A stretch of DNA of 64,000 nucleotides from Archivesica marissinica (Eukaryota; Mollusca; Bivalvia; Venerida; Vesicomyidae): NCBI GenBank assembly GCA_014843695.1, contig CM026390.1, forward strand, positions 101,436,722 to 101,500,721, written 5' to 3'. A model generated the notes under the pieces. It saw only the letters and a list, made by a program, of their open reading frames with translations, was not told the origin of the DNA and made no database searches. The stretch's first letter is position 1, and each line of letters begins with the position of its first letter. Made by a program: the position numbers and the translations under genes. Below are positions 1 through 64,000 of the stretch, in pieces.

Positions 1-282
1 TATCGTATTGTCAAAAACAAGACAATCTGCATTGCTAGGTAATATAAATTAACAAAATCTACTGATAAATCTGTTATAATTCGATTGTGTGTAACGGTAC
101 ATTGTACACGAATTCGAAATAAAAAATTTCGATTAAATAAACAATTAATTTGACACAGCCTTGTGTAATTAAACAGAACAGCTAACATGCTGGAAGAATG
201 GTTTGTTGAAACACTGGCTTATATATTTGTAATACTTGACTGCATTTATAACAAAATAAATAGTATATGAGATCTTCTGTAT
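1..282. other. AT-rich flank without recognised features
   Basis: No convincing exon, RNA gene or repeat seen. It lies downstream of the phosphatase gene. Confidence 0.5.
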
Positions 283-393
283 GCAACCTACATTGCATAA
301 ACATAGATGTTCAAAACTTGTGGCACATGATCAAACTAGCAACCTCCATTGCATAAACATAGATGTTCAAAACTTGTGGCACATGATCAAACT
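283..393. repeat. 56-bp direct tandem duplication
   Basis: Two copies, starting at 283 and 339, each with the motif ATTGCATAAACATAGATG and differing by only one or two bases. Confidence 0.9.
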
Positions 394-612
394 AAAACTG
401 ATGAGACAGCGGCCATAGTCACGGTAGTAAAAAGGACGGATTTCTCTTTAAAATATCTGTAATAAATAGGACACTAACTACAATAAAGAGATTATAAATA
501 AAGAATATACATAGGACATATATAGGACAAATTCTAATAAAACACATCTACATGAACATTTTATGTAGAAAAATATTTTATTTATATAATGTCTGTTTGT
601 GTTTTTCAAGCA
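394..612. other. Intergenic, nothing recognised
   Basis: AT-rich. Only short ORFs without recognisable protein character. Confidence 0.5.
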
Positions 613-872
613 GGGACTGCAGGGGCAGTAACGTTCTGCTTGACAACTGGAGAGCTCCCTCATGTTCAAGGTCACACGGGACTGCAGTGGCAGTAACGTT
701 CTGCTTGACAACTGGAGAGCTCCCTCATGTTCAAGGTCACACGGGACTGCAGGGGCAGTAACGTTCTGCTTGACAACTGGAGAGCTCCCTCATGTTCAAG
801 GTCACACGGGACTGCAGGGGCAGTAACGTTCTGCTTGACAACTGGAGAGCTCCCTCATGTTCAAGGTCACAC
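613..872. repeat. 65-bp minisatellite, 4 copies
   Basis: Copies start at 613, 678, 743 and 808, with motif GGGACTGCAGGGGCAGTAAC. They are nearly identical (one G/T change in copy 2). Confidence 0.95.
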
Positions 873-1238
873 ATTAATCTTCATTACAACATGGTTTTAC
901 TTGCAGCATTTTACACATATCAATACCATGGATTGTAGCAGTTAAGGGCAATAGTACCAGAACATTAACATCTATTAGCATTCTTAGCATAGTGTAGCAT
1001 TCTTAGTCTTATTTGAACTATGGTGGATTGCACTTTGTGTGGGAAGTCTATAGTAGTTATAACAGAACAGAACAGCATCACCAGTGTTTGCATTTGTTGC
1101 AGCATCAGATCTGTTATACAGAGGTATATTTTTTTATATGCATAACCATCTCTGCTTAATGAAGTAAACGAAAATTGTGGAAGTTGTCTTGTTTTCCCTT
1201 TTGAGGATAATATATTACATAATATGAAAAGTTGAATT

Positions 1239-1464
1239 CGTGATAGCGCAGTGGTAGCGAATCCGCTTCGGGTGCGAAAGGCCCGGAGTTCGAGCCTCGC
1301 TGGACCATTAGGATTGTGCCCTTAGGTAAGGCATTTAAATTCCATGTTGCCTCTTCTCTCTCCCTCGTGGCGATGGATTCCATCAGGAATGAGGTCTCAA
1401 GAGTGATTAATGTAAGTTGTAAGAACTTGTTTCGCAATCGAGCTAAAATAAATTTGTATAAACT
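1239..1464 (+). mobile_element. tRNA-derived SINE, family A
   Basis: Box A-like TAGCGCAGTGGTAGCG and box B-like GTTCGAGCC form the head. A conserved tail follows with ATTGTGCCCTTAGG, TCAGGAATGAGGTCTC and an A/T-rich end. The same head and tail recur near 11210, 50983 and 57603. Confidence 0.85.
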
Positions 1465-1691
1465 AATATGAAATGTCTTAAAACTCATAATTGTGCATGT
1501 TTGTGCATCTATGTGCATGTTTGTGCGTGTATGATTAACAGGTTTTGAACAGGAAGTAAATGATATCCTATCTAAGAAACACAACATAGAAACTGTGTAT
1601 CTGGTAACATACGCACCATGGTAGCAAATCTGTGTATAAAGATAACAGTTGATGATCTAATACAAAACATTCTAAGTAGCACAAAATTAAA

Positions 1692-1911
1692 AATCAATCA
1701 TGTAATTGTGTCACTGGTTGATACACTAATCAATCATGTAATTGTGTCACTGGTTGATACACTAATCAATCATGTAATTGTGTCACTGGTTGATACACTA
1801 ATCAATCATGTAATTGTGTCACTGGTTGATACACTAATCAATCATGTAAGTGTGTCACTGGTTGATACACTAATCAATCAATCATGTAATTGTGTCACTG
1901 GTTGATACACT
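1692..1911. repeat. 36-bp minisatellite, about 6 copies
   Basis: Motif ATCATGTAATTGTGTCACTG. The sixth copy carries a 4-bp AATC insertion. The array and all flanking sequence recur exactly at 5083-5302. Confidence 0.95.
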
Positions 1912-2207
1912 AACCATTGGAGCACCAGAAATATAATAAGGAAGTAAAGTATTGCATCTTTTGTATGTAGCACAACCTAACTATACTACTTCAAAAATAA
2001 ATAAAACAACATTCCATAACACAATTCCATCTTATGATCTATGATGTGTAATCTAGTTTCTCTAGTTTCATTACAAAACCTGTTCTAACAGTTTCGAATT
2101 TCAAAGAGTTATGCTATTTATAACACCACTAATTGGATACGTTCTACTTAAAAATCTAATTAAGAATAGATCAAATATACACAAAAAGCACCTGCAACTG
2201 CAATACA

Positions 2208-4082
2208 TTGATGTATGTATATTGTTATATATAGTTGATGTATGTATATTGTTATATATAGTTGATGTATGTATATTGTTATATATAGTTGATGTATGTA
2301 TATGTTATATATAGTTGATGTATGTATATGTTATATATAGTTGATGTATGTATATTGTTATATATAGTTGATGTATGTATATGTTATATATAGTTGATGT
2401 ATGTATATTGTTATATATAGTTGATGTATGTATAATGTTATATACTAGTTGATGTATGTATATTGTTATATACTAGTTGATGTATGTATATTGTTATATA
2501 CTAGTTGATGTATGTATAATGTTATATACTAGTTGATGTATGTATAATGTTATATAGTTGATGTATGTATAATGTTATATATAGTTGATGTATGTATAAT
2601 GTTATTATAGTTGATGTATGTATATGTTATATATAGTTGATGTATGTATAATGTTATATATAGTTGATGTATGTATATGTCATATATAGTGATGTATGTA
2701 TAATGTTATATATAGTTGATGTTGTATATTGTTATATAGTTGATGTATGTATATTGTTATATATAGTTGATGTATGTATATTGTTATATACTAGTTGATG
2801 TATGTATAATGTTATATACTAGTTGATGTATGTATATTGTTATATATAGTTGATGTATGTATATTGTTATATACTAGTTGATGTATGTATAATGTTATAT
2901 ATAGTTGATGTATGTATAATGTTATATATAGTTGATGTATGTATAATGTTATATATAGTTGATGTATGTATATTGTTATATACAGCTGATGTATGTATAT
3001 TGTTATATACTAGTTGATGTATGTATAATGTTATATACTAGTTGATGTATGTATATTGTTATATATAGTTGATGTATGTATATTGTTATATACTAGTTGA
3101 TGTATGTATAATGTTATATATAGTTGATGTATGTATAATGTTATATATAGTTGATGTATGTATAATGTTATATATAGTTGATGTATGTATATTGTTATAT
3201 TTACAGCTGATGTATGTATATTGTTATATACTAGTTGATGTATGTATAATGTTATATACTAGTGATGAGTATATGTTATATATAGTTGATGTATGTATAT
3301 TGTTATATATAGTTGATGTATGTAAATGTTATATATAGTTGATGTATGTATATTGTTATATACTAGTTGATGTATGTATAATGTTATATATAGTTGATGT
3401 ATGTATATTGTTATATACTAGTTGATGTATGTATAATGTTATATACTAGTTGATGTATGTATATTGTTATATATAGTTGATGTATGTATATTGTTATATA
3501 CTAGTTGATGTATGTATAATGTTATATATAGTTGATGTATGTATAATGTTATATATAGTTGATGTATGTATAATGTTATATATAGTTGATGTATGTATAT
3601 TGTTATATTTACAGCTGATGTATGTATATTGTTATATACTAGTTGATGTATGTATAATGTTATATACTAGTTGATGTATGTATATTGTTATATATAGTTG
3701 ATGTATGTATATTGTTATATACTAGTTGATGTATGTATAATGTTATATATAGTTGATGTATGTATAATGTTATATATAGTTGATGTATGTATAATGTTAT
3801 ATATAGTTGATGTATGTATATTGTTATATTTACAGCTGATGTATGTATATTGTTATATACTAGTTGATGTATGTATAATGTTATATACTAGTTGATGTAT
3901 GTATATTGTTATATATAGTTGATGTATGTATAATGCTATATACTAGTTGATGTATGTATAATGTTATATATAGTTGATGTATGTATAATGTTATATATAG
4001 TTGATGTATGTATAATGTTATATATAGTTGATGTATGTATATTGTTATATACAGCTGATGTATGTATATTGTTATATACTAG
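2208..4082. repeat. 27-bp AT-rich minisatellite, left of gap
   Basis: Units of 25-28 bp with motif GTTGATGTATGTATATTGTT and a variable TATATATAG or TATACTAG end. There is a larger-scale pattern: blocks ending TTTACAGCTG recur near 3200, 3610 and 3830. Confidence 0.95.
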
Positions 4083-5082
4083 NNNNNNNNNNNNNNNNNN
4101 NNNNNNNNNNNNNNNNNNNNNNNNNNNNNNNNNNNNNNNNNNNNNNNNNNNNNNNNNNNNNNNNNNNNNNNNNNNNNNNNNNNNNNNNNNNNNNNNNNNN
4201 NNNNNNNNNNNNNNNNNNNNNNNNNNNNNNNNNNNNNNNNNNNNNNNNNNNNNNNNNNNNNNNNNNNNNNNNNNNNNNNNNNNNNNNNNNNNNNNNNNNN
4301 NNNNNNNNNNNNNNNNNNNNNNNNNNNNNNNNNNNNNNNNNNNNNNNNNNNNNNNNNNNNNNNNNNNNNNNNNNNNNNNNNNNNNNNNNNNNNNNNNNNN
4401 NNNNNNNNNNNNNNNNNNNNNNNNNNNNNNNNNNNNNNNNNNNNNNNNNNNNNNNNNNNNNNNNNNNNNNNNNNNNNNNNNNNNNNNNNNNNNNNNNNNN
4501 NNNNNNNNNNNNNNNNNNNNNNNNNNNNNNNNNNNNNNNNNNNNNNNNNNNNNNNNNNNNNNNNNNNNNNNNNNNNNNNNNNNNNNNNNNNNNNNNNNNN
4601 NNNNNNNNNNNNNNNNNNNNNNNNNNNNNNNNNNNNNNNNNNNNNNNNNNNNNNNNNNNNNNNNNNNNNNNNNNNNNNNNNNNNNNNNNNNNNNNNNNNN
4701 NNNNNNNNNNNNNNNNNNNNNNNNNNNNNNNNNNNNNNNNNNNNNNNNNNNNNNNNNNNNNNNNNNNNNNNNNNNNNNNNNNNNNNNNNNNNNNNNNNNN
4801 NNNNNNNNNNNNNNNNNNNNNNNNNNNNNNNNNNNNNNNNNNNNNNNNNNNNNNNNNNNNNNNNNNNNNNNNNNNNNNNNNNNNNNNNNNNNNNNNNNNN
4901 NNNNNNNNNNNNNNNNNNNNNNNNNNNNNNNNNNNNNNNNNNNNNNNNNNNNNNNNNNNNNNNNNNNNNNNNNNNNNNNNNNNNNNNNNNNNNNNNNNNN
5001 NNNNNNNNNNNNNNNNNNNNNNNNNNNNNNNNNNNNNNNNNNNNNNNNNNNNNNNNNNNNNNNNNNNNNNNNNNNNNNNNNN
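4083..5082. other. Assembly gap of 1,000 N
   Basis: Exactly 1,000 unknown bases, a placeholder size rather than a measured one. ORFs reported across it are artefacts. Confidence 1.
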
Positions 5083-5302
5083 AATCAATCATGTAATTGT
5101 GTCACTGGTTGATACACTAATCAATCATGTAATTGTGTCACTGGTTGATACACTAATCAATCATGTAATTGTGTCACTGGTTGATACACTAATCAATCAT
5201 GTAATTGTGTCACTGGTTGATACACTAATCAATCATGTAAGTGTGTCACTGGTTGATACACTAATCAATCAATCATGTAATTGTGTCACTGGTTGATACA
5301 CT
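5083..5302. repeat. 36-bp minisatellite, second occurrence
   Basis: Identical in copy number, internal variants and flanks to 1692-1911, offset by 3,391 bases. Confidence 0.95.
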
Positions 5303-5598
5303 AACCATTGGAGCACCAGAAATATAATAAGGAAGTAAAGTATTGCATCTTTTGTATGTAGCACAACCTAACTATACTACTTCAAAAATAAATAAAACAA
5401 CATTCCATAACACAATTCCATCTTATGATCTATGATGTGTAATCTAGTTTCTCTAGTTTCATTACAAAACCTGTTCTAACAGTTTCGAATTTCAAAGAGT
5501 TATGCTATTTATAACACCACTAATTGGATACGTTCTACTTAAAAATCTAATTAAGAATAGATCAAATATACACAAAAAGCACCTGCAACTGCAATACA

Positions 5599-8380
5599 TT
5601 GATGTATGTATATTGTTATATATAGTTGATGTATGTATATTGTTATATATAGTTGATGTATGTATATTGTTATATATAGTTGATGTATGTATATGTTATA
5701 TATAGTTGATGTATGTATATGTTATATATAGTTGATGTATGTATATTGTTATATATAGTTGATGTATGTATATGTTATATATAGTTGATGTATGTATATT
5801 GTTATATATAGTTGATGTATGTATAATGTTATATACTAGTTGATGTATGTATATTGTTATATACTAGTTGATGTATGTATATTGTTATATACTAGTTGAT
5901 GTATGTATAATGTTATATATAGTTGATGTATGTATATTGTTATATATAGTTGATGTATGTATAATGTTATATATAGTTGATGTATGTATATTGTTATATA
6001 TAGTTGATGTATGTATAATGTTATATATAGTTGATGTATGTATATTGTCATATATAGTTGATGTATGTATAATGTTATATACTAGTTGATGTATGTATAT
6101 TGTTATATATAGTTGATGTATGTATAATGTTATATACTAGTTGATGTATGTATATTGTTATATATAGTTGATGTATGTATAATGATATACTAGTTGATGT
6201 ATGTATAATGTTATATACTAGTTGATGTATGTATTGTTATATACTAGTTGATGTATGTATATTGTTATATACTAGTTGATGTATGTATATTGTTATATAT
6301 AGTTGATGTATGTATAAGTTTATATAAGTTGATGTATGTATAATGTATATACTAGTTGATGTATGTATAATGTTATATACTAGTGATGTATGTATAATGT
6401 TATATACTAGTTGATGTATGTATAATGTTATATATAGTTGATGTATGTATAATGTTATATATAGTTGATGTATGTATAATGTTATATATAGTTGATGTAT
6501 GTATATTGTTATATTTACAGCTGATGTATGTATATTGTTATATACTAGTTGATGTATGTATAATGTTATATACTAGTTGATGTATGTATATTGTTATATA
6601 TAGTTGATGTATGTATATTGTTATATATAGTTGATGTATGTATAATGTTATATATAGTTGATGTATGTATATTGTTATATACTAGTTGATGTATGTATAA
6701 TGTTATATATAGTTGATGTATGTATAATGTTATATACTAGTTGATGTATGTATAATGTTATAATAGTTGATGTATGTATAATGTTATATATAGTTGAGTA
6801 TGTATAATGTATATATAGTTGATGTATGATATGTATACTAGTTGATGTATGTATATGTTATACTAGTGATGGTAGTATGTTGTATAGTTTGATGTATGTA
6901 TAATTGTTATATACTAGTGATGTATGTATATTGTTATATACTAGTTGATGTATGTATAATGTTAGATACTAGTTGATGTATGTATATGTATATACTAGTT
7001 GATGTATGTATATTGTTATATACTAGTTGATGTATGTATATTGTTATATATAGTTGATGTATGTATAATGTTATATATAGTTGATGTATGTATATTGTTA
7101 TATATAGTTGATGTATGTATATTGTTATATACTAGTTGATGTATGTATATTGTTATATACTAGTTGATGTATGTATAATGTATATATAGTTGATGTATGT
7201 ATATTGTTATATACTAGTTGATGTATGTATATTGTATATATAGTTGATGTATGTATATTGTTATATACAGTGGATGTATGTTATATGTTATATACTAGTT
7301 GATGTATGTATAATGTTATATACTAGTTGATGTATGTATATGTTATATACTAGTTGATGTATGTATAATGCTATATATAGTTGATGTATGTATATTGTTA
7401 AAAAAAAAACCTATATAGTTATGTATGTATATTGTTATATATAGTTGATGTATGTATAATGTTATATAATAGTTGATGTATGTATATTGTTATATATAGT
7501 TGATGTATGTATATGTTATATACTAGTTGATGTATGTATATGTTATAACTAGTTGATGTATGTATAATGTTATATACTAGTTGATGTATGTATAATGTTA
7601 TATACTAGTTGATGTATGTATATTGTTATATACTAGTTGATGTATGTATAATGTTATATACTAGTTGATGTATGTATAATGTTATATACTAGTTGATGTA
7701 TGTATAATGTTATATACTAGTTGATGTATGTATATTGTTATATATAGTTGATGTATGTATATTGTTATATACTAGTTGATGTATGTATATTGTTATATAC
7801 TAGTTGATGTATGTATATTGTTATATACTAGTTGATGTATGTATAATGTTATATATAGTTGATGTATGTATAATGTTATATATAGTTGATGTATGTATAA
7901 TGTTATATATAGTTGATGTATGTATATTGTTATATACTAGTTGATGTATGTATAATGTTATATACTAGTTGATGTATGTATATTGTTATATATAGTTGAT
8001 GTATGTATATTGTTATATACTAGTTGATGTATGTATAATGTTATATATAGTTGATGTATGTATAATGTTATATATAGTTGATGTATGTATAATGTTATAT
8101 ATAGTTGATGTATGTATATTGTTATATTTACAGCTGATGTATGTATATTGTTATATACTAGTTGATGTATGTATAATGTTATATACTAGTTGATGTATGT
8201 ATATTGTTATATATAGTTGATGTATGTATATTGTTATATACTAGTTGATGTATGTATAATGTTATATATAGTTGATGTATGTATAATGTTATATATAGTT
8301 GATGTATGTATAATGTTATATATAGTTGATGTATGTATATTGTTATATTTACAGCTGATGTATGTATATTGTTATATATT
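5599..8380. repeat. 27-bp AT-rich minisatellite, right of gap
   Basis: Same unit as 2208-4082. The stretch 6780-7400 contains many single-base deletions and a run of nine or more A near 7400, suggesting either old decay or low consensus quality in the assembly. Confidence 0.95.
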
Positions 8381-9009
8381 CTGGTAAATGAGCTCTATTC
8401 ATAATATAGCCAAGTTTATAGAAAATTCGGTGAATGTCCAAATTATACATTGAAGGAAATGTACTAGTCGCGATTGATAACGATAACTTTCAATGTTCAT
8501 GAGCGAACTATGATTTAATCATTCACATAAACTAACAAATTCTCGTTTCATTGCAGGCTTGAAAATATTTTTATTACAGAACAACATTGCTACCATACTT
8601 TAAGTGGCACTAAAACGTCGAGATTAATGACGTCATAAATATCGTCACTGACAGTCCGAGTCCCAAAAGCATTCAAGTCAACGTTATTTTAAATTGTAAT
8701 AACTGGGAACCAACCATAAGTGTAATTCATGGAGTACAACATGTGTTATTGTTTCCAACAAGGGAAATATCGCATGATGTTTTACAGATAAGTTTCTATA
8801 TTTCATGTCGTTTCAAGTTATTGAAACCCAAATGACTTGATTTTCTACTGGAAGTTTTGATATTAATATCAATGGAAGATAAAAGTGTGAATAATGATAG
8901 TCCAGCTGAGAGGTTAAATGTACATCCAAACATATGGAAATCCTCGTGGCTACTATAATGTTCCATTCCATGTACGCAAGTCACTTGTTATAGGGACTAC
9001 ATGTACAGG
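8381..9009. other. Unique spacer without recognised genes
   Basis: Single-copy AT-rich DNA between two arrays. The short minus-strand ORF at 8796-8984 has no recognised motif and no supporting splice context. Confidence 0.5.
8570..8575 (-). promoter_or_regulatory. Candidate poly(A) signal AATAAA
   Basis: AATAAA on the minus strand, about 2.4 kb past the stop codon. Position alone supports it, and a chance match is quite possible in AT-rich DNA. Confidence 0.2.
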
Positions 9010-10797
9010 AGACGGGGAGGGGCATGGTACATAACCTTTCATAGGGACTACAGGGGAGGGGGCATTGTACATAACCTTTCATGGGGACTACAGGGGAGGG
9101 GGCATTGTACATAACCTTTCATAGGGACTAACAGGGGAGGGGCATGGTACATAACCTTTCATAGGGACTACAGGGGAGGGGCATGGTACATAACCTTTCA
9201 TAGGGACTACAGGGGAGGGGGCATTGTACATAACCTTTCATGGGGACTACAGGGGAGGGGCATGGTACATAACCTTTCATAAGGACTACAGGGGGGGGCA
9301 TTGTACATAACCTTTCATGGGGACTACAGGGGAGGGGCATGGTACATAACCTTTCATAGGGACTACAGGGGAGGGGCATTGTACATAACCTTTCATAGGG
9401 GACTACAGGGGAGGGGCATTGTACATAACCTTTCATAGGGACTACAGGGGAGGGGCATTGTACATAACCTTTCATAGGGGACTACAGGGGAGGGGCATTG
9501 TACATAACCTTTCATAGGGACTACAGGGGAGGGGCATTGTACATAACCTTTCATAGGGGACTACAGGGGAGGGGCATTGTACATAACCTTTCATAGGGAC
9601 TACAGGGGAGGGGCATTGTACATAACCTTTCATAGGGACTACAGGGGAGGGGGCATTGTACATAACCTTTCATAGGGACTACAGGGGAGGGGGCATTGTA
9701 CATAACCTTTCATAGGGACTACAGGGGAGGGGCATTGTACATAACCTTTCATGGGGACTACAGGGGAGGGGCATTGTACATAACCTTTCATAGGGACTAC
9801 AGGGGAGGGGGCATTGTACATAACCTTTCATAGGGACTACAGGGGAGGGGCATGGTACATAACCTTTCATAGGGACTACAGGGGAGGGGCATTGTACATA
9901 ACCTTCATGGGGACTACAGGGGAGGGGCATTGTACATAACCTTTCATAGGGACTACAGGGAGGGCATTGTACATAACCTTTCATTGTACATAACCTTTCA
10001 TAGGGACTACAGGGGAGGGGCATTGTACATAACCTTTCATAGGGACTACAGGGGAGGGGCATTGTACATAACCTTTCATGGGGACTACAGGGGAGGGGCA
10101 TGGGGACTGCATTGTACATAACCTTTCATAGGGACTACAGGGGAGGGGCATTGTACATAACCTTTCAGGGACTACAGGGGAGGGGGTAGGGACTACAGGG
10201 GAGGGGCATTGTACATAACCTTTCATAGGGACTACAGGGGAGGGGCATTGTACATAACCTTTCATAGGGACTACAGGGGAGGGGCATTGTACATAACCTT
10301 TCATAGGGACTACAGGGGAGGGGCATTGTACATAACCTTTCATGGGGACTACAGGGGAGGGGGCATTGTACATAACCTTTCATAGGGACTACAGGGGAGG
10401 GGCATTGTACATAACCTTTCATAGGGACTACAGGGGAGGGGCATTGTACATAACCTTTCATAGGGACTACAGGGGAGGGGCATTGTACATAACCTTTCAT
10501 AGGGACTACAGGGGAGGGGCATTGTACATAACCTTTCATAGGGACTACAGGGGAGGGGCATTGTACATAACCTTTCATAGGGACTACAGGGGAGGGGCAT
10601 TGTACATAACCTTTCATAGGGACTACAGGGGAGGGGCATTGTACATAACCTTTCATAGGGACTACAGGGGAGGGGCATTGTACATAACCTTTCATAGGGA
10701 CTACAGGGGAGGGGCATTGTACATAACCTTTCATAGGGACTACAGGGGAGGGGGCATGGTACATAACTGTTCATAGGGACTACAGGGGAGGGGGCTG
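9010..10797. repeat. 39-bp G-rich minisatellite, about 46 copies
   Basis: Unit 38-41 bp with motif GGGACTACAGGGGAGGGGCA followed by a segment ending ACCTTTCATA. Each unit holds three plus-strand runs of three or more G. It begins about 170 bases after the stop codon. Plus- and minus-strand ORFs here only reflect the 39-bp (13-codon) period. Confidence 0.97.
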
Positions 10798-10967
10798 TAT
10801 GGTAAGATCTGTGATGCTCAATAACAAATGTATAAAACATATATGACACAAACTGTGCCTTACAACTGTTCTAAGTGTTTCTGGCATGTTTCTGGCATGG
10901 CCTCTACAGACTCTGCTGTTAACATGTTTGTCTTTGACTTGGGAGTCCTCGGCTCATCTGTTGCATG
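10798..10967 (-). other. Start of 3' untranslated region
   Basis: Bases directly after the TAG stop, before the G-rich 39-bp array. There is no AATAAA or ATTAAA on the minus strand here. The nearest AATAAA that I see is at 8570-8575, beyond the array, so the transcript may either end at a variant signal or run through the array. Confidence 0.5.
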
Positions 10968-11027
10968 CTAACTAGGGGTCTCTAACAGGGATTCTACGCA
11001 TGCTGTATAACAAAACAAGTACTGATC
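10968..11027 (-). CDS. PTPN13: PTPN13-like exon 22: terminal exon with stop
   Basis: Residues 1942-1960 and stop TAG at 10968-10970. The acceptor TTTATTTTCAG is followed in phase 0 by [25 protein letters not shown] is the conserved start of the last PTP helix (human DQYIFCYQVILYVL, recalled). The tail after the helix is short. Only 57 sense bases are coded, which is why it is easily missed. It completes the catalytic domain. Confidence 0.92.
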   Translation of the reverse strand, partial: DQYLFCYTACVESLLETPS

Positions 11028-14000
11028 CTGAAAATAAACAAACAGACAATTTCAAACTCACAAGTGTACAATACCCTGACTAGGATTTCTCACAGGTTTT
11101 CTTAAGCCCAGTACATTAAATATGATGGTTTGTTACACAGGCTTCAGTAGCATATAGTAACACTTAACCTTTTTCTACAGTTTATTTAATCATATTTTCT
11201 ATAATTTAAAAGTCATAGCACAGTGGATGCGTGTACGCTTCAGATGCGAAAGGTCTGTTCGAGCCCCGCTGGAGCCGTTACGATTGTGCCCTTAGGCAAG
11301 GCATTTAAATTCCACATTGCCTCTTCTCTCTCCTTCATGGCAATGGATTCCATCAGGAATGAGGTCTCGAGAGAGATTAATATAAGTTGAAAGAGCTAAA
11401 ATAAATTTGTATAAACTATAATTTAGAAGACAATGTGTGACACGTCAGACTAAACTGTCCAAGGTGGCTGTGAGTACTAGTATACGTGGGAGAGCAATGT
11501 ATACCATTCTGAACATAATATCTGAAAAAGGTAAAAAACTTTAGAGTGCATTAAATTTGGTCAAACACAAAGTAATAAAATTAAAACATTCCCAACTTTG
11601 CTGATACAAATTAAATTTAGCCTTATTGCAAAACAAGTTCTTACAACATTATTTGAACCATCCTGAAGGGCTCATTCCTGATCTAGCACCATGAGGTAGA
11701 GAGACGAGGCATGTGAATTCAAGAGTCTTTCCTAAGGACGTCATCATGGCCGTTCTGGCAATGTTAGAACAATCCACCAGACGTCACAAATTTGAATAAA
11801 ATTAGAAACTAAAACAGCTGTTGATAATTTACAGTGTACAAAGATTATTAGATAATATTCAGTAATACTGTAATTAAGCACATATTTAATAGAAGAAAGC
11901 ATGCACATAGCTTACCCTTGTCTGGATCATACCCTGCCTCTGTCTCCGAAGCTCCTGCACTATCTCAAATATGTCAAACTACAAGAACAAAAACAATGTG
12001 TTTCCAGGAAAAACGCCTTGAAATTACAGTGTGATATTAATTTAAATGTTACTTCCATGACAATGGTATTGAAGTAATTGGCAACAACTTGGGAATATAA
12101 AACTCTCATTGAGGATAGTGCGTATGTAGTTCCATATAAAACTCTCATTGAGGATAGTGTGTATGTAGTTCCATATAAAACTCTCATTGAGGATAGTGTG
12201 TATGTGTTCCATATAAAACTCTCATTGAGGATAGTGTGTATGTGGTTCCATATATAACTCTCATTGAGGATAGTGTGTATGTGGTTCCATAGAAAACTCT
12301 CATTGAGGATAGTGTGTATGTGGTTCCATATAAAACTCTCATTGAGGATAGTGTGTATGTTGTTCCATATAAAACTCTCATTGAGGATAGTGTGTATGTG
12401 TTCCATATAAAACTCTCATTGAGGATAGTGTGTATGTGGTTCCATATATAACTCTCATTGAGGATAGTGTGTATGTGGTTCCATAGAAAACTCTCATTGA
12501 GGATAGTGTGTATGTGGTTCCATATAAAACTCTCATTGAGGATAGTATGTATGTTGTTCCATATAAAACTCTCATTGAGGATAGTGTGTATGTGTTCCAT
12601 ATAAAACTCTCATTGAGGATAGTGTGTATGTGGTTCCATATAAAACTCTCATTGAGGATAGTGTGTATGTTGTTCCATATAAAACTCTCATTGAGGATAG
12701 TGTGTATGTGTTCCATATAAAACTCGCATTGAGGATAGTGTGTATGTGTTCCATATAAAACTCTCATTGAGGATAGTGTGTATGTGGTTCCATATATAAC
12801 TCTCATTGAGGATAGTGTGTATGTGGTTCCATATAAAACTCTCATTGAGGATAGTGTGTATGTGGTTCCATATAAAACTCTCATTGAGGATAGTGTGTAT
12901 GTTGTTCCATATAAAACTCTCATTGAGGATAGTGTGTATGTTGTTCCATATAAAACTCTCATTGAGGATAGTGTGTATGTGTTCCATATAAAACTCTCAT
13001 TGAGGATAGTGTGTATGTGTTCCATATAAAACTCTCATTGAGGATAGTGTGTATGTGGCTCCATATAAAACTCTCATTGAGGATAGTGTGTATGTGTTCC
13101 ATATAAAACTCCCATTGAGGATAGTGTGTATGTGTTCCATATAACACTCTCATTGAGGATAGTGTGTATGTGTTCCATATAACACTCTCATTGAGGATAG
13201 TGTGTATGTGGCTCCATATAAAACTCTCATTGAGGATAGTGTGTATGTGTTCCATATAAACCTCTCATTGAGGATAGTGCGTATGTGGTTCCATAGAAAA
13301 CTCTCATTGAGGATAGTGTGTGTGTGTGTTGTTCCATATAAAACTCTCATTGAGGATAGTGTGTATGTGGTTGTAAACGTCCAACATCTATGTACATATG
13401 CCAGACTGTCTGTGTATATGGCATTTGGTGCCAGACTGTCTGTGTATATGACATTTGATGTCAGACTATCTATGTATATGACATTTGATGTCAGACTATC
13501 TGTGTATACGACATTTGATGTCAGACTGTCTGTGTATATGACATGTGATGTCAGACTGTCTGTGTATATGACATGTGATGTCAGACTGTCTGTGTATATG
13601 ACATTTGATGTCAGACTGTATGTGTATATGACATGTGATGTCAGACTGTCTGTGTATATGACATGTGATGTCAGACTGTCTGTGTATATGACATGTGATG
13701 TCAGACTGTCTGTGTATATGACATGTGATGTCAGACTGTCTGTGTATATGACATTTGATGTCAGACTGTATGTGTATATGACATGTGGTGTCAGACTGTC
13801 TGTGTATATGACATGTGATGTCAGACTGTCTGTGTATATGACATGTGATGTCAGACTGTCTGTGTATATGACATTTGATGTCAGACTGTATGTGTATATG
13901 ACATGTGATGTCAGACTGTCTGTGTATATGACATGTGATGTCAGACTATCTGTGTATATGACATTTGGTGCCAGACTGGCTGTGTATATAACATTTGGTG

Positions 14001-17000
14001 CCAGAACGTTTATCTGGACGATTTTTAAATTAATAAAATTAAACATCATTTCAAATTAATGCTACAAATGAATAATTAAGTTTGAGCATCTGTAAATAGC
14101 AGCTGCTTATTGACCTTGTGGCAGTGACAAGTATGCATATAGCTGGAGTGTACTAGTTCTCACTAACCTCAAGTCCTCTCTCAATGTGTGCCAACGCTAC
14201 ATCAATAGTGATGAAAGTTCCAGACCTGCCGATACCGGCACTGCAGTGAACTACAATCGGTCCCCTAGTTCTGTACATGTGACTCAGTCTCATACACTGA
14301 AATATACACCAGTACTTCCAGGTAAATATAGAACAATTCCTGGCATCAACATAAAACAGGGTGTTCAGGAAATATACACCAGTACTACCAGGTAAATGTA
14401 GGACAATTCCTGGCATCAACATAAAACAGGGTGTTCAGGAAATATACACCAGTACTACCTGGTAAATGTAGGACAATTCCTGGCATGAACATAAAACAGG
14501 GTGTTCAGGAAATATACACCAGTACTATCAGGTAAATGTAGGACAATTCCTGGCATCAACATAAAACAGGGTGTTCAGGAAATATACACCAGTACTACCA
14601 GGTAAATGTAGGACAATTCCTGGCATCAACATAAAACAGGGTGTTCATGAAATATACACCAGTACTACCAGGTAAATGTAGGACAATTCCTGGCATCAAC
14701 ATAAAACAGGGTGTTCATGAAATATACACCAGTACTATCAGGTAAATATAGAACAATTCAGGCATAAACATAAAACAGGGTGTTCAGGAAATATACACCA
14801 GTACTACCAGGTAAATGTAGGACAATTCCTGGCATAAACATAAAACAGGGTGTTCAGGAAATATACACCAGTACTATCGGTAAATGAAGGACAATTCCTG
14901 GCATAAACATAAAACAGGGTGTTCAGGAAATATACACCAGTACTACCAGGTAAATGTAGGACAATTCCTGACATCAACATAAAACAGGTGTTCAGGAAAT
15001 ATACACCAGTACTATCAGGTAAATGTAGGACAATTCCTGGCATCAACATAAAACAGGGTGTTCAGGAAATATACACCAGTACTATCAGGTAAATGTAGGA
15101 CAATTCCTGGCATAAACATAAAACAGGGTGTTCAGGAAATATACACCAGTACTACCAGGTAAATGTAGGACAATTCCTGACATAAACATAAAACAGGGTG
15201 TTCAGGAAATATACACCAGTACTACCAGGTAAATGTAGGACAATTCCTGACATCAACATAAAACAGGGTGTTCAGGAAATATACACCAGTACTATCAGGT
15301 AAATATAGAACAATTCAGGCATAAACATAAAACAGGGTGTTCAGGAAATATACACCAGTACTATCAGGTAAATGTAGGACAATTCCTGGCATGAAAATAA
15401 AACAGGGTGTTCAGGAAATATACACCAGTACTACCAGGTAAATGTAGGACAATTCCTGGCATAAACATAAAACAGGGTGTTCAGGAAATATACACCAGTA
15501 CTACCAGGTAAATGTAGGACAATTCCTGGCATGAACATAAAACAGGGTGTTCAGGAAATATACACCAGTACTATCAGGTAAATGTAGGACAATTCCTGGC
15601 ATCAACATAAAACAGGGTGTTCAGGAAATATACACCAGTACTACCAGGTAAATGTAGGACAATTCCTGACATCAACATAAAACAGGGTGTTCAGGAAATA
15701 TACACCAGTACTATCAGGTAAATGTAGGACAATTCCTGGCATCAACATAAAACAGGGTGTTCAGGAAATATACACCAGTACTACCTGGTAAATGTAGGAC
15801 AATTCCTGGCATCAACAGAAAACAGACTGAGTTGGGTGTTCCATGGTCTGACCAAGTGGTATACTGACCTGCAGTAAAGCTATGGCTGAGTTGGGTGTTC
15901 CATGGTCTGGCCAGGTGGTATACTAACCTGCAGTAAAGGTACGGCTGAGTTGGGTGTTCCATGGTCCGGCCAAGTGGTATACTAACCTGCAGTAAAGGTA
16001 CGGCTGAGTTGGGTGTTCCATGGTCTGGCCAAGTGGTATACTAACCTGCAGTAAAGGTACGGCTGAGTTGGGTGTTCCATGGTCCAGCCAAGTGGTATAC
16101 TAACCTGCAGTAAAGGTATGGCTGAGTTGGGTGTTCCATGGTCTGGCCAAGTGGTATACTAACCTGCAGTAAAGGTACGGCTGAGTTGGGTGTTCCATGG
16201 TCCGGCCAAGTGGTATAGTTGAGATGATATAGAGTTCTGTTTTCTCCCGTTTCGACATTCTCTATCAAAATATTCCGAATGTCAAAATCCTCCAGATTGT
16301 TGAGATAAAGTAGACTGAGACGGAGTTTGCTGTAAGAGAGAGATATCGGTATAGTGGCTGTGCATAACTACCATGACAAAAGGTTACTGCTTAATAAGCT
16401 AAGTAAACATGCTGATTGATACTGGGCATTGAAAATCACATTATGGTTTTATTTCTGCAATTGGAAAACTAAAAAAAAAAGTTTAATGAAAGCTTATATG
16501 TGGTCATTCGTGTGGAAGGAAACCGGAGTACCCGGAGAAAACCCACCTGTCTGATCCGGTGACCACCGTACTATCTCATATACTTCCTGGTCCGAAGACC
16601 GAACCCGGGTTGCATTGGTGAGAAGTGAGTGCGCTAACCACTGTTCTATTATGAAATAATTGGACGAGCATGTCAGATGAGTTTTCTTAATTGGAATGGA
16701 TATACTGCATTGTCCAATCAATGACATATGACATGCATATCGCACAGATACCTCGGTTCCTGAATGGATCAATGAAGTGCCAACCAAATGAATTTGTAAA
16801 CATGAAAACCAAAATATGTAATTAATTTACATAGTTAAACAATATGTATTCAAGAATGGTACATAATATAGGAATAGTTGCAACAGCACAGTTAGGATTG
16901 GGAAAAAAGTTAGATTAATTTACTTACCCATGACAAACTTCTATTGGTGTATCTGCAGAGTCTGGCCAGTATCTGTGACATTTCACCTTCATCGCCTCCA

Positions 17001-20000
17001 TATCCAAGGTTAACATGTCAATCACAGTGACCCGTTCCTGCCATATCATCTGCCAGAAGTCATCAGTAGTGTCGGGGAGCGGCCCCTGACATACAATATA
17101 GTCACAGACAGTATCATCAACATCTATCTTTATTTGACTGGCATTGATATAGTCTGTCTCTTCATTTTCTGATAGTCTTACTCTATTTGCATCATCTGTA
17201 AAATCAAATATAATCTAACTAACAATATATAACATCAACACCAATCTATTTATCTTCACTGTATTTGTCCTATTTTTGACACCATCTCAATATCTTTATG
17301 TTGTAAGTATGCTATAAGTAGAAGACAAACGGGCTAACATTCTATCTTCATTTTTTCTCTGGTTCGCCTCTTGTAGCATTTTCAGAAATAGTTTGTTGCT
17401 GTTTCTTTGTTGTTGTTCACACAACCTTCTGATGCTCATATTGGCAACTACTAATTAGTAATAATTGCTAGGTATGGTAGTTGTGACTTACATGGTAGAA
17501 CATTCCTAAATCTGTTCTTTGGTCGGTTATTTGGCAGAGTGGCAGTTGTACATTCGTCCGTTAATGGAACATTTCGCAACAGTTTAAATTCCTCCTGTGG
17601 ATCTTCAATTCCGATCTTCTCCTGCATATCAGATATAATGTTCGGTACAGACTGCTTCATATGTTCCGGAATGGTCACAAGTGATAAATTAAACAACCAA
17701 TCAACACCCACTTCATCTGGTATGGTAAGGTCTAAATTACGCAATGAATTGCACCAACATTTATCACTATCATCTACAGTTTCATCACAATTTGTTGCAC
17801 TATCATAATCTTGTTCTTTAAGCTGTTCAGATTTTGGTTCAAAGATGCTTTCATTGATATTTTCTGTTCCATCTTCCTCAGATTCAATGTAAATCTCATC
17901 CGGATGGTAATTGATCACTTCTGTTGCAGACAGGTATATATGTGCCCCTGTAGCAGTTTCTTTATCTGCATCAGTTTCACTCCCATCTGTTTCTGTACCA
18001 CTATCCAGCTCTGCATCTTGCAATATTTGTTCAGCTTGGGCGACCAAATCATCTACATCATCATCAACTATATCACTTGGAACATGTTGTGTTATTGACA
18101 AACTTTCATTAGTCAAATCATTGTTTTCATTTTCATCAGTATCATCATCATTATCATCATGATGAGGATAAGAATGGACTTCTTTATCTGATAATAACAA
18201 TGGCATTCCATCTGTATGTTCTAATCTAGTTTCAGAGTTGTCCTTCAGACTCGAGTTTGACCTTTCATCGCTAGGGTCTGGCTGGTTCTCAGTTTGATCA
18301 CAATCCAACCAGGATGGCTTCCTGCCTTTGTTCCTGAAATAAGATACACATACCTGTTAAAGCAACATGACTGTATACAAGTAATATCTCTGCCAGAAAA
18401 CACTGGGAAAGATGTCAGTCTGCCATATCTCGACTTTGTACAGGCAGTGACGAGCTTTGTAGCAGAGAAACTACTACTCAAGTATATTTAAACTTAAATC
18501 AAATAGGAAATTATAGTTATGATATAAAATGCTGAACTAATGTGTACATTATTATAAAGTAATGCATTTCACAAGGAACTAGAAACTAAGCTTGCAGGAT
18601 AATGTTTTGTAAACAACATCTAAAACAAAGCATATATTAACCCTTTCAACACCACAGACCTCTAAATAGGCTTACAAAAAGTGTAGATCCAGATGAGCCG
18701 GCTCGTGCCGAGCCGTCTCATCAGGATCTGCACTTTTTGCCAGTAATATTACTATTTTTAGACATAATTACCCATTTTGATAAATGAACTTGTCCAAATG
18801 TGATTTTCTGATTCATTTATTGGTTTAAGAATATCATGGACCAGTCCATGTGAGTTACTTGGTGTTGAATGGGTTAATTGGAGGTAGAAGATAAATAAAT
18901 TACCTAGAGACAGTTAAAGACAGTCTCCCTTGAGAATTTCTCAAGATCGTTGCAGCTTTGTTATGGTTCATTCCAATCAAGGATTCACCATTGATCTGAA
19001 AAACAACAACAACACATTTATGCAGATGGTTTTATGTTATATCTTTCGATAGCTTCGTTGAAATGTTATAGGTATAACTGTATTTTATTAATATATATTC
19101 GTAAATATATTTGAATAAATACTATTTCAACTAAAGAAACAACTGCTAAAAATAGAGCAGTTAAACAATTCATTCAAATATGTATTGTGTACCATAATAT
19201 TAAATAATAAAAAGTTTAAACTTTATTTATTTTACGATTGCGAAGCAAGTTTTAACAACTTATATTAATCACTCTCTTTGGCGTAAATGTGGTCATTCGT
19301 GTTGGAGGAAACCAGAGTACCCGGAAAAAACCCACCTGTCCGATCTGGCGACCATCGTACCATCTCGCATACTTCCCGGTCCGAGGATCGGACCCGGGTT
19401 GCATTGGTGAGAATCGAGTGCACTGACCACTACGCTAATTGGACAGACTATTAATTAATAGAACCAACATCTCAAATGTCCACCAAAGTGGTGGCTTTGC
19501 AATAAGTATTCACTAATAGCTGATACAACAAGGTAAGAATGTGAATGGTTTACGTATATTTATCCTCGCTACCGGTTGCCCATATGAGCGATGCCTCCTG
19601 AAGAGATTAAGTCATTTTAGATTTTTGGAGGATAGTGCAATGATACAGACAGAGACCAATTCCAGAGTCTCATCTGGTTCTTTTACGTGCACGATGTAAA
19701 GAACCGACACGAGACCTCGGTTTAACGTCCCATCTGAAAGACTGTTAATTTTAATAGGGTCAGACGGGGGATCGAACCTGCGATCCCAGGATTACCAGTC
19801 CAGCATGCTACCACTGGAATACAGATCCGTCTGTAAAGTAAGAATAGCAACATATTGTTTCTTTAAATCCAGATGTATGTTGATTGTAATCACACCACCA
19901 CCATGTTGATCCAGTCCTTCATTGAAGCCAATGATAAAACCGTAAACAATACAATTGACATGATATTTCACCTGAAGGATTTTATCCCCTACTTGTAACC

Positions 20001-23000
20001 TGCCATCTTTGTCAGCCACACCTCCTGGTGTGATAGTACGTATAAATACACCAGTCTGGTTCTGAGTTTCTGCTGTAACCAGACTGATTCCCAGTCCACC
20101 ACTTTCCGGCTTGTGTATATCTATCTGATACACGGATGGCTGAAGAAAATCATGAAATGTTAGTTTTCTTGATGAAGTGCAGTAAATTTCATTCCAGGTT
20201 AATACATATAATACACAATATAGTTATCACGGCTTCTAAAAACTACTGCTCATCTAAGTAAAACAGTCCACTTATGAACCAGGCAGAAAATTCAAAACAC
20301 CATTTAGACAACAACATTTTGAATAATTTTCCAATAAAATTCTATGTATGTTTAGAAACAACTCCAACAGTGAAATAAATGTACAAAACTGTAAACATCT
20401 TCGGGGCTTCAACATCAAGAAGTAGGTCAAAAGGTCGTGGCTAGGTTATCTAAGATACATGTTGTATTTATTTGTAAAACTGTACACATGGTACAAATTT
20501 CATAACTGTAGCTTCACGAATAAAAACTGTAGCTTCACAAACAAAACTGTTGCTTGTACGGTCATGGATCAATTCATTAAAGGTCAATATTTGAAACATC
20601 CGTGGAAAATTGAACATGTGGTCCAAATTTCATGACTGTAGTTTAAAAACAGTCGGTCAGTAGGTCACGATCTTAATCAAAACAGTTTAGCAATAAAAAC
20701 TATTACCATACCTCGCCAGAGTGCGTGGATTTGTGAGTACTTGGACCCCCAGCCTCTTTCTGCGATTTATCTTTCCAATAATTTTCGCCGTGCTTTCTTG
20801 AATCAACATCCAGATTAGCGGATATTCTCGAGTCTTCCAATGATTCTTCTAACGAGGCTATAAGGTCTTGGAGGGGACCGCACTCATCCCCGTCGTCTGT
20901 GATAGAGTCCGAGTTGCTATCCTCGTCACACTCAACATTGTCCTGTACAAGATCTTGCAGATGTAATATTCATTATAGAAAACAGGGCTCATTCTAGGTT
21001 ATCATTTATGTGAGAAGTGAGACAGCGCGAAATTGCACACTTAAATTGTGTTTTTTTGTTGTTGTTTTTTTTGTGTTTTTTTTTTGTGTTTTTTGGTGAA
21101 GCCAGAGACTTCGTTTATTTATTTTCCTTCACATTATACATGCATATTACAGATTAACAATTATATAATATACCTCACTACATAACTAAACTATATAATA
21201 AATTGTGTTATTTCCCAAATTTCAACAAAATAAGGTTAAACGTCACAACTTGACAATTTTGAATAGAATTATTGTTGTGTTATAATGGACAAGTTATAAT
21301 GGACAAGTTATAATGGACAAGTGTATCTTGAGCATTTTTTTTAGGAAGAAGTAGATCCAATATAGATATAAGTGTAAGCTACAGAAACATACAGCGTGAT
21401 TTATTCTCAGAAACATACAGCATGATTTATTCTCAGAAACATACAGCGTGATTTATTCTCAGAAACATACAGCGTGATTTATTCTCAGAAACATACAGCG
21501 TGATTTATTCTCAGAAACATACAGCGTGATTTATTCTCAGAAACATACAGCGTGATTTATTCTCAGAAACATACAGTGTGATTTATTCTCAGAAACATAC
21601 AGCGTGATTTATTCTCAGAAACATACAGCGTGATTTATTCTCAGAAACATACAGCGTGATTTATTCTCAGAAACATACAGCGTGATTTATTCTCAGAAAC
21701 ATACAGCGTGATTTATTCTCAGAAACATACAGCGTGATTTATTCTCAGAAAGCCTTGGAAAGCACAATCAAGGAACTATTTAAGGAATTCAAACTGCTGC
21801 CATACACACTAAGAGCTCATGAATATATTGCAGATTTAGTACCCTAAATAATATATCACCTTCTCTGTCAGCGAGGCCCTGACTGACTGTTTTCTTAGAT
21901 GCTGTAAATAATGTATGTATGACAGGTTTACTACCTGCTGTAAATAATATCTTACTTCTACAGTGAGGCCCTGACTGTATGACATGCTTTCTTACCTGTT
22001 GTAAATCATCACTTCCTCCATCAGTGAGGCCCTGACTGTATGACATGCTTTCTTACCTGTTGTAAATCATCACTTCCTCCATCAGTGAGGCCCTGACTGT
22101 AGGACAGGTTTGCAACACCAGCTTGTCTGGTATCTCCCACAGCCAGCTGTTCTCTGTTCACACGTATTGTCACCTCTTTCCCAGCCTCATGTAGAACAGA
22201 TACTGCTTCGAAATGGTTCAATGGACGCATATCTACATCATTCACCTACAAGTAACAAAATGTGGTTTCAAATATTCTGTTGAGCTTTCGGTGTATCCAA
22301 ACTATAATCTATTAATACTTGATACTGAACTAGATGTGATGTTCATTGTTTAGTTTAAACATTTCAAACCATACAGCATATACAAATATACAGTTTACAC
22401 AAAATTTAGATACATGATTGAATGAAAAGGGATTACAACCGAAAGCTATTATAGCTTATAGATGTCTTCTCCTATTATAGCTTATAGATGTCTTCTCCTA
22501 TTATAGCTTATAGATGTCTTCTCCTATTATAGCTTATAGATGTCTTCTCCTATTATAGCTTATAGATGTCTTCTCCTATTATAGCTTATAGATGTCTTCT
22601 CCTATTATAGCTTATAGATGTCTTCTCCTATTATAGTTTATAGAGGTCTTCTCCTATTATAGCTTATATATGTCTTCTCCTATTATAGTTTATAGAGGTA
22701 TTCTCCTATTATAGCTTATAGATGTCTTCTCCTATTATAGCTTATAGATGTCTTCTCCTATTATAGCTTATAGAGGTCTTCTCCTATTATAGCTTATAGA
22801 GGTCTCCTATTATAGTTTATAGAGGTCTCCTATTATAGCTTATAGAGGTCTCCTATTATAGCTTATAGAGGTCTACTATTATAGCTTATAGAGGTCTCCT
22901 ATTATAGCTTATAGATGTCTTCTCCTATTATAGCTTATAGATGTCTTCTCCTATTATAGCTTATAGATGTCTTCTCCTATTATAGCTTATAGAGGTCTCC

Positions 23001-26000
23001 TATTATAGCTTATAGATGTCTTCTCCTATTATAGCTTATATATGTCTTCTCCTATTATAGCTTATAGAGGTCTTCTCCTATTATAGCTTATATATGTCTT
23101 CTCCTATTATAGCTTATACATGTCTTCTCCTATTATAGCTTATAGAGGTCTCCTATTATAGCGTATACATGTCTTCTCCTATTATAGCTTATATATGTCT
23201 TCTCCTATTATAGCTTATAGATGTCTTCTCCTATTATAGCTTATAGATGTCTTCTCCTATTATAGCTTATAGATGTCTTCTCCTATTATAGCTTATAGAT
23301 GTCTTCTCCTATTATAGCTTATAGAGGTCTTCTCCTATTATAGCTTATAGATGTCTTCTCCTATTATAGCTTATAGATGTATTCTCCTATTATAGCTTAT
23401 AGAGGTCTTCTCCTATTATAGCTTATAGAGGTCTTCTCCTATTATAGCTTATACATGTCTTCTCCTATTATAGCTTATAGATGTCTTCTCCTATTATAGC
23501 TTATAGATGTCTTCTCCTATTATAGCTTATAGATGTCTTCTCCTATTATAGCTTATACATGTCTTCTCCTATTATAGCTTATAGATGTATTCTCCTATTA
23601 TAGCTTATAGAGGTCTTCTCCTATTATAGCTTATAGATGTCTTCTCCTATTATAGCTTATATATGTCTTCTCCTATTATAGCTTATAGATGTCTTCTCCT
23701 ATTATAGCTTATAGATGTCTTCTCCTATTATAGTTTATAGAGGTATTCTCCTATTATAGCTTATAGATGTCTTCTCCTATTATAGCGTATATATGTCTTC
23801 TCCTATTATAGCTTATAGATGTCTTCTCCTATTATAGCTTATATATGTCTTCTCCTAGTATAGCTTATAGAGGTCTTCTCCTATTATAGTTTATAGAGGT
23901 ATTCTCCTATTATAGCTTATAGATGTCTTCTCCTATTATAGCGTATATATGTCTTCTCCTATTATAGCTTATAGATGTCTTCTCCTATTATAGATTATAT
24001 AGGTCTTCTCCTAGTATAGCTTATAGATGTCTTCTCCTATTATAGCTTATATATGTCTTCTCCTAGTATAGCTTATAGAGGTCTTCTCCTATTATAGCTT
24101 ATATATGTCTTCTCTTATTATAGCTTATATATGTCTTCTCCTATTATAGCTTATACATGTCTTCTCCTATTATAGCTTATAGATGTCTTCTCCTATTATA
24201 GATGTCTTCTCCTATTATAGCTTATAGATGTCTTCTCCTATTATAGCTTATATATGTCTTCTCCTATTATAGCTTATATCTTCTCCTATTATAGCTTATA
24301 GATGTCTTCTCCTATTATAGCTTATAGATGTCTTCTCCTATTATAGATTATAGAGGTCTTCTCCTAGTATAGCTTATAGATGTCTTCTCCTATTATAGCT
24401 TATATATGTCTTCTCCTATTATAGCTTATAGAGGTATTCTCCATTCTCCTATTATAGCTTATATATGTCTTCTCCTATTATAGCTTATAGAGGTCTTCTC
24501 CTATTATAGCTTATAGAGGTCTTCTCCTATTATAGCTTATAGATGTCTTCTCCTATTATAGCTTATAGATGTCTTCTCCTATTATAGCTTATAGAGGTCT
24601 TCTCCTATTATAGCTTATATATGTCTTCTCCTATTATAGCTTATAGATGTCTTCTCCTATTATAGCTTATAGATGTCTTCTCCTATTATAGCTTATAGAT
24701 GTCTTCTCCTATTATAGATTATAGAGGTCTTCTCCTATTATAGCTTATAGATGTCTTCTCCTATTATAGCTTATAGATGTCTTCTCCTATTATAGCTTAT
24801 AGATGTCTTCTCCTATTATAGCTTATAGAGGTCTTCTCCTATTATAGCTTATATATGTCTTCTCCTATTATAGCTTATAGAGGTCTTCTCCTATTATAGC
24901 TTATAGATGTCTTCTCCTATTATAGCTTATAGATGTCTTCTCCTATTATAGCTTATAGATGTCTTCTCCTATTATAGATTATAGAGGTCTTCTCCTATTA
25001 TAGCTTATAGATGTCTTCTCCTATTATAGCTTATAGATGTCTTCTCCTATTATAGTTTATAGAGGTCTTCTCCTAGTATAGCTTATATATGTCTTCTCCT
25101 ATTATAGATTATAGAGGTCTTCTCCTATTATAGATTATAGAGGTCTTCTCCTATTATAGATTATGGAGGTCTTCTATTATAGCTTATAGATGTCTTCTCC
25201 TATTATAGCTTATATATGTCTTCTCCTATTATAGCTTATAGATGTCTTCTCCTATTAAAGCTTATAGATGTATTCTCCTATTATAGCTTATACATGTCAT
25301 CTCCTATTATAGCTTATAGAGGTCTCCTATTATAGCTTATAGATGTCTTCTCCTATTATAGCTTATATAGGTCTTCTCCTATTATAGCTTATATATGTCT
25401 TCTCCTATTATAGCTTATACATGTCTTCTCCTATTATAGCTTATAGATGTCTTCTCCTATTATATATTATAGAGGTCTTCTCCTATTATAGCATATAGAT
25501 GTCTTCTCCTATTATAGCTTATAGATGTCTTCTCCTATTATAGCTTATAGATGTATTCTCCTATTATAGATTATTGAGGTCTTCTCCTATTATAGCTTAT
25601 AGATGTCTTCTCCTATTATAGCTTATAGATTTCTTCTCCTATTATATAGCTTATAGATGTCTTCTCCTATTATAGATTATAGAGGTCTTCTCCTATTATA
25701 GCTTATAGAGGTATTCTCCTATTATAGCTTATAGATGTCTTCTCCTATTATAGCTTATAGAGGTCTTCTCCTATTATAGCTTATAGATGTCTTCTCCTAT
25801 TATAGCTTATAGATGTCTTCTCCTATTATAGATTATAGATGTCTTCTCCTATTATAGATTATAGAGGTCTTCTCCTATTATAGCTTATAGATGTCTTCTC
25901 CTATTATAGTTATAGAGTCTTCTCCTATTATAGCTTATAAGTCTTCTCCTATTATAGATGTCTTCTCCTATTATAGATTATAGAGGTCTTCTCCTATTAT

Positions 26001-29000
26001 AGCTTATAGATGTCTTCTCCTATTATAGCTTATAGATGTCTTCTCCTATTATAGATTATAGAGGTCTTCTCCTATTATAGCTTATAGATGTCTTCTCCTA
26101 TTATAGCTTATAGAGGTCTTCTCCTATTATAGCTTATACATGTCTTCTCCTATTATAGATGTCTTCTCCTATTATAGATTATAGAGGTCTTCTCCTATTA
26201 TAGCTTATAGATGTCTTCTCCTATTATAGCTTATAGATGTCTTCTCCTATTATAGATTATAGAGGTCTTCTCCTATTATAGCTTATACATGTCTTCTCCT
26301 ATTATAGATGTCTTCTCCTATTATAGATTATAGAGGTCTTCTCCTATTATAGCTTATAGATGTATTCTCCTATTATAGCTTATAGATGTCTTCTCCTATT
26401 ATAGCTTATAGATGTCTTCTCCTATTATAGATTATAGAGGTCTTCTCCTATTATAGCTTATAGATGTCTTCTCCTATTATAGCTTATATATGTCTTCTCC
26501 TATTATAGCTTATAGAGGTATTCTCCTATTATAGCTTTTAGATGTCTTCTCCTATTATAGAGTATAGAGGTCTTCTCCTATTATAGCTTATAGATGTCTT
26601 CTCCTATTATAGCTTATAGATGTCTTCTCCTATTATAGATTATAGAGGTCTTCTCCTATTATAGATTATGGAGGTCTTCTCCTATTATAGCTTATAGATG
26701 TCTTCTCCTATTATAGCTTATATATGTCTTCTCCTATTATAGATTATACATGTCTTCTCCTATTATAGCTTATATATGTCTTCTCCTATTATAGCTTATA
26801 GATGTCTTCTCCTATTATAGCTGATATATGTCTTCTCCTATTATAGCTTATAGAGGTCTTCTCCTATTATAGCTTATATAGGTCTTCTCCTAGTATAGCT
26901 TATATATGTCTTCTCCTATTATAGCTTATAGATGTCTTCTCCTATTATAGATTATAGAGGTCTTCTCCTATTATAGATTATGGAGGTCTTCTCCTATTAT
27001 AGCTTATAGAGGTCTTCTCCTATTATAGCTTATAGAGGTCTTCTCCTATTATAGCTTATAGATGTCTTCTCCTATTATAGCTTATATATGTCTTCTCCTA
27101 TTATAGCTTATAGAGGTCTTCTCCTATTATAGCTTATACATGTCTTCTCCTATTATAGCTTATAGATGTATTCTCCTATTATAGCTTATAGAGGTCTTCT
27201 CCTATTATAGCTTATAGAGGTCTTCTCCTATTATAGCTTATAGAGGTCTTCTCCTATTATAGCTTATACACGTCTTCTCCTATTATAGCTTATAGATGTC
27301 TTCTCCTATTATAGCTTATAGATGTCTTCTCCTATTATAGCTTATAGATGTCTTCTCCTATTATAGCTTATACATGTCTTCTCCTATTATAGCTTATAGA
27401 TGTATTCTCCTATTATAGCTTATAGAGGTCTTCTCCTATTATAGCTTATAGATGTCTTCTCCTATTATAGCTTATATATGTCTTCTCCTATTATAGCTTA
27501 TAGATGTCTTCTCCTATTATAGCTTATAGATGTCTTCTCCTATTATAGTTTATAGAGGTATTCTCCTATTATAGCTTGTAGATGTCTTCTCCTATTATAG
27601 CTTATAGATGTCTTCTCCTATTATAGCTTATAGATGTCTTCTCCTATTATAGCTTATAGATGTCTTCTCCTATTATAGCTTATAGAGGTCTTCTCCTATA
27701 TGTTGTACATTGGACACCGGTTCTACACCGGCTATATTATTGGTGCAACCTATGATACAGAATATCTTTGAAATATTATATACACGTATATTGTGTATCA
27801 TCAATGCTAGTCAAAATGATGCTCAGGAAACTAGGAAATCTGTGTTAAGCAGCCACTCAAGGGAAGTGACTATTTTGGCCACTTACGGCAGGTCATGTGG
27901 AATGGCCGCCAATTATAAAATAACATCTACATGTATCATAATTCTGGCAGTCTGAATTTCTTTTAATTGACCCACAAATCAGCCATATCAGAATGAACAA
28001 TACAAGATTTGAACGTTGGGATCTCCCACTCCACTATGCAATGGAGACGACAGCCATATCAGAATGAACAATACAAGGTTTGAATGTTGGGATCTCCCAC
28101 TCCACTATGCAATGGAGACGAATGTGTCCATCAACATTTATTCACTAATTTTGGCCGCTTATTTTAGCTGTATATTTTACTATCAATTTAAGGATTGTAC
28201 ATAACAAGAATTTCTTATTGTTCACATAGATCTGCATGAAGAGCTTTAACCCATATCAAGAATTAACCAAATATCATGCCATTATCTTTTTCTAGCAAAA
28301 TGGTAGACTAAGAAACATTATGTTGTTCCTATGGCAACAGTTCCAAAATATTTACATTTGTTATCGAAATATAAAAGGCATGTATGAAAGTATGAACAGA
28401 ATATGCCTGATAGTATACAAGTTTAAATGGCCATCAGTTTTATTTTCAAAATAGAGCAGAGTGTACGTACAAGTCCATGCATCTGTAATTTAGCCTGGAG
28501 TTTTATTCAGCTGGATTTTACTCAGACTATCCATAAAAATACCAGAAAAGGCACCAACAATTTTTTTAAAGCTTGTTCTAAGTTAAATTAAACATAGATA
28601 CATGTGCAATATGACAAAACCGCATATGATTGTGTTATATATGAATGTATGGCATTAAACCTCCACGGTGTAATGGATATGGTATCCGCCTTATAACCGA
28701 CAGGTTGTCAGTTTGAGCCCCGTCAGAACCATAGTGGTGGTGTCCTAATGCAAAAACACTTAAATCCGCATTGCCTTGTTTCTGTCTCCCTCGTGGTCTT
28801 GAGAGCGATTAATCTAATGTTGTAAATACTTGTTTCACAATCGAAATAAATGTTTTGTATAATTGAATGGCATGAAGAATGCAGAACAAGAAGATATACC
28901 ATGATAAGCTTATCACCCGTTTTCAGGGTTCCATCAGAAAGTGCGGGGTTCTGCAATACTGCCTTCACATAGCAGCCCCCTGTGGTTTTGGCCCCTCCTG

Positions 29001-32000
29001 CCACTGTAAACCCAAGACCCCGACCATCAGGCTTGGTCAAGGTCACTACAAATTCCTACAAATTAGAATATTACATTACTAAGACAACCCGCTGTAATAT
29101 AAACATTCTAAAGAAACTCCTGGTACTATTGTTAGAATAATCTACACTACACATGGACGGACGGACGAACATATAAAATGAGCTGAAGCAGGAAATAACA
29201 ATTAAACACATGTGATCTTTGGTAGGCTGAAGTCGCTTTGACCAGATTATCTCGCTGCTGCCGAGTCAGGTTATATGGCACAGTTTAATTTATGTGGCAC
29301 CTAATAGGAATGAAACTTAATTCATACCTCATTTATAGTACATTCTACATCCGTTATGTCGAATTCCGTCGGATCAAACAAAATACCACGACATAACCGA
29401 AGTTTGACTTAACGATATTTGATATAAACATAGCCAGTTATATGTAAAATGATAGTGTCTGAAATGGGACTTTGATCCGACTTCGAGATAACCGGAGAAA
29501 TCAACATAGCGGATGTAGACTGTACATTCATTGGATGAAAAGTGTTAGTCTTGGAATCAATAGTTCAGATCTAGTACAATCACAATGCAGTAAAAGTACA
29601 TATTATATTAGGTGTCTCATCTGACCGCGTAAGTTAATTAAAAATAATATACACATTATTCCAATCTCCTATTCTTCGTTGCCGTTATATGTTATGTTAT
29701 GTTATATTTCGGGTTTTACGCCTGCATCAGCACCATTTTGGGCTATATCGCCGGCAGGCAGTTTACCTAACAGCACCTTTCCTGGGCAGGCTCCAGCGGT
29801 TAACCAGTACTTGGGTGTACCAACCTCCGTAAGAAACTGCCAACTTTTTCATATAAATGAGACACAGCCTGAGCCCGTGACCATCAGTGATGATAGGTTA
29901 CAGTGGTATGCAAGTCAGCGACCTTAACCACTCGACCACGGAGGCAGACTTCTTTGCCATAACGTTTAATATGATCTATCATACTGGAATGCAAATAACA
30001 TATTTAACATATTTAAATCAGGCTTTTTCCAGAAAGACTCAAGTTTGTATTATAGAGACTTCCAAATGTTATATGAGAAACACTTACCTCAATTCGAATG
30101 GGTTGTTGTTGCAATGACGGTGAGGGTGAGCCCCTCACCGAAGAATGGTCCGAAACAGATTCTCCACTTCCTTCTTCATCCTCTACTACATCATCATCAA
30201 CATCTTTTTGTTCTTGAAATATTATTTCTTCTCTTTCAACTCCATTATCATCATCATCAACAACATCATCTTCTTGAACATCATCATCATTACTAACATA
30301 ATTCTTATTTCTAACACTGAATTCACTATCATCCTCTTTCAGATCATCATGAACTTCTTGAGGACCTTCACTACCAACAAAATCATCATCATCACCATCA
30401 TTATCATCCCTAACACTGTCATCATCTTCATTGTCCAGTTCTAGATACTGCTTTTCTAATTGTTTGACATCATCATCAACGTCATCATCAACGTCATCAT
30501 TTTCATCACTACTGTTCTCACCATTCACACTATTAACCCTATGATTCAAAGTTTCCTTACTATTTACATCATTGTCTAAATCATCAGTATTTACATAAGC
30601 ACCGTCTAAATCATCTCTAAGTATATCAATAACATCATCATAATTTTGGTCTACAGAGTAGGTATTTACATGACTGGTTCCCATTTCCAGTGATGCTTCA
30701 ACAGACTGTGCATCTGCCTGTGAGACAGAATAGGAGCCCAGTCTGTCATCAACACCAACTGAGGTAGATAAGTCAGTTTTCGATAAATTACCAGTATCAA
30801 TTTCCGAAAGCACTTCAGCCTGACTATTGTGAGACTGGAAAGTACTTTCTAAACTACGAATTCCATCTAAATTCTCAACTGATGAACCTGGTACAGACAC
30901 TTCAGAGTCAGATTGTAAACTATCTTGTGATATCTGTCTACAATGATGGGCACCAAAATCTACGTGTTCAATATCTGACAAATTTGCTTCCCTTTCCAGG
31001 GCATCTTCATCCTCTACAGGAGTGACATCCCCTGCATTATTTATACACGGTGTTACCTCCCTTGATGATTCTGCCTCTACAGGAGTGACATCCCCTGCAT
31101 TATTTATACACGGTGTTACCTCCCTTGATGATTCTGCCTCTACAGGAGTGACATCCCCTGCATTATTTATACACGGTGTTACCTCCCTTGATGATTCTGC
31201 CACTACTGGAGTGACATCCCTGGAATCCACAGTAAGTGCTGAATCTTCCCTGACAATTAGGCTTCCATTTAACATTTGATGAGCCATATGGTTCCTCTTT
31301 GCATTATGTATGAGCACCATTTCATGGGTACAACTGTCCATCAGCTCTGCCACCCCGACCTGAACCTCAACCTCATCTCCTATCGAGGCATCATCCTCAT
31401 ACCCTGTATTCAGTAGAATAGGTGGGGGACTGATTGGCAGTGGGGGTGGAGGACTACCAGCCCTCACAAATATATTCTCATCATCAACATCTGGATACGG
31501 TGATGACACAGCAAACCCAGAGGGTATGCTACTTAATGCTTCCTGCCTTGGTGTAAATTCTATGTCACTATCTGTGTCACTATCTGTGTCGGTAACATTT
31601 GCAGTGCTGCCAGTTGGAGTTATTTCTAAGGATTCTTCACTTTCCTGAAATAAAACCAAACAGTGAACGTGTTCTATGAAAATGTAAAGCATGGTATTTA
31701 ATACTGACAGGATGTTAAGCATACAGATGGATCTGTAGTCCAGTGGTAACCCGCTGGACTGGTAATCCAGGTACCGCAGGTTCGATCCCCCGTCTGACCC
31801 TAATCAAATTAACAGTCTTTCAGATGGGACTTTAAACCAAGGTCTCATGTCGGTGCTGTACACCATGCACATAAAAGAACCAGAGGAGATTCTGGAATGT
31901 GTCTCTGTCTGTATCATTGCACTATCCTCCAAAAATCTAAAATGACTAATCTCTTCAGAAGGCGTCGCTCATATGGGCAACTGGTAGCGCCGATAAATAA

Positions 32001-35000
32001 ACGTAAAACGCACACAATTTTTAGCAATATCCAAGTTGATGATAGCGGTATCTTTTAAATAAAAATAAAATCCAATAATGACTGTATCATAAAACTGTAT
32101 CACAAAAGATATAGAGGATATTTGTGTTTATTTGTGTAAGATATAGAGGATATTTGTGTTTATTTGTGTAAGATATAGAGGATATTTGTGTTTATTTGTG
32201 TAAGATATAGAGGATATTTTGTGTTTATTAGTGTAAGATATAGAGGATATTTGTGTTTATTAGTAACGCCACTCGTGGAAATACAAATTTCGGTGATCAC
32301 TCGATGAAATAAAATCCTATCTTACACTAATAAACACAAATCTTCTTTTTCTATTATGATTTCCAATGACTGGCTAATATAATATTTGTTTTTAAATTTT
32401 ATTCATTTTAACTACCCTGTCTGGAGCCTCATTCCACTACATGACACAACTGTACAATAATTGTAGAAATAGTTCCTGTATACCGGTAATTTTCAAATTA
32501 GTTTCTGTTTGCTGTTTGTTAAAAACTACAGACAATGTGTGTTTTACGCTTATTTATCGTTGATACCGGTTGCCCATATGAGCGACGCCTCCTGAAGAGA
32601 TTAGTTATTTTAGATTTTGGAGGATAGTGCATGATACAGACAGAGACCAATTCCAGAATCTCCTCTGGTTCTTTTACATGCACGGTGTAAAGCACCGACA
32701 CGAGACCTCTGTTTAAGGTCCCATCTGAAAGACTGTTAATTTTATTAGGGTCAGACGGGGGATCGCACCTGCGATCCCTGAATTACCAGTCCAGCGTGTT
32801 ACCACTGGACTACAGATCTGTCTGTAACTACAGACAAAACAAATTCATTAGAATATATTGCTTAATAATTAACTGTTCATGATAGTCAGAAAATAGCTAA
32901 AATACAAAAGTACATCTAACAGCGCAGGCATTCGAAACGCAACAGGTGGATGAAGCGGTGTAAGATGGGAGTTTTCTTTCACTGAGAAAAACTTTATCAT
33001 TCATTGGAAAGCATATAGTAAATTATCAGAGGAAGAGCAAGCTTACCAGCTGAACCAAGGGAGGTAACTGTTGTGGATCTGGTTGGCACATGAGCAGATG
33101 TACATGTTTACCAGCAGTTCGCAGTCGCGACATTGTCTCCTGTAATATGAATTATTACAATCAGCTAAAGTATAATGAATGCCACTGGACTTGATTCCTA
33201 CAAGACAATTATCGTGGGTACACAATGTATTAAACTAACGTAATTGAATGCCGCATCGTGGGTACACAATGTACCAAACTAACGTATAATTGAATGCTGC
33301 ATCGTGGGTATATACACAATGTACCAAACTAACGTATAATTGAATGTCACATCGTGGGTATATACACAATGTACCAAACTAGCATATAATTGAATGCCAC
33401 ATCGTGGGTATATACACAATGTACCAAACTAATGTATAATTGAATGTCACATCGTGGGTATATACACAATGTACCAAACTAACGTATAATTGAATGCCAC
33501 ATCCTGGGTATATACACAATGTACCAAACTAACGTATAATTGAATGTCACATCGTGGGTATATACACAATGTACCAAACTAACGTATAATTGAATGCCAC
33601 ATCGTGGGTATATACACAATGTACCAAACTAACGTATAATTGAATGTCACATCGTGGGTATATACACAATGTACCAAACTAACGTATAATTGAATGTCAC
33701 ATCGTGGGTATATACACAATGTACCAAACTAGCATATAATTGAATGCCACATCGTGGGTATATACACAATGTACCAAACTAATGTATAATTGAATGTCAC
33801 ATCGTGGGTATATACACAATGTACCAAACTAATGTATAATTGAATGTCACATCGTGGGTACACAATGTACCAAACTAACGTATAATTGAATGCCACATCG
33901 TGGGTATATACACAATGTACCAAACTAACGTATAATTGAATGTCACATCGTGGGTATATACACAATGTACCAAACTAACGTATAATTGAATGTCTGAAGT
34001 GTATGTAGACCCACTGAGCAGTGTACATCTGGAGTGTCTGTAGATCCATTGAGCAGTGTACATCTGGAGTGTCTGTAGATCCATTGAGCAGTGTATATCT
34101 GGAGTGTCTGTAGATCCATTGAGCAGTGTACATCTGGAGTGTCTGTAGATCCATTGAGCAGTGTACATCTGGAGTGTCTGTAGATCCACTGACCAGTGTA
34201 CATATAGAGTGTATGTAGATCCACTGACCAGTGTACATATGGAGTGTCTGTAGATCCACTGAGCAGTGTACATCTGGAGTGTCTGTAGATCCACCGAGAA
34301 GTGTACATCTGGAGTGTCTGTAGATCCACTGAGCAGTGTACATCTGGAGTGTCTGTAGATCCATTGAGCAGTGTACATATGGAGTGTCTGTAGATCCATT
34401 GAGCAGTGTACATATGGAGTGTCTGTAGATCCACTGAGCAGTGTACATCTGGAGTGTCTGTAGATCCATTGAGCAGTGTACATCTGGAGTGTCTGTAGAT
34501 CCACTGAGCAGTGTACATATGGAGTGTCTGTAGATCCATTGAGCAGTGTACATATGGAGTGTCTGTAGATCCACTGAGCAGTGTGCATCTGGAGTGTCAG
34601 TAGATCCATTGAGCAGTGTACATCTGGAGTGTCTGTAGATCCACTGAGCAGTGTACATCTGGAGTGTCTGTAGATCCACTGAGCAGTGTACATCTGGAGT
34701 GTCTGTAGATCCACTGAGCAGTGTACATCTGGAGTGTCTGTAGATCCACTGAGCAGTGTACATATGGAGTGTCTGTAGATCCACTAAGCATTGTACATAT
34801 GGAGTGTCTGTAGATCCACTGAGCAGTGTACATATGGAGTGTCTGAAGATCCACTGAGCAGTGTACATCTGGAGTGTCTGTAGATCCACTGAGCAGTGTA
34901 CATATGGAGTGTCTGTAGATCCACTAAGCAGTGTACATATGGAGTGTCTGTAGATCCACTGAGCAGTGTACATATGGAGTGTCTGTAGATCCATTGAGCA

Positions 35001-38000
35001 GTGTATATCTGGAGTGTCTGTAGATCCACTGAGCAGTGTACATCTGAAGTGTCTGTAGATCCACTGAGCAGTGTACATATGGAGTGTCTGTAGATCCATT
35101 GAGCAGTGTACATCTGGAGTGTCAGTAGATCCATTGAGCAGTGTACATATGGAGTGTCTGTAGATCCACTGAGGTGCTTCAACCTAGTACCCTGGTGTCT
35201 GGTGTTGACCAGTTAAATATACAAGGATGAATGGGAGAGTGTCTGGTGTTGTCCAGTTAAATATACAAGGATAAATAGGAATGGCTGGTGTTGACCAGTT
35301 AAATATACAGGGATAAATAGGAGTGTCTGGAGTTGACCAGTTAAATATACAAGGATAAATAGGAATGTCTGGTGTTGTCCAGTTAAATATACAAGGATGA
35401 ATAGGAATGTCTGGTGTTGTCCAGTTAAATATACAAGGATGAATAGGAGTGTCTGGTGTTGTCCAGTTAAATATATTTAGAAAATAGACCATGATGGATA
35501 GTAAAGATGGCTGTTGGAGGAAGGTGAAAGTCACGAAGGATCACAATATACGTACATTGTGAGTAAGACCAGCTACTGATTGCCTGTTCACAGCCAGTAT
35601 GACATCACCCGAGTGTATAACACCACTATCAGCAGCTGGACCGATCGGGAACACACGCTTTATTCTCACTACACGATGTTCCAGCTTAGCATTCCTGTCC
35701 TGGTGACCTCCTACTGTGCTGAACCCCAGGCCATAACTACCTTTTGGCAGGTTTATAGCATATGTGTTCTCTACGGAATAAACAGATGTTTTAATGAAAG
35801 TACCACAGGCTATAACATAATAGAACAGAAGTCATACAAAAATGTGATAAATACATTACTGTACTAAAAGATGTTAAAATGTTTACAAACATTCAATAGT
35901 TAGACATTTACAAGTCAAAATGCATGTACCGTAAACACGTTTTTTTAAAGCAAGCTATGTTCAAGACTTTTTAAAGCTATGTTCAAGACTTTTTAAAACA
36001 ATTCATCAAATAAAATGTCCAGATAAACATTTGAAAATGTTCCGTAATAATGTCTAAACTAGGCTGGTATTCCTCCCGACACACTCTGTATACCTCCCGA
36101 CACACTCTGTATTCCTCCCGACACACTCTGTATACCTCCCGACACACTCTGTAATCCTCCCGACACACTCTGTATACCTCCCGACACACTCTGTATTCCT
36201 CCCGACACACTCTGTATACCTCCCAACACACTCTGTATACCTCCCGACACACTCTGTATACCTCCCGACACACTCTGTATTCCTCCCGACACACTCTGTA
36301 TACCTCCCGACACACTCTGTATTCCTCCCGACACACTCTGTATTCCTCCCAACACACTCTGTATACCTCCCGACACACTCTGTATTCCTCCCAACACACT
36401 CTGTATTCCTCCCAACACACTCTGTATACCTCCCGACACACTCTGTATACCTCCCAACACACTCTGTATACCTCCCGACACACTCTGTATGCCTCCCAAC
36501 ACTACTCTGTATACCTCCCGACCCACTCTGTATACCTCCCGACCCACTCTGTATGCCTCCCGACACACTCTGTATGCCTCCCGACACACTCTGTATGCCT
36601 CCCGACACACTCTGTATGCCTCTATTATTGTTAGGGATGGCAACGAATGGTGATTTTGGTATTTGAATATTCGGATGATCTTCCAAACGAATATTCGCTA
36701 ATTTCTTGAACTTTCGATTTCCACTTTACTTTCGTCGCTGCGAGGTAACACCGTTTCACAATGGCATGGTAGAATTCATGTGTGTGACAGCTTTCAGCAT
36801 TGCCAACCATTGTGGATGACAGCTTTCAGCATTGCCAACCATTGTGGATGCAAACAGCACGAGTCATAAACAAATAAAGACGGCTTGTGTTGATTGTTTT
36901 TATTGCACTCAATATTGAGCAGATACCTGCGTGTTTACAAACTGCAATTGATGTCGTGTAACGTCTTTTGAAGCTTGCCTACAGTAATAGGTTTAATACA
37001 CTTTAATTACATGCACATGTGTTGACATCAAACGTTCCGCCAATAACCGTCATGTTTTAGTGTGAATCATTAAACTCTTTGTATGTTTTCACGGGCTACA
37101 ATTAGTGTCTGTAAAACAAATGCTTCTCAGTTTGTGTCCGTCAAATAGACTGCATTAATCAATTAGTTGCACCTGTAAGTATGAGCAACTTGTCATCACT
37201 TGCCTTTGTTATTTGGACCCAACTCGCGATAACTTTTCGCACCTTCGGGCCCGCATTGGGTCATTCTTTTGTGTTTGAATCTTAATTAATTGATTGAAAT
37301 TTAAACAAACAGTTATATAATTTAACTGCAATTTATTCCAAAAATTAGAATTTTATTTTTTTAATATTCGAATACGATTTTAACATTCGAATATTCAGAG
37401 GTTCGAACGAATATTCGAACATTCGTTGCCATCCCTAATTTTTTACAATAAATTCCTAACCAAAACAACATACATTCAGATACTCTGATCGGTATATTTA
37501 CCTTCAGTTGTAAAAATATCATAGACATCATCCATCTCCTGACCGGTTTCCTGTTTAAGATCTGGGGAACCAGATGATCTATTTGTAGATTTCTGGGATA
37601 TGTGACTGCTGATCGATGAATTGCGTGACCTTGGTGATCTTTCAACAAGAAGTTTACAGAATGGCGGAGCAGTACATAAAGCTTCTATCGCCTGTCTGTG
37701 AGTGAACCCATCCAAGCTCACACTGTCTACCTCAAGGATTCTATCACCTATAAATGTAGATTTGAAACTAAATGTATACTGTACTGAATATTCTGTATAA
37801 GTACTTGAACAGTAACAGCAAAGTACGTGAAGTATTGGTAACTGGTTTATTATTATTCATTGGTGTATCAAACTGACACAATATTTTGTGTGTTTTACGT
37901 TTATTTATCGTCGCTACCGGTTGCCCATATGAGCGAAGAGACTAGTCATTTTAGATTTTTGGAGGAGAGTGCAAGACCCATTCCAGAGTCTCCTCTGGGT

Positions 38001-41000
38001 TTTTTTACATGCATGGTGTAAAGCATCGACACGAGACCTCGGTTTAAAGTCCCATCTGAAAGACTGTTATTTTATTAGGGTCAGACGGGGGATCGCACCT
38101 GCGATCCCTGGATTACCAGTCCAGCGTGTTACCACTGGACTACAGATCCGTCTGTCTGACACAATAAAATATATTACCAGTATATAATAGTCTAGTCTCC
38201 ATGTTACTATGGTTACCTTGTCTAACAGTTCCATCAGAGTCTGCAGTACTGTCCTTGACAATAGATTTCACATAGATACCACCATGTTTTACACTAGTGT
38301 TTACGCCACCCTACAATAAACAATGCATAGCCACAATTGCATTAACAAATTCAGCAACATATTACAGGACATAGATGATATTTGTTTGTTTCAGTGAATG
38401 ATCAAATTATATTTCACCGAATGAACATTGAAAGCATTATTATCCCGAGTGGCTCTAGCCACAAGTGTTAATGATAGCTTTATATTAGGGATGTCAACGA
38501 ATATTCGCTTGGACGTTCGAATATCCGAATACAATTACAATATTCGGAAAAAATATTATATTTGCAAAAATGAAATAAACTGTCATAAATCAGATACTTT
38601 GTTTTCTTTTGAAACCATCATAAAACCTTTCAATACAAAAGAAATCACCCCAGGATATGTGAATAAACCATGTTGTGGTCGCATCCATGGCAGGCGTTAA
38701 TTGACACTCTGCCATGTAATCGGATAATTACAGGACATTTTGCAACAACACCCACCCCCACGTATCTTAAAATTTTAATTAACTGCTCAATATTACCAAA
38801 ATGTACAATTTAAAGTACGATTTTTATGATGGTTACGGGTTTGAGCCGTGTCTCATTTTCATAAGAGTTTGAGTGACTTAGAGTTTTTGATAGAATTATA
38901 TGGAATATTCGAATACCTTCCCGACCGAATATTCAAATACCAAAATCACTATTCGTTGCCATCCCTACTATTTTTAGATAAAATTACCCATTTTGATAAA
39001 TGAACTGGTCCAAATGTAATTTTCTTATTATTTTATTGATCTATTAATATCATGAACCAGTCCATGTCAATTACTTGATGTTGAATGGGTTAAACAGGAG
39101 ATACAGGTACATACTGTGACATTGAGTCCAAATGAACCCTGTTGTTTCTCCAAGAATACTTCAAACACTTCCGCTCCCTCTACTGGAGAGTCAACACTTC
39201 TCTCACTGAAAACATGTAATTATAAAACTTAATTGTTTTTTCAAAAATATTAGTATTTATAAATTGTTCTATATGTACAGGCATAACATCTGGTGTTGTT
39301 TATCGGGGATATCTCCTCGTCATACCTACACATCGTCATACCTACACATCATCATACCTACACATCGTCATACCTACACATCATCATACCTACATATCGT
39401 CATACCTAGTCATACCTACACATCGTCAATCCTACACATCATCATACCTACACATCGTCATACCTACACATCATCATACCTAGTCATACCTACACATCAT
39501 CATACCTACATATCGTCATACCTAGTCATACCTACACATCATCATACCTACATATCGTCATACATACACATCGTCATACCTACACATCGTCATACCTAGT
39601 CATACCTACACATCATCATACCTACACATCGTCATACCTACACATCATCATACCTACACATCGTCATACCTACACATCATCATACCTACACATCGTCATA
39701 CCTAGTCATACCTACACATCATCATACCTACACATCGTCATACCTACACATCGTCGTACTACACATCATCATACCTACACATCATCATACCTACACATCA
39801 TCATACCTACATATCATCATACCTAGTCATACCTACACATCATCATACCTACACATCATCATACTACACATCGTCATACCTACACATCATCATACCTACA
39901 CATCGTCATACCTAGTCATACCTACACATCATCATACCTACACATCATCATACCTACACATCATCATACCTACACATCGTCATACCTAGTCATACCTACA
40001 CATCATCATACCTACACATCATCATACTACACATCGTCATACCTACACATCGTCATACTACACATCGTCATACCTACACATCGTCATACCTAGTCATACC
40101 TACACATCATCATACCTACACATCGTCATACTACACATCATCATACCTACACATCATCATACCTACACATCATCATACCTACACATCGTCATACCTACAC
40201 ATCATCATACCTACACATCGTCATACCTAGTCATACCTACACATCATCATACCTACACGTCGTCATACTACACATCATCATACCTACACATCGTCATACC
40301 TACACATCATCATACCTACATATCGTCATACCTACACATCGTCATACCTACACATCGTCATACCTACACATCGTCATACTACACATCATCATACCTACAC
40401 ATCCTACACATCGTCATACCTACACATCATCATACCTACACATCCTACACATCGTCATACCTACACATCATCATACCTACACATCATCATACCTACACAT
40501 CATCATACCTACACATCGTCATACCTACACATCATCATACCTACACATCCTACACATCGTCATACCTACACATCGTCATACCTACACATCGTCATACCTA
40601 CACATCATCATACCTACACATCATCATACCTACACATCCTACACATCGTCATACCTACACATCATCATACCTACACATCGTCATACCTACACATCATCAT
40701 ACCTACACATCGTCATACCTACACATCATCATACCTACACATCGTCATACTACACATCGTCATACCTACACATCGTCATACCTACACATCCTACACATCG
40801 TCATACCTACACATTGTCATACCTACACATCATCATACCTTCACATCGTCATACCTAGTCATACCTACACATCATCATACCTACACATTGTCATACCTAC
40901 ACATCGTCATACCTACACATCATCATACCTACACATCATCATACCTACACATCGTCATACCTACACATCGTCATACCTACACATCATCATACCTACACAT

Positions 41001-44000
41001 CATCATACCTACATATCGTCATACCTAGTCATACCTACACATCGTCATACCTACACATCGTCATACCTACACATCGTCATACCTACACATCGTCATACCT
41101 ACACATCGTCATACCTACACATCGTCATACCTACACATCGTCATACCTACACATCGTCATACCTACACATCGTCATACCTACACATCGTCATACCTACAC
41201 ATCGTCATACCTACACATCGTCATACCTACACATCGTCATACCTATACATCGTCATACCTACACATTGTCATACCTAGTCATACCTACACATCGTCATAC
41301 CTACACATCGTCATACCTACACATCGTCATACCTACACATCATCATACTACACATCGTCATACCTACACATCATCATACCTACACATCGTCATACCTAGT
41401 CATACCTACACATCATCATACCTACACATCGTCATACATACACATCGTCATACCTACACATCGTCATATATATTTATCATGTTTATATTTGTAATTGTAT
41501 TGTATATAAACAAGCAATAAAATATGATTAAACTAAGACCCTAATAAAATTAACAGTCTTTCAGAAGGGATTTTAAACTGAGGTCTCGTGTCGAAGCTTT
41601 ACACTGTGCACGTAAAAGAACCAGAGACTCTGGAATGGGTCTCTGTCTGTATCATTGCGCTATTCTCAGAAATAAATAATGACTAATCTCTTCAGGAGAC
41701 GTCACTCATATGGGCAACCGGTAGCGACGATAAATAAACGTAAAACACAAACACGCTACATCAAGGGGTAGACAACAACATTTTGTCAGTTCCAGACAGT
41801 CTTTTTGTGAAATGCAGGAAATCATATATATGTAGCTATAATTGTATTAATCTCTGTAGTGTTCCAGGAAATCGCAACACTAACTACAAACTTGCAGGTA
41901 CGTGGTTGGACTATGTTTGTAGGAGTGCAGTTACCTGGTTGGACTATGTTTGTAGGAGTGCAGTTACCTGGTTGGACTGTGTTTGTAGGAGTGCAGTTAC
42001 CTGGTTGGACTATGTTTGTAGGAGTGCAGTTACCTGGTTGGACTGTGTTTGTAGGAGTGTGGTTACCTGGTTGGACTGTGTTTGTAGGAGTGTGGTTACC
42101 TGGTTGGACTGTGTTTGTAGGAGTGCAGTTACCTGGTTGGACTGTGTTTGTAGGAGTGCAGTTACCAGGTTGGACTGTGTTTGTAGGAGTGCAGTTACCT
42201 GGTTGGACTGTGTTTGTAGGAGTGAAGTTACCTGGTTGGACTGTGTTTGTAGGAGTGCAGTTACCTGGTTGGACTGTGTTTGTAGGAGTGTGGTTACCTG
42301 GTTGGACTGTGTTTGTAGGAGTGCAGTTACCTGGTTGGACTGTGTTTGTAGGAGTGCAGTTACCTGGTTGGACTGTGTTTGTAGGAGTGCAGTTACCTGG
42401 TTGGACTGTGTTTGTAGGAGTGCAGTTACCTGGTTGGACTGTGTTTGTAGGAATGTGGTTACCTGGTTGGACTGTGTTTGTAGGAGTGCAGTTACCTGGT
42501 TGGACTGTGTTTGTAGGAGTGTGGTTACCTGGTTGGACTGTGTTTGTAGGAGTGCAGTTACCTGGTTGGACTGTGTTTGTAGGAATGTGGTTACCTGGTT
42601 GGACTGTGTTTGTAGGAGTGTGGTTACCTGGTTGGACTGTGTTTGTAGGAGTGCAGTTACCTGGTTGGACTGTGTTTGTAGGAGTGCAGTTACCTGGTTG
42701 GACTGTGTTTGTAGGAATGTGGTTACCTGGTTGGACTGTGTTTGTAGGAGTGCTGTTACCTGGTTGGACTGTGTTTGTAGGAGTGCAGTTACCTGGTTGG
42801 ACTGTGTTTGTAGGAGTGCAGTTACCTGGTTGGACTGTGTTTGTAGGAATGTGGTTACCTGGTTGGACTGTGTTTGTAGGAGTGCAGTTACCTGGTTGGA
42901 CTGTGTTTGTAGGAGTGTGGTTACCTGGTTGAACTGTGTTTGTAGGAGTGCAGTTACCTGGTTGGACTGTGTTTGTAGGTGTGCAGTTACCTGGTTGGAC
43001 TGTGTTTGTAGGAGTGTGGTTACCTGGTTGGACTGTGTTTGTAGGAGTGCAGTTACCTGGTTGGACTGTGTTTGTAGGAGTGCAGTTACCTGGTTGGACT
43101 GTGTTTGTAGGTGTGCAGTTACCTGGTTGGACTGTGTTTGTAGGAGTGTGGTTACCTGGTTGGACTGTGTTTGTAGGAGTGCAGTTACCTGGTTGGACTG
43201 TGTTTGTAGTAGTGTGGTTACCTGGTTGGACTGTGTTTGTAGGTGTGCAGTTACCTGGTTGGACTTGTTTGTAGGAGTGCAGTTACCTGGTTGGACTGTG
43301 TTTGTAGGAGTGCAGTTACCTGGTTGGACTGTGTTTGTAGGAGTGCAGTTACCTGGTTGGACTGTGTTTGTAGGAGTGCAGTTACCTGGTTGGACTGTGT
43401 TTGTAGGAGTGCAGTTACCTGGTTGGACTGTGTTTGTAGGAGTGCAGTTACCTGGTTGGACTGTGTTTGTAGGAGTGCAGTTACCTGGTTGGACTGTGTT
43501 TGTAGGTGTGCAGTTACCTGGTTGGACTGTGTTTGTAGGTGTGCAGTTACCTGGTGGACTGTGTTTGTAGGAGTGCAGTTACCTGGTTGGACTGTGTTTG
43601 TAGGTGTGCAGTTACCTGGTTGGACTGTGGTTGTAGGAGTGTGGTTACCTGGTTGGACTGTGTTTGTAGGAGTGCAGTTACCTGGTTGGACTGTGTTTGT
43701 AGGAGTGCAGTTACCTGGTTGGACTGTGTTTGTAGTAGTGTGGTTACCTGGTTGGACTGTGTTTGTAGGTGTGCAGTTACCTGGTTGGACTATGTTTGTA
43801 GGAGTGCAGTTACCTGGTTGGACTGTGTTTGTAGGAGTGCAGTTACCTGGTTGGACTGTGTTTGTAGGAGTGTGGTTACCTGGTTGGACTGTGTTTGTAG
43901 GAGTGCAGTTACCTGGTTGGACTGTGTTTGTAGGAGTGCAGTTACCTGGTTGGACAGTGTTTGTAGGAGTGCAGTTACCTGGTTGGACTGTGTTTGTAGG

Positions 44001-47000
44001 AGTGCAGTTACCTGGTTGGACTGTGTTTGTAGGTGTGCAGTTACCTGGTTGGACTGTGTTTGTAGGAGTGCAGTTACCTGGTTGGACTGTGTTTGTAGGT
44101 GTGCAGTTACCTGGTTGGACTATGTTTGTAGGAGTGCAGTTACCTGGTTGGACTGTGTTTGTAGGAGTGCAGTTACCTGGTTGGACTGTGTTTGTAAGAG
44201 TGAAGTTACCTGGTTGGACTGTGTTTGTAGGAGTGAAGTTACCTGGTTGGACTGTGTTTGTAGGAATGAAGTTACCTGGTTGGACTGTGTTTGTAAGAGT
44301 GCAGTTACCTGGTTGGACTGTGTTTGTACGAGTGCAGTTACCTGGTTGGACTGTGTTTGTAGGAGTGCAGTTACCTGGTTGGACTGTGTTTGTAGGAGTG
44401 CAGTTACCTGGTTGGACTGTGTTTGTAGGAGTGAAGTTACCTGGTTGGACTGTGTTTGTAGGAGTGCAGTTACCTGGTTGGACTGTGTTTGTAGGAATGT
44501 AGTTACCTGGTTGGACTGTGTTTGTAGGAGTGCAGTTACCTGGTTGGACTGTGTTTGTAGGAGTGCAGTTACCTGGTTGGACTGTGTTTGTAGGAGTGCA
44601 GTTACCTGGTTGGACTGTGTTTGTAGGAGTGTGGTTACCTGGTTGGACTGTGTTTGTAGGAGTGCAGTTACCTGGTTGGACTGTGTTTGTAGGAGTGTGG
44701 TTACCTGGTTGGACTGTGTTTGTAGGAGTGCAGTTACCTGGTTGGACTGTGTTTGTAGGAGTGCAGTTACCTGGTTGGACTGTGTTTGTAGGAGTGTGGT
44801 TACCTGGTTGGACTGTGTTTGTAGGAGTGCAGTTACCTGGTTGGACTGTGTTTGTAGGAGTGCAGTTACCTGGTTGGACTGTGTTTGTAGGAGTGCAGTT
44901 ACCTGGTTGGACTGTGTTTGTAGGAATGTGGTTACCTGGTTGGACTGTGTTTGTAGGAGTGCAGTTACCTGGTTGGACTGTGTTTGTAGGAGTGCAGTTA
45001 CCTGGTTGGACTGTGTTTGTAGGTGTGCAGTTACCTGGTTGGACTGTGTTTGTAGGAGTGTGGTTACCTGGTTGGACTGTGTTTGTAGGAGTGCAGTTAC
45101 CTGGTTGGACTGTGTTTGTAGGAGTGTGGTTACCTGGTTGGACTGTGTTTGTAGGAGTGCAGTTACCTGGTTGGACTGTGTTTGTAGGAGTGCAGTTACC
45201 TGGTTGGACTGTGTTTGTAGGAGTGCAGTTACCTGGTTGGACTGTGTTTGTAGGAGTGTGGTTACCTGGTTGGACTGTGTTTGTAGGAGTGCAGTTACCT
45301 GGTTGGACTGTGTTTGTAGGAGTGCAGTTACCTGGTTGGACTGTGTTTGTAGGTGTGCAGTTACCTGGTTGGACTGTGTTTGTAGGAGTGTGGTTACCTG
45401 GTTGGACTGTGTTTGTAGGAGTGCAGTTACCTGGTTGGACTGTGTTTGTAGTAGTGTGGTTACCTGGTTGGACTGTGTTTGTAGGTGTGCAGTTACCTGG
45501 TTGGACTATGTTTGTAGGAGTGCAGTTACCTGGTTGGACTGTGTTTGTAGGAGTGCAGTTACCTGGTTGGACTGTGTTTGTAGGAGTGCAGTTACCTGGT
45601 TGGACTGTGTTTGTAGGAGTGCAGTTACCTGGTTGGACTGTGTTTGTAGGAGTGCAGTTACCTGGTTGGACAGTGTTTGTAGGAGTGCAGTTACCTGGTT
45701 GGACTGTGTTTGTAGGAGTGCAGTTACCTGGTTGGACTGTGTTTGTAGGTGTGCAGTTACCTGGTTGGACTGTGTTTGTAGGAGTGCAGTTACCTGGTTG
45801 GACTGTGTTTGTAGGTGTGCAGTTACCTGGTTGGACTGTGTTTGTAGGAGTGCAGTTACCTGGTTGGACTGTGTTTGTAAGAGTGAAGTTACCTGGTTGG
45901 ACTGTGTTTGTAGGAGTGAAGTTACCTGGTTGGACTGTGTTTGTAGGAATGAAGTTACCTGGTTGGACTGTGTTTGTAAGAGTGCAGTTACCTGGTTGGA
46001 CTGTGTTTGTACGAGTGCAGTTACCTGGTTGGACTGTGTTTGTAGGAGTGCAGTTACCTGGTTGGACTGTGTTTGTAGGAGTGAAGTTACCTGGTTGGAC
46101 TGTGTTTGTAGGAGTGCGGTTACCAGGTTGGACTATGTTTGTATGAGTGCAGTTACCTGGTTGGACTGTGTTTGTAGGAGTGTGGTTACCTGGTTGGATT
46201 GTGTTTGTAGGAGTGCAGTTACCTGGTTGGACTGTGTTTGTAGGAGTGTGGTTACCTGGTTGGACTGTGTTTGTAGGAGTGCAGTTACCTGGTTGGACTG
46301 TGTTTGTAGGAGTACAGTTACCTGGTTGGACTGTGTTTGTAGGAGTGCAGTTACCTGGTTGGACTGTGTTTGTAGGAGTGCAGTTACCTGGTTGGACTGT
46401 GTTTGTAGGAGTGCAGTTACCTGGTTGGACTGTGTTTGTAGGAGTGCAGTTACCTGGTTGGACTGTGTTTGTAGGAGTGAAGTTACCTGGTTGGACTGTG
46501 TTTGTAGGAGTGCAGTTACCTGGTTGGACTGTGTTTGTACGAGTGCAGTTACCTGGTTGGACTGTGTTTGTAGGAGTGCAGTTACCTGGTTGGACTGTGT
46601 TTGTAGGAGTGAAGTTACCTGGTTGGACTGTGTTTGTAGGAGTGCAGTTACCTAGTTGGACTGTGTTTGTAGGAGTGCAGTTACCTGGTTGGACTGTGTT
46701 TGTAGGAGTGCAGTTACCTGGTTGGACTGTGTTTGTAGGAATGTGGTTACCTGGTTGGACTGTGTTTGTAGGAGTGCAGTTACCTGGTTGGACTGTGTTT
46801 GTAGGAGTGCAGTTACCTGGTTGGACTGTGTTTGTAGGTGTGCAGTTACCTGGTGGACTGTGTTTGTAGGTGTGCAGTTACCTGGTTGGACTGTGGTTGT
46901 AGGAGTGTGGTTACCTGGTTGGACTGTGTTTGTAGGAGTGCAGTTACCTGGTTGGACTGTGTTTGTAGTAGTGCGGTTACCTGGTTGGACTGTGTTTGTA

Positions 47001-50000
47001 GGTGTGCAGTTACCTGTTTGGACTATGTTTGTAGGAGTGCAGTTACCTGGTTGGACTGTGTTTGTAGGAGTGCAGTTACCTGGTTGGACTGTGTTTGTAG
47101 GAGTGCAGTTACCTGGTTGGACTGTGTTTGTAGGAGTGCAGTTACCTGGTTGGACAGTGTTTGTAGGAGTGCAGTTACCTGGTTGGACTGTGTTTGTAGG
47201 AGTGCAGTTACCTGGTTGGACTGTGTTTGTAGGTGTGCAGTTACCTGGTTGGACTGTGTTTGTAGGAGTGCAGTTACCTGGTTTGACTGTGTTTGTAGGT
47301 GTGCAGTTACCTGGTTGGACTGTGTTTGTAGGAGTGCAGTTACCTGGTTGGACTGTGTTTGTAAGAGTGAAGTTACCTGGTTGGACTGTGTTTGTAGGAG
47401 TGAAGTTACCTGGTTGGACTGTGTTTGTAGGAGTGAAGTTACCTGGTTGGACTGTGTTTGTAGGAGTGCAGTTACCTGGTTGGACTGTGTTTGTACGAGT
47501 GCAGTTACCTGGTTGGACTGTGTTTGTAGGAGTGCAGTTACCTGGTTGGACTATGTTTGTAGGAGTGCAGTTACCTGGTTGGACTATGTTTGTATGAGTG
47601 CAGTTACCTGGTTGGACTGTGTTTGTAGGAGTGCAGTTACCTGGTTGGACTGTGTTTGTAGGAGTGCAGTTACCTGGTTGGACTGTGTTTGTAGGAGTGA
47701 AGTTACCTGGTTGGACTGTGTTTGTAGGAGTGAAGTTACCTGGTTGGACTGTGTTTGTAGGAGTGAAGTTACCTGGTTGGACTGTGTTTGTAGGAGTGAA
47801 GTTACCTAGTTGGACTGTGTTCGTAGGAGTGCAGTTACCTAGTTGGACTGTGTTTGTAGGAGTGCAGTTACCTGGTTGGACTGTGTTTGTAGGAGTGCAG
47901 TTACCTGGTTGGACTGTGTTTGTAGGAGTGAAGTTACCTGGTTGGACTGTGTTTGTAGGAGCGTTCTAGTACTTGGTTTACTACATCCTCAAACTCAGAG
48001 TCTGTGTCAGATTCACCAAACATCTCTGTACCATCTGAATTCAAACCAAACAAACAACTTTTATTTCAACTAAATGTAATACAAGTTATACAACAAGTTC
48101 TTATTTATAGTTTATACAAATTTATTTTAGCTCTATTGTGAAACTCTTGAGACCTCATTCCTGATGAAATCCATTAGTTTAAACTTTATTTATTTTACAA
48201 CGATTGCGAAGTAAGTTCTAACAACTTCTATTAATCACTCTTGTTGGCGCGGATGAAAGCGTAAATGTGGTCATTTAATCCTGATGGAATCCATTGCCAT
48301 GATGGAGAGAGAGAAGAGACAATGTGGACTTAAGTGTCTTGCCTAAAGACATGATCACCGTGGTTCTGATGGAGCCTGAAGTGACAAGCCCTAGATTACA
48401 AGGTACACAACATACTAATCATTTAATGAGTTCTCATTCCTGCAGAATTCACTGGTTTCTTCTTATATAAATGTTTCTGTTAATGAGTGATGTTTCTGTT
48501 AATGATAAATGTATCTGTTAATGATAGATGTTTCTGTTAATGATAGATGTTTATGTTAATGATAGCTGTTAATGATAAATGTTTCTGTTAATGATAGATG
48601 TTTCCGTTAATGATAAATGTTTCTGTTAATGATAAATGTTTCTGTTAATGAAAGATGTATATGTTAATGATAAATGTCTCTGTTAATGATAGATGTTTCT
48701 GTTAATGATAGATGTTTCTGTTAATGATAGATGTTTCTGTTAATGATAAGTTAATATACATTAAATGCTGCATTTTAGAAGTCATGAAGTAAAGGGAGAG
48801 ATTCTCGAGGAGGAGAAGAATTATTTAAGGAATGAAGGTTAATAGATTCCATCGGGTATGAACTACATTGGGCGTGTTTAAAGTGTGCGGATGCCGAATG
48901 CCTTTGCTCCCTAGAGCAAACACCTCTGTTCAAAGACATTGTATTTATCTCCAATTAGTATTTAATGAACAATTTTACCTCACGACAACAACAAAATCTC
49001 TACAACAAATACAATTTTGAGTTCTGAAAGGTGTTGCAGAGAAGTTCAACTGTGGTATTCTACAGTGTTTCATTGACAACACTGTAAGGTACGTATTTAA
49101 TGCTTAGAATACGTTTCAGGGAAGTTGAGATCATATGATAGTAAGATATCTACACTGTTTACTATTCTGTAAATCTGCAATCCTGATGACTGGATTGATC
49201 CATATTCAATAGCCATCAGAATGTTCACAGACACAATGCTCCTTCATAGAAGATAAATAAAATATAGAAGCAAGAAGTACATTATAATGCTTTAGCCTGC
49301 AACCCCAGCTCCCGTGGGGGTTGTGGATGGGATATAATGGATAAAATGTGTTAGGTGTTTACAGATCAGCAGTTAATTAACTATCTGGAAATACCCAGGG
49401 TTAAACTTTGTGCCAAACATACCACATGAATAATTCGCTATTTCTTTTCCGGAGGGCTATTATAACTAGCTAACATAAACTCATGCTGGGCTTCCACCCG
49501 AAATGCTGGGCTTCCACCCCAGAATGGGGGGGCTTCCACCCGGAATGCTGGGCTTCAACCCGAAATGCTGAGCTTCCACCCCAGAATGGGGGGCTCCCGC
49601 CTGGAATGCTGGACTTCCACCTGGAATGATGGGCTTCCACCTGGAATGCTGGGCTTCCACCCCAGAATACTGGGCTTCCACCCCGGAATACTGGGCTTCC
49701 ACCCCAGAATGGGGGGCTCCCACCTGGAATGCTGGGCTTCCACCTGGAATTCCACCTGGAATGCTGGGCTTCTACCCCGGAATACTGGGCTTCCACCAGG
49801 ATTGTTGGGCTCCCACCCGGATTGCTGGGCTCCCAACTGGAATCTGTTGTGAGATTTAAACCCTACCCATTCACTTGTCTTTGGTTGGGTTATCATTAAA
49901 TGGTGCAAAAATACTACTAATGTTTACAGATTATATGCAATCACATATCGTAACTTGTAAAACTAAATATCAAAAGATGCCCACATATTCACCAATTCAT

Positions 50001-53000
50001 TACCTTACAATTAGATATTCACTGGGATGTTTGCAAAAACATGAACTCAGATACTAAACAATGGAGAAACTGAAGAGCAAGATATGAGTAGCTTACCGTC
50101 CTGCCTATCAGCGGGTAGCTCTGACACTGCCATCTCTGTGTACAGAGAATCTACCTGGGATAACGTGGAATGTACATCAATTGTTGCCGATGTTGGCCTT
50201 TCCTGGTCCACACATTCATCCAGTTTCTCTGGACTGCCGAACTGTTCGCTAACTATATCAACATTTTTTTCTTGTTTTTTATCAACATTTTTTGAATTTT
50301 TATCATTTTTGTCCAATATGTCTTGATTATGTACAGATGTACAATTACGTATAGTAATTACAGGTGGGGACGTAGATTCACACGCACTGTATCTGAATGA
50401 ACTATTTTCCTCATTACTCTCCAATGATTTACGTCTAACCGCAAATGTTCTTTCCAATTTTGACTGCGAGTCAGTATCTGATTCATCGTCAATATCAAAT
50501 TCTCGCCTCCGTAGCGAACGAGGTGGTCGTACTTGTGATATCAGCAATCTGATCGTATTGCGAGATTGCTTGATCATGCTGACAGCTTCGTGGTGCTGCA
50601 TGCATTCCAAACTCTGATCATTGATAGCAATAAGTCGATCACCCGGTTTAATGCGGCCATCTTCAAACGCTGGTCCGTCAACAGTTACAGATTTAACGAA
50701 GATGCCAAAGTCGTGTTTACTTGATGAGTCTCCTCCTACGATAGTGATACCTATACCAACTGTTGGCTGCTTAGAGAGTATGACTTCAAACACTTCTCGC
50801 TCCAAGACATCACATTCTGGGGAAAGTAGTTCATTCGTAAAGCGTTGATGAAGGGTATCTGTAAGTAGATTAACAACATTATAATATGGTCTTGCCTCCC
50901 AATGTGATCATGCACCGTCTAGTATGACATCATCATTCTGGACGGAGGTTTTAATTTAACAAGTTCTATAAATGTGTGGAAGTCGTGATAGCGCAGTGGT
51001 AGCGCGTTCGCTTCAGTTGCGAACGGCCCAGGTTCGAGCCCTGCTGGAGCCATTACGATTGTGCCCTTAGCCAAGGCATTTAAATTCCATGTTGCCTTTT
51101 CTCGCTCCCTCGTGACGATGGATTCCATCAGGAATGAGGTCTTGAGAGCGATTAATATAAGTTGTAAGAACTTGTTTCGCAATCGAGCTAAAATAATTTT
51201 GTATACACTAATAAATGGATAAACGTATCACTATTTTAAGCTCATTGAAAAATAAATACCGATAAAATACATAGGAAATTTTGTATGTGGCTAAAAGTTT
51301 AAATGCTGTTGTGATGCATGCACCTTGAACCCGGCACAATCTTCAGAGAATACAGTCAAACACATTGTGACTTACTGCTAATGGTTTCGTTTCCAGGAGG
51401 GGAACACAGAGTCATGTCCATGGAACGTGTGCTTGTGTCTATGAAATAAACAATGGTCTGTATAATACATAAGTTATATGAAGAAAGTTCATTTGATGCA
51501 AATCAAAATTGATTCATTCAAGTATACAACGTATGTCACCAGTATGCGACACATGCCTCCTAACCATGCAAGAGATTTAACATTCAAGGTATAGACACGA
51601 ATGTTATACACATTGTATGCTTAGACTTTACAGAGGCTTTAATAATTTCCTAGACATCAGAGATTTACAACCTTTGACATTTTAAATGCAGCTTTAAACC
51701 TTGAAGGGAACAGGAGCTGAATGTCTGGTTGTGAAGCACAACACTGTTGTTAACATTTGTTTGACGTTTGATGAACTTTTCATTGGTAAAGACTCTAATA
51801 CTGTTGATCAGTTTAATCACGATGAAAGATAATAACACCCGACTCAAAGGAGGCATATTAATTATCAAGCGTAGCTAAAACACAAAATCAACATGACATG
51901 ACAGCATAGAGTTGGCACCAACAGTCAAAGATTGATCTCCGCTTTACCAACAGCTTAGAATTAGTCACAATTTTATATTGCACATGCACAGAATATATAA
52001 AAAAAATATATAACTCATTTCCACACCAATATCTAATCAGCATTCACAGGAAGAATTGTGGTATTTATTGTGCATGCTTAGACACTATGAATATCCAATA
52101 TTCTGTTGTGGCCCATTGTAACAACGGTTATCACATACTATATGAATATATTGACATTTCTCACAGCTCTAATATGAAGAAGTCTCGAAATTCATATCAG
52201 CCTCCACGTATGCTTGCATTTACATACTATATCAGCCTTGTACTTTCATACTCTCCATGTATCATTGTCCTTACATACTATATCAGCCTTGTACTTCCAT
52301 ACTCTCCATGTATCATTGTCCTTACATGCTATATCAGCCTTGAATACTCCTCATGTATCATTGTACTTACATGCTATATCAGCCTTGAATACTCTTCATG
52401 TATCATTGTCCTTGCATGCTATATCAGCCTTGTACTTTCATATCTACTCTCCATGTATCATTGACCTCGCATGCTATATCAGCCTTGAACACTCTTCATG
52501 TATCATTGACCTTACATGCTATATCAGCCTTGTACTTTCATATCTACTCTCCATGTATCATTGTCCTTACATGCTTTATCAGCCTTGAATACTCTTCATG
52601 TATCATTGTACTTACATGCTATATCAGCCTTGAATACTCTTCATGTATCATTGTCCTTGCATGCTATATCAGCCTTGTACTTTCATATCTACTCTTCATG
52701 TATCATTGACCTCACATGCTATATCAGCATTGTACTTGCATATCTACTCTCCATGTATCATTGTCCCCACATGCTATATCAGCCTTGTACTTCCATATCT
52801 ACTCTCCATGTACCATTGCCCTTGCATGCTATATCAGCCTTGTACTTTCATACTCTCCATGTATCATTGACCTTGCATGCTATATCAGCCTTGTACTTTC
52901 ATACTCTCCATGTACCATTGCCCTTGCATGCTATATCAGCCTTGTACTTTCATACTCTCCATGTACCATTGCCCTTGCATGCTATATCAGCCTTGTACTT

Positions 53001-56000
53001 TCATACTCTCCATGTATCATTGACCTTGCATGCTATATCAGCCTTGTACTTACATATCTACTCTCCATGTACCATTGACCTTGCATGCTATATCAGCTTT
53101 GTACTTACATATCTACTCTCCATGTATCATTGACCTTGCATGCTATATCAGCCTTGAACACTCTCCATGTATCATTGACCTTGCATGCTATATCAGCCTT
53201 GAACACTCTCCATTAGTATCATTGACCTTGCATGCTATATCAGCCTTGTACTTTCATATCTACTCTCCATGTATCATTGTCCTTGCATGCTATATCAGCC
53301 TTGTACTTTCATATCTACTCTCCATGTATCATTGTCCCCACATGCTATATCAGCCTTGTACACTCTCCATGTATCATTGTCCTTGCATGCTATATCAGCC
53401 TTGTACTCTCATATCTACTCTCCATGTATCATTGTCCTCGCATGCTATATCAGCCTTGTACTTTCATATCTACTCTCCATGTATCATTGTCCTTGCATGC
53501 TATATCAGCCTTGTACACTCTCCATGTATCATTGACCTTGCATGCTATATCAGCCTTGTACTTTCATATCTAATCTCCATGTATCATTGACCTTGCATGC
53601 TATATCAGCCTTGTACTTCCATATCTACTCTCCATGTATCATTGTCCTTGCATGCTATATCAGCCTTGTACATTCATATCTACTCTCCATGTATCATTGA
53701 TCTTGCATGCTATATCAGCCTTGTACTTCCATATCTACTCTCCATGTATCATTGTCCTTGCATGCTATATCAGCCATGTACTTTCATACTCTCCATGTAT
53801 CATTGACCTTGCATGCTATATCAGCCTTGTACTTTCATATCTACTCTCCATGTATCATTGATCTTGCATGCTATATCAGCCTTGTACTTCCATATCTACT
53901 CTCCATGTATCATTGACCTCACATACTATATCAGCCTTGTACTTCCATATCTACTCTCCATGTATCATTGTCCTCGCATGCTATATCAGCCTTGTACTTC
54001 CATATCTACTCTCCATGTATCATTGACCTTGCATGCTATATCAGCCTTGTACTTTCATATCTACTCTCCATGTATCATTGATCTTGCATGCTATATCAGC
54101 CTTGTACTTCCATATCTACTCTCCATGTATCATTGTCCTCGCATGCTATATCAGCCTTGTACTTCCATACTCTCCATGTATCATTGATCTTGCATGCTAT
54201 ATCAACCTTGTACTTTCATATCTACTCACCATGTATCATTGTCCTTGCATGCTATATCAGCCTTGTACTTCCATATCTACTCTCCATGTATCATTGTCCT
54301 CGCATGCTATATCAGCCTTGTACTTCCATACTCTCCATGTATCATTGATCTTGCATGCTATATCAGCCTTGTACTTCCATACTCTCCATGTATCATTGAC
54401 CTTGCATGCTATATCAGCCTTGTACTTCCATATCTACTCTCCATGTATCATTGACCTTGCATGCTATATCAGCCTTGTACTTGCATATCTACTCTCCATG
54501 TATTATTGTCCTTGCATGCTATATCAGCCTTGTACTTTCATATCTACTCTCCATGTATCATTGACCTCGCATGCTATATCAGCCTTGAACACTCTCCATG
54601 TATCATTGACCTTGCATGCTATATCAGCCTTGTACTTTCATACTCTCCATGTATCATTGACCTTGCATGCTATATCAGCCTTGTACTTTCATATCTACTC
54701 TCCATGTATCATTGCCCTTGCATGCTATATCAGCCTTGTACTTTCATATCTACTCTCCATGTAGCATTGACCTCACATGCTATATCAGCCTTGTACTTTC
54801 ATATCTACTCTCCATGTATCATTGTCCTTGCATGCTATGTCAGCCTTGTACTTTCATATCGACTCTCCATGTATCATTGCCCTTGCATGCTATATCAGCC
54901 TTGAACACTCTCCCTGTATCATTGACCTTGCATGCTATATCAGCCTTGTACTTGCATATCTACTCTCCATGTATCATTGTCCTTGCATGCTATATCAGCC
55001 TTGTACTTTCATATCTACTCTCCATGTATCATTGACCTTGCATGCTATATCAGCCTTGTACTTTCATATCTACTCTCCATGTATCATTGTCCTTGCATCC
55101 TATATCAGCCTTGTACACTCTCCATGTATCATTGACCTTGCATGCTATATCAGCCTTGTACTTCCATATCTACTCTCCATGTATCATTGACCTTGCATGC
55201 TATATCAGCCTTGTACATTCATATCTACTCTCCATGTATCATTGACCTTGCATGCTATATCAGCCTTGTACTTTCATATCTACTCTCCATGTATCATTGA
55301 CCTTGCATGCTATATCAGCCTTGTACTTTCATATCTACTCTCCATGTATCATTGACCTTGCATGCTATATCAGCCTTGTACTTCCATACTCTCCATGTAT
55401 CATTGACCTTGCATGCTATATCAGCCTTGTACTTGCATATCTACTCTCCATGTATCATTGTCCTTGCATGCTATATCAGCCTTGTACTTGCATATCTCCA
55501 TGTAGCATTGACCTCACATGCTATATCAGCCTTGAACACTCTCCATGTATCATTGACCTTGCATGCTATATCAGCCTTGTACTTTCATACTCTCCATGTA
55601 TCATTGACCTTGCATGCTATATCAGCCTTGTACACTCTCCATGTATCATTGACCTTGCATGCTATATCAGCCTTGTACTTCCATACTCTCCATGTATCAT
55701 TGACCTTGCATGCTATATCAGCCTTGTACATTCATATCTACTCTTCATGTATCATTGACCTTGCATGCTATATCAGCCTTGTACTTCCATACTCTCCATG
55801 TATCATTGACCTTGCATGCTATATCAGCCTTGTACTTTCATATCTACTCTCCATGTATCATTGACCTTGCATGCTATAACAGCCTTGTACACTCTCCATG
55901 TATCATTGACCGTGCATGCTATATCAGCCTTGTACTTTCATATCTACTCTCCATGTATCATTGACCTTGCATGCTATATCAGCCTTGTACACTCTCCATG

Positions 56001-59000
56001 TATCATTGACCTCACATGCTATATCAGCCTTGTACTTCCATACTCTCCATGTATCATTGACCTTGCATGCTATATCAGCCTTGTACATTCATATCTACTC
56101 TTCATGTATCATTGACCTTGCATGCTATATCAGCCTTGTACACTCTCCATGTATCATTGACCTTGCATGCTATTTCAGCCTTGTACTTCCATACTCTCCA
56201 TGTATCATTGACCTTGCATGCTATATCAGCCTTGTACTTCCATATCTACTCTTCATGTATCATTGTCCTTGCATGCTATATCAGCCTTGTACTTCCATAT
56301 CTACTCTCCATGTATCATTGCCCTCACATGCTATATCAGCCTTGTACTTCCATATCTACTCTCCATGTATCATTGCCCTCACATGCTATATCAGCCTTGT
56401 ACTTCCATATCTACTCTCCATGTATCATTGACCTCACATGCTATATCAGCCTTGTACTTCCATATCTACTCTCCATGTATCATTGCCCTCACATGCTATA
56501 TCAGCCTTGTACTTCCATATCTACTCTCCATGTATCATTGACCTCACATGCTATATCAGCCTTGTACTTCCATATCTACTCTCCATGTATCATTGCCCTC
56601 ACATGCTATATCAGCCTTGTACTTCCATATCTACTCTCCATGTATCATTGACCTCACATGCTATATCAGCCTTGTACTTCCATATCTACTCTCCATGTAT
56701 CATTGCCCTCACATGCTATATCAGCCTTGTACTTCCATATCTACTCTCCATGTATCATTGACCTCACATGCTATATCAGCCTTGTACTTCCATATCTACT
56801 CTCCATGTATCATTGCCCTCACATGCTATATCAGCCTTGTACTTCCATATCTACTCTCCATGTATCATTGACCTCACATGCTATATCAGCCTTGTACTTC
56901 CATATCTACTCTCCATGTATCATTGCCCTCACATGCTATATCAGCCTTGTACTTCCATATCTACTCTCCATGTATCATTGACCTTGCATGCTGGGAGGGT
57001 TTATGTTATACAGTTTGGTAGTTTTGATACATAATTATGTTATATTTCTATAGTAAAACTGCCATGTAATAATATATAAATTAGGCTGAAATTCTTAGCA
57101 TGCATCAGATTCTCGTTATTTGGCTTTTGAATGTAGTCTGCATGCACCGAATCATTTACGATTTAGTCATATTACATTAAGATACAAAACAATAGTATTT
57201 ACTTTTGCTAATTTCAAAAATTAAATGCAAATAAAAATGGAAGTTGACATGATTTTATAGATTGTCCAGGCAATTCCCAATATGTTTTCCATACAGTACC
57301 TTAGTAGCTGTACACACCGATACACACCAACTGTACTGTATTTGAGATATTGAGATAAAATACGTTTTATAAATATGGTAGGATTAAAGAATACCATTTG
57401 TTCAGGTTATTTTTAAGGAATTATTTACAATTAATTCTTTCTTTTGTAACGTACATGTTAACAATTGTCTGTAACATGGTTTGGTAAATGATTCAGCAAT
57501 GGATCCCAGTTAACTACCTAGGTACACGTCTTTAGAAGTTTGAAAGAGCATAGACCAGTTAGAACAGTATTACGAAGTTTAAGCATGTGCTAAAAGATTG
57601 AAAGTCGTGATAACGTGTTCGTTTCAGGTTCAAGCCCAGCCGGAGCCATTATGATCCTTAGGCAAAGCACTTAAAGCCACGTTGCCTATTCCCTCTCCCT
57701 CATGGCGATGGAGTCCATCAGGAATGAGGTCTCGAGAGTGATTAACACAAGTTGTAAGTACTTGTTTCGCAATCGAGCTGAAATATATTTGTATAGACTA
57801 AAATAAAAGATTGAGAACTCAATTATCACTCAATTTGTCAATTTAATGCCATGTTATTGAAGTCACTACACAAACTGTAAACTGTCAATGATTGCTATCT
57901 TATCATTCAGATTCCCTCGCATCTTGTGTTTGGGCACGATTTTCTCAATTGCACAGAAATATCATAGATCCGCACAATTAATGCTTATTTCACATGACCT
58001 GGGAGGATTACAACTTTTCTATCACTGACAAGTAAGTGTAACATAATGGGATTATATGTTGATTACCTCCATAATTATTTGTATATCATGGTATATATTC
58101 ATGAGTATTATTCTATTTGTCATAATGCTGTATACGGTCTTTATACAAGACAATTATACATGGAACTGTACTGACTGTTAATGTTGGAAGAGAAGCAAGT
58201 ACATTTGGCACTCCTTGCAGGTATGCTTGGCCAGCATCTTAAAGGTTTTCCCACACATGTGTGCTATTACATCAGAAATGTACACTAATGTTTAAGCTTA
58301 AACATTACAATTCTAAAATGTTAACTTGTTATTTTTCGTACATGCATGTGTTTGCACCAAAACAATATTGATATATTGAGTGACAGTTATACCAAACATG
58401 TTTACTGGAACACCTGTAGCGTGACATTTTATGGAATACATGTCTAAGCTTGCTGAAAGCGCCGTATGGTGCTTATGCATGTATGTTTTTAAGTGGACTT
58501 GGAACTTTTACTAAACACCAGAAATATACGATTACCGTACATAAGATTCATCATTCACATTTTAACGGATCTTGTGTAAGTTATGATTGTGGAATTTCTA
58601 TTTTCACATGCCTGTTATATATCAGAACAGTGTTTTCTCAGGATTTTTATACAAACAATTAGGCGCGTGTTATACATCGATAAATACGGTACCTGATCAA
58701 ATATGAATAGCATGCAAACCTATGACATAAGCCTCGGCTGGTTGAACAGTCTCGGCAGCTATGTCTTCCTCCGACACTGGTGTGGCTTCCAGTAGGGCAT
58801 CATTCTGTCCCTGCACCTGTCCAACGTGGTCTATCTTACTGGTGGTAGCACTACGGGGAACATGCTGCATGGGTGCTATGCCAACATACGCACCCATGGG
58901 AATGTCTATCATGCTAGAGCTCGTGTCTGGCCTGTATGGGGGAGGACTAAACAAAACATGCGATATGTAGTCAGTTTGTAATCATCATTGCAGTCAGTTT

Positions 59001-62000
59001 GTTATCATTGTGTCAGTTTGTTATCATTGTAATCAGTGTGTTATCATTGTAGTCAGTTTGTTATCATTATTATCATTGTAGTCAGCTTGTTGTCATTGTA
59101 GTCAGTATGTTGTCACTGTAGTCAGATTGTTATCATTGTAGTCGGATTGTTATCATTGTAGTCAGCTTGTTATCATTGTAGTCAGTTTGTTTTCATTGTA
59201 GTCAGTTTGTTGTCATTGTAGTCAGCTTGCTATCAATGCAGTCAGTTTGGTATCATTGTAGTCAGTTTGTTATCAATGCAGTCAGTTTGGTATCATTGTA
59301 GTCAGCTTGTTATTATAGTCAGTTCATTATCATTGTAGTCAGTTTGCTATCAATGCCATCAGTTTGGTATCATTGTAGTCAGTTTGTCATCATTGTAGTC
59401 AGTTTGTTGTCATTGTAGTCAAGTTTGTTATCATTGTAGTCAGTTTGTTGTTATTGTAGTCAGTTTGTTATAATTGTAATCAGTTTGTTGTCATTGTAGT
59501 CAAGTTTGTTATCATTATAGTCAGTTTATTATCATTATAGTCAGTTTGTTATCATTATAGTCAGTTTGTTGTCATTGTAGTCAGTTTGTTATCATTGTAG
59601 TCAGTGTTGTCATTGTAGTCAAGTTTGTTGTCATTGTAGTCAGTTTGTTATCATCATAGTCAGTTTGTTGTCATTGTAGTCAGTTTGTTATCATTGTAGT
59701 CAGTTTGTTATCATTGTAGTTAGTTTGTTATCATTATAGTCAGTTTGTTATCATTGTAGTCAGTTTGTTAGCATTGTAGTTAGTTTGTTATCATTATAGT
59801 CAGTTTGTTATCACTGTAGTCCATTTGTTATTAAAGTAGTATATATATATACACACATGCAAATCTTAACTGATTCACCTTTCACCACAATGCATATCGC
59901 TACATCATAGCATAGTACATTCTATATAACATGTCAGTAAGATTACATTCACATTTCCTCACATTATTACATTTGTAATCAAATTATCATGCATATAGAA
60001 TCTGTTGTTTTTCATATCAATATGCTACAGCAAAACACAGCATGCAATTACACACCTTGTCTCACACCCTGTTTACTGGAGATTGCTAGGTACATGTTTG
60101 TACTCCTCACTGACAACTTACTCTCTGTACTTAGTGTTAGGTCTGTTACCACCTTATAACACAGTAGAGATAGGATGTTTGATGGTACAGTAGATATCGG
60201 ATGTTTGATGGCACAGTAGAGATAGGATGTTGGTACAGTAGAGATAGGATGTTTGATGGCACAGTAGAGATAGGATGTGTGATGGCACAGTAGAGATAGG
60301 ATGTTTGATGGCACAGTAGAGATTGGATGTTTGATGGTACAGTAGAGATAGGATGTTTGATGGCACAGTAGAGATAGGATGTTTGATGGCACAATAGAGA
60401 TTTGATGGCACAGTAGAGATAGGATGTGTGATGGCACAGTAGAGATTGGATGTTTGATGGCACAATAGAGATAGGATGTTTGATGGCACAGTAGAGATAG
60501 GATGTGTGATGGCACAGTAGAGATAGGATGTTTGATGGCACAGTAGAGATTGGATGTTTGATGGCACAATAGAGATAGGATGTTTGATGACACAGTAGAG
60601 ATTGTATGTTTGATGGCACAGTAGAGATTGGATGTTTGATGGCACAGTAGAGATTGGATGTTTGATGGCACAGTAGAGATTGGATGTTTGATGGCACAGT
60701 AGAGATTGGATGTTTGATGGCACAGTAGAGATAGGATGTTTGATGGCACAGTAGAGATAGGATGTGTGATGGCACAGTAGAGATTGGATGTTTGATGGCA
60801 CAATAGAGACAGGATGTTTGATGGCACAGTAGAGATTGGATGTTTGATGGCACAGTAGAGATTGGATGTTTGATGGCACATTAGAGATTGGATGTTTGAT
60901 GGCACAATAGAGATAGGATGTTTGATGGCACAGTAGAGATTGGATGTTTGATGGCACAGTAGAGATAGGATGTTTGATGGCACAATAGAGATAGGATGTT
61001 TGATGGCACAGTAGAGATAGGATGTGTGATGGCACAGTAGAGATAGGATGTGTGATGGCACAATAGAGATAGGATGTTTGATGGCACAGTAGAGATAGGA
61101 TGTTTGATGGCACAGTAGAGATAGGATGTGTGATGGCACAATAGAGATAGGATGTTTGATGGCACAGTAGAGATTGGATGTTTGATGGCATAGTAGAGAT
61201 AGGATGTTTGATGGCACAATAGAGATAGGATGTTTGATGGCACAGTAGATATTGGATGTTTGGGTTTTCCTTCAGGCGCCCTTCCAACTATTGTTTCAAG
61301 CATGGGTGGGCACCAGGGTAGAACCACCAACCTGCTGCAAGCCAGCTGGATAGCTTCCTCACATATGATAATTTGATAGCCCAAGTGGGATTTAGACCTA
61401 CAGTGGTGACTAGCACGTAATTTGCATCATGGACTGTAACCACTAGACCACATTGGCACAAGCCATCAGCTTAGTCTTTATTAGCATTTGATCTTAAATA
61501 CTGAACAATGACAAGTAAATGCTTTACTCAGGAATACACCTTGGACCTGGATTCAAACTTGCAACCACTCAATGATGAGGACATGAACTTACCGCTAGAC
61601 CCATCCTTAAATCACAGCAATGAGCTAGACAAGACAGGACCATGATTCAAACAATGGTACTACTAGATTAGATATTATATCAAACTAAATGAACATACCC
61701 AGACTTGCAGCAGCATTTAGAGAACGTTTTTATATATCCAAACATTTAATTAAGTTGAACGAAAAAACTCCCCTCCAATAGTTCATTTCACACCGTCGAT
61801 ATCAGGAAAAGCACCCAGTAACTCACAGATGATAAGACGACAAATAATTGTGTTTTGTCACACTGACCAACGTTTAAACAAGTTCTCATTATTGCGTGGT
61901 TAAATAAATATTAAACACCAATAATTAAATAGCAATTATGATAGCCTGGAGACGTTACCTGTCAAGTATGAAGATTAATAGGACTTGAGGTGGTAGTTTC

Positions 62001-63542
62001 AAATGTATGCATGACAAACAATTTTGCTAAACGATAATTGTACTGCGATATTGTCGACAGCAATCTGCATGACAAGTGTACTGCAATCTTCATGTCATTA
62101 TTATTCTAAGAAGACAGACAGTGATAGCATTGGTTGCGTTTGAGATCGGCTCTCTGCTCAACCAATCAGAGAGATTGAATTTGAGATTGGAGAAACGTTT
62201 GTAACCTACAGGCCTGGTGGGCTAATAAGAAATGCTAGTATTATAAATACAGTGAATACTTATTATATTTATTATATACTTATTATAATAATACAACATG
62301 CCAGCATATTAAATTAGCGATTAAAACTTGATTGTTTCAGTCTTGTGTGTGAATATCGTTCTACCTGAATTTGCACCATCATAATCATTCCTAGGCTTAG
62401 TTTCCCCGGCAACCTGCGTTTGTGGCAATGAAACATGTATACACAATCCATACCATACCAAGAGTCTACATGCATGCATGCCAAAACAAAACCTCTTTGT
62501 TTGCATAACATATTTTGGGACAGATGTTTCAGTAAATTTACGGAAATAAATACTTTCCTAATGAATTGTACACGAGATAGATATACTCATGCTCTAGATA
62601 GATGCTCCATGTAACTAGATACATGTTTCAGCTGTTGTTTATTCATAGTAAGCATAGGTTGCCGACATCAAAATCCTATATACAAATATTGTATTTTAAA
62701 ATGCACTGGAATCACCCCATCCCCACCTCCATTGCTGTCACCCCATCCCCACCTCCATTGCTGTCACCCCATCCCCACCTCCATTGCTGTCACCCCATCC
62801 CCACCTCCAGTGCTGTCCCCCATCCCCACCTCCATTGCTGTCCCCCATCCCCACCTCCATCACTGGCCCCCATCTCCACCTCCATTGCTGTCACCCCATC
62901 CCCACCTACATTGCCTGTCCCCCATCCCACCTCCATTGCTGTCCCCCATCCCACCTCCATTGCTGTCACCCCATCCTCACCTCCATTGTTGTTCATTTTA
63001 AAAACTACATATTAAATCAATATATATATATTTCTAGTTACTCCATTCTGGTATAAATACAATATCTTTTGATTTTATAGAATTTGATATTTACAAACAT
63101 CTGCCCACAACAATGCTATACAGACAGTATTAGTATATTTCCTCAGTATCCGATAAGATAACATTAGAGAATAAATAAATTACATAGGGTTATGGGTCAA
63201 ATACCATATCTGCATGTTTTAGGTCAAATACCTTCTCTTTTTAAAGAGTTTACCTTTTCTTTACAAACATTGTCATTATGTGGAACTGATTCATTTCCTC
63301 CATATATGGGCATATATTCACTCATCTAAATCCAAACCCTGACTATGCATGCTCTTCCATACTACCAGGATTCTTAACTATGTGAATCCCTGACGGTACT
63401 GCCACCCACTCCCACAATGAGGTAAACATGGCTCTAGTAAAGCTGCTTATGTACAAATGTTTACATACTTTCTGTATGCAGCTGGGTGTTTCTGCGGTAC
63501 ATGGTCAGTGGCACTAAATCCAACACTCCCCATCTCTACATC
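10968..63542 (-). CDS. PTPN13: PTPN13-like PDZ-scaffold tyrosine phosphatase, 22 exons, 5' partial
   Basis: Joined exons (5' to 3'): 63542-63469, 58946-58720, 51438-51376, 50858-50097, 48034-47938, 39205-39115, 38310-38217, 37747-37502, 35770-35556, 33139-33047, 31644-30088, 29055-28900, 22245-22057, 20942-20712, 20139-19972, 18995-18904, 18333-17492, 17195-16928, 16329-16164, 14296-14168, 11978-11916, 11027-10968. All introns are GT-AG and all phases agree, giving 1,960 codons plus TAG. Five PDZ domains (about residues 139-223, 419-503, 553-645, 1174-1258, 1367-1452) precede a PTP domain (about 1665-1955). The family is a submembranous and cytoskeletal scaffold that dephosphorylates phosphotyrosine on partners gathered by its PDZ domains. 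Recalled human PTPN13 has the same domain order and near-identical stretches such as GGVNTSV-HGGIYVK in PDZ2 and CQGPLP...FWQMIW in the phosphatase. KIND, FERM and the start codon are outside the window. All five PDZ domains keep a histidine at the first position of helix alpha-B, which predicts class I ligands. Confidence 0.95.
11210..11420 (+). mobile_element. tRNA-derived SINE, family A, degraded
   Basis: Head CATAGCACAGTGG and box B remnant GTTCGAGCCC, then ATTGTGCCCTTAGG and TCAGGAATGAGGTCTC as in the other family A copies. It lies in the last intron. Confidence 0.8.
11628..11770 (-). mobile_element. Family A SINE tail fragment, reverse
   Basis: Reverse-complement of the family A tail (CAAAACAAGTTCTTACAAC, CTCATTCCTGAT). 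The head is missing and the body is diverged. Confidence 0.65.
11916..11978 (-). CDS. PTPN13: PTPN13-like exon 21: PTP Q-loop
   Basis: Residues 1921-1941. [21 protein letters not shown] aligns with the human FDISDLVRCMRLQRHGMVQT block I recall. Gln 1939 is the conserved Q-loop glutamine that positions the hydrolytic water. Acceptor TTCTTGTAG, donor ACAAGG|GTAAGC, phase 0-0. It is only 63 bases long. Confidence 0.95.
12098..13371. repeat. 39-bp minisatellite, about 33 copies
   Basis: Units of 37-39 bp with motif AAACTCTCATTGAGGATAGT. It lies in the intron between the Q-loop and active-site exons. Length variation comes from a GTGGTTCC/GTGTTCC indel. Confidence 0.97.
13380..14007. repeat. 30-bp minisatellite, about 21 copies
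   Basis: Motif GTCTGTGTATATGACATGTG, directly adjoining the 39-bp array. Being 10 codons long and stop-free, it gives long ORFs on both strands that are not genes. Confidence 0.97.
14168..14296 (-). CDS. PTPN13: PTPN13-like exon 20: PTP active site
   Basis: Residues 1878-1920. [15 protein letters not shown] is the signature H-C-X5-R-(S/T), with nucleophile Cys 1895 and Arg 1901, so the enzyme is predicted to be active. [17 protein letters not shown] is the following helix. Acceptor TATTTCAG, donor GAG|GTTAGT, phase 0-0. The acceptor lies at the edge of a 71-bp array whose truncated last unit supplies the sequence just upstream of it. Confidence 0.97.
14297..15826. repeat. 71-bp minisatellite, about 21 copies
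   Basis: Motif AGGACAATTCCTGGCATCAA. It fills the intron before the active-site exon right up to its acceptor. The last unit is cut at AAATATACACC and its minus-strand form provides the TATTTCAG acceptor context. Confidence 0.97.
15827..16213. repeat. 59-bp minisatellite made from the WPD exon's 3' end, about 6 copies
   Basis: Each unit contains, on the minus strand, coding sequence for [17 protein letters not shown] and the donor CTGCAG|GTTAGT. Exon ends would fall at 16164, 16105, 16046, 15987, 15928 and 15869, exactly 59 bases apart. The last has GTCAGT. Confidence 0.97.
16164..16329 (-). CDS. PTPN13: PTPN13-like exon 19: PTP domain with WPD loop
   Basis: Residues 1822-1877. [19 protein letters not shown] leads to [19 protein letters not shown]. 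Asp 1865 of WPD is the general acid of catalysis. Acceptor CTCTTACAG, donor CTGCAG|GTTAGT, phase 2 to 0. The distance from WPD to the active-site block in the next exon equals that recalled for human PTPN13. The last about 53 bases of the exon and the donor form the unit of a 59-bp array with five further donors (after 16105, 16046, 15987, 15928, 15869). The first donor is chosen because the others shift the frame or meet a stop. Confidence 0.96.
16499..16650 (-). mobile_element. tRNA-derived SINE, family C
   Basis: Reverse orientation: the core GGAAACCGGAGTACCCGGAG is followed by a tRNA-like head whose reverse reads TTAGCGCACTCA and AACCCGGGTTCGGTC. A second copy lies near 19281. Confidence 0.75.
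16928..17195 (-). CDS. PTPN13: PTPN13-like exon 18: PTP core, substrate-loop side
   Basis: Residues 1733-1821. DANRVRL completes the KNRF-LPYD block, DYINAS is the conserved core strand, [17 protein letters not shown] is nearly the human PTPN13 form, and VKCHRYWPD is the conserved C-RYWP motif. Acceptor GATTTTACAG, donor CATGG|GTAAGT, phase 1 to 2. The joined text across both junctions has the expected PTP spacing. Confidence 0.96.
17492..18333 (-). CDS. PTPN13: PTPN13-like exon 17: acidic linker and N-terminal helices of the PTP domain
   Basis: Residues 1452-1732. The first two thirds are acidic and probably disordered ([27 protein letters not shown]) with a possible helix [16 protein letters not shown] that resembles an acidic helix I recall before the human PTP domain. 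[15 protein letters not shown] to [11 protein letters not shown] forms the helical lead-in. [10 protein letters not shown] (Tyr split into the next exon) is the phosphotyrosine-recognition loop, usually KNRY-xN-(I/V)LPYD. Here the usual Tyr is Phe (residue 1727). Acceptor TTATTTCAG, donor CCAT|GTAAGT, phase 2 to 1. Confidence 0.94.
18637..18877. mobile_element. TTAA-flanked MITE (piggyBac-like), family P
   Basis: Flanked by TTAA on both sides, with terminal inverted repeats CCC(T/A)TTCAACACC. Inside is a strong palindrome around GATGAGCCGGCTCG and CGAGCCGTCTCATC. TTAA targets and CCC ends fit piggyBac-type non-autonomous elements, which is inference. There is no transposase. Confidence 0.8.
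18904..18995 (-). CDS. PTPN13: PTPN13-like exon 16: end of PDZ5
   Basis: Residues 1422-1451 plus two bases. [18 protein letters not shown] begins helix alpha-B with His at the first position. By recollection the human PDZ5 has Leu there (MTLEEV), so ligand class may differ. GRLSLTVS is the last strand. Acceptor GTTTTTCAG, donor TCTAG|GTAATT, phase 0 to 2. Confidence 0.92.
19230..19447 (-). mobile_element. tRNA-derived SINE, family C, with family A-like tail
   Basis: Reverse orientation. It shows CCAGAGTACCCGG and then a tRNA-like head with box B GGGTCCGATCC and box A TAGCGTAGTGG on the minus strand. The left end carries the AACAACTTATATTAATCACTC tail shared with family A, so the two families may share a 3' end. 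Confidence 0.75.
19551..19834 (-). mobile_element. tRNA-derived SINE, family B
   Basis: Reverse copy. The minus strand reads ACAGACGGATCTGTA, a tRNA-like head and box B GGTTCGATCCCC, then CAGTCTTTCAGATGGGAC and an end with TATGGGCAACCGGTAGCG. Four relatives are in the window. Confidence 0.85.
19972..20139 (-). CDS. PTPN13: PTPN13-like exon 15: PDZ5, first part
   Basis: Residues 1366-1421. [19 protein letters not shown] contains the carboxylate loop [21 protein letters not shown] and QVGDKILQ follow. Acceptor TTTTCTTCAG, donor CTTCAG|GTGAAA, phase 0-0. It runs into [10 protein letters not shown] of the next exon, forming the canonical GDKIL-x-(I/V)NG turn. A reverse-oriented tRNA-derived SINE ends about 140 bases downstream of the donor. 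Confidence 0.94.
20712..20942 (-). CDS. PTPN13: PTPN13-like exon 14: acidic insert between PDZ4 and PDZ5
   Basis: Residues 1289-1365, 77 codons in phase 0-0. [20 protein letters not shown] is strongly acidic. [16 protein letters not shown] looks like a short amphipathic helix. The rest is Lys/Ser/His-rich and hydrophilic. As I recall, PDZ4 and PDZ5 are almost adjacent in human PTPN13, so this exon lengthens the spacer. Acceptor TTGTACAG, donor GGCGAG|GTATGG. Skipping it would keep the frame and bring PDZ4 close to PDZ5. Confidence 0.88.
20943..21380. other. Intron segment with T-rich run
   Basis: No exon seen. It contains a (GT)/(T)n stretch at 21047-21095 and three copies of a 16-bp unit (TATAATGGACAAGT) at 21281-21322. 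Confidence 0.6.
21381..21751. repeat. 26-bp minisatellite, about 14 copies
   Basis: Motif AGAAACATACAGCGTGATTT. Copies are almost perfect (C/T changes in only two units), which suggests recent expansion. Confidence 0.97.
21890..22056. repeat. 61-bp duplication of PDZ4 exon end and donor
   Basis: The PDZ4 exon end with donor CAACAG|GTAAGA (exon end 22057) recurs as an exact copy with exon end at 21996. A diverged third copy is at about 21900-21980. Confidence 0.9.
22057..22245 (-). CDS. PTPN13: PTPN13-like exon 13: end of PDZ4
   Basis: Residues 1226-1288. [18 protein letters not shown] gives the start of helix alpha-B with the class I His, and [10 protein letters not shown] the last strand. 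A linker ending GSDDLQQ follows. Acceptor ACTTGTAG, donor CAACAG|GTAAGA. The last part of the exon and this donor are repeated 61 bp downstream (second donor after 21996). Using the second donor brings an in-frame TGA, so the first is taken as the real one. Confidence 0.94.
22440..27698. repeat. 26-bp minisatellite, about 200 copies
   Basis: Unit TCTTCTCCTATTATAGCTTA plus TAGATG, with variants GAGG, TATG and CATG. Shorter units lacking TCTT cluster near 22800-23000. It occupies most of the PDZ4 intron. On the minus strand, the sense strand of the gene, each unit holds a purine run GGAGAAGA. Confidence 0.98.
27699..28659. other. Intron segment, nothing coding recognised
   Basis: It includes a 68-bp duplication (CAGAATGAACAATACAAG at 27982 and 28060 region). 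The plus-strand ORFs at 27710-27955 and 28016-28204 have no recognisable protein features. Confidence 0.5.
28660..28866 (+). mobile_element. tRNA-derived SINE with family A-like tail
   Basis: A different tRNA-like head (CACGGTGTAATGGATATGG, box B-like AGTTTGAGCCCC) is joined to a tail with GAGAGCGATTAAT and TTGTTTCACAATCGA, like family A. It ends about 35 bases from the PDZ4 exon donor. Confidence 0.7.
28900..29055 (-). CDS. PTPN13: PTPN13-like exon 12: PDZ4, first part
   Basis: Residues 1174-1225. [21 protein letters not shown] carries the GLGF loop. [17 protein letters not shown] and KTGDKLIM follow. Recalled human PDZ4 reads GCYVHDVIQDPAKSDG and KPGDRLIKVN, a close match. Acceptor AATTTGTAG, donor ATCATG|GTATAT, phase 0-0. 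The intron after it is about 6.65 kb, of which 5.26 kb is a 26-bp tandem array. Confidence 0.95.
29056..29702. other. Intron segment, nothing recognised
   Basis: Single-copy AT-rich DNA between the PDZ4 exon and a SINE-like repeat. No exon or tandem array seen. Confidence 0.5.
29703..29948 (-). mobile_element. Probable tRNA-derived SINE, reverse
   Basis: The minus strand begins CTGCCTCCGTGGTCGAGTGG, like a tRNA box A of the Leu/Ser type, followed by a GC-richer body that differs from the surroundings. It is a single copy here, so family status is inferred. Confidence 0.55.
30088..31644 (-). CDS. PTPN13: PTPN13-like exon 11: large acidic linker between PDZ3 and PDZ4
   Basis: Residues 655-1173, the longest exon (519 codons). 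It has no folded domain. A proline-rich run ([13 protein letters not shown], near residue 720) could bind SH3 or WW domains. Three in-frame copies of a 21-residue unit containing [17 protein letters not shown] lie near residues 800-865. The second half is very rich in Asp and Glu ([18 protein letters not shown]), written largely as GAT codons. It ends PIRIE, which joins EFVVTLTK of PDZ4. Acceptor TTTATTTCAG, donor GAG|GTAAGT, phase 0-0. Plus-strand ORFs opposite it are shadows of the GAT repeats. Confidence 0.93.
31014..31205 (-). repeat. 63-bp in-frame coding repeat, 3 copies
   Basis: It lies inside the large acidic exon. Three nearly identical copies on the minus strand encode [17 protein letters not shown] units. 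The length is a multiple of three, so copy number can change without breaking the protein. Confidence 0.95.
31722..32010 (+). mobile_element. tRNA-derived SINE, family B
   Basis: Full-length forward copy: TAGTCCAGTGGTAACCC (box A), GGTTCGATCCCC (box B), then CAGTCTTTCAGATGGGAC, and an end TAAATAAACGTAAAAC. It lies about 80 bases from the acidic exon's acceptor. Confidence 0.88.
32106..32342. repeat. 33-bp tandem repeat, 5 copies, with an inverted copy
   Basis: Motif AAGATATAGAGGATATTTGT in direct copies to 32264. At 32312-32342 the reverse complement (CTTACACTAATAAACACAAA) appears, so the RNA could fold into a hairpin. Confidence 0.9.
32539..32826 (-). mobile_element. tRNA-derived SINE, family B
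   Basis: Full-length reverse copy, opposite in orientation to the copy at 31722-32010 and about 530 bases away. GGGTCAGACGGGGGATCGCA and ATTACCAGTCCAGCG mark the head. Confidence 0.87.
33047..33139 (-). CDS. PTPN13: PTPN13-like exon 10: end of PDZ3
   Basis: Residues 624-654. [18 protein letters not shown] completes helix alpha-B and the last strand, then [13 protein letters not shown]. Recalled human PDZ3 ends LLLCRPPPGVLPEID, so even the tail is conserved in style. Acceptor CATATTACAG, donor CAGCTG|GTAAGC, phase 0-0. The frame-preserving length and the fit to the preceding helix support the call. Confidence 0.92.
33217..33990. repeat. 50-bp minisatellite, about 15 copies
   Basis: Motif ACATCGTGGGTATATACACA. 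A few units lack the TATATA segment. Confidence 0.97.
33991..35173. repeat. 35-bp minisatellite, about 34 copies
   Basis: Motif GTGTCTGTAGATCCACTGAG. Because 35 is not a multiple of three and no unit creates a stop, all three minus-strand frames stay open for long stretches, giving spurious ORFs of up to 374 codons. Confidence 0.97.
35196..35475. repeat. 42-bp minisatellite, about 6 copies
   Basis: Motif CCAGTTAAATATACAAGGAT, ending about 80 bases downstream (in gene sense) of the PDZ3 exon donor. Three arrays therefore follow one another in this single intron. Confidence 0.95.
35556..35770 (-). CDS. PTPN13: PTPN13-like exon 9: PDZ3, first two thirds
   Basis: Residues 552-623. [18 protein letters not shown] contains the GLGF carboxylate loop. 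The long beta-B/beta-C insertion ([13 protein letters not shown]) and [17 protein letters not shown] match the unusual human PDZ3, which I recall as [24 protein letters not shown] and GLTHN begin helix alpha-B. Two GT donors are four bases apart. AAT|GTACGT is chosen because it keeps phase 0 and gives a helix of normal length (THNETMSRLR). The other, GTAC|GTATAT, breaks the frame. Confidence 0.93.
36065..36621. repeat. 22-bp minisatellite, about 25 copies
   Basis: Motif CCTCCCGACACACTCTGTAT with TAC, TTC or TGC endings. The minus strand reads GGGAGG, a purine-rich motif. Confidence 0.97.
36632..37437. mobile_element. Non-autonomous DNA transposon (MITE), family Q
   Basis: Terminal inverted repeats GGGATGGCAACGAAT and its reverse complement, each next to TA, with subterminal GAATATTCG repeats. 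The length is 806 bases and no transposase ORF is present. Superfamily is unresolved: TA flanks suggest Tc1/mariner, while the TAGGG ends could also be hAT, but an 8-bp target repeat is not clear. Internally a 32-bp segment (CATTGCCAACCATTGTGG) is duplicated at 36787-36850. Confidence 0.75.
37502..37747 (-). CDS. PTPN13: PTPN13-like exon 8: end of PDZ2 and PDZ2-PDZ3 linker
   Basis: Residues 470-551. [24 protein letters not shown] gives beta-D/E and helix alpha-B of PDZ2, with the class I His in FTHRQAI, and CKLLVER is the last strand. A Ser-rich linker follows ([19 protein letters not shown]), ending DVYDIFTTE, which runs into ENTYAINL of PDZ3 much as human PTPN13 reads VTEENTFEVKL. Acceptor TTTATAG, donor GAAG|GTAAAT, phase 1-1. 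Confidence 0.94.
37889..38156 (-). mobile_element. tRNA-derived SINE, family B
   Basis: Reverse copy with an internal deletion near 37937 (GAGCGAAGAGACTAG instead of the longer form). The head reads GGGTCAGACGGGGGATCGCA. It lies in the PDZ2 intron. Confidence 0.86.
38217..38310 (-). CDS. PTPN13: PTPN13-like exon 7: middle of PDZ2
   Basis: Residues 439-469. [18 protein letters not shown] is nearly identical to the human PTPN13 PDZ2 segment I recall and is the strongest single clue to orthology. [12 protein letters not shown] follows and leads to GDRIL in the next exon. Acceptor TTATTGTAG, donor CAAG|GTAACC, phase 0 to 1. The donor lies about 60 bases from a reverse-oriented tRNA-derived SINE. 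Confidence 0.95.
38486..38967. mobile_element. Non-autonomous DNA transposon (MITE), family Q
   Basis: The same ends as 36632-37437 (GGGATGTCAACGAATATTCG at the left, ATTCGTTGCCATCCC at the right), with TA at both sides. It is 482 bases long with a different interior. Confidence 0.72.
38968..39093. mobile_element. Family P MITE, right half only
   Basis: From CTATTTTTAGAT to TTGAATGGGTTAA it matches the right half of the copy at 18637-18877. It begins exactly where the family Q element ends. Confidence 0.75.
39115..39205 (-). CDS. PTPN13: PTPN13-like exon 6: start of PDZ2
   Basis: Residues 408-438. [12 protein letters not shown] leads into the first strands of PDZ2: [10 protein letters not shown], then the carboxylate loop in GSFGLNVT, completed by GG at the start of the next exon. 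Recalled human PDZ2 reads FEVELAKNDNSLGISVTGG here. Acceptor GTTTTCAG, donor GTCACA|GTATGT. It starts with the single base that completes the split Ser codon and ends in phase 0. Confidence 0.93.
39318..41468. repeat. 16-bp minisatellite, about 135 copies
   Basis: Unit CATACCTACACATCGT or CATCAT variants. An extra CATACCTAGT step recurs at intervals and marks a larger repeat of several units. Near 41040-41260 the units become perfectly uniform. Confidence 0.97.
41536..41747 (+). mobile_element. Family B SINE, headless
   Basis: It starts at GACCCTAATAAAATTAAC, just after where the tRNA-like head would end, and continues to TAAATAAACGTAAAAC. The 5' truncation is typical of incomplete reverse transcription. 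Confidence 0.8.
41897..47961. repeat. 33-bp minisatellite made from the exon 5 end and its 5' splice site, about 183 copies
   Basis: On the minus strand each unit reads CTCCTACAAACACAGTCC, then AACCAG|GTAACTGCA or a variant. The first 24 bases equal the end of the exon at 47938-48034 and the next nine the start of its intron. CAG|GTAAC is kept in nearly every unit. A few single-base losses (43261, 43555, 46852) shift the 11-codon plus-strand period, ending very long spurious ORFs of up to 1,038 codons. Confidence 0.98.
47938..48034 (-). CDS. PTPN13: PTPN13-like exon 5: linker between PDZ1 and PDZ2
   Basis: Residues 376-407, an acidic segment ([13 protein letters not shown]) followed by [10 protein letters not shown]. 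Acceptor TTGAATTCAG, donor CCAACCAG|GTAACT. It starts in phase 1 and ends in phase 2, matching both neighbours exactly. The last 24 bases of this exon and the first nine of the intron form the unit of the 33-bp array that fills the next 6 kb, so the exon's own donor is the first of about 183 near-identical donors. Reading through it meets TAA at once (ACC AGG TAA). Confidence 0.88.
48078..48400 (-). mobile_element. Family A SINE tail fragments, reverse
   Basis: Two reverse pieces: AGCTCTATTGTGAAACTC with GACCTCATTCCTGATG, and then TTGCGAAGTAAGTTCTAAC with GGAATCCATTGCCATGATGG. They look like a nested or duplicated insertion without heads. Confidence 0.6.
48468..48748. repeat. 19-bp minisatellite, about 14 copies
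   Basis: Motif GTTTCTGTTAATGATAGAT with several A/G variants. Confidence 0.93.
48749..49479. other. Intron segment, nothing recognised
   Basis: Single-copy DNA between PDZ1 and its downstream linker exon. No exon signals found. Confidence 0.5.
49480..49844. repeat. 21-bp minisatellite, about 17 copies
   Basis: Motif CTGGGCTTCCACCCCGGAAT. It is GC-richer than its surroundings. Both strands are open in several frames, giving spurious ORFs. Confidence 0.95.
50097..50858 (-). CDS. PTPN13: PTPN13-like exon 4: PDZ1 and following linker
   Basis: Residues 122-375. A complete PDZ domain lies in a single exon: beta-A EVFEVIL, carboxylate-binding loop GIGI in [20 protein letters not shown], then [15 protein letters not shown], and helix alpha-[11 protein letters not shown], whose first His predicts class I C-terminal peptide binding. 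Recalled human PDZ1 has LGIFISSV and KPGDRLISVN at the same places. About 150 hydrophilic residues follow, with a basic RRRE stretch and Ser/Asp/Lys-rich segments, probably disordered. Acceptor TACTTACAG, donor GACG|GTAAGC, phase 1-1. Confidence 0.95.
50983..51212 (+). mobile_element. tRNA-derived SINE, family A, best preserved copy
   Basis: Head GTGATAGCGCAGTGGTAGCG, box B GGTTCGAGCCC, ATTGTGCCCTTAG, a body with GATGGATTCCATCAGGAATG, and tail TTGTTTCGCAATCGAGC. It lies 120 bases upstream of the PDZ1 exon. Confidence 0.9.
51376..51438 (-). CDS. PTPN13: PTPN13-like exon 3 of window (linker before PDZ1)
   Basis: Residues 101-121, a 63-base exon in phase 1-1 encoding [20 protein letters not shown]. 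The acceptor is TTTCATAG and the donor GCA|GTAAGT. The RSMDM pattern resembles a Ser/Arg phosphorylation-type linker that I recall upstream of PDZ1 in vertebrate PTPN13, a weak comparison. Because the exon is a multiple of three with matching phases, skipping it would keep the frame, so it could be a cassette exon. Confidence 0.75.
51439..52205. other. Intron segment, nothing recognised
   Basis: AT-rich single-copy DNA before the 55-bp array. No exon with matching phase was found. Confidence 0.5.
52206..56990. repeat. 55-bp minisatellite, about 90 copies, with a 110-bp higher-order block
   Basis: Motif TATATCAGCCTTGTACTTTC followed by ATATCTACTCTCCATGTATC. Shorter units lack ATATCTACTC or TTCATAT. 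From about 56281 to 56980 the units alternate strictly between ATTGCCCTCACATGC and ATTGACCTCACATGC, giving six nearly perfect 110-bp dimers. Confidence 0.98.
56991..57602. other. Intron segment, nothing recognised
   Basis: AT-rich and single-copy, between the 55-bp array and a SINE. Confidence 0.5.
57603..57801 (+). mobile_element. tRNA-derived SINE, family A, head damaged
   Basis: It reads GTCGTGATAACGTGTTCG, so the box A region is deleted, then GGTTCAAGCCC, TCAGGAATGAGGTCTCGAG and TTGTTTCGCAATCGAGC. Confidence 0.85.
57802..58719. other. Intron segment, nothing recognised
   Basis: No phase-compatible exon seen. The plus-strand ORF at 58450-58662 has no recognisable features. Confidence 0.5.
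58720..58946 (-). CDS. PTPN13: PTPN13-like exon 2 of window (FERM-PDZ1 linker)
   Basis: Residues 25-100, an unstructured-looking linker rich in Pro, Ser, Thr and Ala. It opens with [16 protein letters not shown] and continues into an acidic stretch [16 protein letters not shown]. The acceptor TTTTGTTTAG is good. The donor TAG|GTTTGC is weak, but it is the only choice that keeps phase 1 with the next exon and avoids the in-frame TGA a few codons on. A 20-bp tandem array starts within about 25 bases upstream of the acceptor. PPPY could bind a WW domain, which is inference only. Confidence 0.75.
58970..59835. repeat. 20-bp minisatellite, about 43 copies
   Basis: Motif GTAGTCAGTTTGTTATCATT with TGTCATT, CATTATA and AAGTT variants. 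It begins just upstream of the exon 2 acceptor. Confidence 0.97.
60166..61262. repeat. 26-bp minisatellite, about 42 copies
   Basis: Motif GATGGCACAGTAGAGATAGG plus ATGTTT. T/A and GTGTG variants are dispersed. ORFs of up to 389 codons on the minus strand are products of the period. Confidence 0.97.
61265..61462 (-). mobile_element. Probable tRNA-derived SINE, reverse
   Basis: The minus strand begins TGTGCCAATGTGGTCTAGTG, a tRNA box A-like sequence, and continues with GGTCTAAATCCCACTTGGG in the box B position. The copy directly abuts the 26-bp array. Confidence 0.55.
61463..62704. other. Intron segment, nothing recognised
   Basis: Single-copy AT-rich intron DNA. A splice-flanked 49-base ORF at 62365-62413 was considered and rejected because it breaks the frame. 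Confidence 0.5.
62705..62994. repeat. 26-bp C-rich minisatellite, about 11 copies
   Basis: Motif CCCCATCCCCACCTCCATTG. The minus strand is G-rich with GGGG runs. Confidence 0.95.
63469..63542 (-). CDS. PTPN13: PTPN13-like exon 1 of window (FERM-PDZ1 linker)
   Basis: Residues 1-24 plus two bases. The peptide starts [15 protein letters not shown] and has no recognised domain. It should lie between the FERM domain and PDZ1. The acceptor is TTGAACAG and the donor AGAAA|GTATGT. It ends in phase 2, and the next exon supplies the one base needed to complete an Asn codon, which is the main support for the call. The exon start and its acceptor lie in a 72-bp tandem duplication, so an equivalent acceptor sits 72 bases upstream with an open frame between the two. 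Confidence 0.75.
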
Positions 63543-63664
63543 CTGTTCAATAAATAAACACACTTCCATTATGATATAATATAATAGTCTTGCAACACTC
63601 CCCATCTCTACATCCTGTTCAATAAATAAACACACTTCCATTATGATATAATATAATAGTCTTG
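63521..63664. repeat. 72-bp tandem duplication spanning the exon 1 acceptor
   Basis: Copies start at 63521 and 63593, nearly identical. On the minus strand each holds TTGAACAG followed by the first about 20 bases of the exon. The interval is 24 codons with no stop. Confidence 0.93.
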
Positions 63665-63727
63665 CAATACTCACGATCGAAATACATTTTTCTTCAAACA
63701 AATCATTCTACAGCAGATGGAGTTCAT

Positions 63728-63966
63728 TTAACCTATTCAACACTACACACCTCTAAATAGACTTACAAAAAGTGTAGATCCAGATGAGCTGGCTCATGAC
63801 GAGCCATCTCATCAGGATCTGCACTTTTTGCCAGTAAAATTACTATTTTTAGATAATATTACCCATTTTGATAAATGAACTGGTCCAAAGGTAATTTTCT
63901 TTAATTTATTGGTCTAAAATTATCATGCACCAGTCCATGTCAGTTACTTGGTGTTGAATGGGTTAC
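63728..63966. mobile_element. TTAA-flanked MITE, family P
   Basis: Left end TTAACCTATTCAACAC, right end GGTGTTGAATGGGTTAC (last base changed from A), with the internal palindrome around GATGAGCTGGCTCATG. It is a relative of the element at 18637-18877. Confidence 0.78.
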
Positions 63967-64000
63967 GGAATGAATACAGTTGGATCACACTACACTTTAT

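Follow-up and report, generated by a model that had tools for sequence, protein, structure and literature searches.

A 184-copy minisatellite repeating a 5' splice site across an exon-intron boundary of a PTPN13-like gene in a bivalve

The window, the whole stretch of 64,000 nucleotides analysed here, carries on its minus strand a PTPN13-like gene with PDZ domains and a protein tyrosine phosphatase (PTP) domain, modelled as exons E1 to E16 (14168..50858). The 16 exons were joined in phase into 1721 codons with no stops; the model covers part of the gene and stops short of both gene ends. E1 (50097..50858; PDZ domain 1, Pfam PF00595) starts at an acceptor picked by score, and the gene may have exons before it. 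It is followed by E2 (47938..48034; 97 nt) and E3 (39115..39205), which begins the second PDZ domain in frame with E2. Intron 2 (39206..47937; 8732 nt, phase 2) opens with a predicted authentic GT (47936..47937), the first of 184, and contains the 33-bp array that is the subject of this report, along with a separate 16-bp array (39317-41468). The proteins closest to the gene model were from bivalves (Mactra, 55% identity over 41% of the query; Dreissena; Mya). A lancelet affinity was rejected, the Branchiostoma match having only 50-51% identity over 14% of the query.

E2, which the initial annotation had named as the parent exon of the array, is a real exon as judged from its splice phases, a frame open through all 16 exons, and an acidic core conserved in bivalves, found as a 10-residue counterpart in Mactra and as SDTDSDFEDV in a Mya protein. 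The protein alignment runs unbroken over the E2 junction, and skipping of E2 would shift the frame and bring in a stop at its eighth codon, codon 261 of the model.

The array (41893..47961, minus strand; TRF, 184.0 copies, period 33, 95% matches) was parsed on the minus strand into 184 units (181 of 33 bp and 3 of 32 bp), which run head-to-tail from 47961 to 41893, each with its own 5' splice site. An array of 6 kb with 95% matches leaves no question of chance origin. The 33-bp unit consists of 24 exon bases and 9 intron bases, the former being the last 24 nt of E2, and copy 1 is the end of E2 with its authentic donor. About 183 copies in transcription sense had been reported at the outset; the parse bears out the orientation, and 183 is the count of additional donors beyond the authentic one. 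The unit had also been described as exactly the exon end plus the intron start, which is correct for E2's own copy (the last 24 exon bases plus GTAACTTCA; a variant making up 14/184 units) but not for the commonest variant (79/184), which is one base off at intron position +7.

In total, 32 unit variants were arranged in ordered blocks, and blocks of about 45-53 units recur (array self-alignment score, 61.5, versus a maximum of 13.6 in 20 shuffles). This recurrence is ordinary minisatellite dynamics, and the block duplications, seen in one assembly, are consistent with copy-number instability. When the 1.54-Gb assembly was searched with an array stretch, matches at 92-100% identity fell at the E2 array locus only; the remaining matches had 66-72% identity, and the five of these places that were inspected were arrays of other units (31-37 bp). 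The search skips very common words, so other copies could still lie elsewhere. No protein match at E ≤ 0.001 was found for one 437-codon frame of the array.

GT is kept in 184/184 units and AGGT in 181/184, the donor context being AGGTAA in 181 copies, TGGTAA in 2, and CGTACC in the terminal copy. The donors are close to equal, as first proposed: all nine donor bases are identical to the authentic donor in 147/184 copies, and the predicted U1 pairing energy equals that of the authentic donor (-8.3) in 177/184. Predicted RNA accessibility was 0.043 for the first donor versus a mean of 0.006 for the rest, with two copies higher still; this modelled difference hints weakly that accessibility would favour use of the first donor. 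Selection on the donor copies was not detected (23 substitution alleles, 0 in GT; chance probability, 0.24), and AGGTAAC showed no excess conservation among copies (P, 0.25). The expectation that any other donor is followed by a stop was confirmed throughout, as 183/183 alternative donors meet the same immediate stop; across the seven donor arrays examined in this genome, an in-frame stop comes before 271/274 alternative donors, and use of the remaining 3 would change the frame.

Two more donors of the PTPN13-like gene are spanned by arrays on the minus strand, making three in all. At the donor of E10 (22057-22245), a 61-bp unit (50 exon and 11 intron bases) is present in 3.1 copies (21916..22106), and at the donor of E15 (16164-16329), a 59-bp unit (54 exon and 5 intron bases) is present in 6.6 copies (15827..16217). 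A further array, with a 70-bp unit in 21.9 copies (14299..15825, minus strand), runs right up to the AG of the E16 acceptor, its last base directly preceding that AG, and the 59-bp and 70-bp arrays together occupy 1864/1867 bp of intron 15. Under simple assumptions of uniform seeding, 0.25 spanned donors were expected in this gene versus the 3 observed.

Other PTP-domain exon loci in the genome were surveyed with score thresholds of 0 for donors and 0 for acceptors. The survey was confined to this one domain family: 150 of 688 candidates were scored, and the best 30 of these plus 20 hand-picked from the remaining 120 (avoiding repeated gene copies) were used, leaving 49 loci, neither random nor independent, once the window's own E14 was left out. 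These loci fall in 36 groups, a grouping that also merges different exons of one gene. Donor-spanning arrays were found at 4/49 loci (L026, L040, L056, and L059), versus 0.65 expected under uniform seeding with the same simple assumptions. Matches at two other loci were set aside, one acceptor-like, far from the domain match and not at an exon edge (L043), the other a single copy with a score of 0.1, also not at an exon edge (L055). A positive control on the 16 window exons (thresholds, 2 for donors and 1 for acceptors) recovered E2, E10, and E15 and left the 13 other donors clean; it also gave acceptor-like matches within the 70-bp array before E16. In all four array genes, the exon-proximal copy matches the intron of array-free paralogs in both position and phase. 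Intron gain by tandem duplication of an AGGT segment was rejected for these four loci, since their intron positions are shared with paralogs. Since splice sites of other genes in this genome are likewise spanned by such repeats, the E2 array is a very large example of an established class of repeat and not a unique device.

Repeats of this kind have been published before. In amphioxus, "mirage" minisatellites are described in Adh3, the globin genes BflGb6 and BflGb9, and TnC, with similar repeats in PGBD5; both 5' and 3' boundaries are hit, and splicing is reported to be undisturbed (PMC3087553, PMC3902484). As in the E2 array, each repeat carries sequence from both sides of an exon-intron boundary, splice site included, and the features that define a mirage (a unit holding exon and intron sequence, with copies that keep splice signals) fit the E2 array; its intact reading frame suggests, indirectly, that the normal mRNA may be spared here as well. 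The mirages belong to a lancelet host and their splicing was checked by RT-PCR, whereas the E2 array belongs to a bivalve by protein similarity and was read from sequence; BflGb6 has 3 or 6 repeat units versus 184; and, unlike the mirages as described there, the arrays of the PTPN13-like gene affect three donors of one gene. A close likeness in the human genome is a 31-bp variable-number tandem repeat of CBS, c.1444_1467+7(16_21), with 24 exon and 7 intron bases (PMC2630376), listed in a table at exon 13-intron 13 (PMC1395315). It too repeats the last 24 exon bases with the first intron bases (7 in CBS, 9 in E2) into the intron, in 16-21 copies versus 184. A further report links more 31-bp repeats to less CBS activity (PMC5188458); a similar dose effect may apply to the E2 array. 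In human segmental-duplication genes, variable minisatellite units of ~30 bp at exon-intron boundaries are described as altering splicing, with ~4 units on average and a tie to novel introns (PMC2812944); the four bivalve array genes differ in that their intron position is common to array-free paralogs. No boundary-spanning repeat in a mollusc was found in the open-licence literature. Boundary-spanning repeats as such are thus already in print, and what is new is how many copies there are, their recurrence at several donors of a single genome, and the bivalve host.

A boundary-spanning minisatellite lies at E2, and we consider it probable, on the sequence evidence, that only its exon-proximal donor is used, the other 183 being predicted decoys removed with the intron. 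A 33-bp segment over the E2 boundary would have been duplicated in tandem and expanded by unit and block duplication, and growth would have been on the intron side, since the coding exon still terminates in the first copy alone. That first copy is likely the working donor, given that the first copies in four other genes sit at the intron position of array-free paralogs. The strict preference for the first donor, one of the options put forward in the initial annotation, is supported indirectly, by the intact coding frame and by these conserved positions. The splicing machinery may take the donor nearest the E2 acceptor through exon definition, E2 being 97 nt; exon definition alone, however, would not set the first donor apart from those directly after it, only 33, 66, 99 nt onward. 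A rare pre-mRNA that used a later donor would meet the immediate stop and presumably enter nonsense-mediated decay. The array would then be largely tolerated, although it may lower output mildly, and more so at higher copy number, as reported for the human CBS repeat.

A functional version of the same arrangement, in which later donors send a fixed share of transcripts to nonsense-mediated decay, with PTPN13 output governed by the length of the array, is unlikely. It would draw on the stops behind every alternative donor and on predicted U1 matches as good as that of the true donor in nearly all copies, and the CBS repeat, with its 24+7-bp unit and its lower activity at higher copy number, makes it plausible by analogy; yet the donors show no detectable constraint, and the presence of similar arrays at other donors of this genome favours a general mutational process over a gene-specific device. 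The difference from the preferred reading is mainly one of degree, and such a dial can exist without selection. Telescripting, by which 184 U1-binding sites would shield the long intron 2 from premature polyadenylation, could appeal to the same U1 pairing, but neither AATAAA nor ATTAAA occurs in intron 2 (0 of each, within the array and outside it), so that there is no canonical signal to suppress, and we regard this reading as highly improbable.

Stepwise removal of intron 2 by recursive splicing, raised initially, treats each CAG|GT as a zero-length exon. AG is directly followed by GT in 181/184 copies, as at recursive splice sites (ratchet points), but unlike these the copies are without acceptor context: the unit AG scores -3.06 as an acceptor versus 0.29 to 6.23 for 16 real acceptors, and 50% pyrimidines precede it versus 56-78% at real acceptors. 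The AG|GT reflects no more than duplication of the exon end together with the donor, and we give recursive splicing scarcely any credence. An assembly artefact, in the array as a whole or in its length, is very unlikely. The window does contain a gap of 1000 N (4083-5082) between sequences 94% identical to each other, and the copy number of 184 is that of the assembly; against this, the array contains no N, its 32 variants form ordered blocks, unique sequence flanks it on both sides, and other donors in the genome carry the same arrangement at smaller size.

Chance placement of minisatellites, for its part, leaves something unexplained, as the donors spanned exceed the uniform-seeding expectation under its simple assumptions. 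A wider proposal would be that 5' splice sites in this bivalve genome seed minisatellites at several times the frequency of other places, breaks at exon-intron boundaries linked to transcription or to U1 being a possible cause, and that decoy ladders act as copy-number dials to nonsense-mediated decay in many genes; we offer it as a speculation that is probably wrong as a whole.

For gene prediction and short-read junction mapping, donor-spanning arrays are a warning, as both will fail at them. One true donor followed by 183 near-identical ones amounts to a natural extreme test of 5' splice site choice, in which sequence strength is held constant and position alone varies. With three donors of one gene and 4/49 PTP-domain loci affected, the arrays range from a few copies up to 184, on units between 33 and about 80 bp, so that donor choice, leakage, and the effect of copy number could be directly measurable within one genome. 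The E2 array extends the amphioxus mirages and the human CBS repeats to a bivalve.

Most of a PTPN13-like gene lies on the minus strand of the window (assembly, 1.537 Gb; 2808 contigs). A model of sixteen exons (E1 to E16), selected on splice signals, phase, and domain content, gives 1721 stop-free codons that include PDZ domains and a protein tyrosine phosphatase domain, and PTPN13 chains occur among the PDB matches. The top proteins (best 120 of 1909 matches) are bivalve PTPN13-like proteins of Mactra antiquata, Dreissena, and Mya; among the matches listed, the M. antiquata protein has 55% identity across 41% of the query. From these protein matches, the host is likely a bivalve. Exon E8 (window 31011-31220, minus strand) contains an in-frame coding tandem repeat (63 bp × 3.3 copies).

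The 33-bp array (41893-47961, minus strand; 184.0 copies by TRF) spans the E2 donor. Each unit holds, on the minus strand, the 24 exon-end bases, closing in CAG, followed by GTAAC and four further intron bases. Parsing gave 184 units (181 of 33 bp and 3 of 32 bp), with GT kept in 184/184, confirming the approximately 183 tandem 5′ splice sites in transcription sense reported in the initial annotation. The nine-base donors were CAGGTAACT (147/184), CAGGTAACC (n = 30), and TAGGTAACT (n = 3), with CAGGTAACA, CTGGTAACC, CTGGTAACT, and CACGTACCT seen once each. Pairing with the U1 end sequence was predicted at −8.3 in 177/184 donors, the value of the authentic donor; thus, the E2 donor is not stronger than its copies over nine bases, and the description of a ladder of equal donors is supported, as one of near-equal donors. 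Accessibility by a fold prediction was 0.043 for the first donor versus a mean of 0.006 for the others, with two copies exceeding the first, which is at most a hint in favour of first-donor use.

Parent exon E2 (48034-47938, minus strand; 97 nt) receives a split codon from E1 and hands one in frame to E3 at 39205. The Mactra protein carries the 10-residue core of E2 and the Mya protein a version with one change, which together with the in-frame joins upholds the exon as real. Alignment was continuous through the junction in the nine homologs alignable by anchor (13 picked; four without anchor left out). Skipping of E2 changes the frame because of its 97-nt length, with a stop at codon 261. With each of the 183 other donors, TAA follows directly after the junction codon, so the immediate stop claimed for every alternative choice holds throughout.

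Unit variants recur in blocks of roughly 45-53 units each, and the best self-alignment of the array scores 61.5, versus at most 13.6 in 20 shuffles. Substitution alleles (n = 23) are scattered across the unit; 0/23 fall in GT, yet the chance probability of this is 0.24 (0.25 for the whole AGGTAAC), giving no evidence of selection keeping the copies as donors. Their sameness is explained by homogenisation.

Seventeen arrays of at least three copies occur in the modelled gene; none crosses an acceptor, and three cross donors (E2, E10, and E15) versus 0.25 expected under uniform placement, although the E2 array, as the starting point, is not an independent count. Two arrays fill 1864/1867 bp of intron 15 (window 14297-16163, minus strand), the first with a 59-bp unit that copies the E15 donor lying upstream and the second with a 70-bp unit, stopping one base short of the acceptor AG.

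TRF arrays of many unrelated units cover 58% of the non-N window; array density elsewhere is about 0.48 per kb (36 surveyed locus groups). The flanks of a 1000-N gap at 4083-5082 (1692-4082 and 5083-7499) share 94% identity across about 2.4 kb and begin with one common 36-bp array, likely representing either a duplication introduced in assembly or a long repeat that the gap interrupts. A tRNA-headed interspersed repeat, likely a tRNA-derived SINE, occurs at 37890-38160 and, 78-86% identical to that copy, at 32539-32825, 31720-32009, 19546-19834, and 41537-41748 (Rfam tRNA matches at 38077, 31729, and 19756, plus 50982). Five other assembly loci (L009, L010, L011, L012, and L013) carry arrays with 31-37 bp units that match the 33-bp array at only 66-72%; some have stretches such as GTAACTGCACT or ATGTTTGTAG in common with it, and the likeness may reflect distant kinship or coincidence, given how many arrays there are.

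Of 50 PTP-domain exon loci surveyed (30 best and 20 hand-chosen, one being the window's own), 4 of the 49 others had donor-spanning arrays: L026 (spacing, 68-151 bp, mostly 73 and 80; 10 donor copies; GT, 10/10), L040 (41 bp; 22 copies; GT, 21/22), L056 (51 bp; 30 copies; GT, 29/30), and L059 (52/61 bp; 28 copies; GT, 28/28), with copies counted within about 1.5 kb. Acceptor-spanning 68-bp arrays were found at two paralogous exons on contig C14 (L039 and L041). The array density of 36 non-redundant groups predicts 0.65 donor-spanning arrays versus the 4 found (Poisson P for at least four, 0.0045; for at least one acceptor group, 0.48), a donor excess that is suggestive only, since the loci come from a single family and some of them are hand-picked or related to one another.

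The first copy at L026 and L040 lies 33 nt past the VMLT motif start in phase 0, as do donors in L022, L023, L027, L032, L034, and L042 (L017 and L019 lack an intron at this site; L036 and L053 are unplaced). That at L056 occupies the donor position of L058, L061, and L062, after HC codons (L043 and L020 without an intron there), and that at L059 lies at +18, phase 0, as in L033, L045, L048, L050, L051, L055, L060, and L063 (L021 without a donor there; L035, L039, and L047 not placed). The exon-adjoining acceptor of L039/L041 is at −4 from the GxGR motif, as in 12 other loci. These common positions mark the exon-proximal copy as the ancestral site at all these loci, with the arrays on its intron side. 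Across the seven donor arrays, an in-frame stop precedes 271/274 alternative donors, and the other 3 shift the frame.

The E2 array is best explained as a minisatellite across the exon-intron boundary, in which the donor next to the exon is probably the one used and the remaining copies serve as decoys. Recognition of E2 by exon definition, starting from its acceptor 97 nt upstream, would favour the first donor, which, synthesised early, could be chosen before the others, and nonsense-mediated decay would clear mis-spliced products. With competing donors, SRSF1 has been shown to promote intron-proximal and hnRNP A1 intron-distal choice (PMC5585400), so selection among equal donors is known to involve more than sequence strength.

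Tandem repeats spanning exon-intron boundaries are described in amphioxus as "mirages" (PMC3087553; PMC3902484), with splicing reported as normal and haplotypes of 6 versus 3 units (PMC3087553), and such repeats are also described as altering human paralogs (PMC2812944). Passages on an abalone gene describe an intronic 27-bp minisatellite of 62 units, not as boundary-spanning (PMC6905558). In the human CBS VNTR c.1444_1467+7(16_21), each unit joins 24 exon bases to 7 intron bases (PMC2630376), compared with 24 plus 9 at E2, and CBS activity is described as falling with more repeats (PMC5188458), a dose effect that the E2 array may or may not share. By its structure as read from the genome, the E2 array belongs with these known boundary-spanning repeats.
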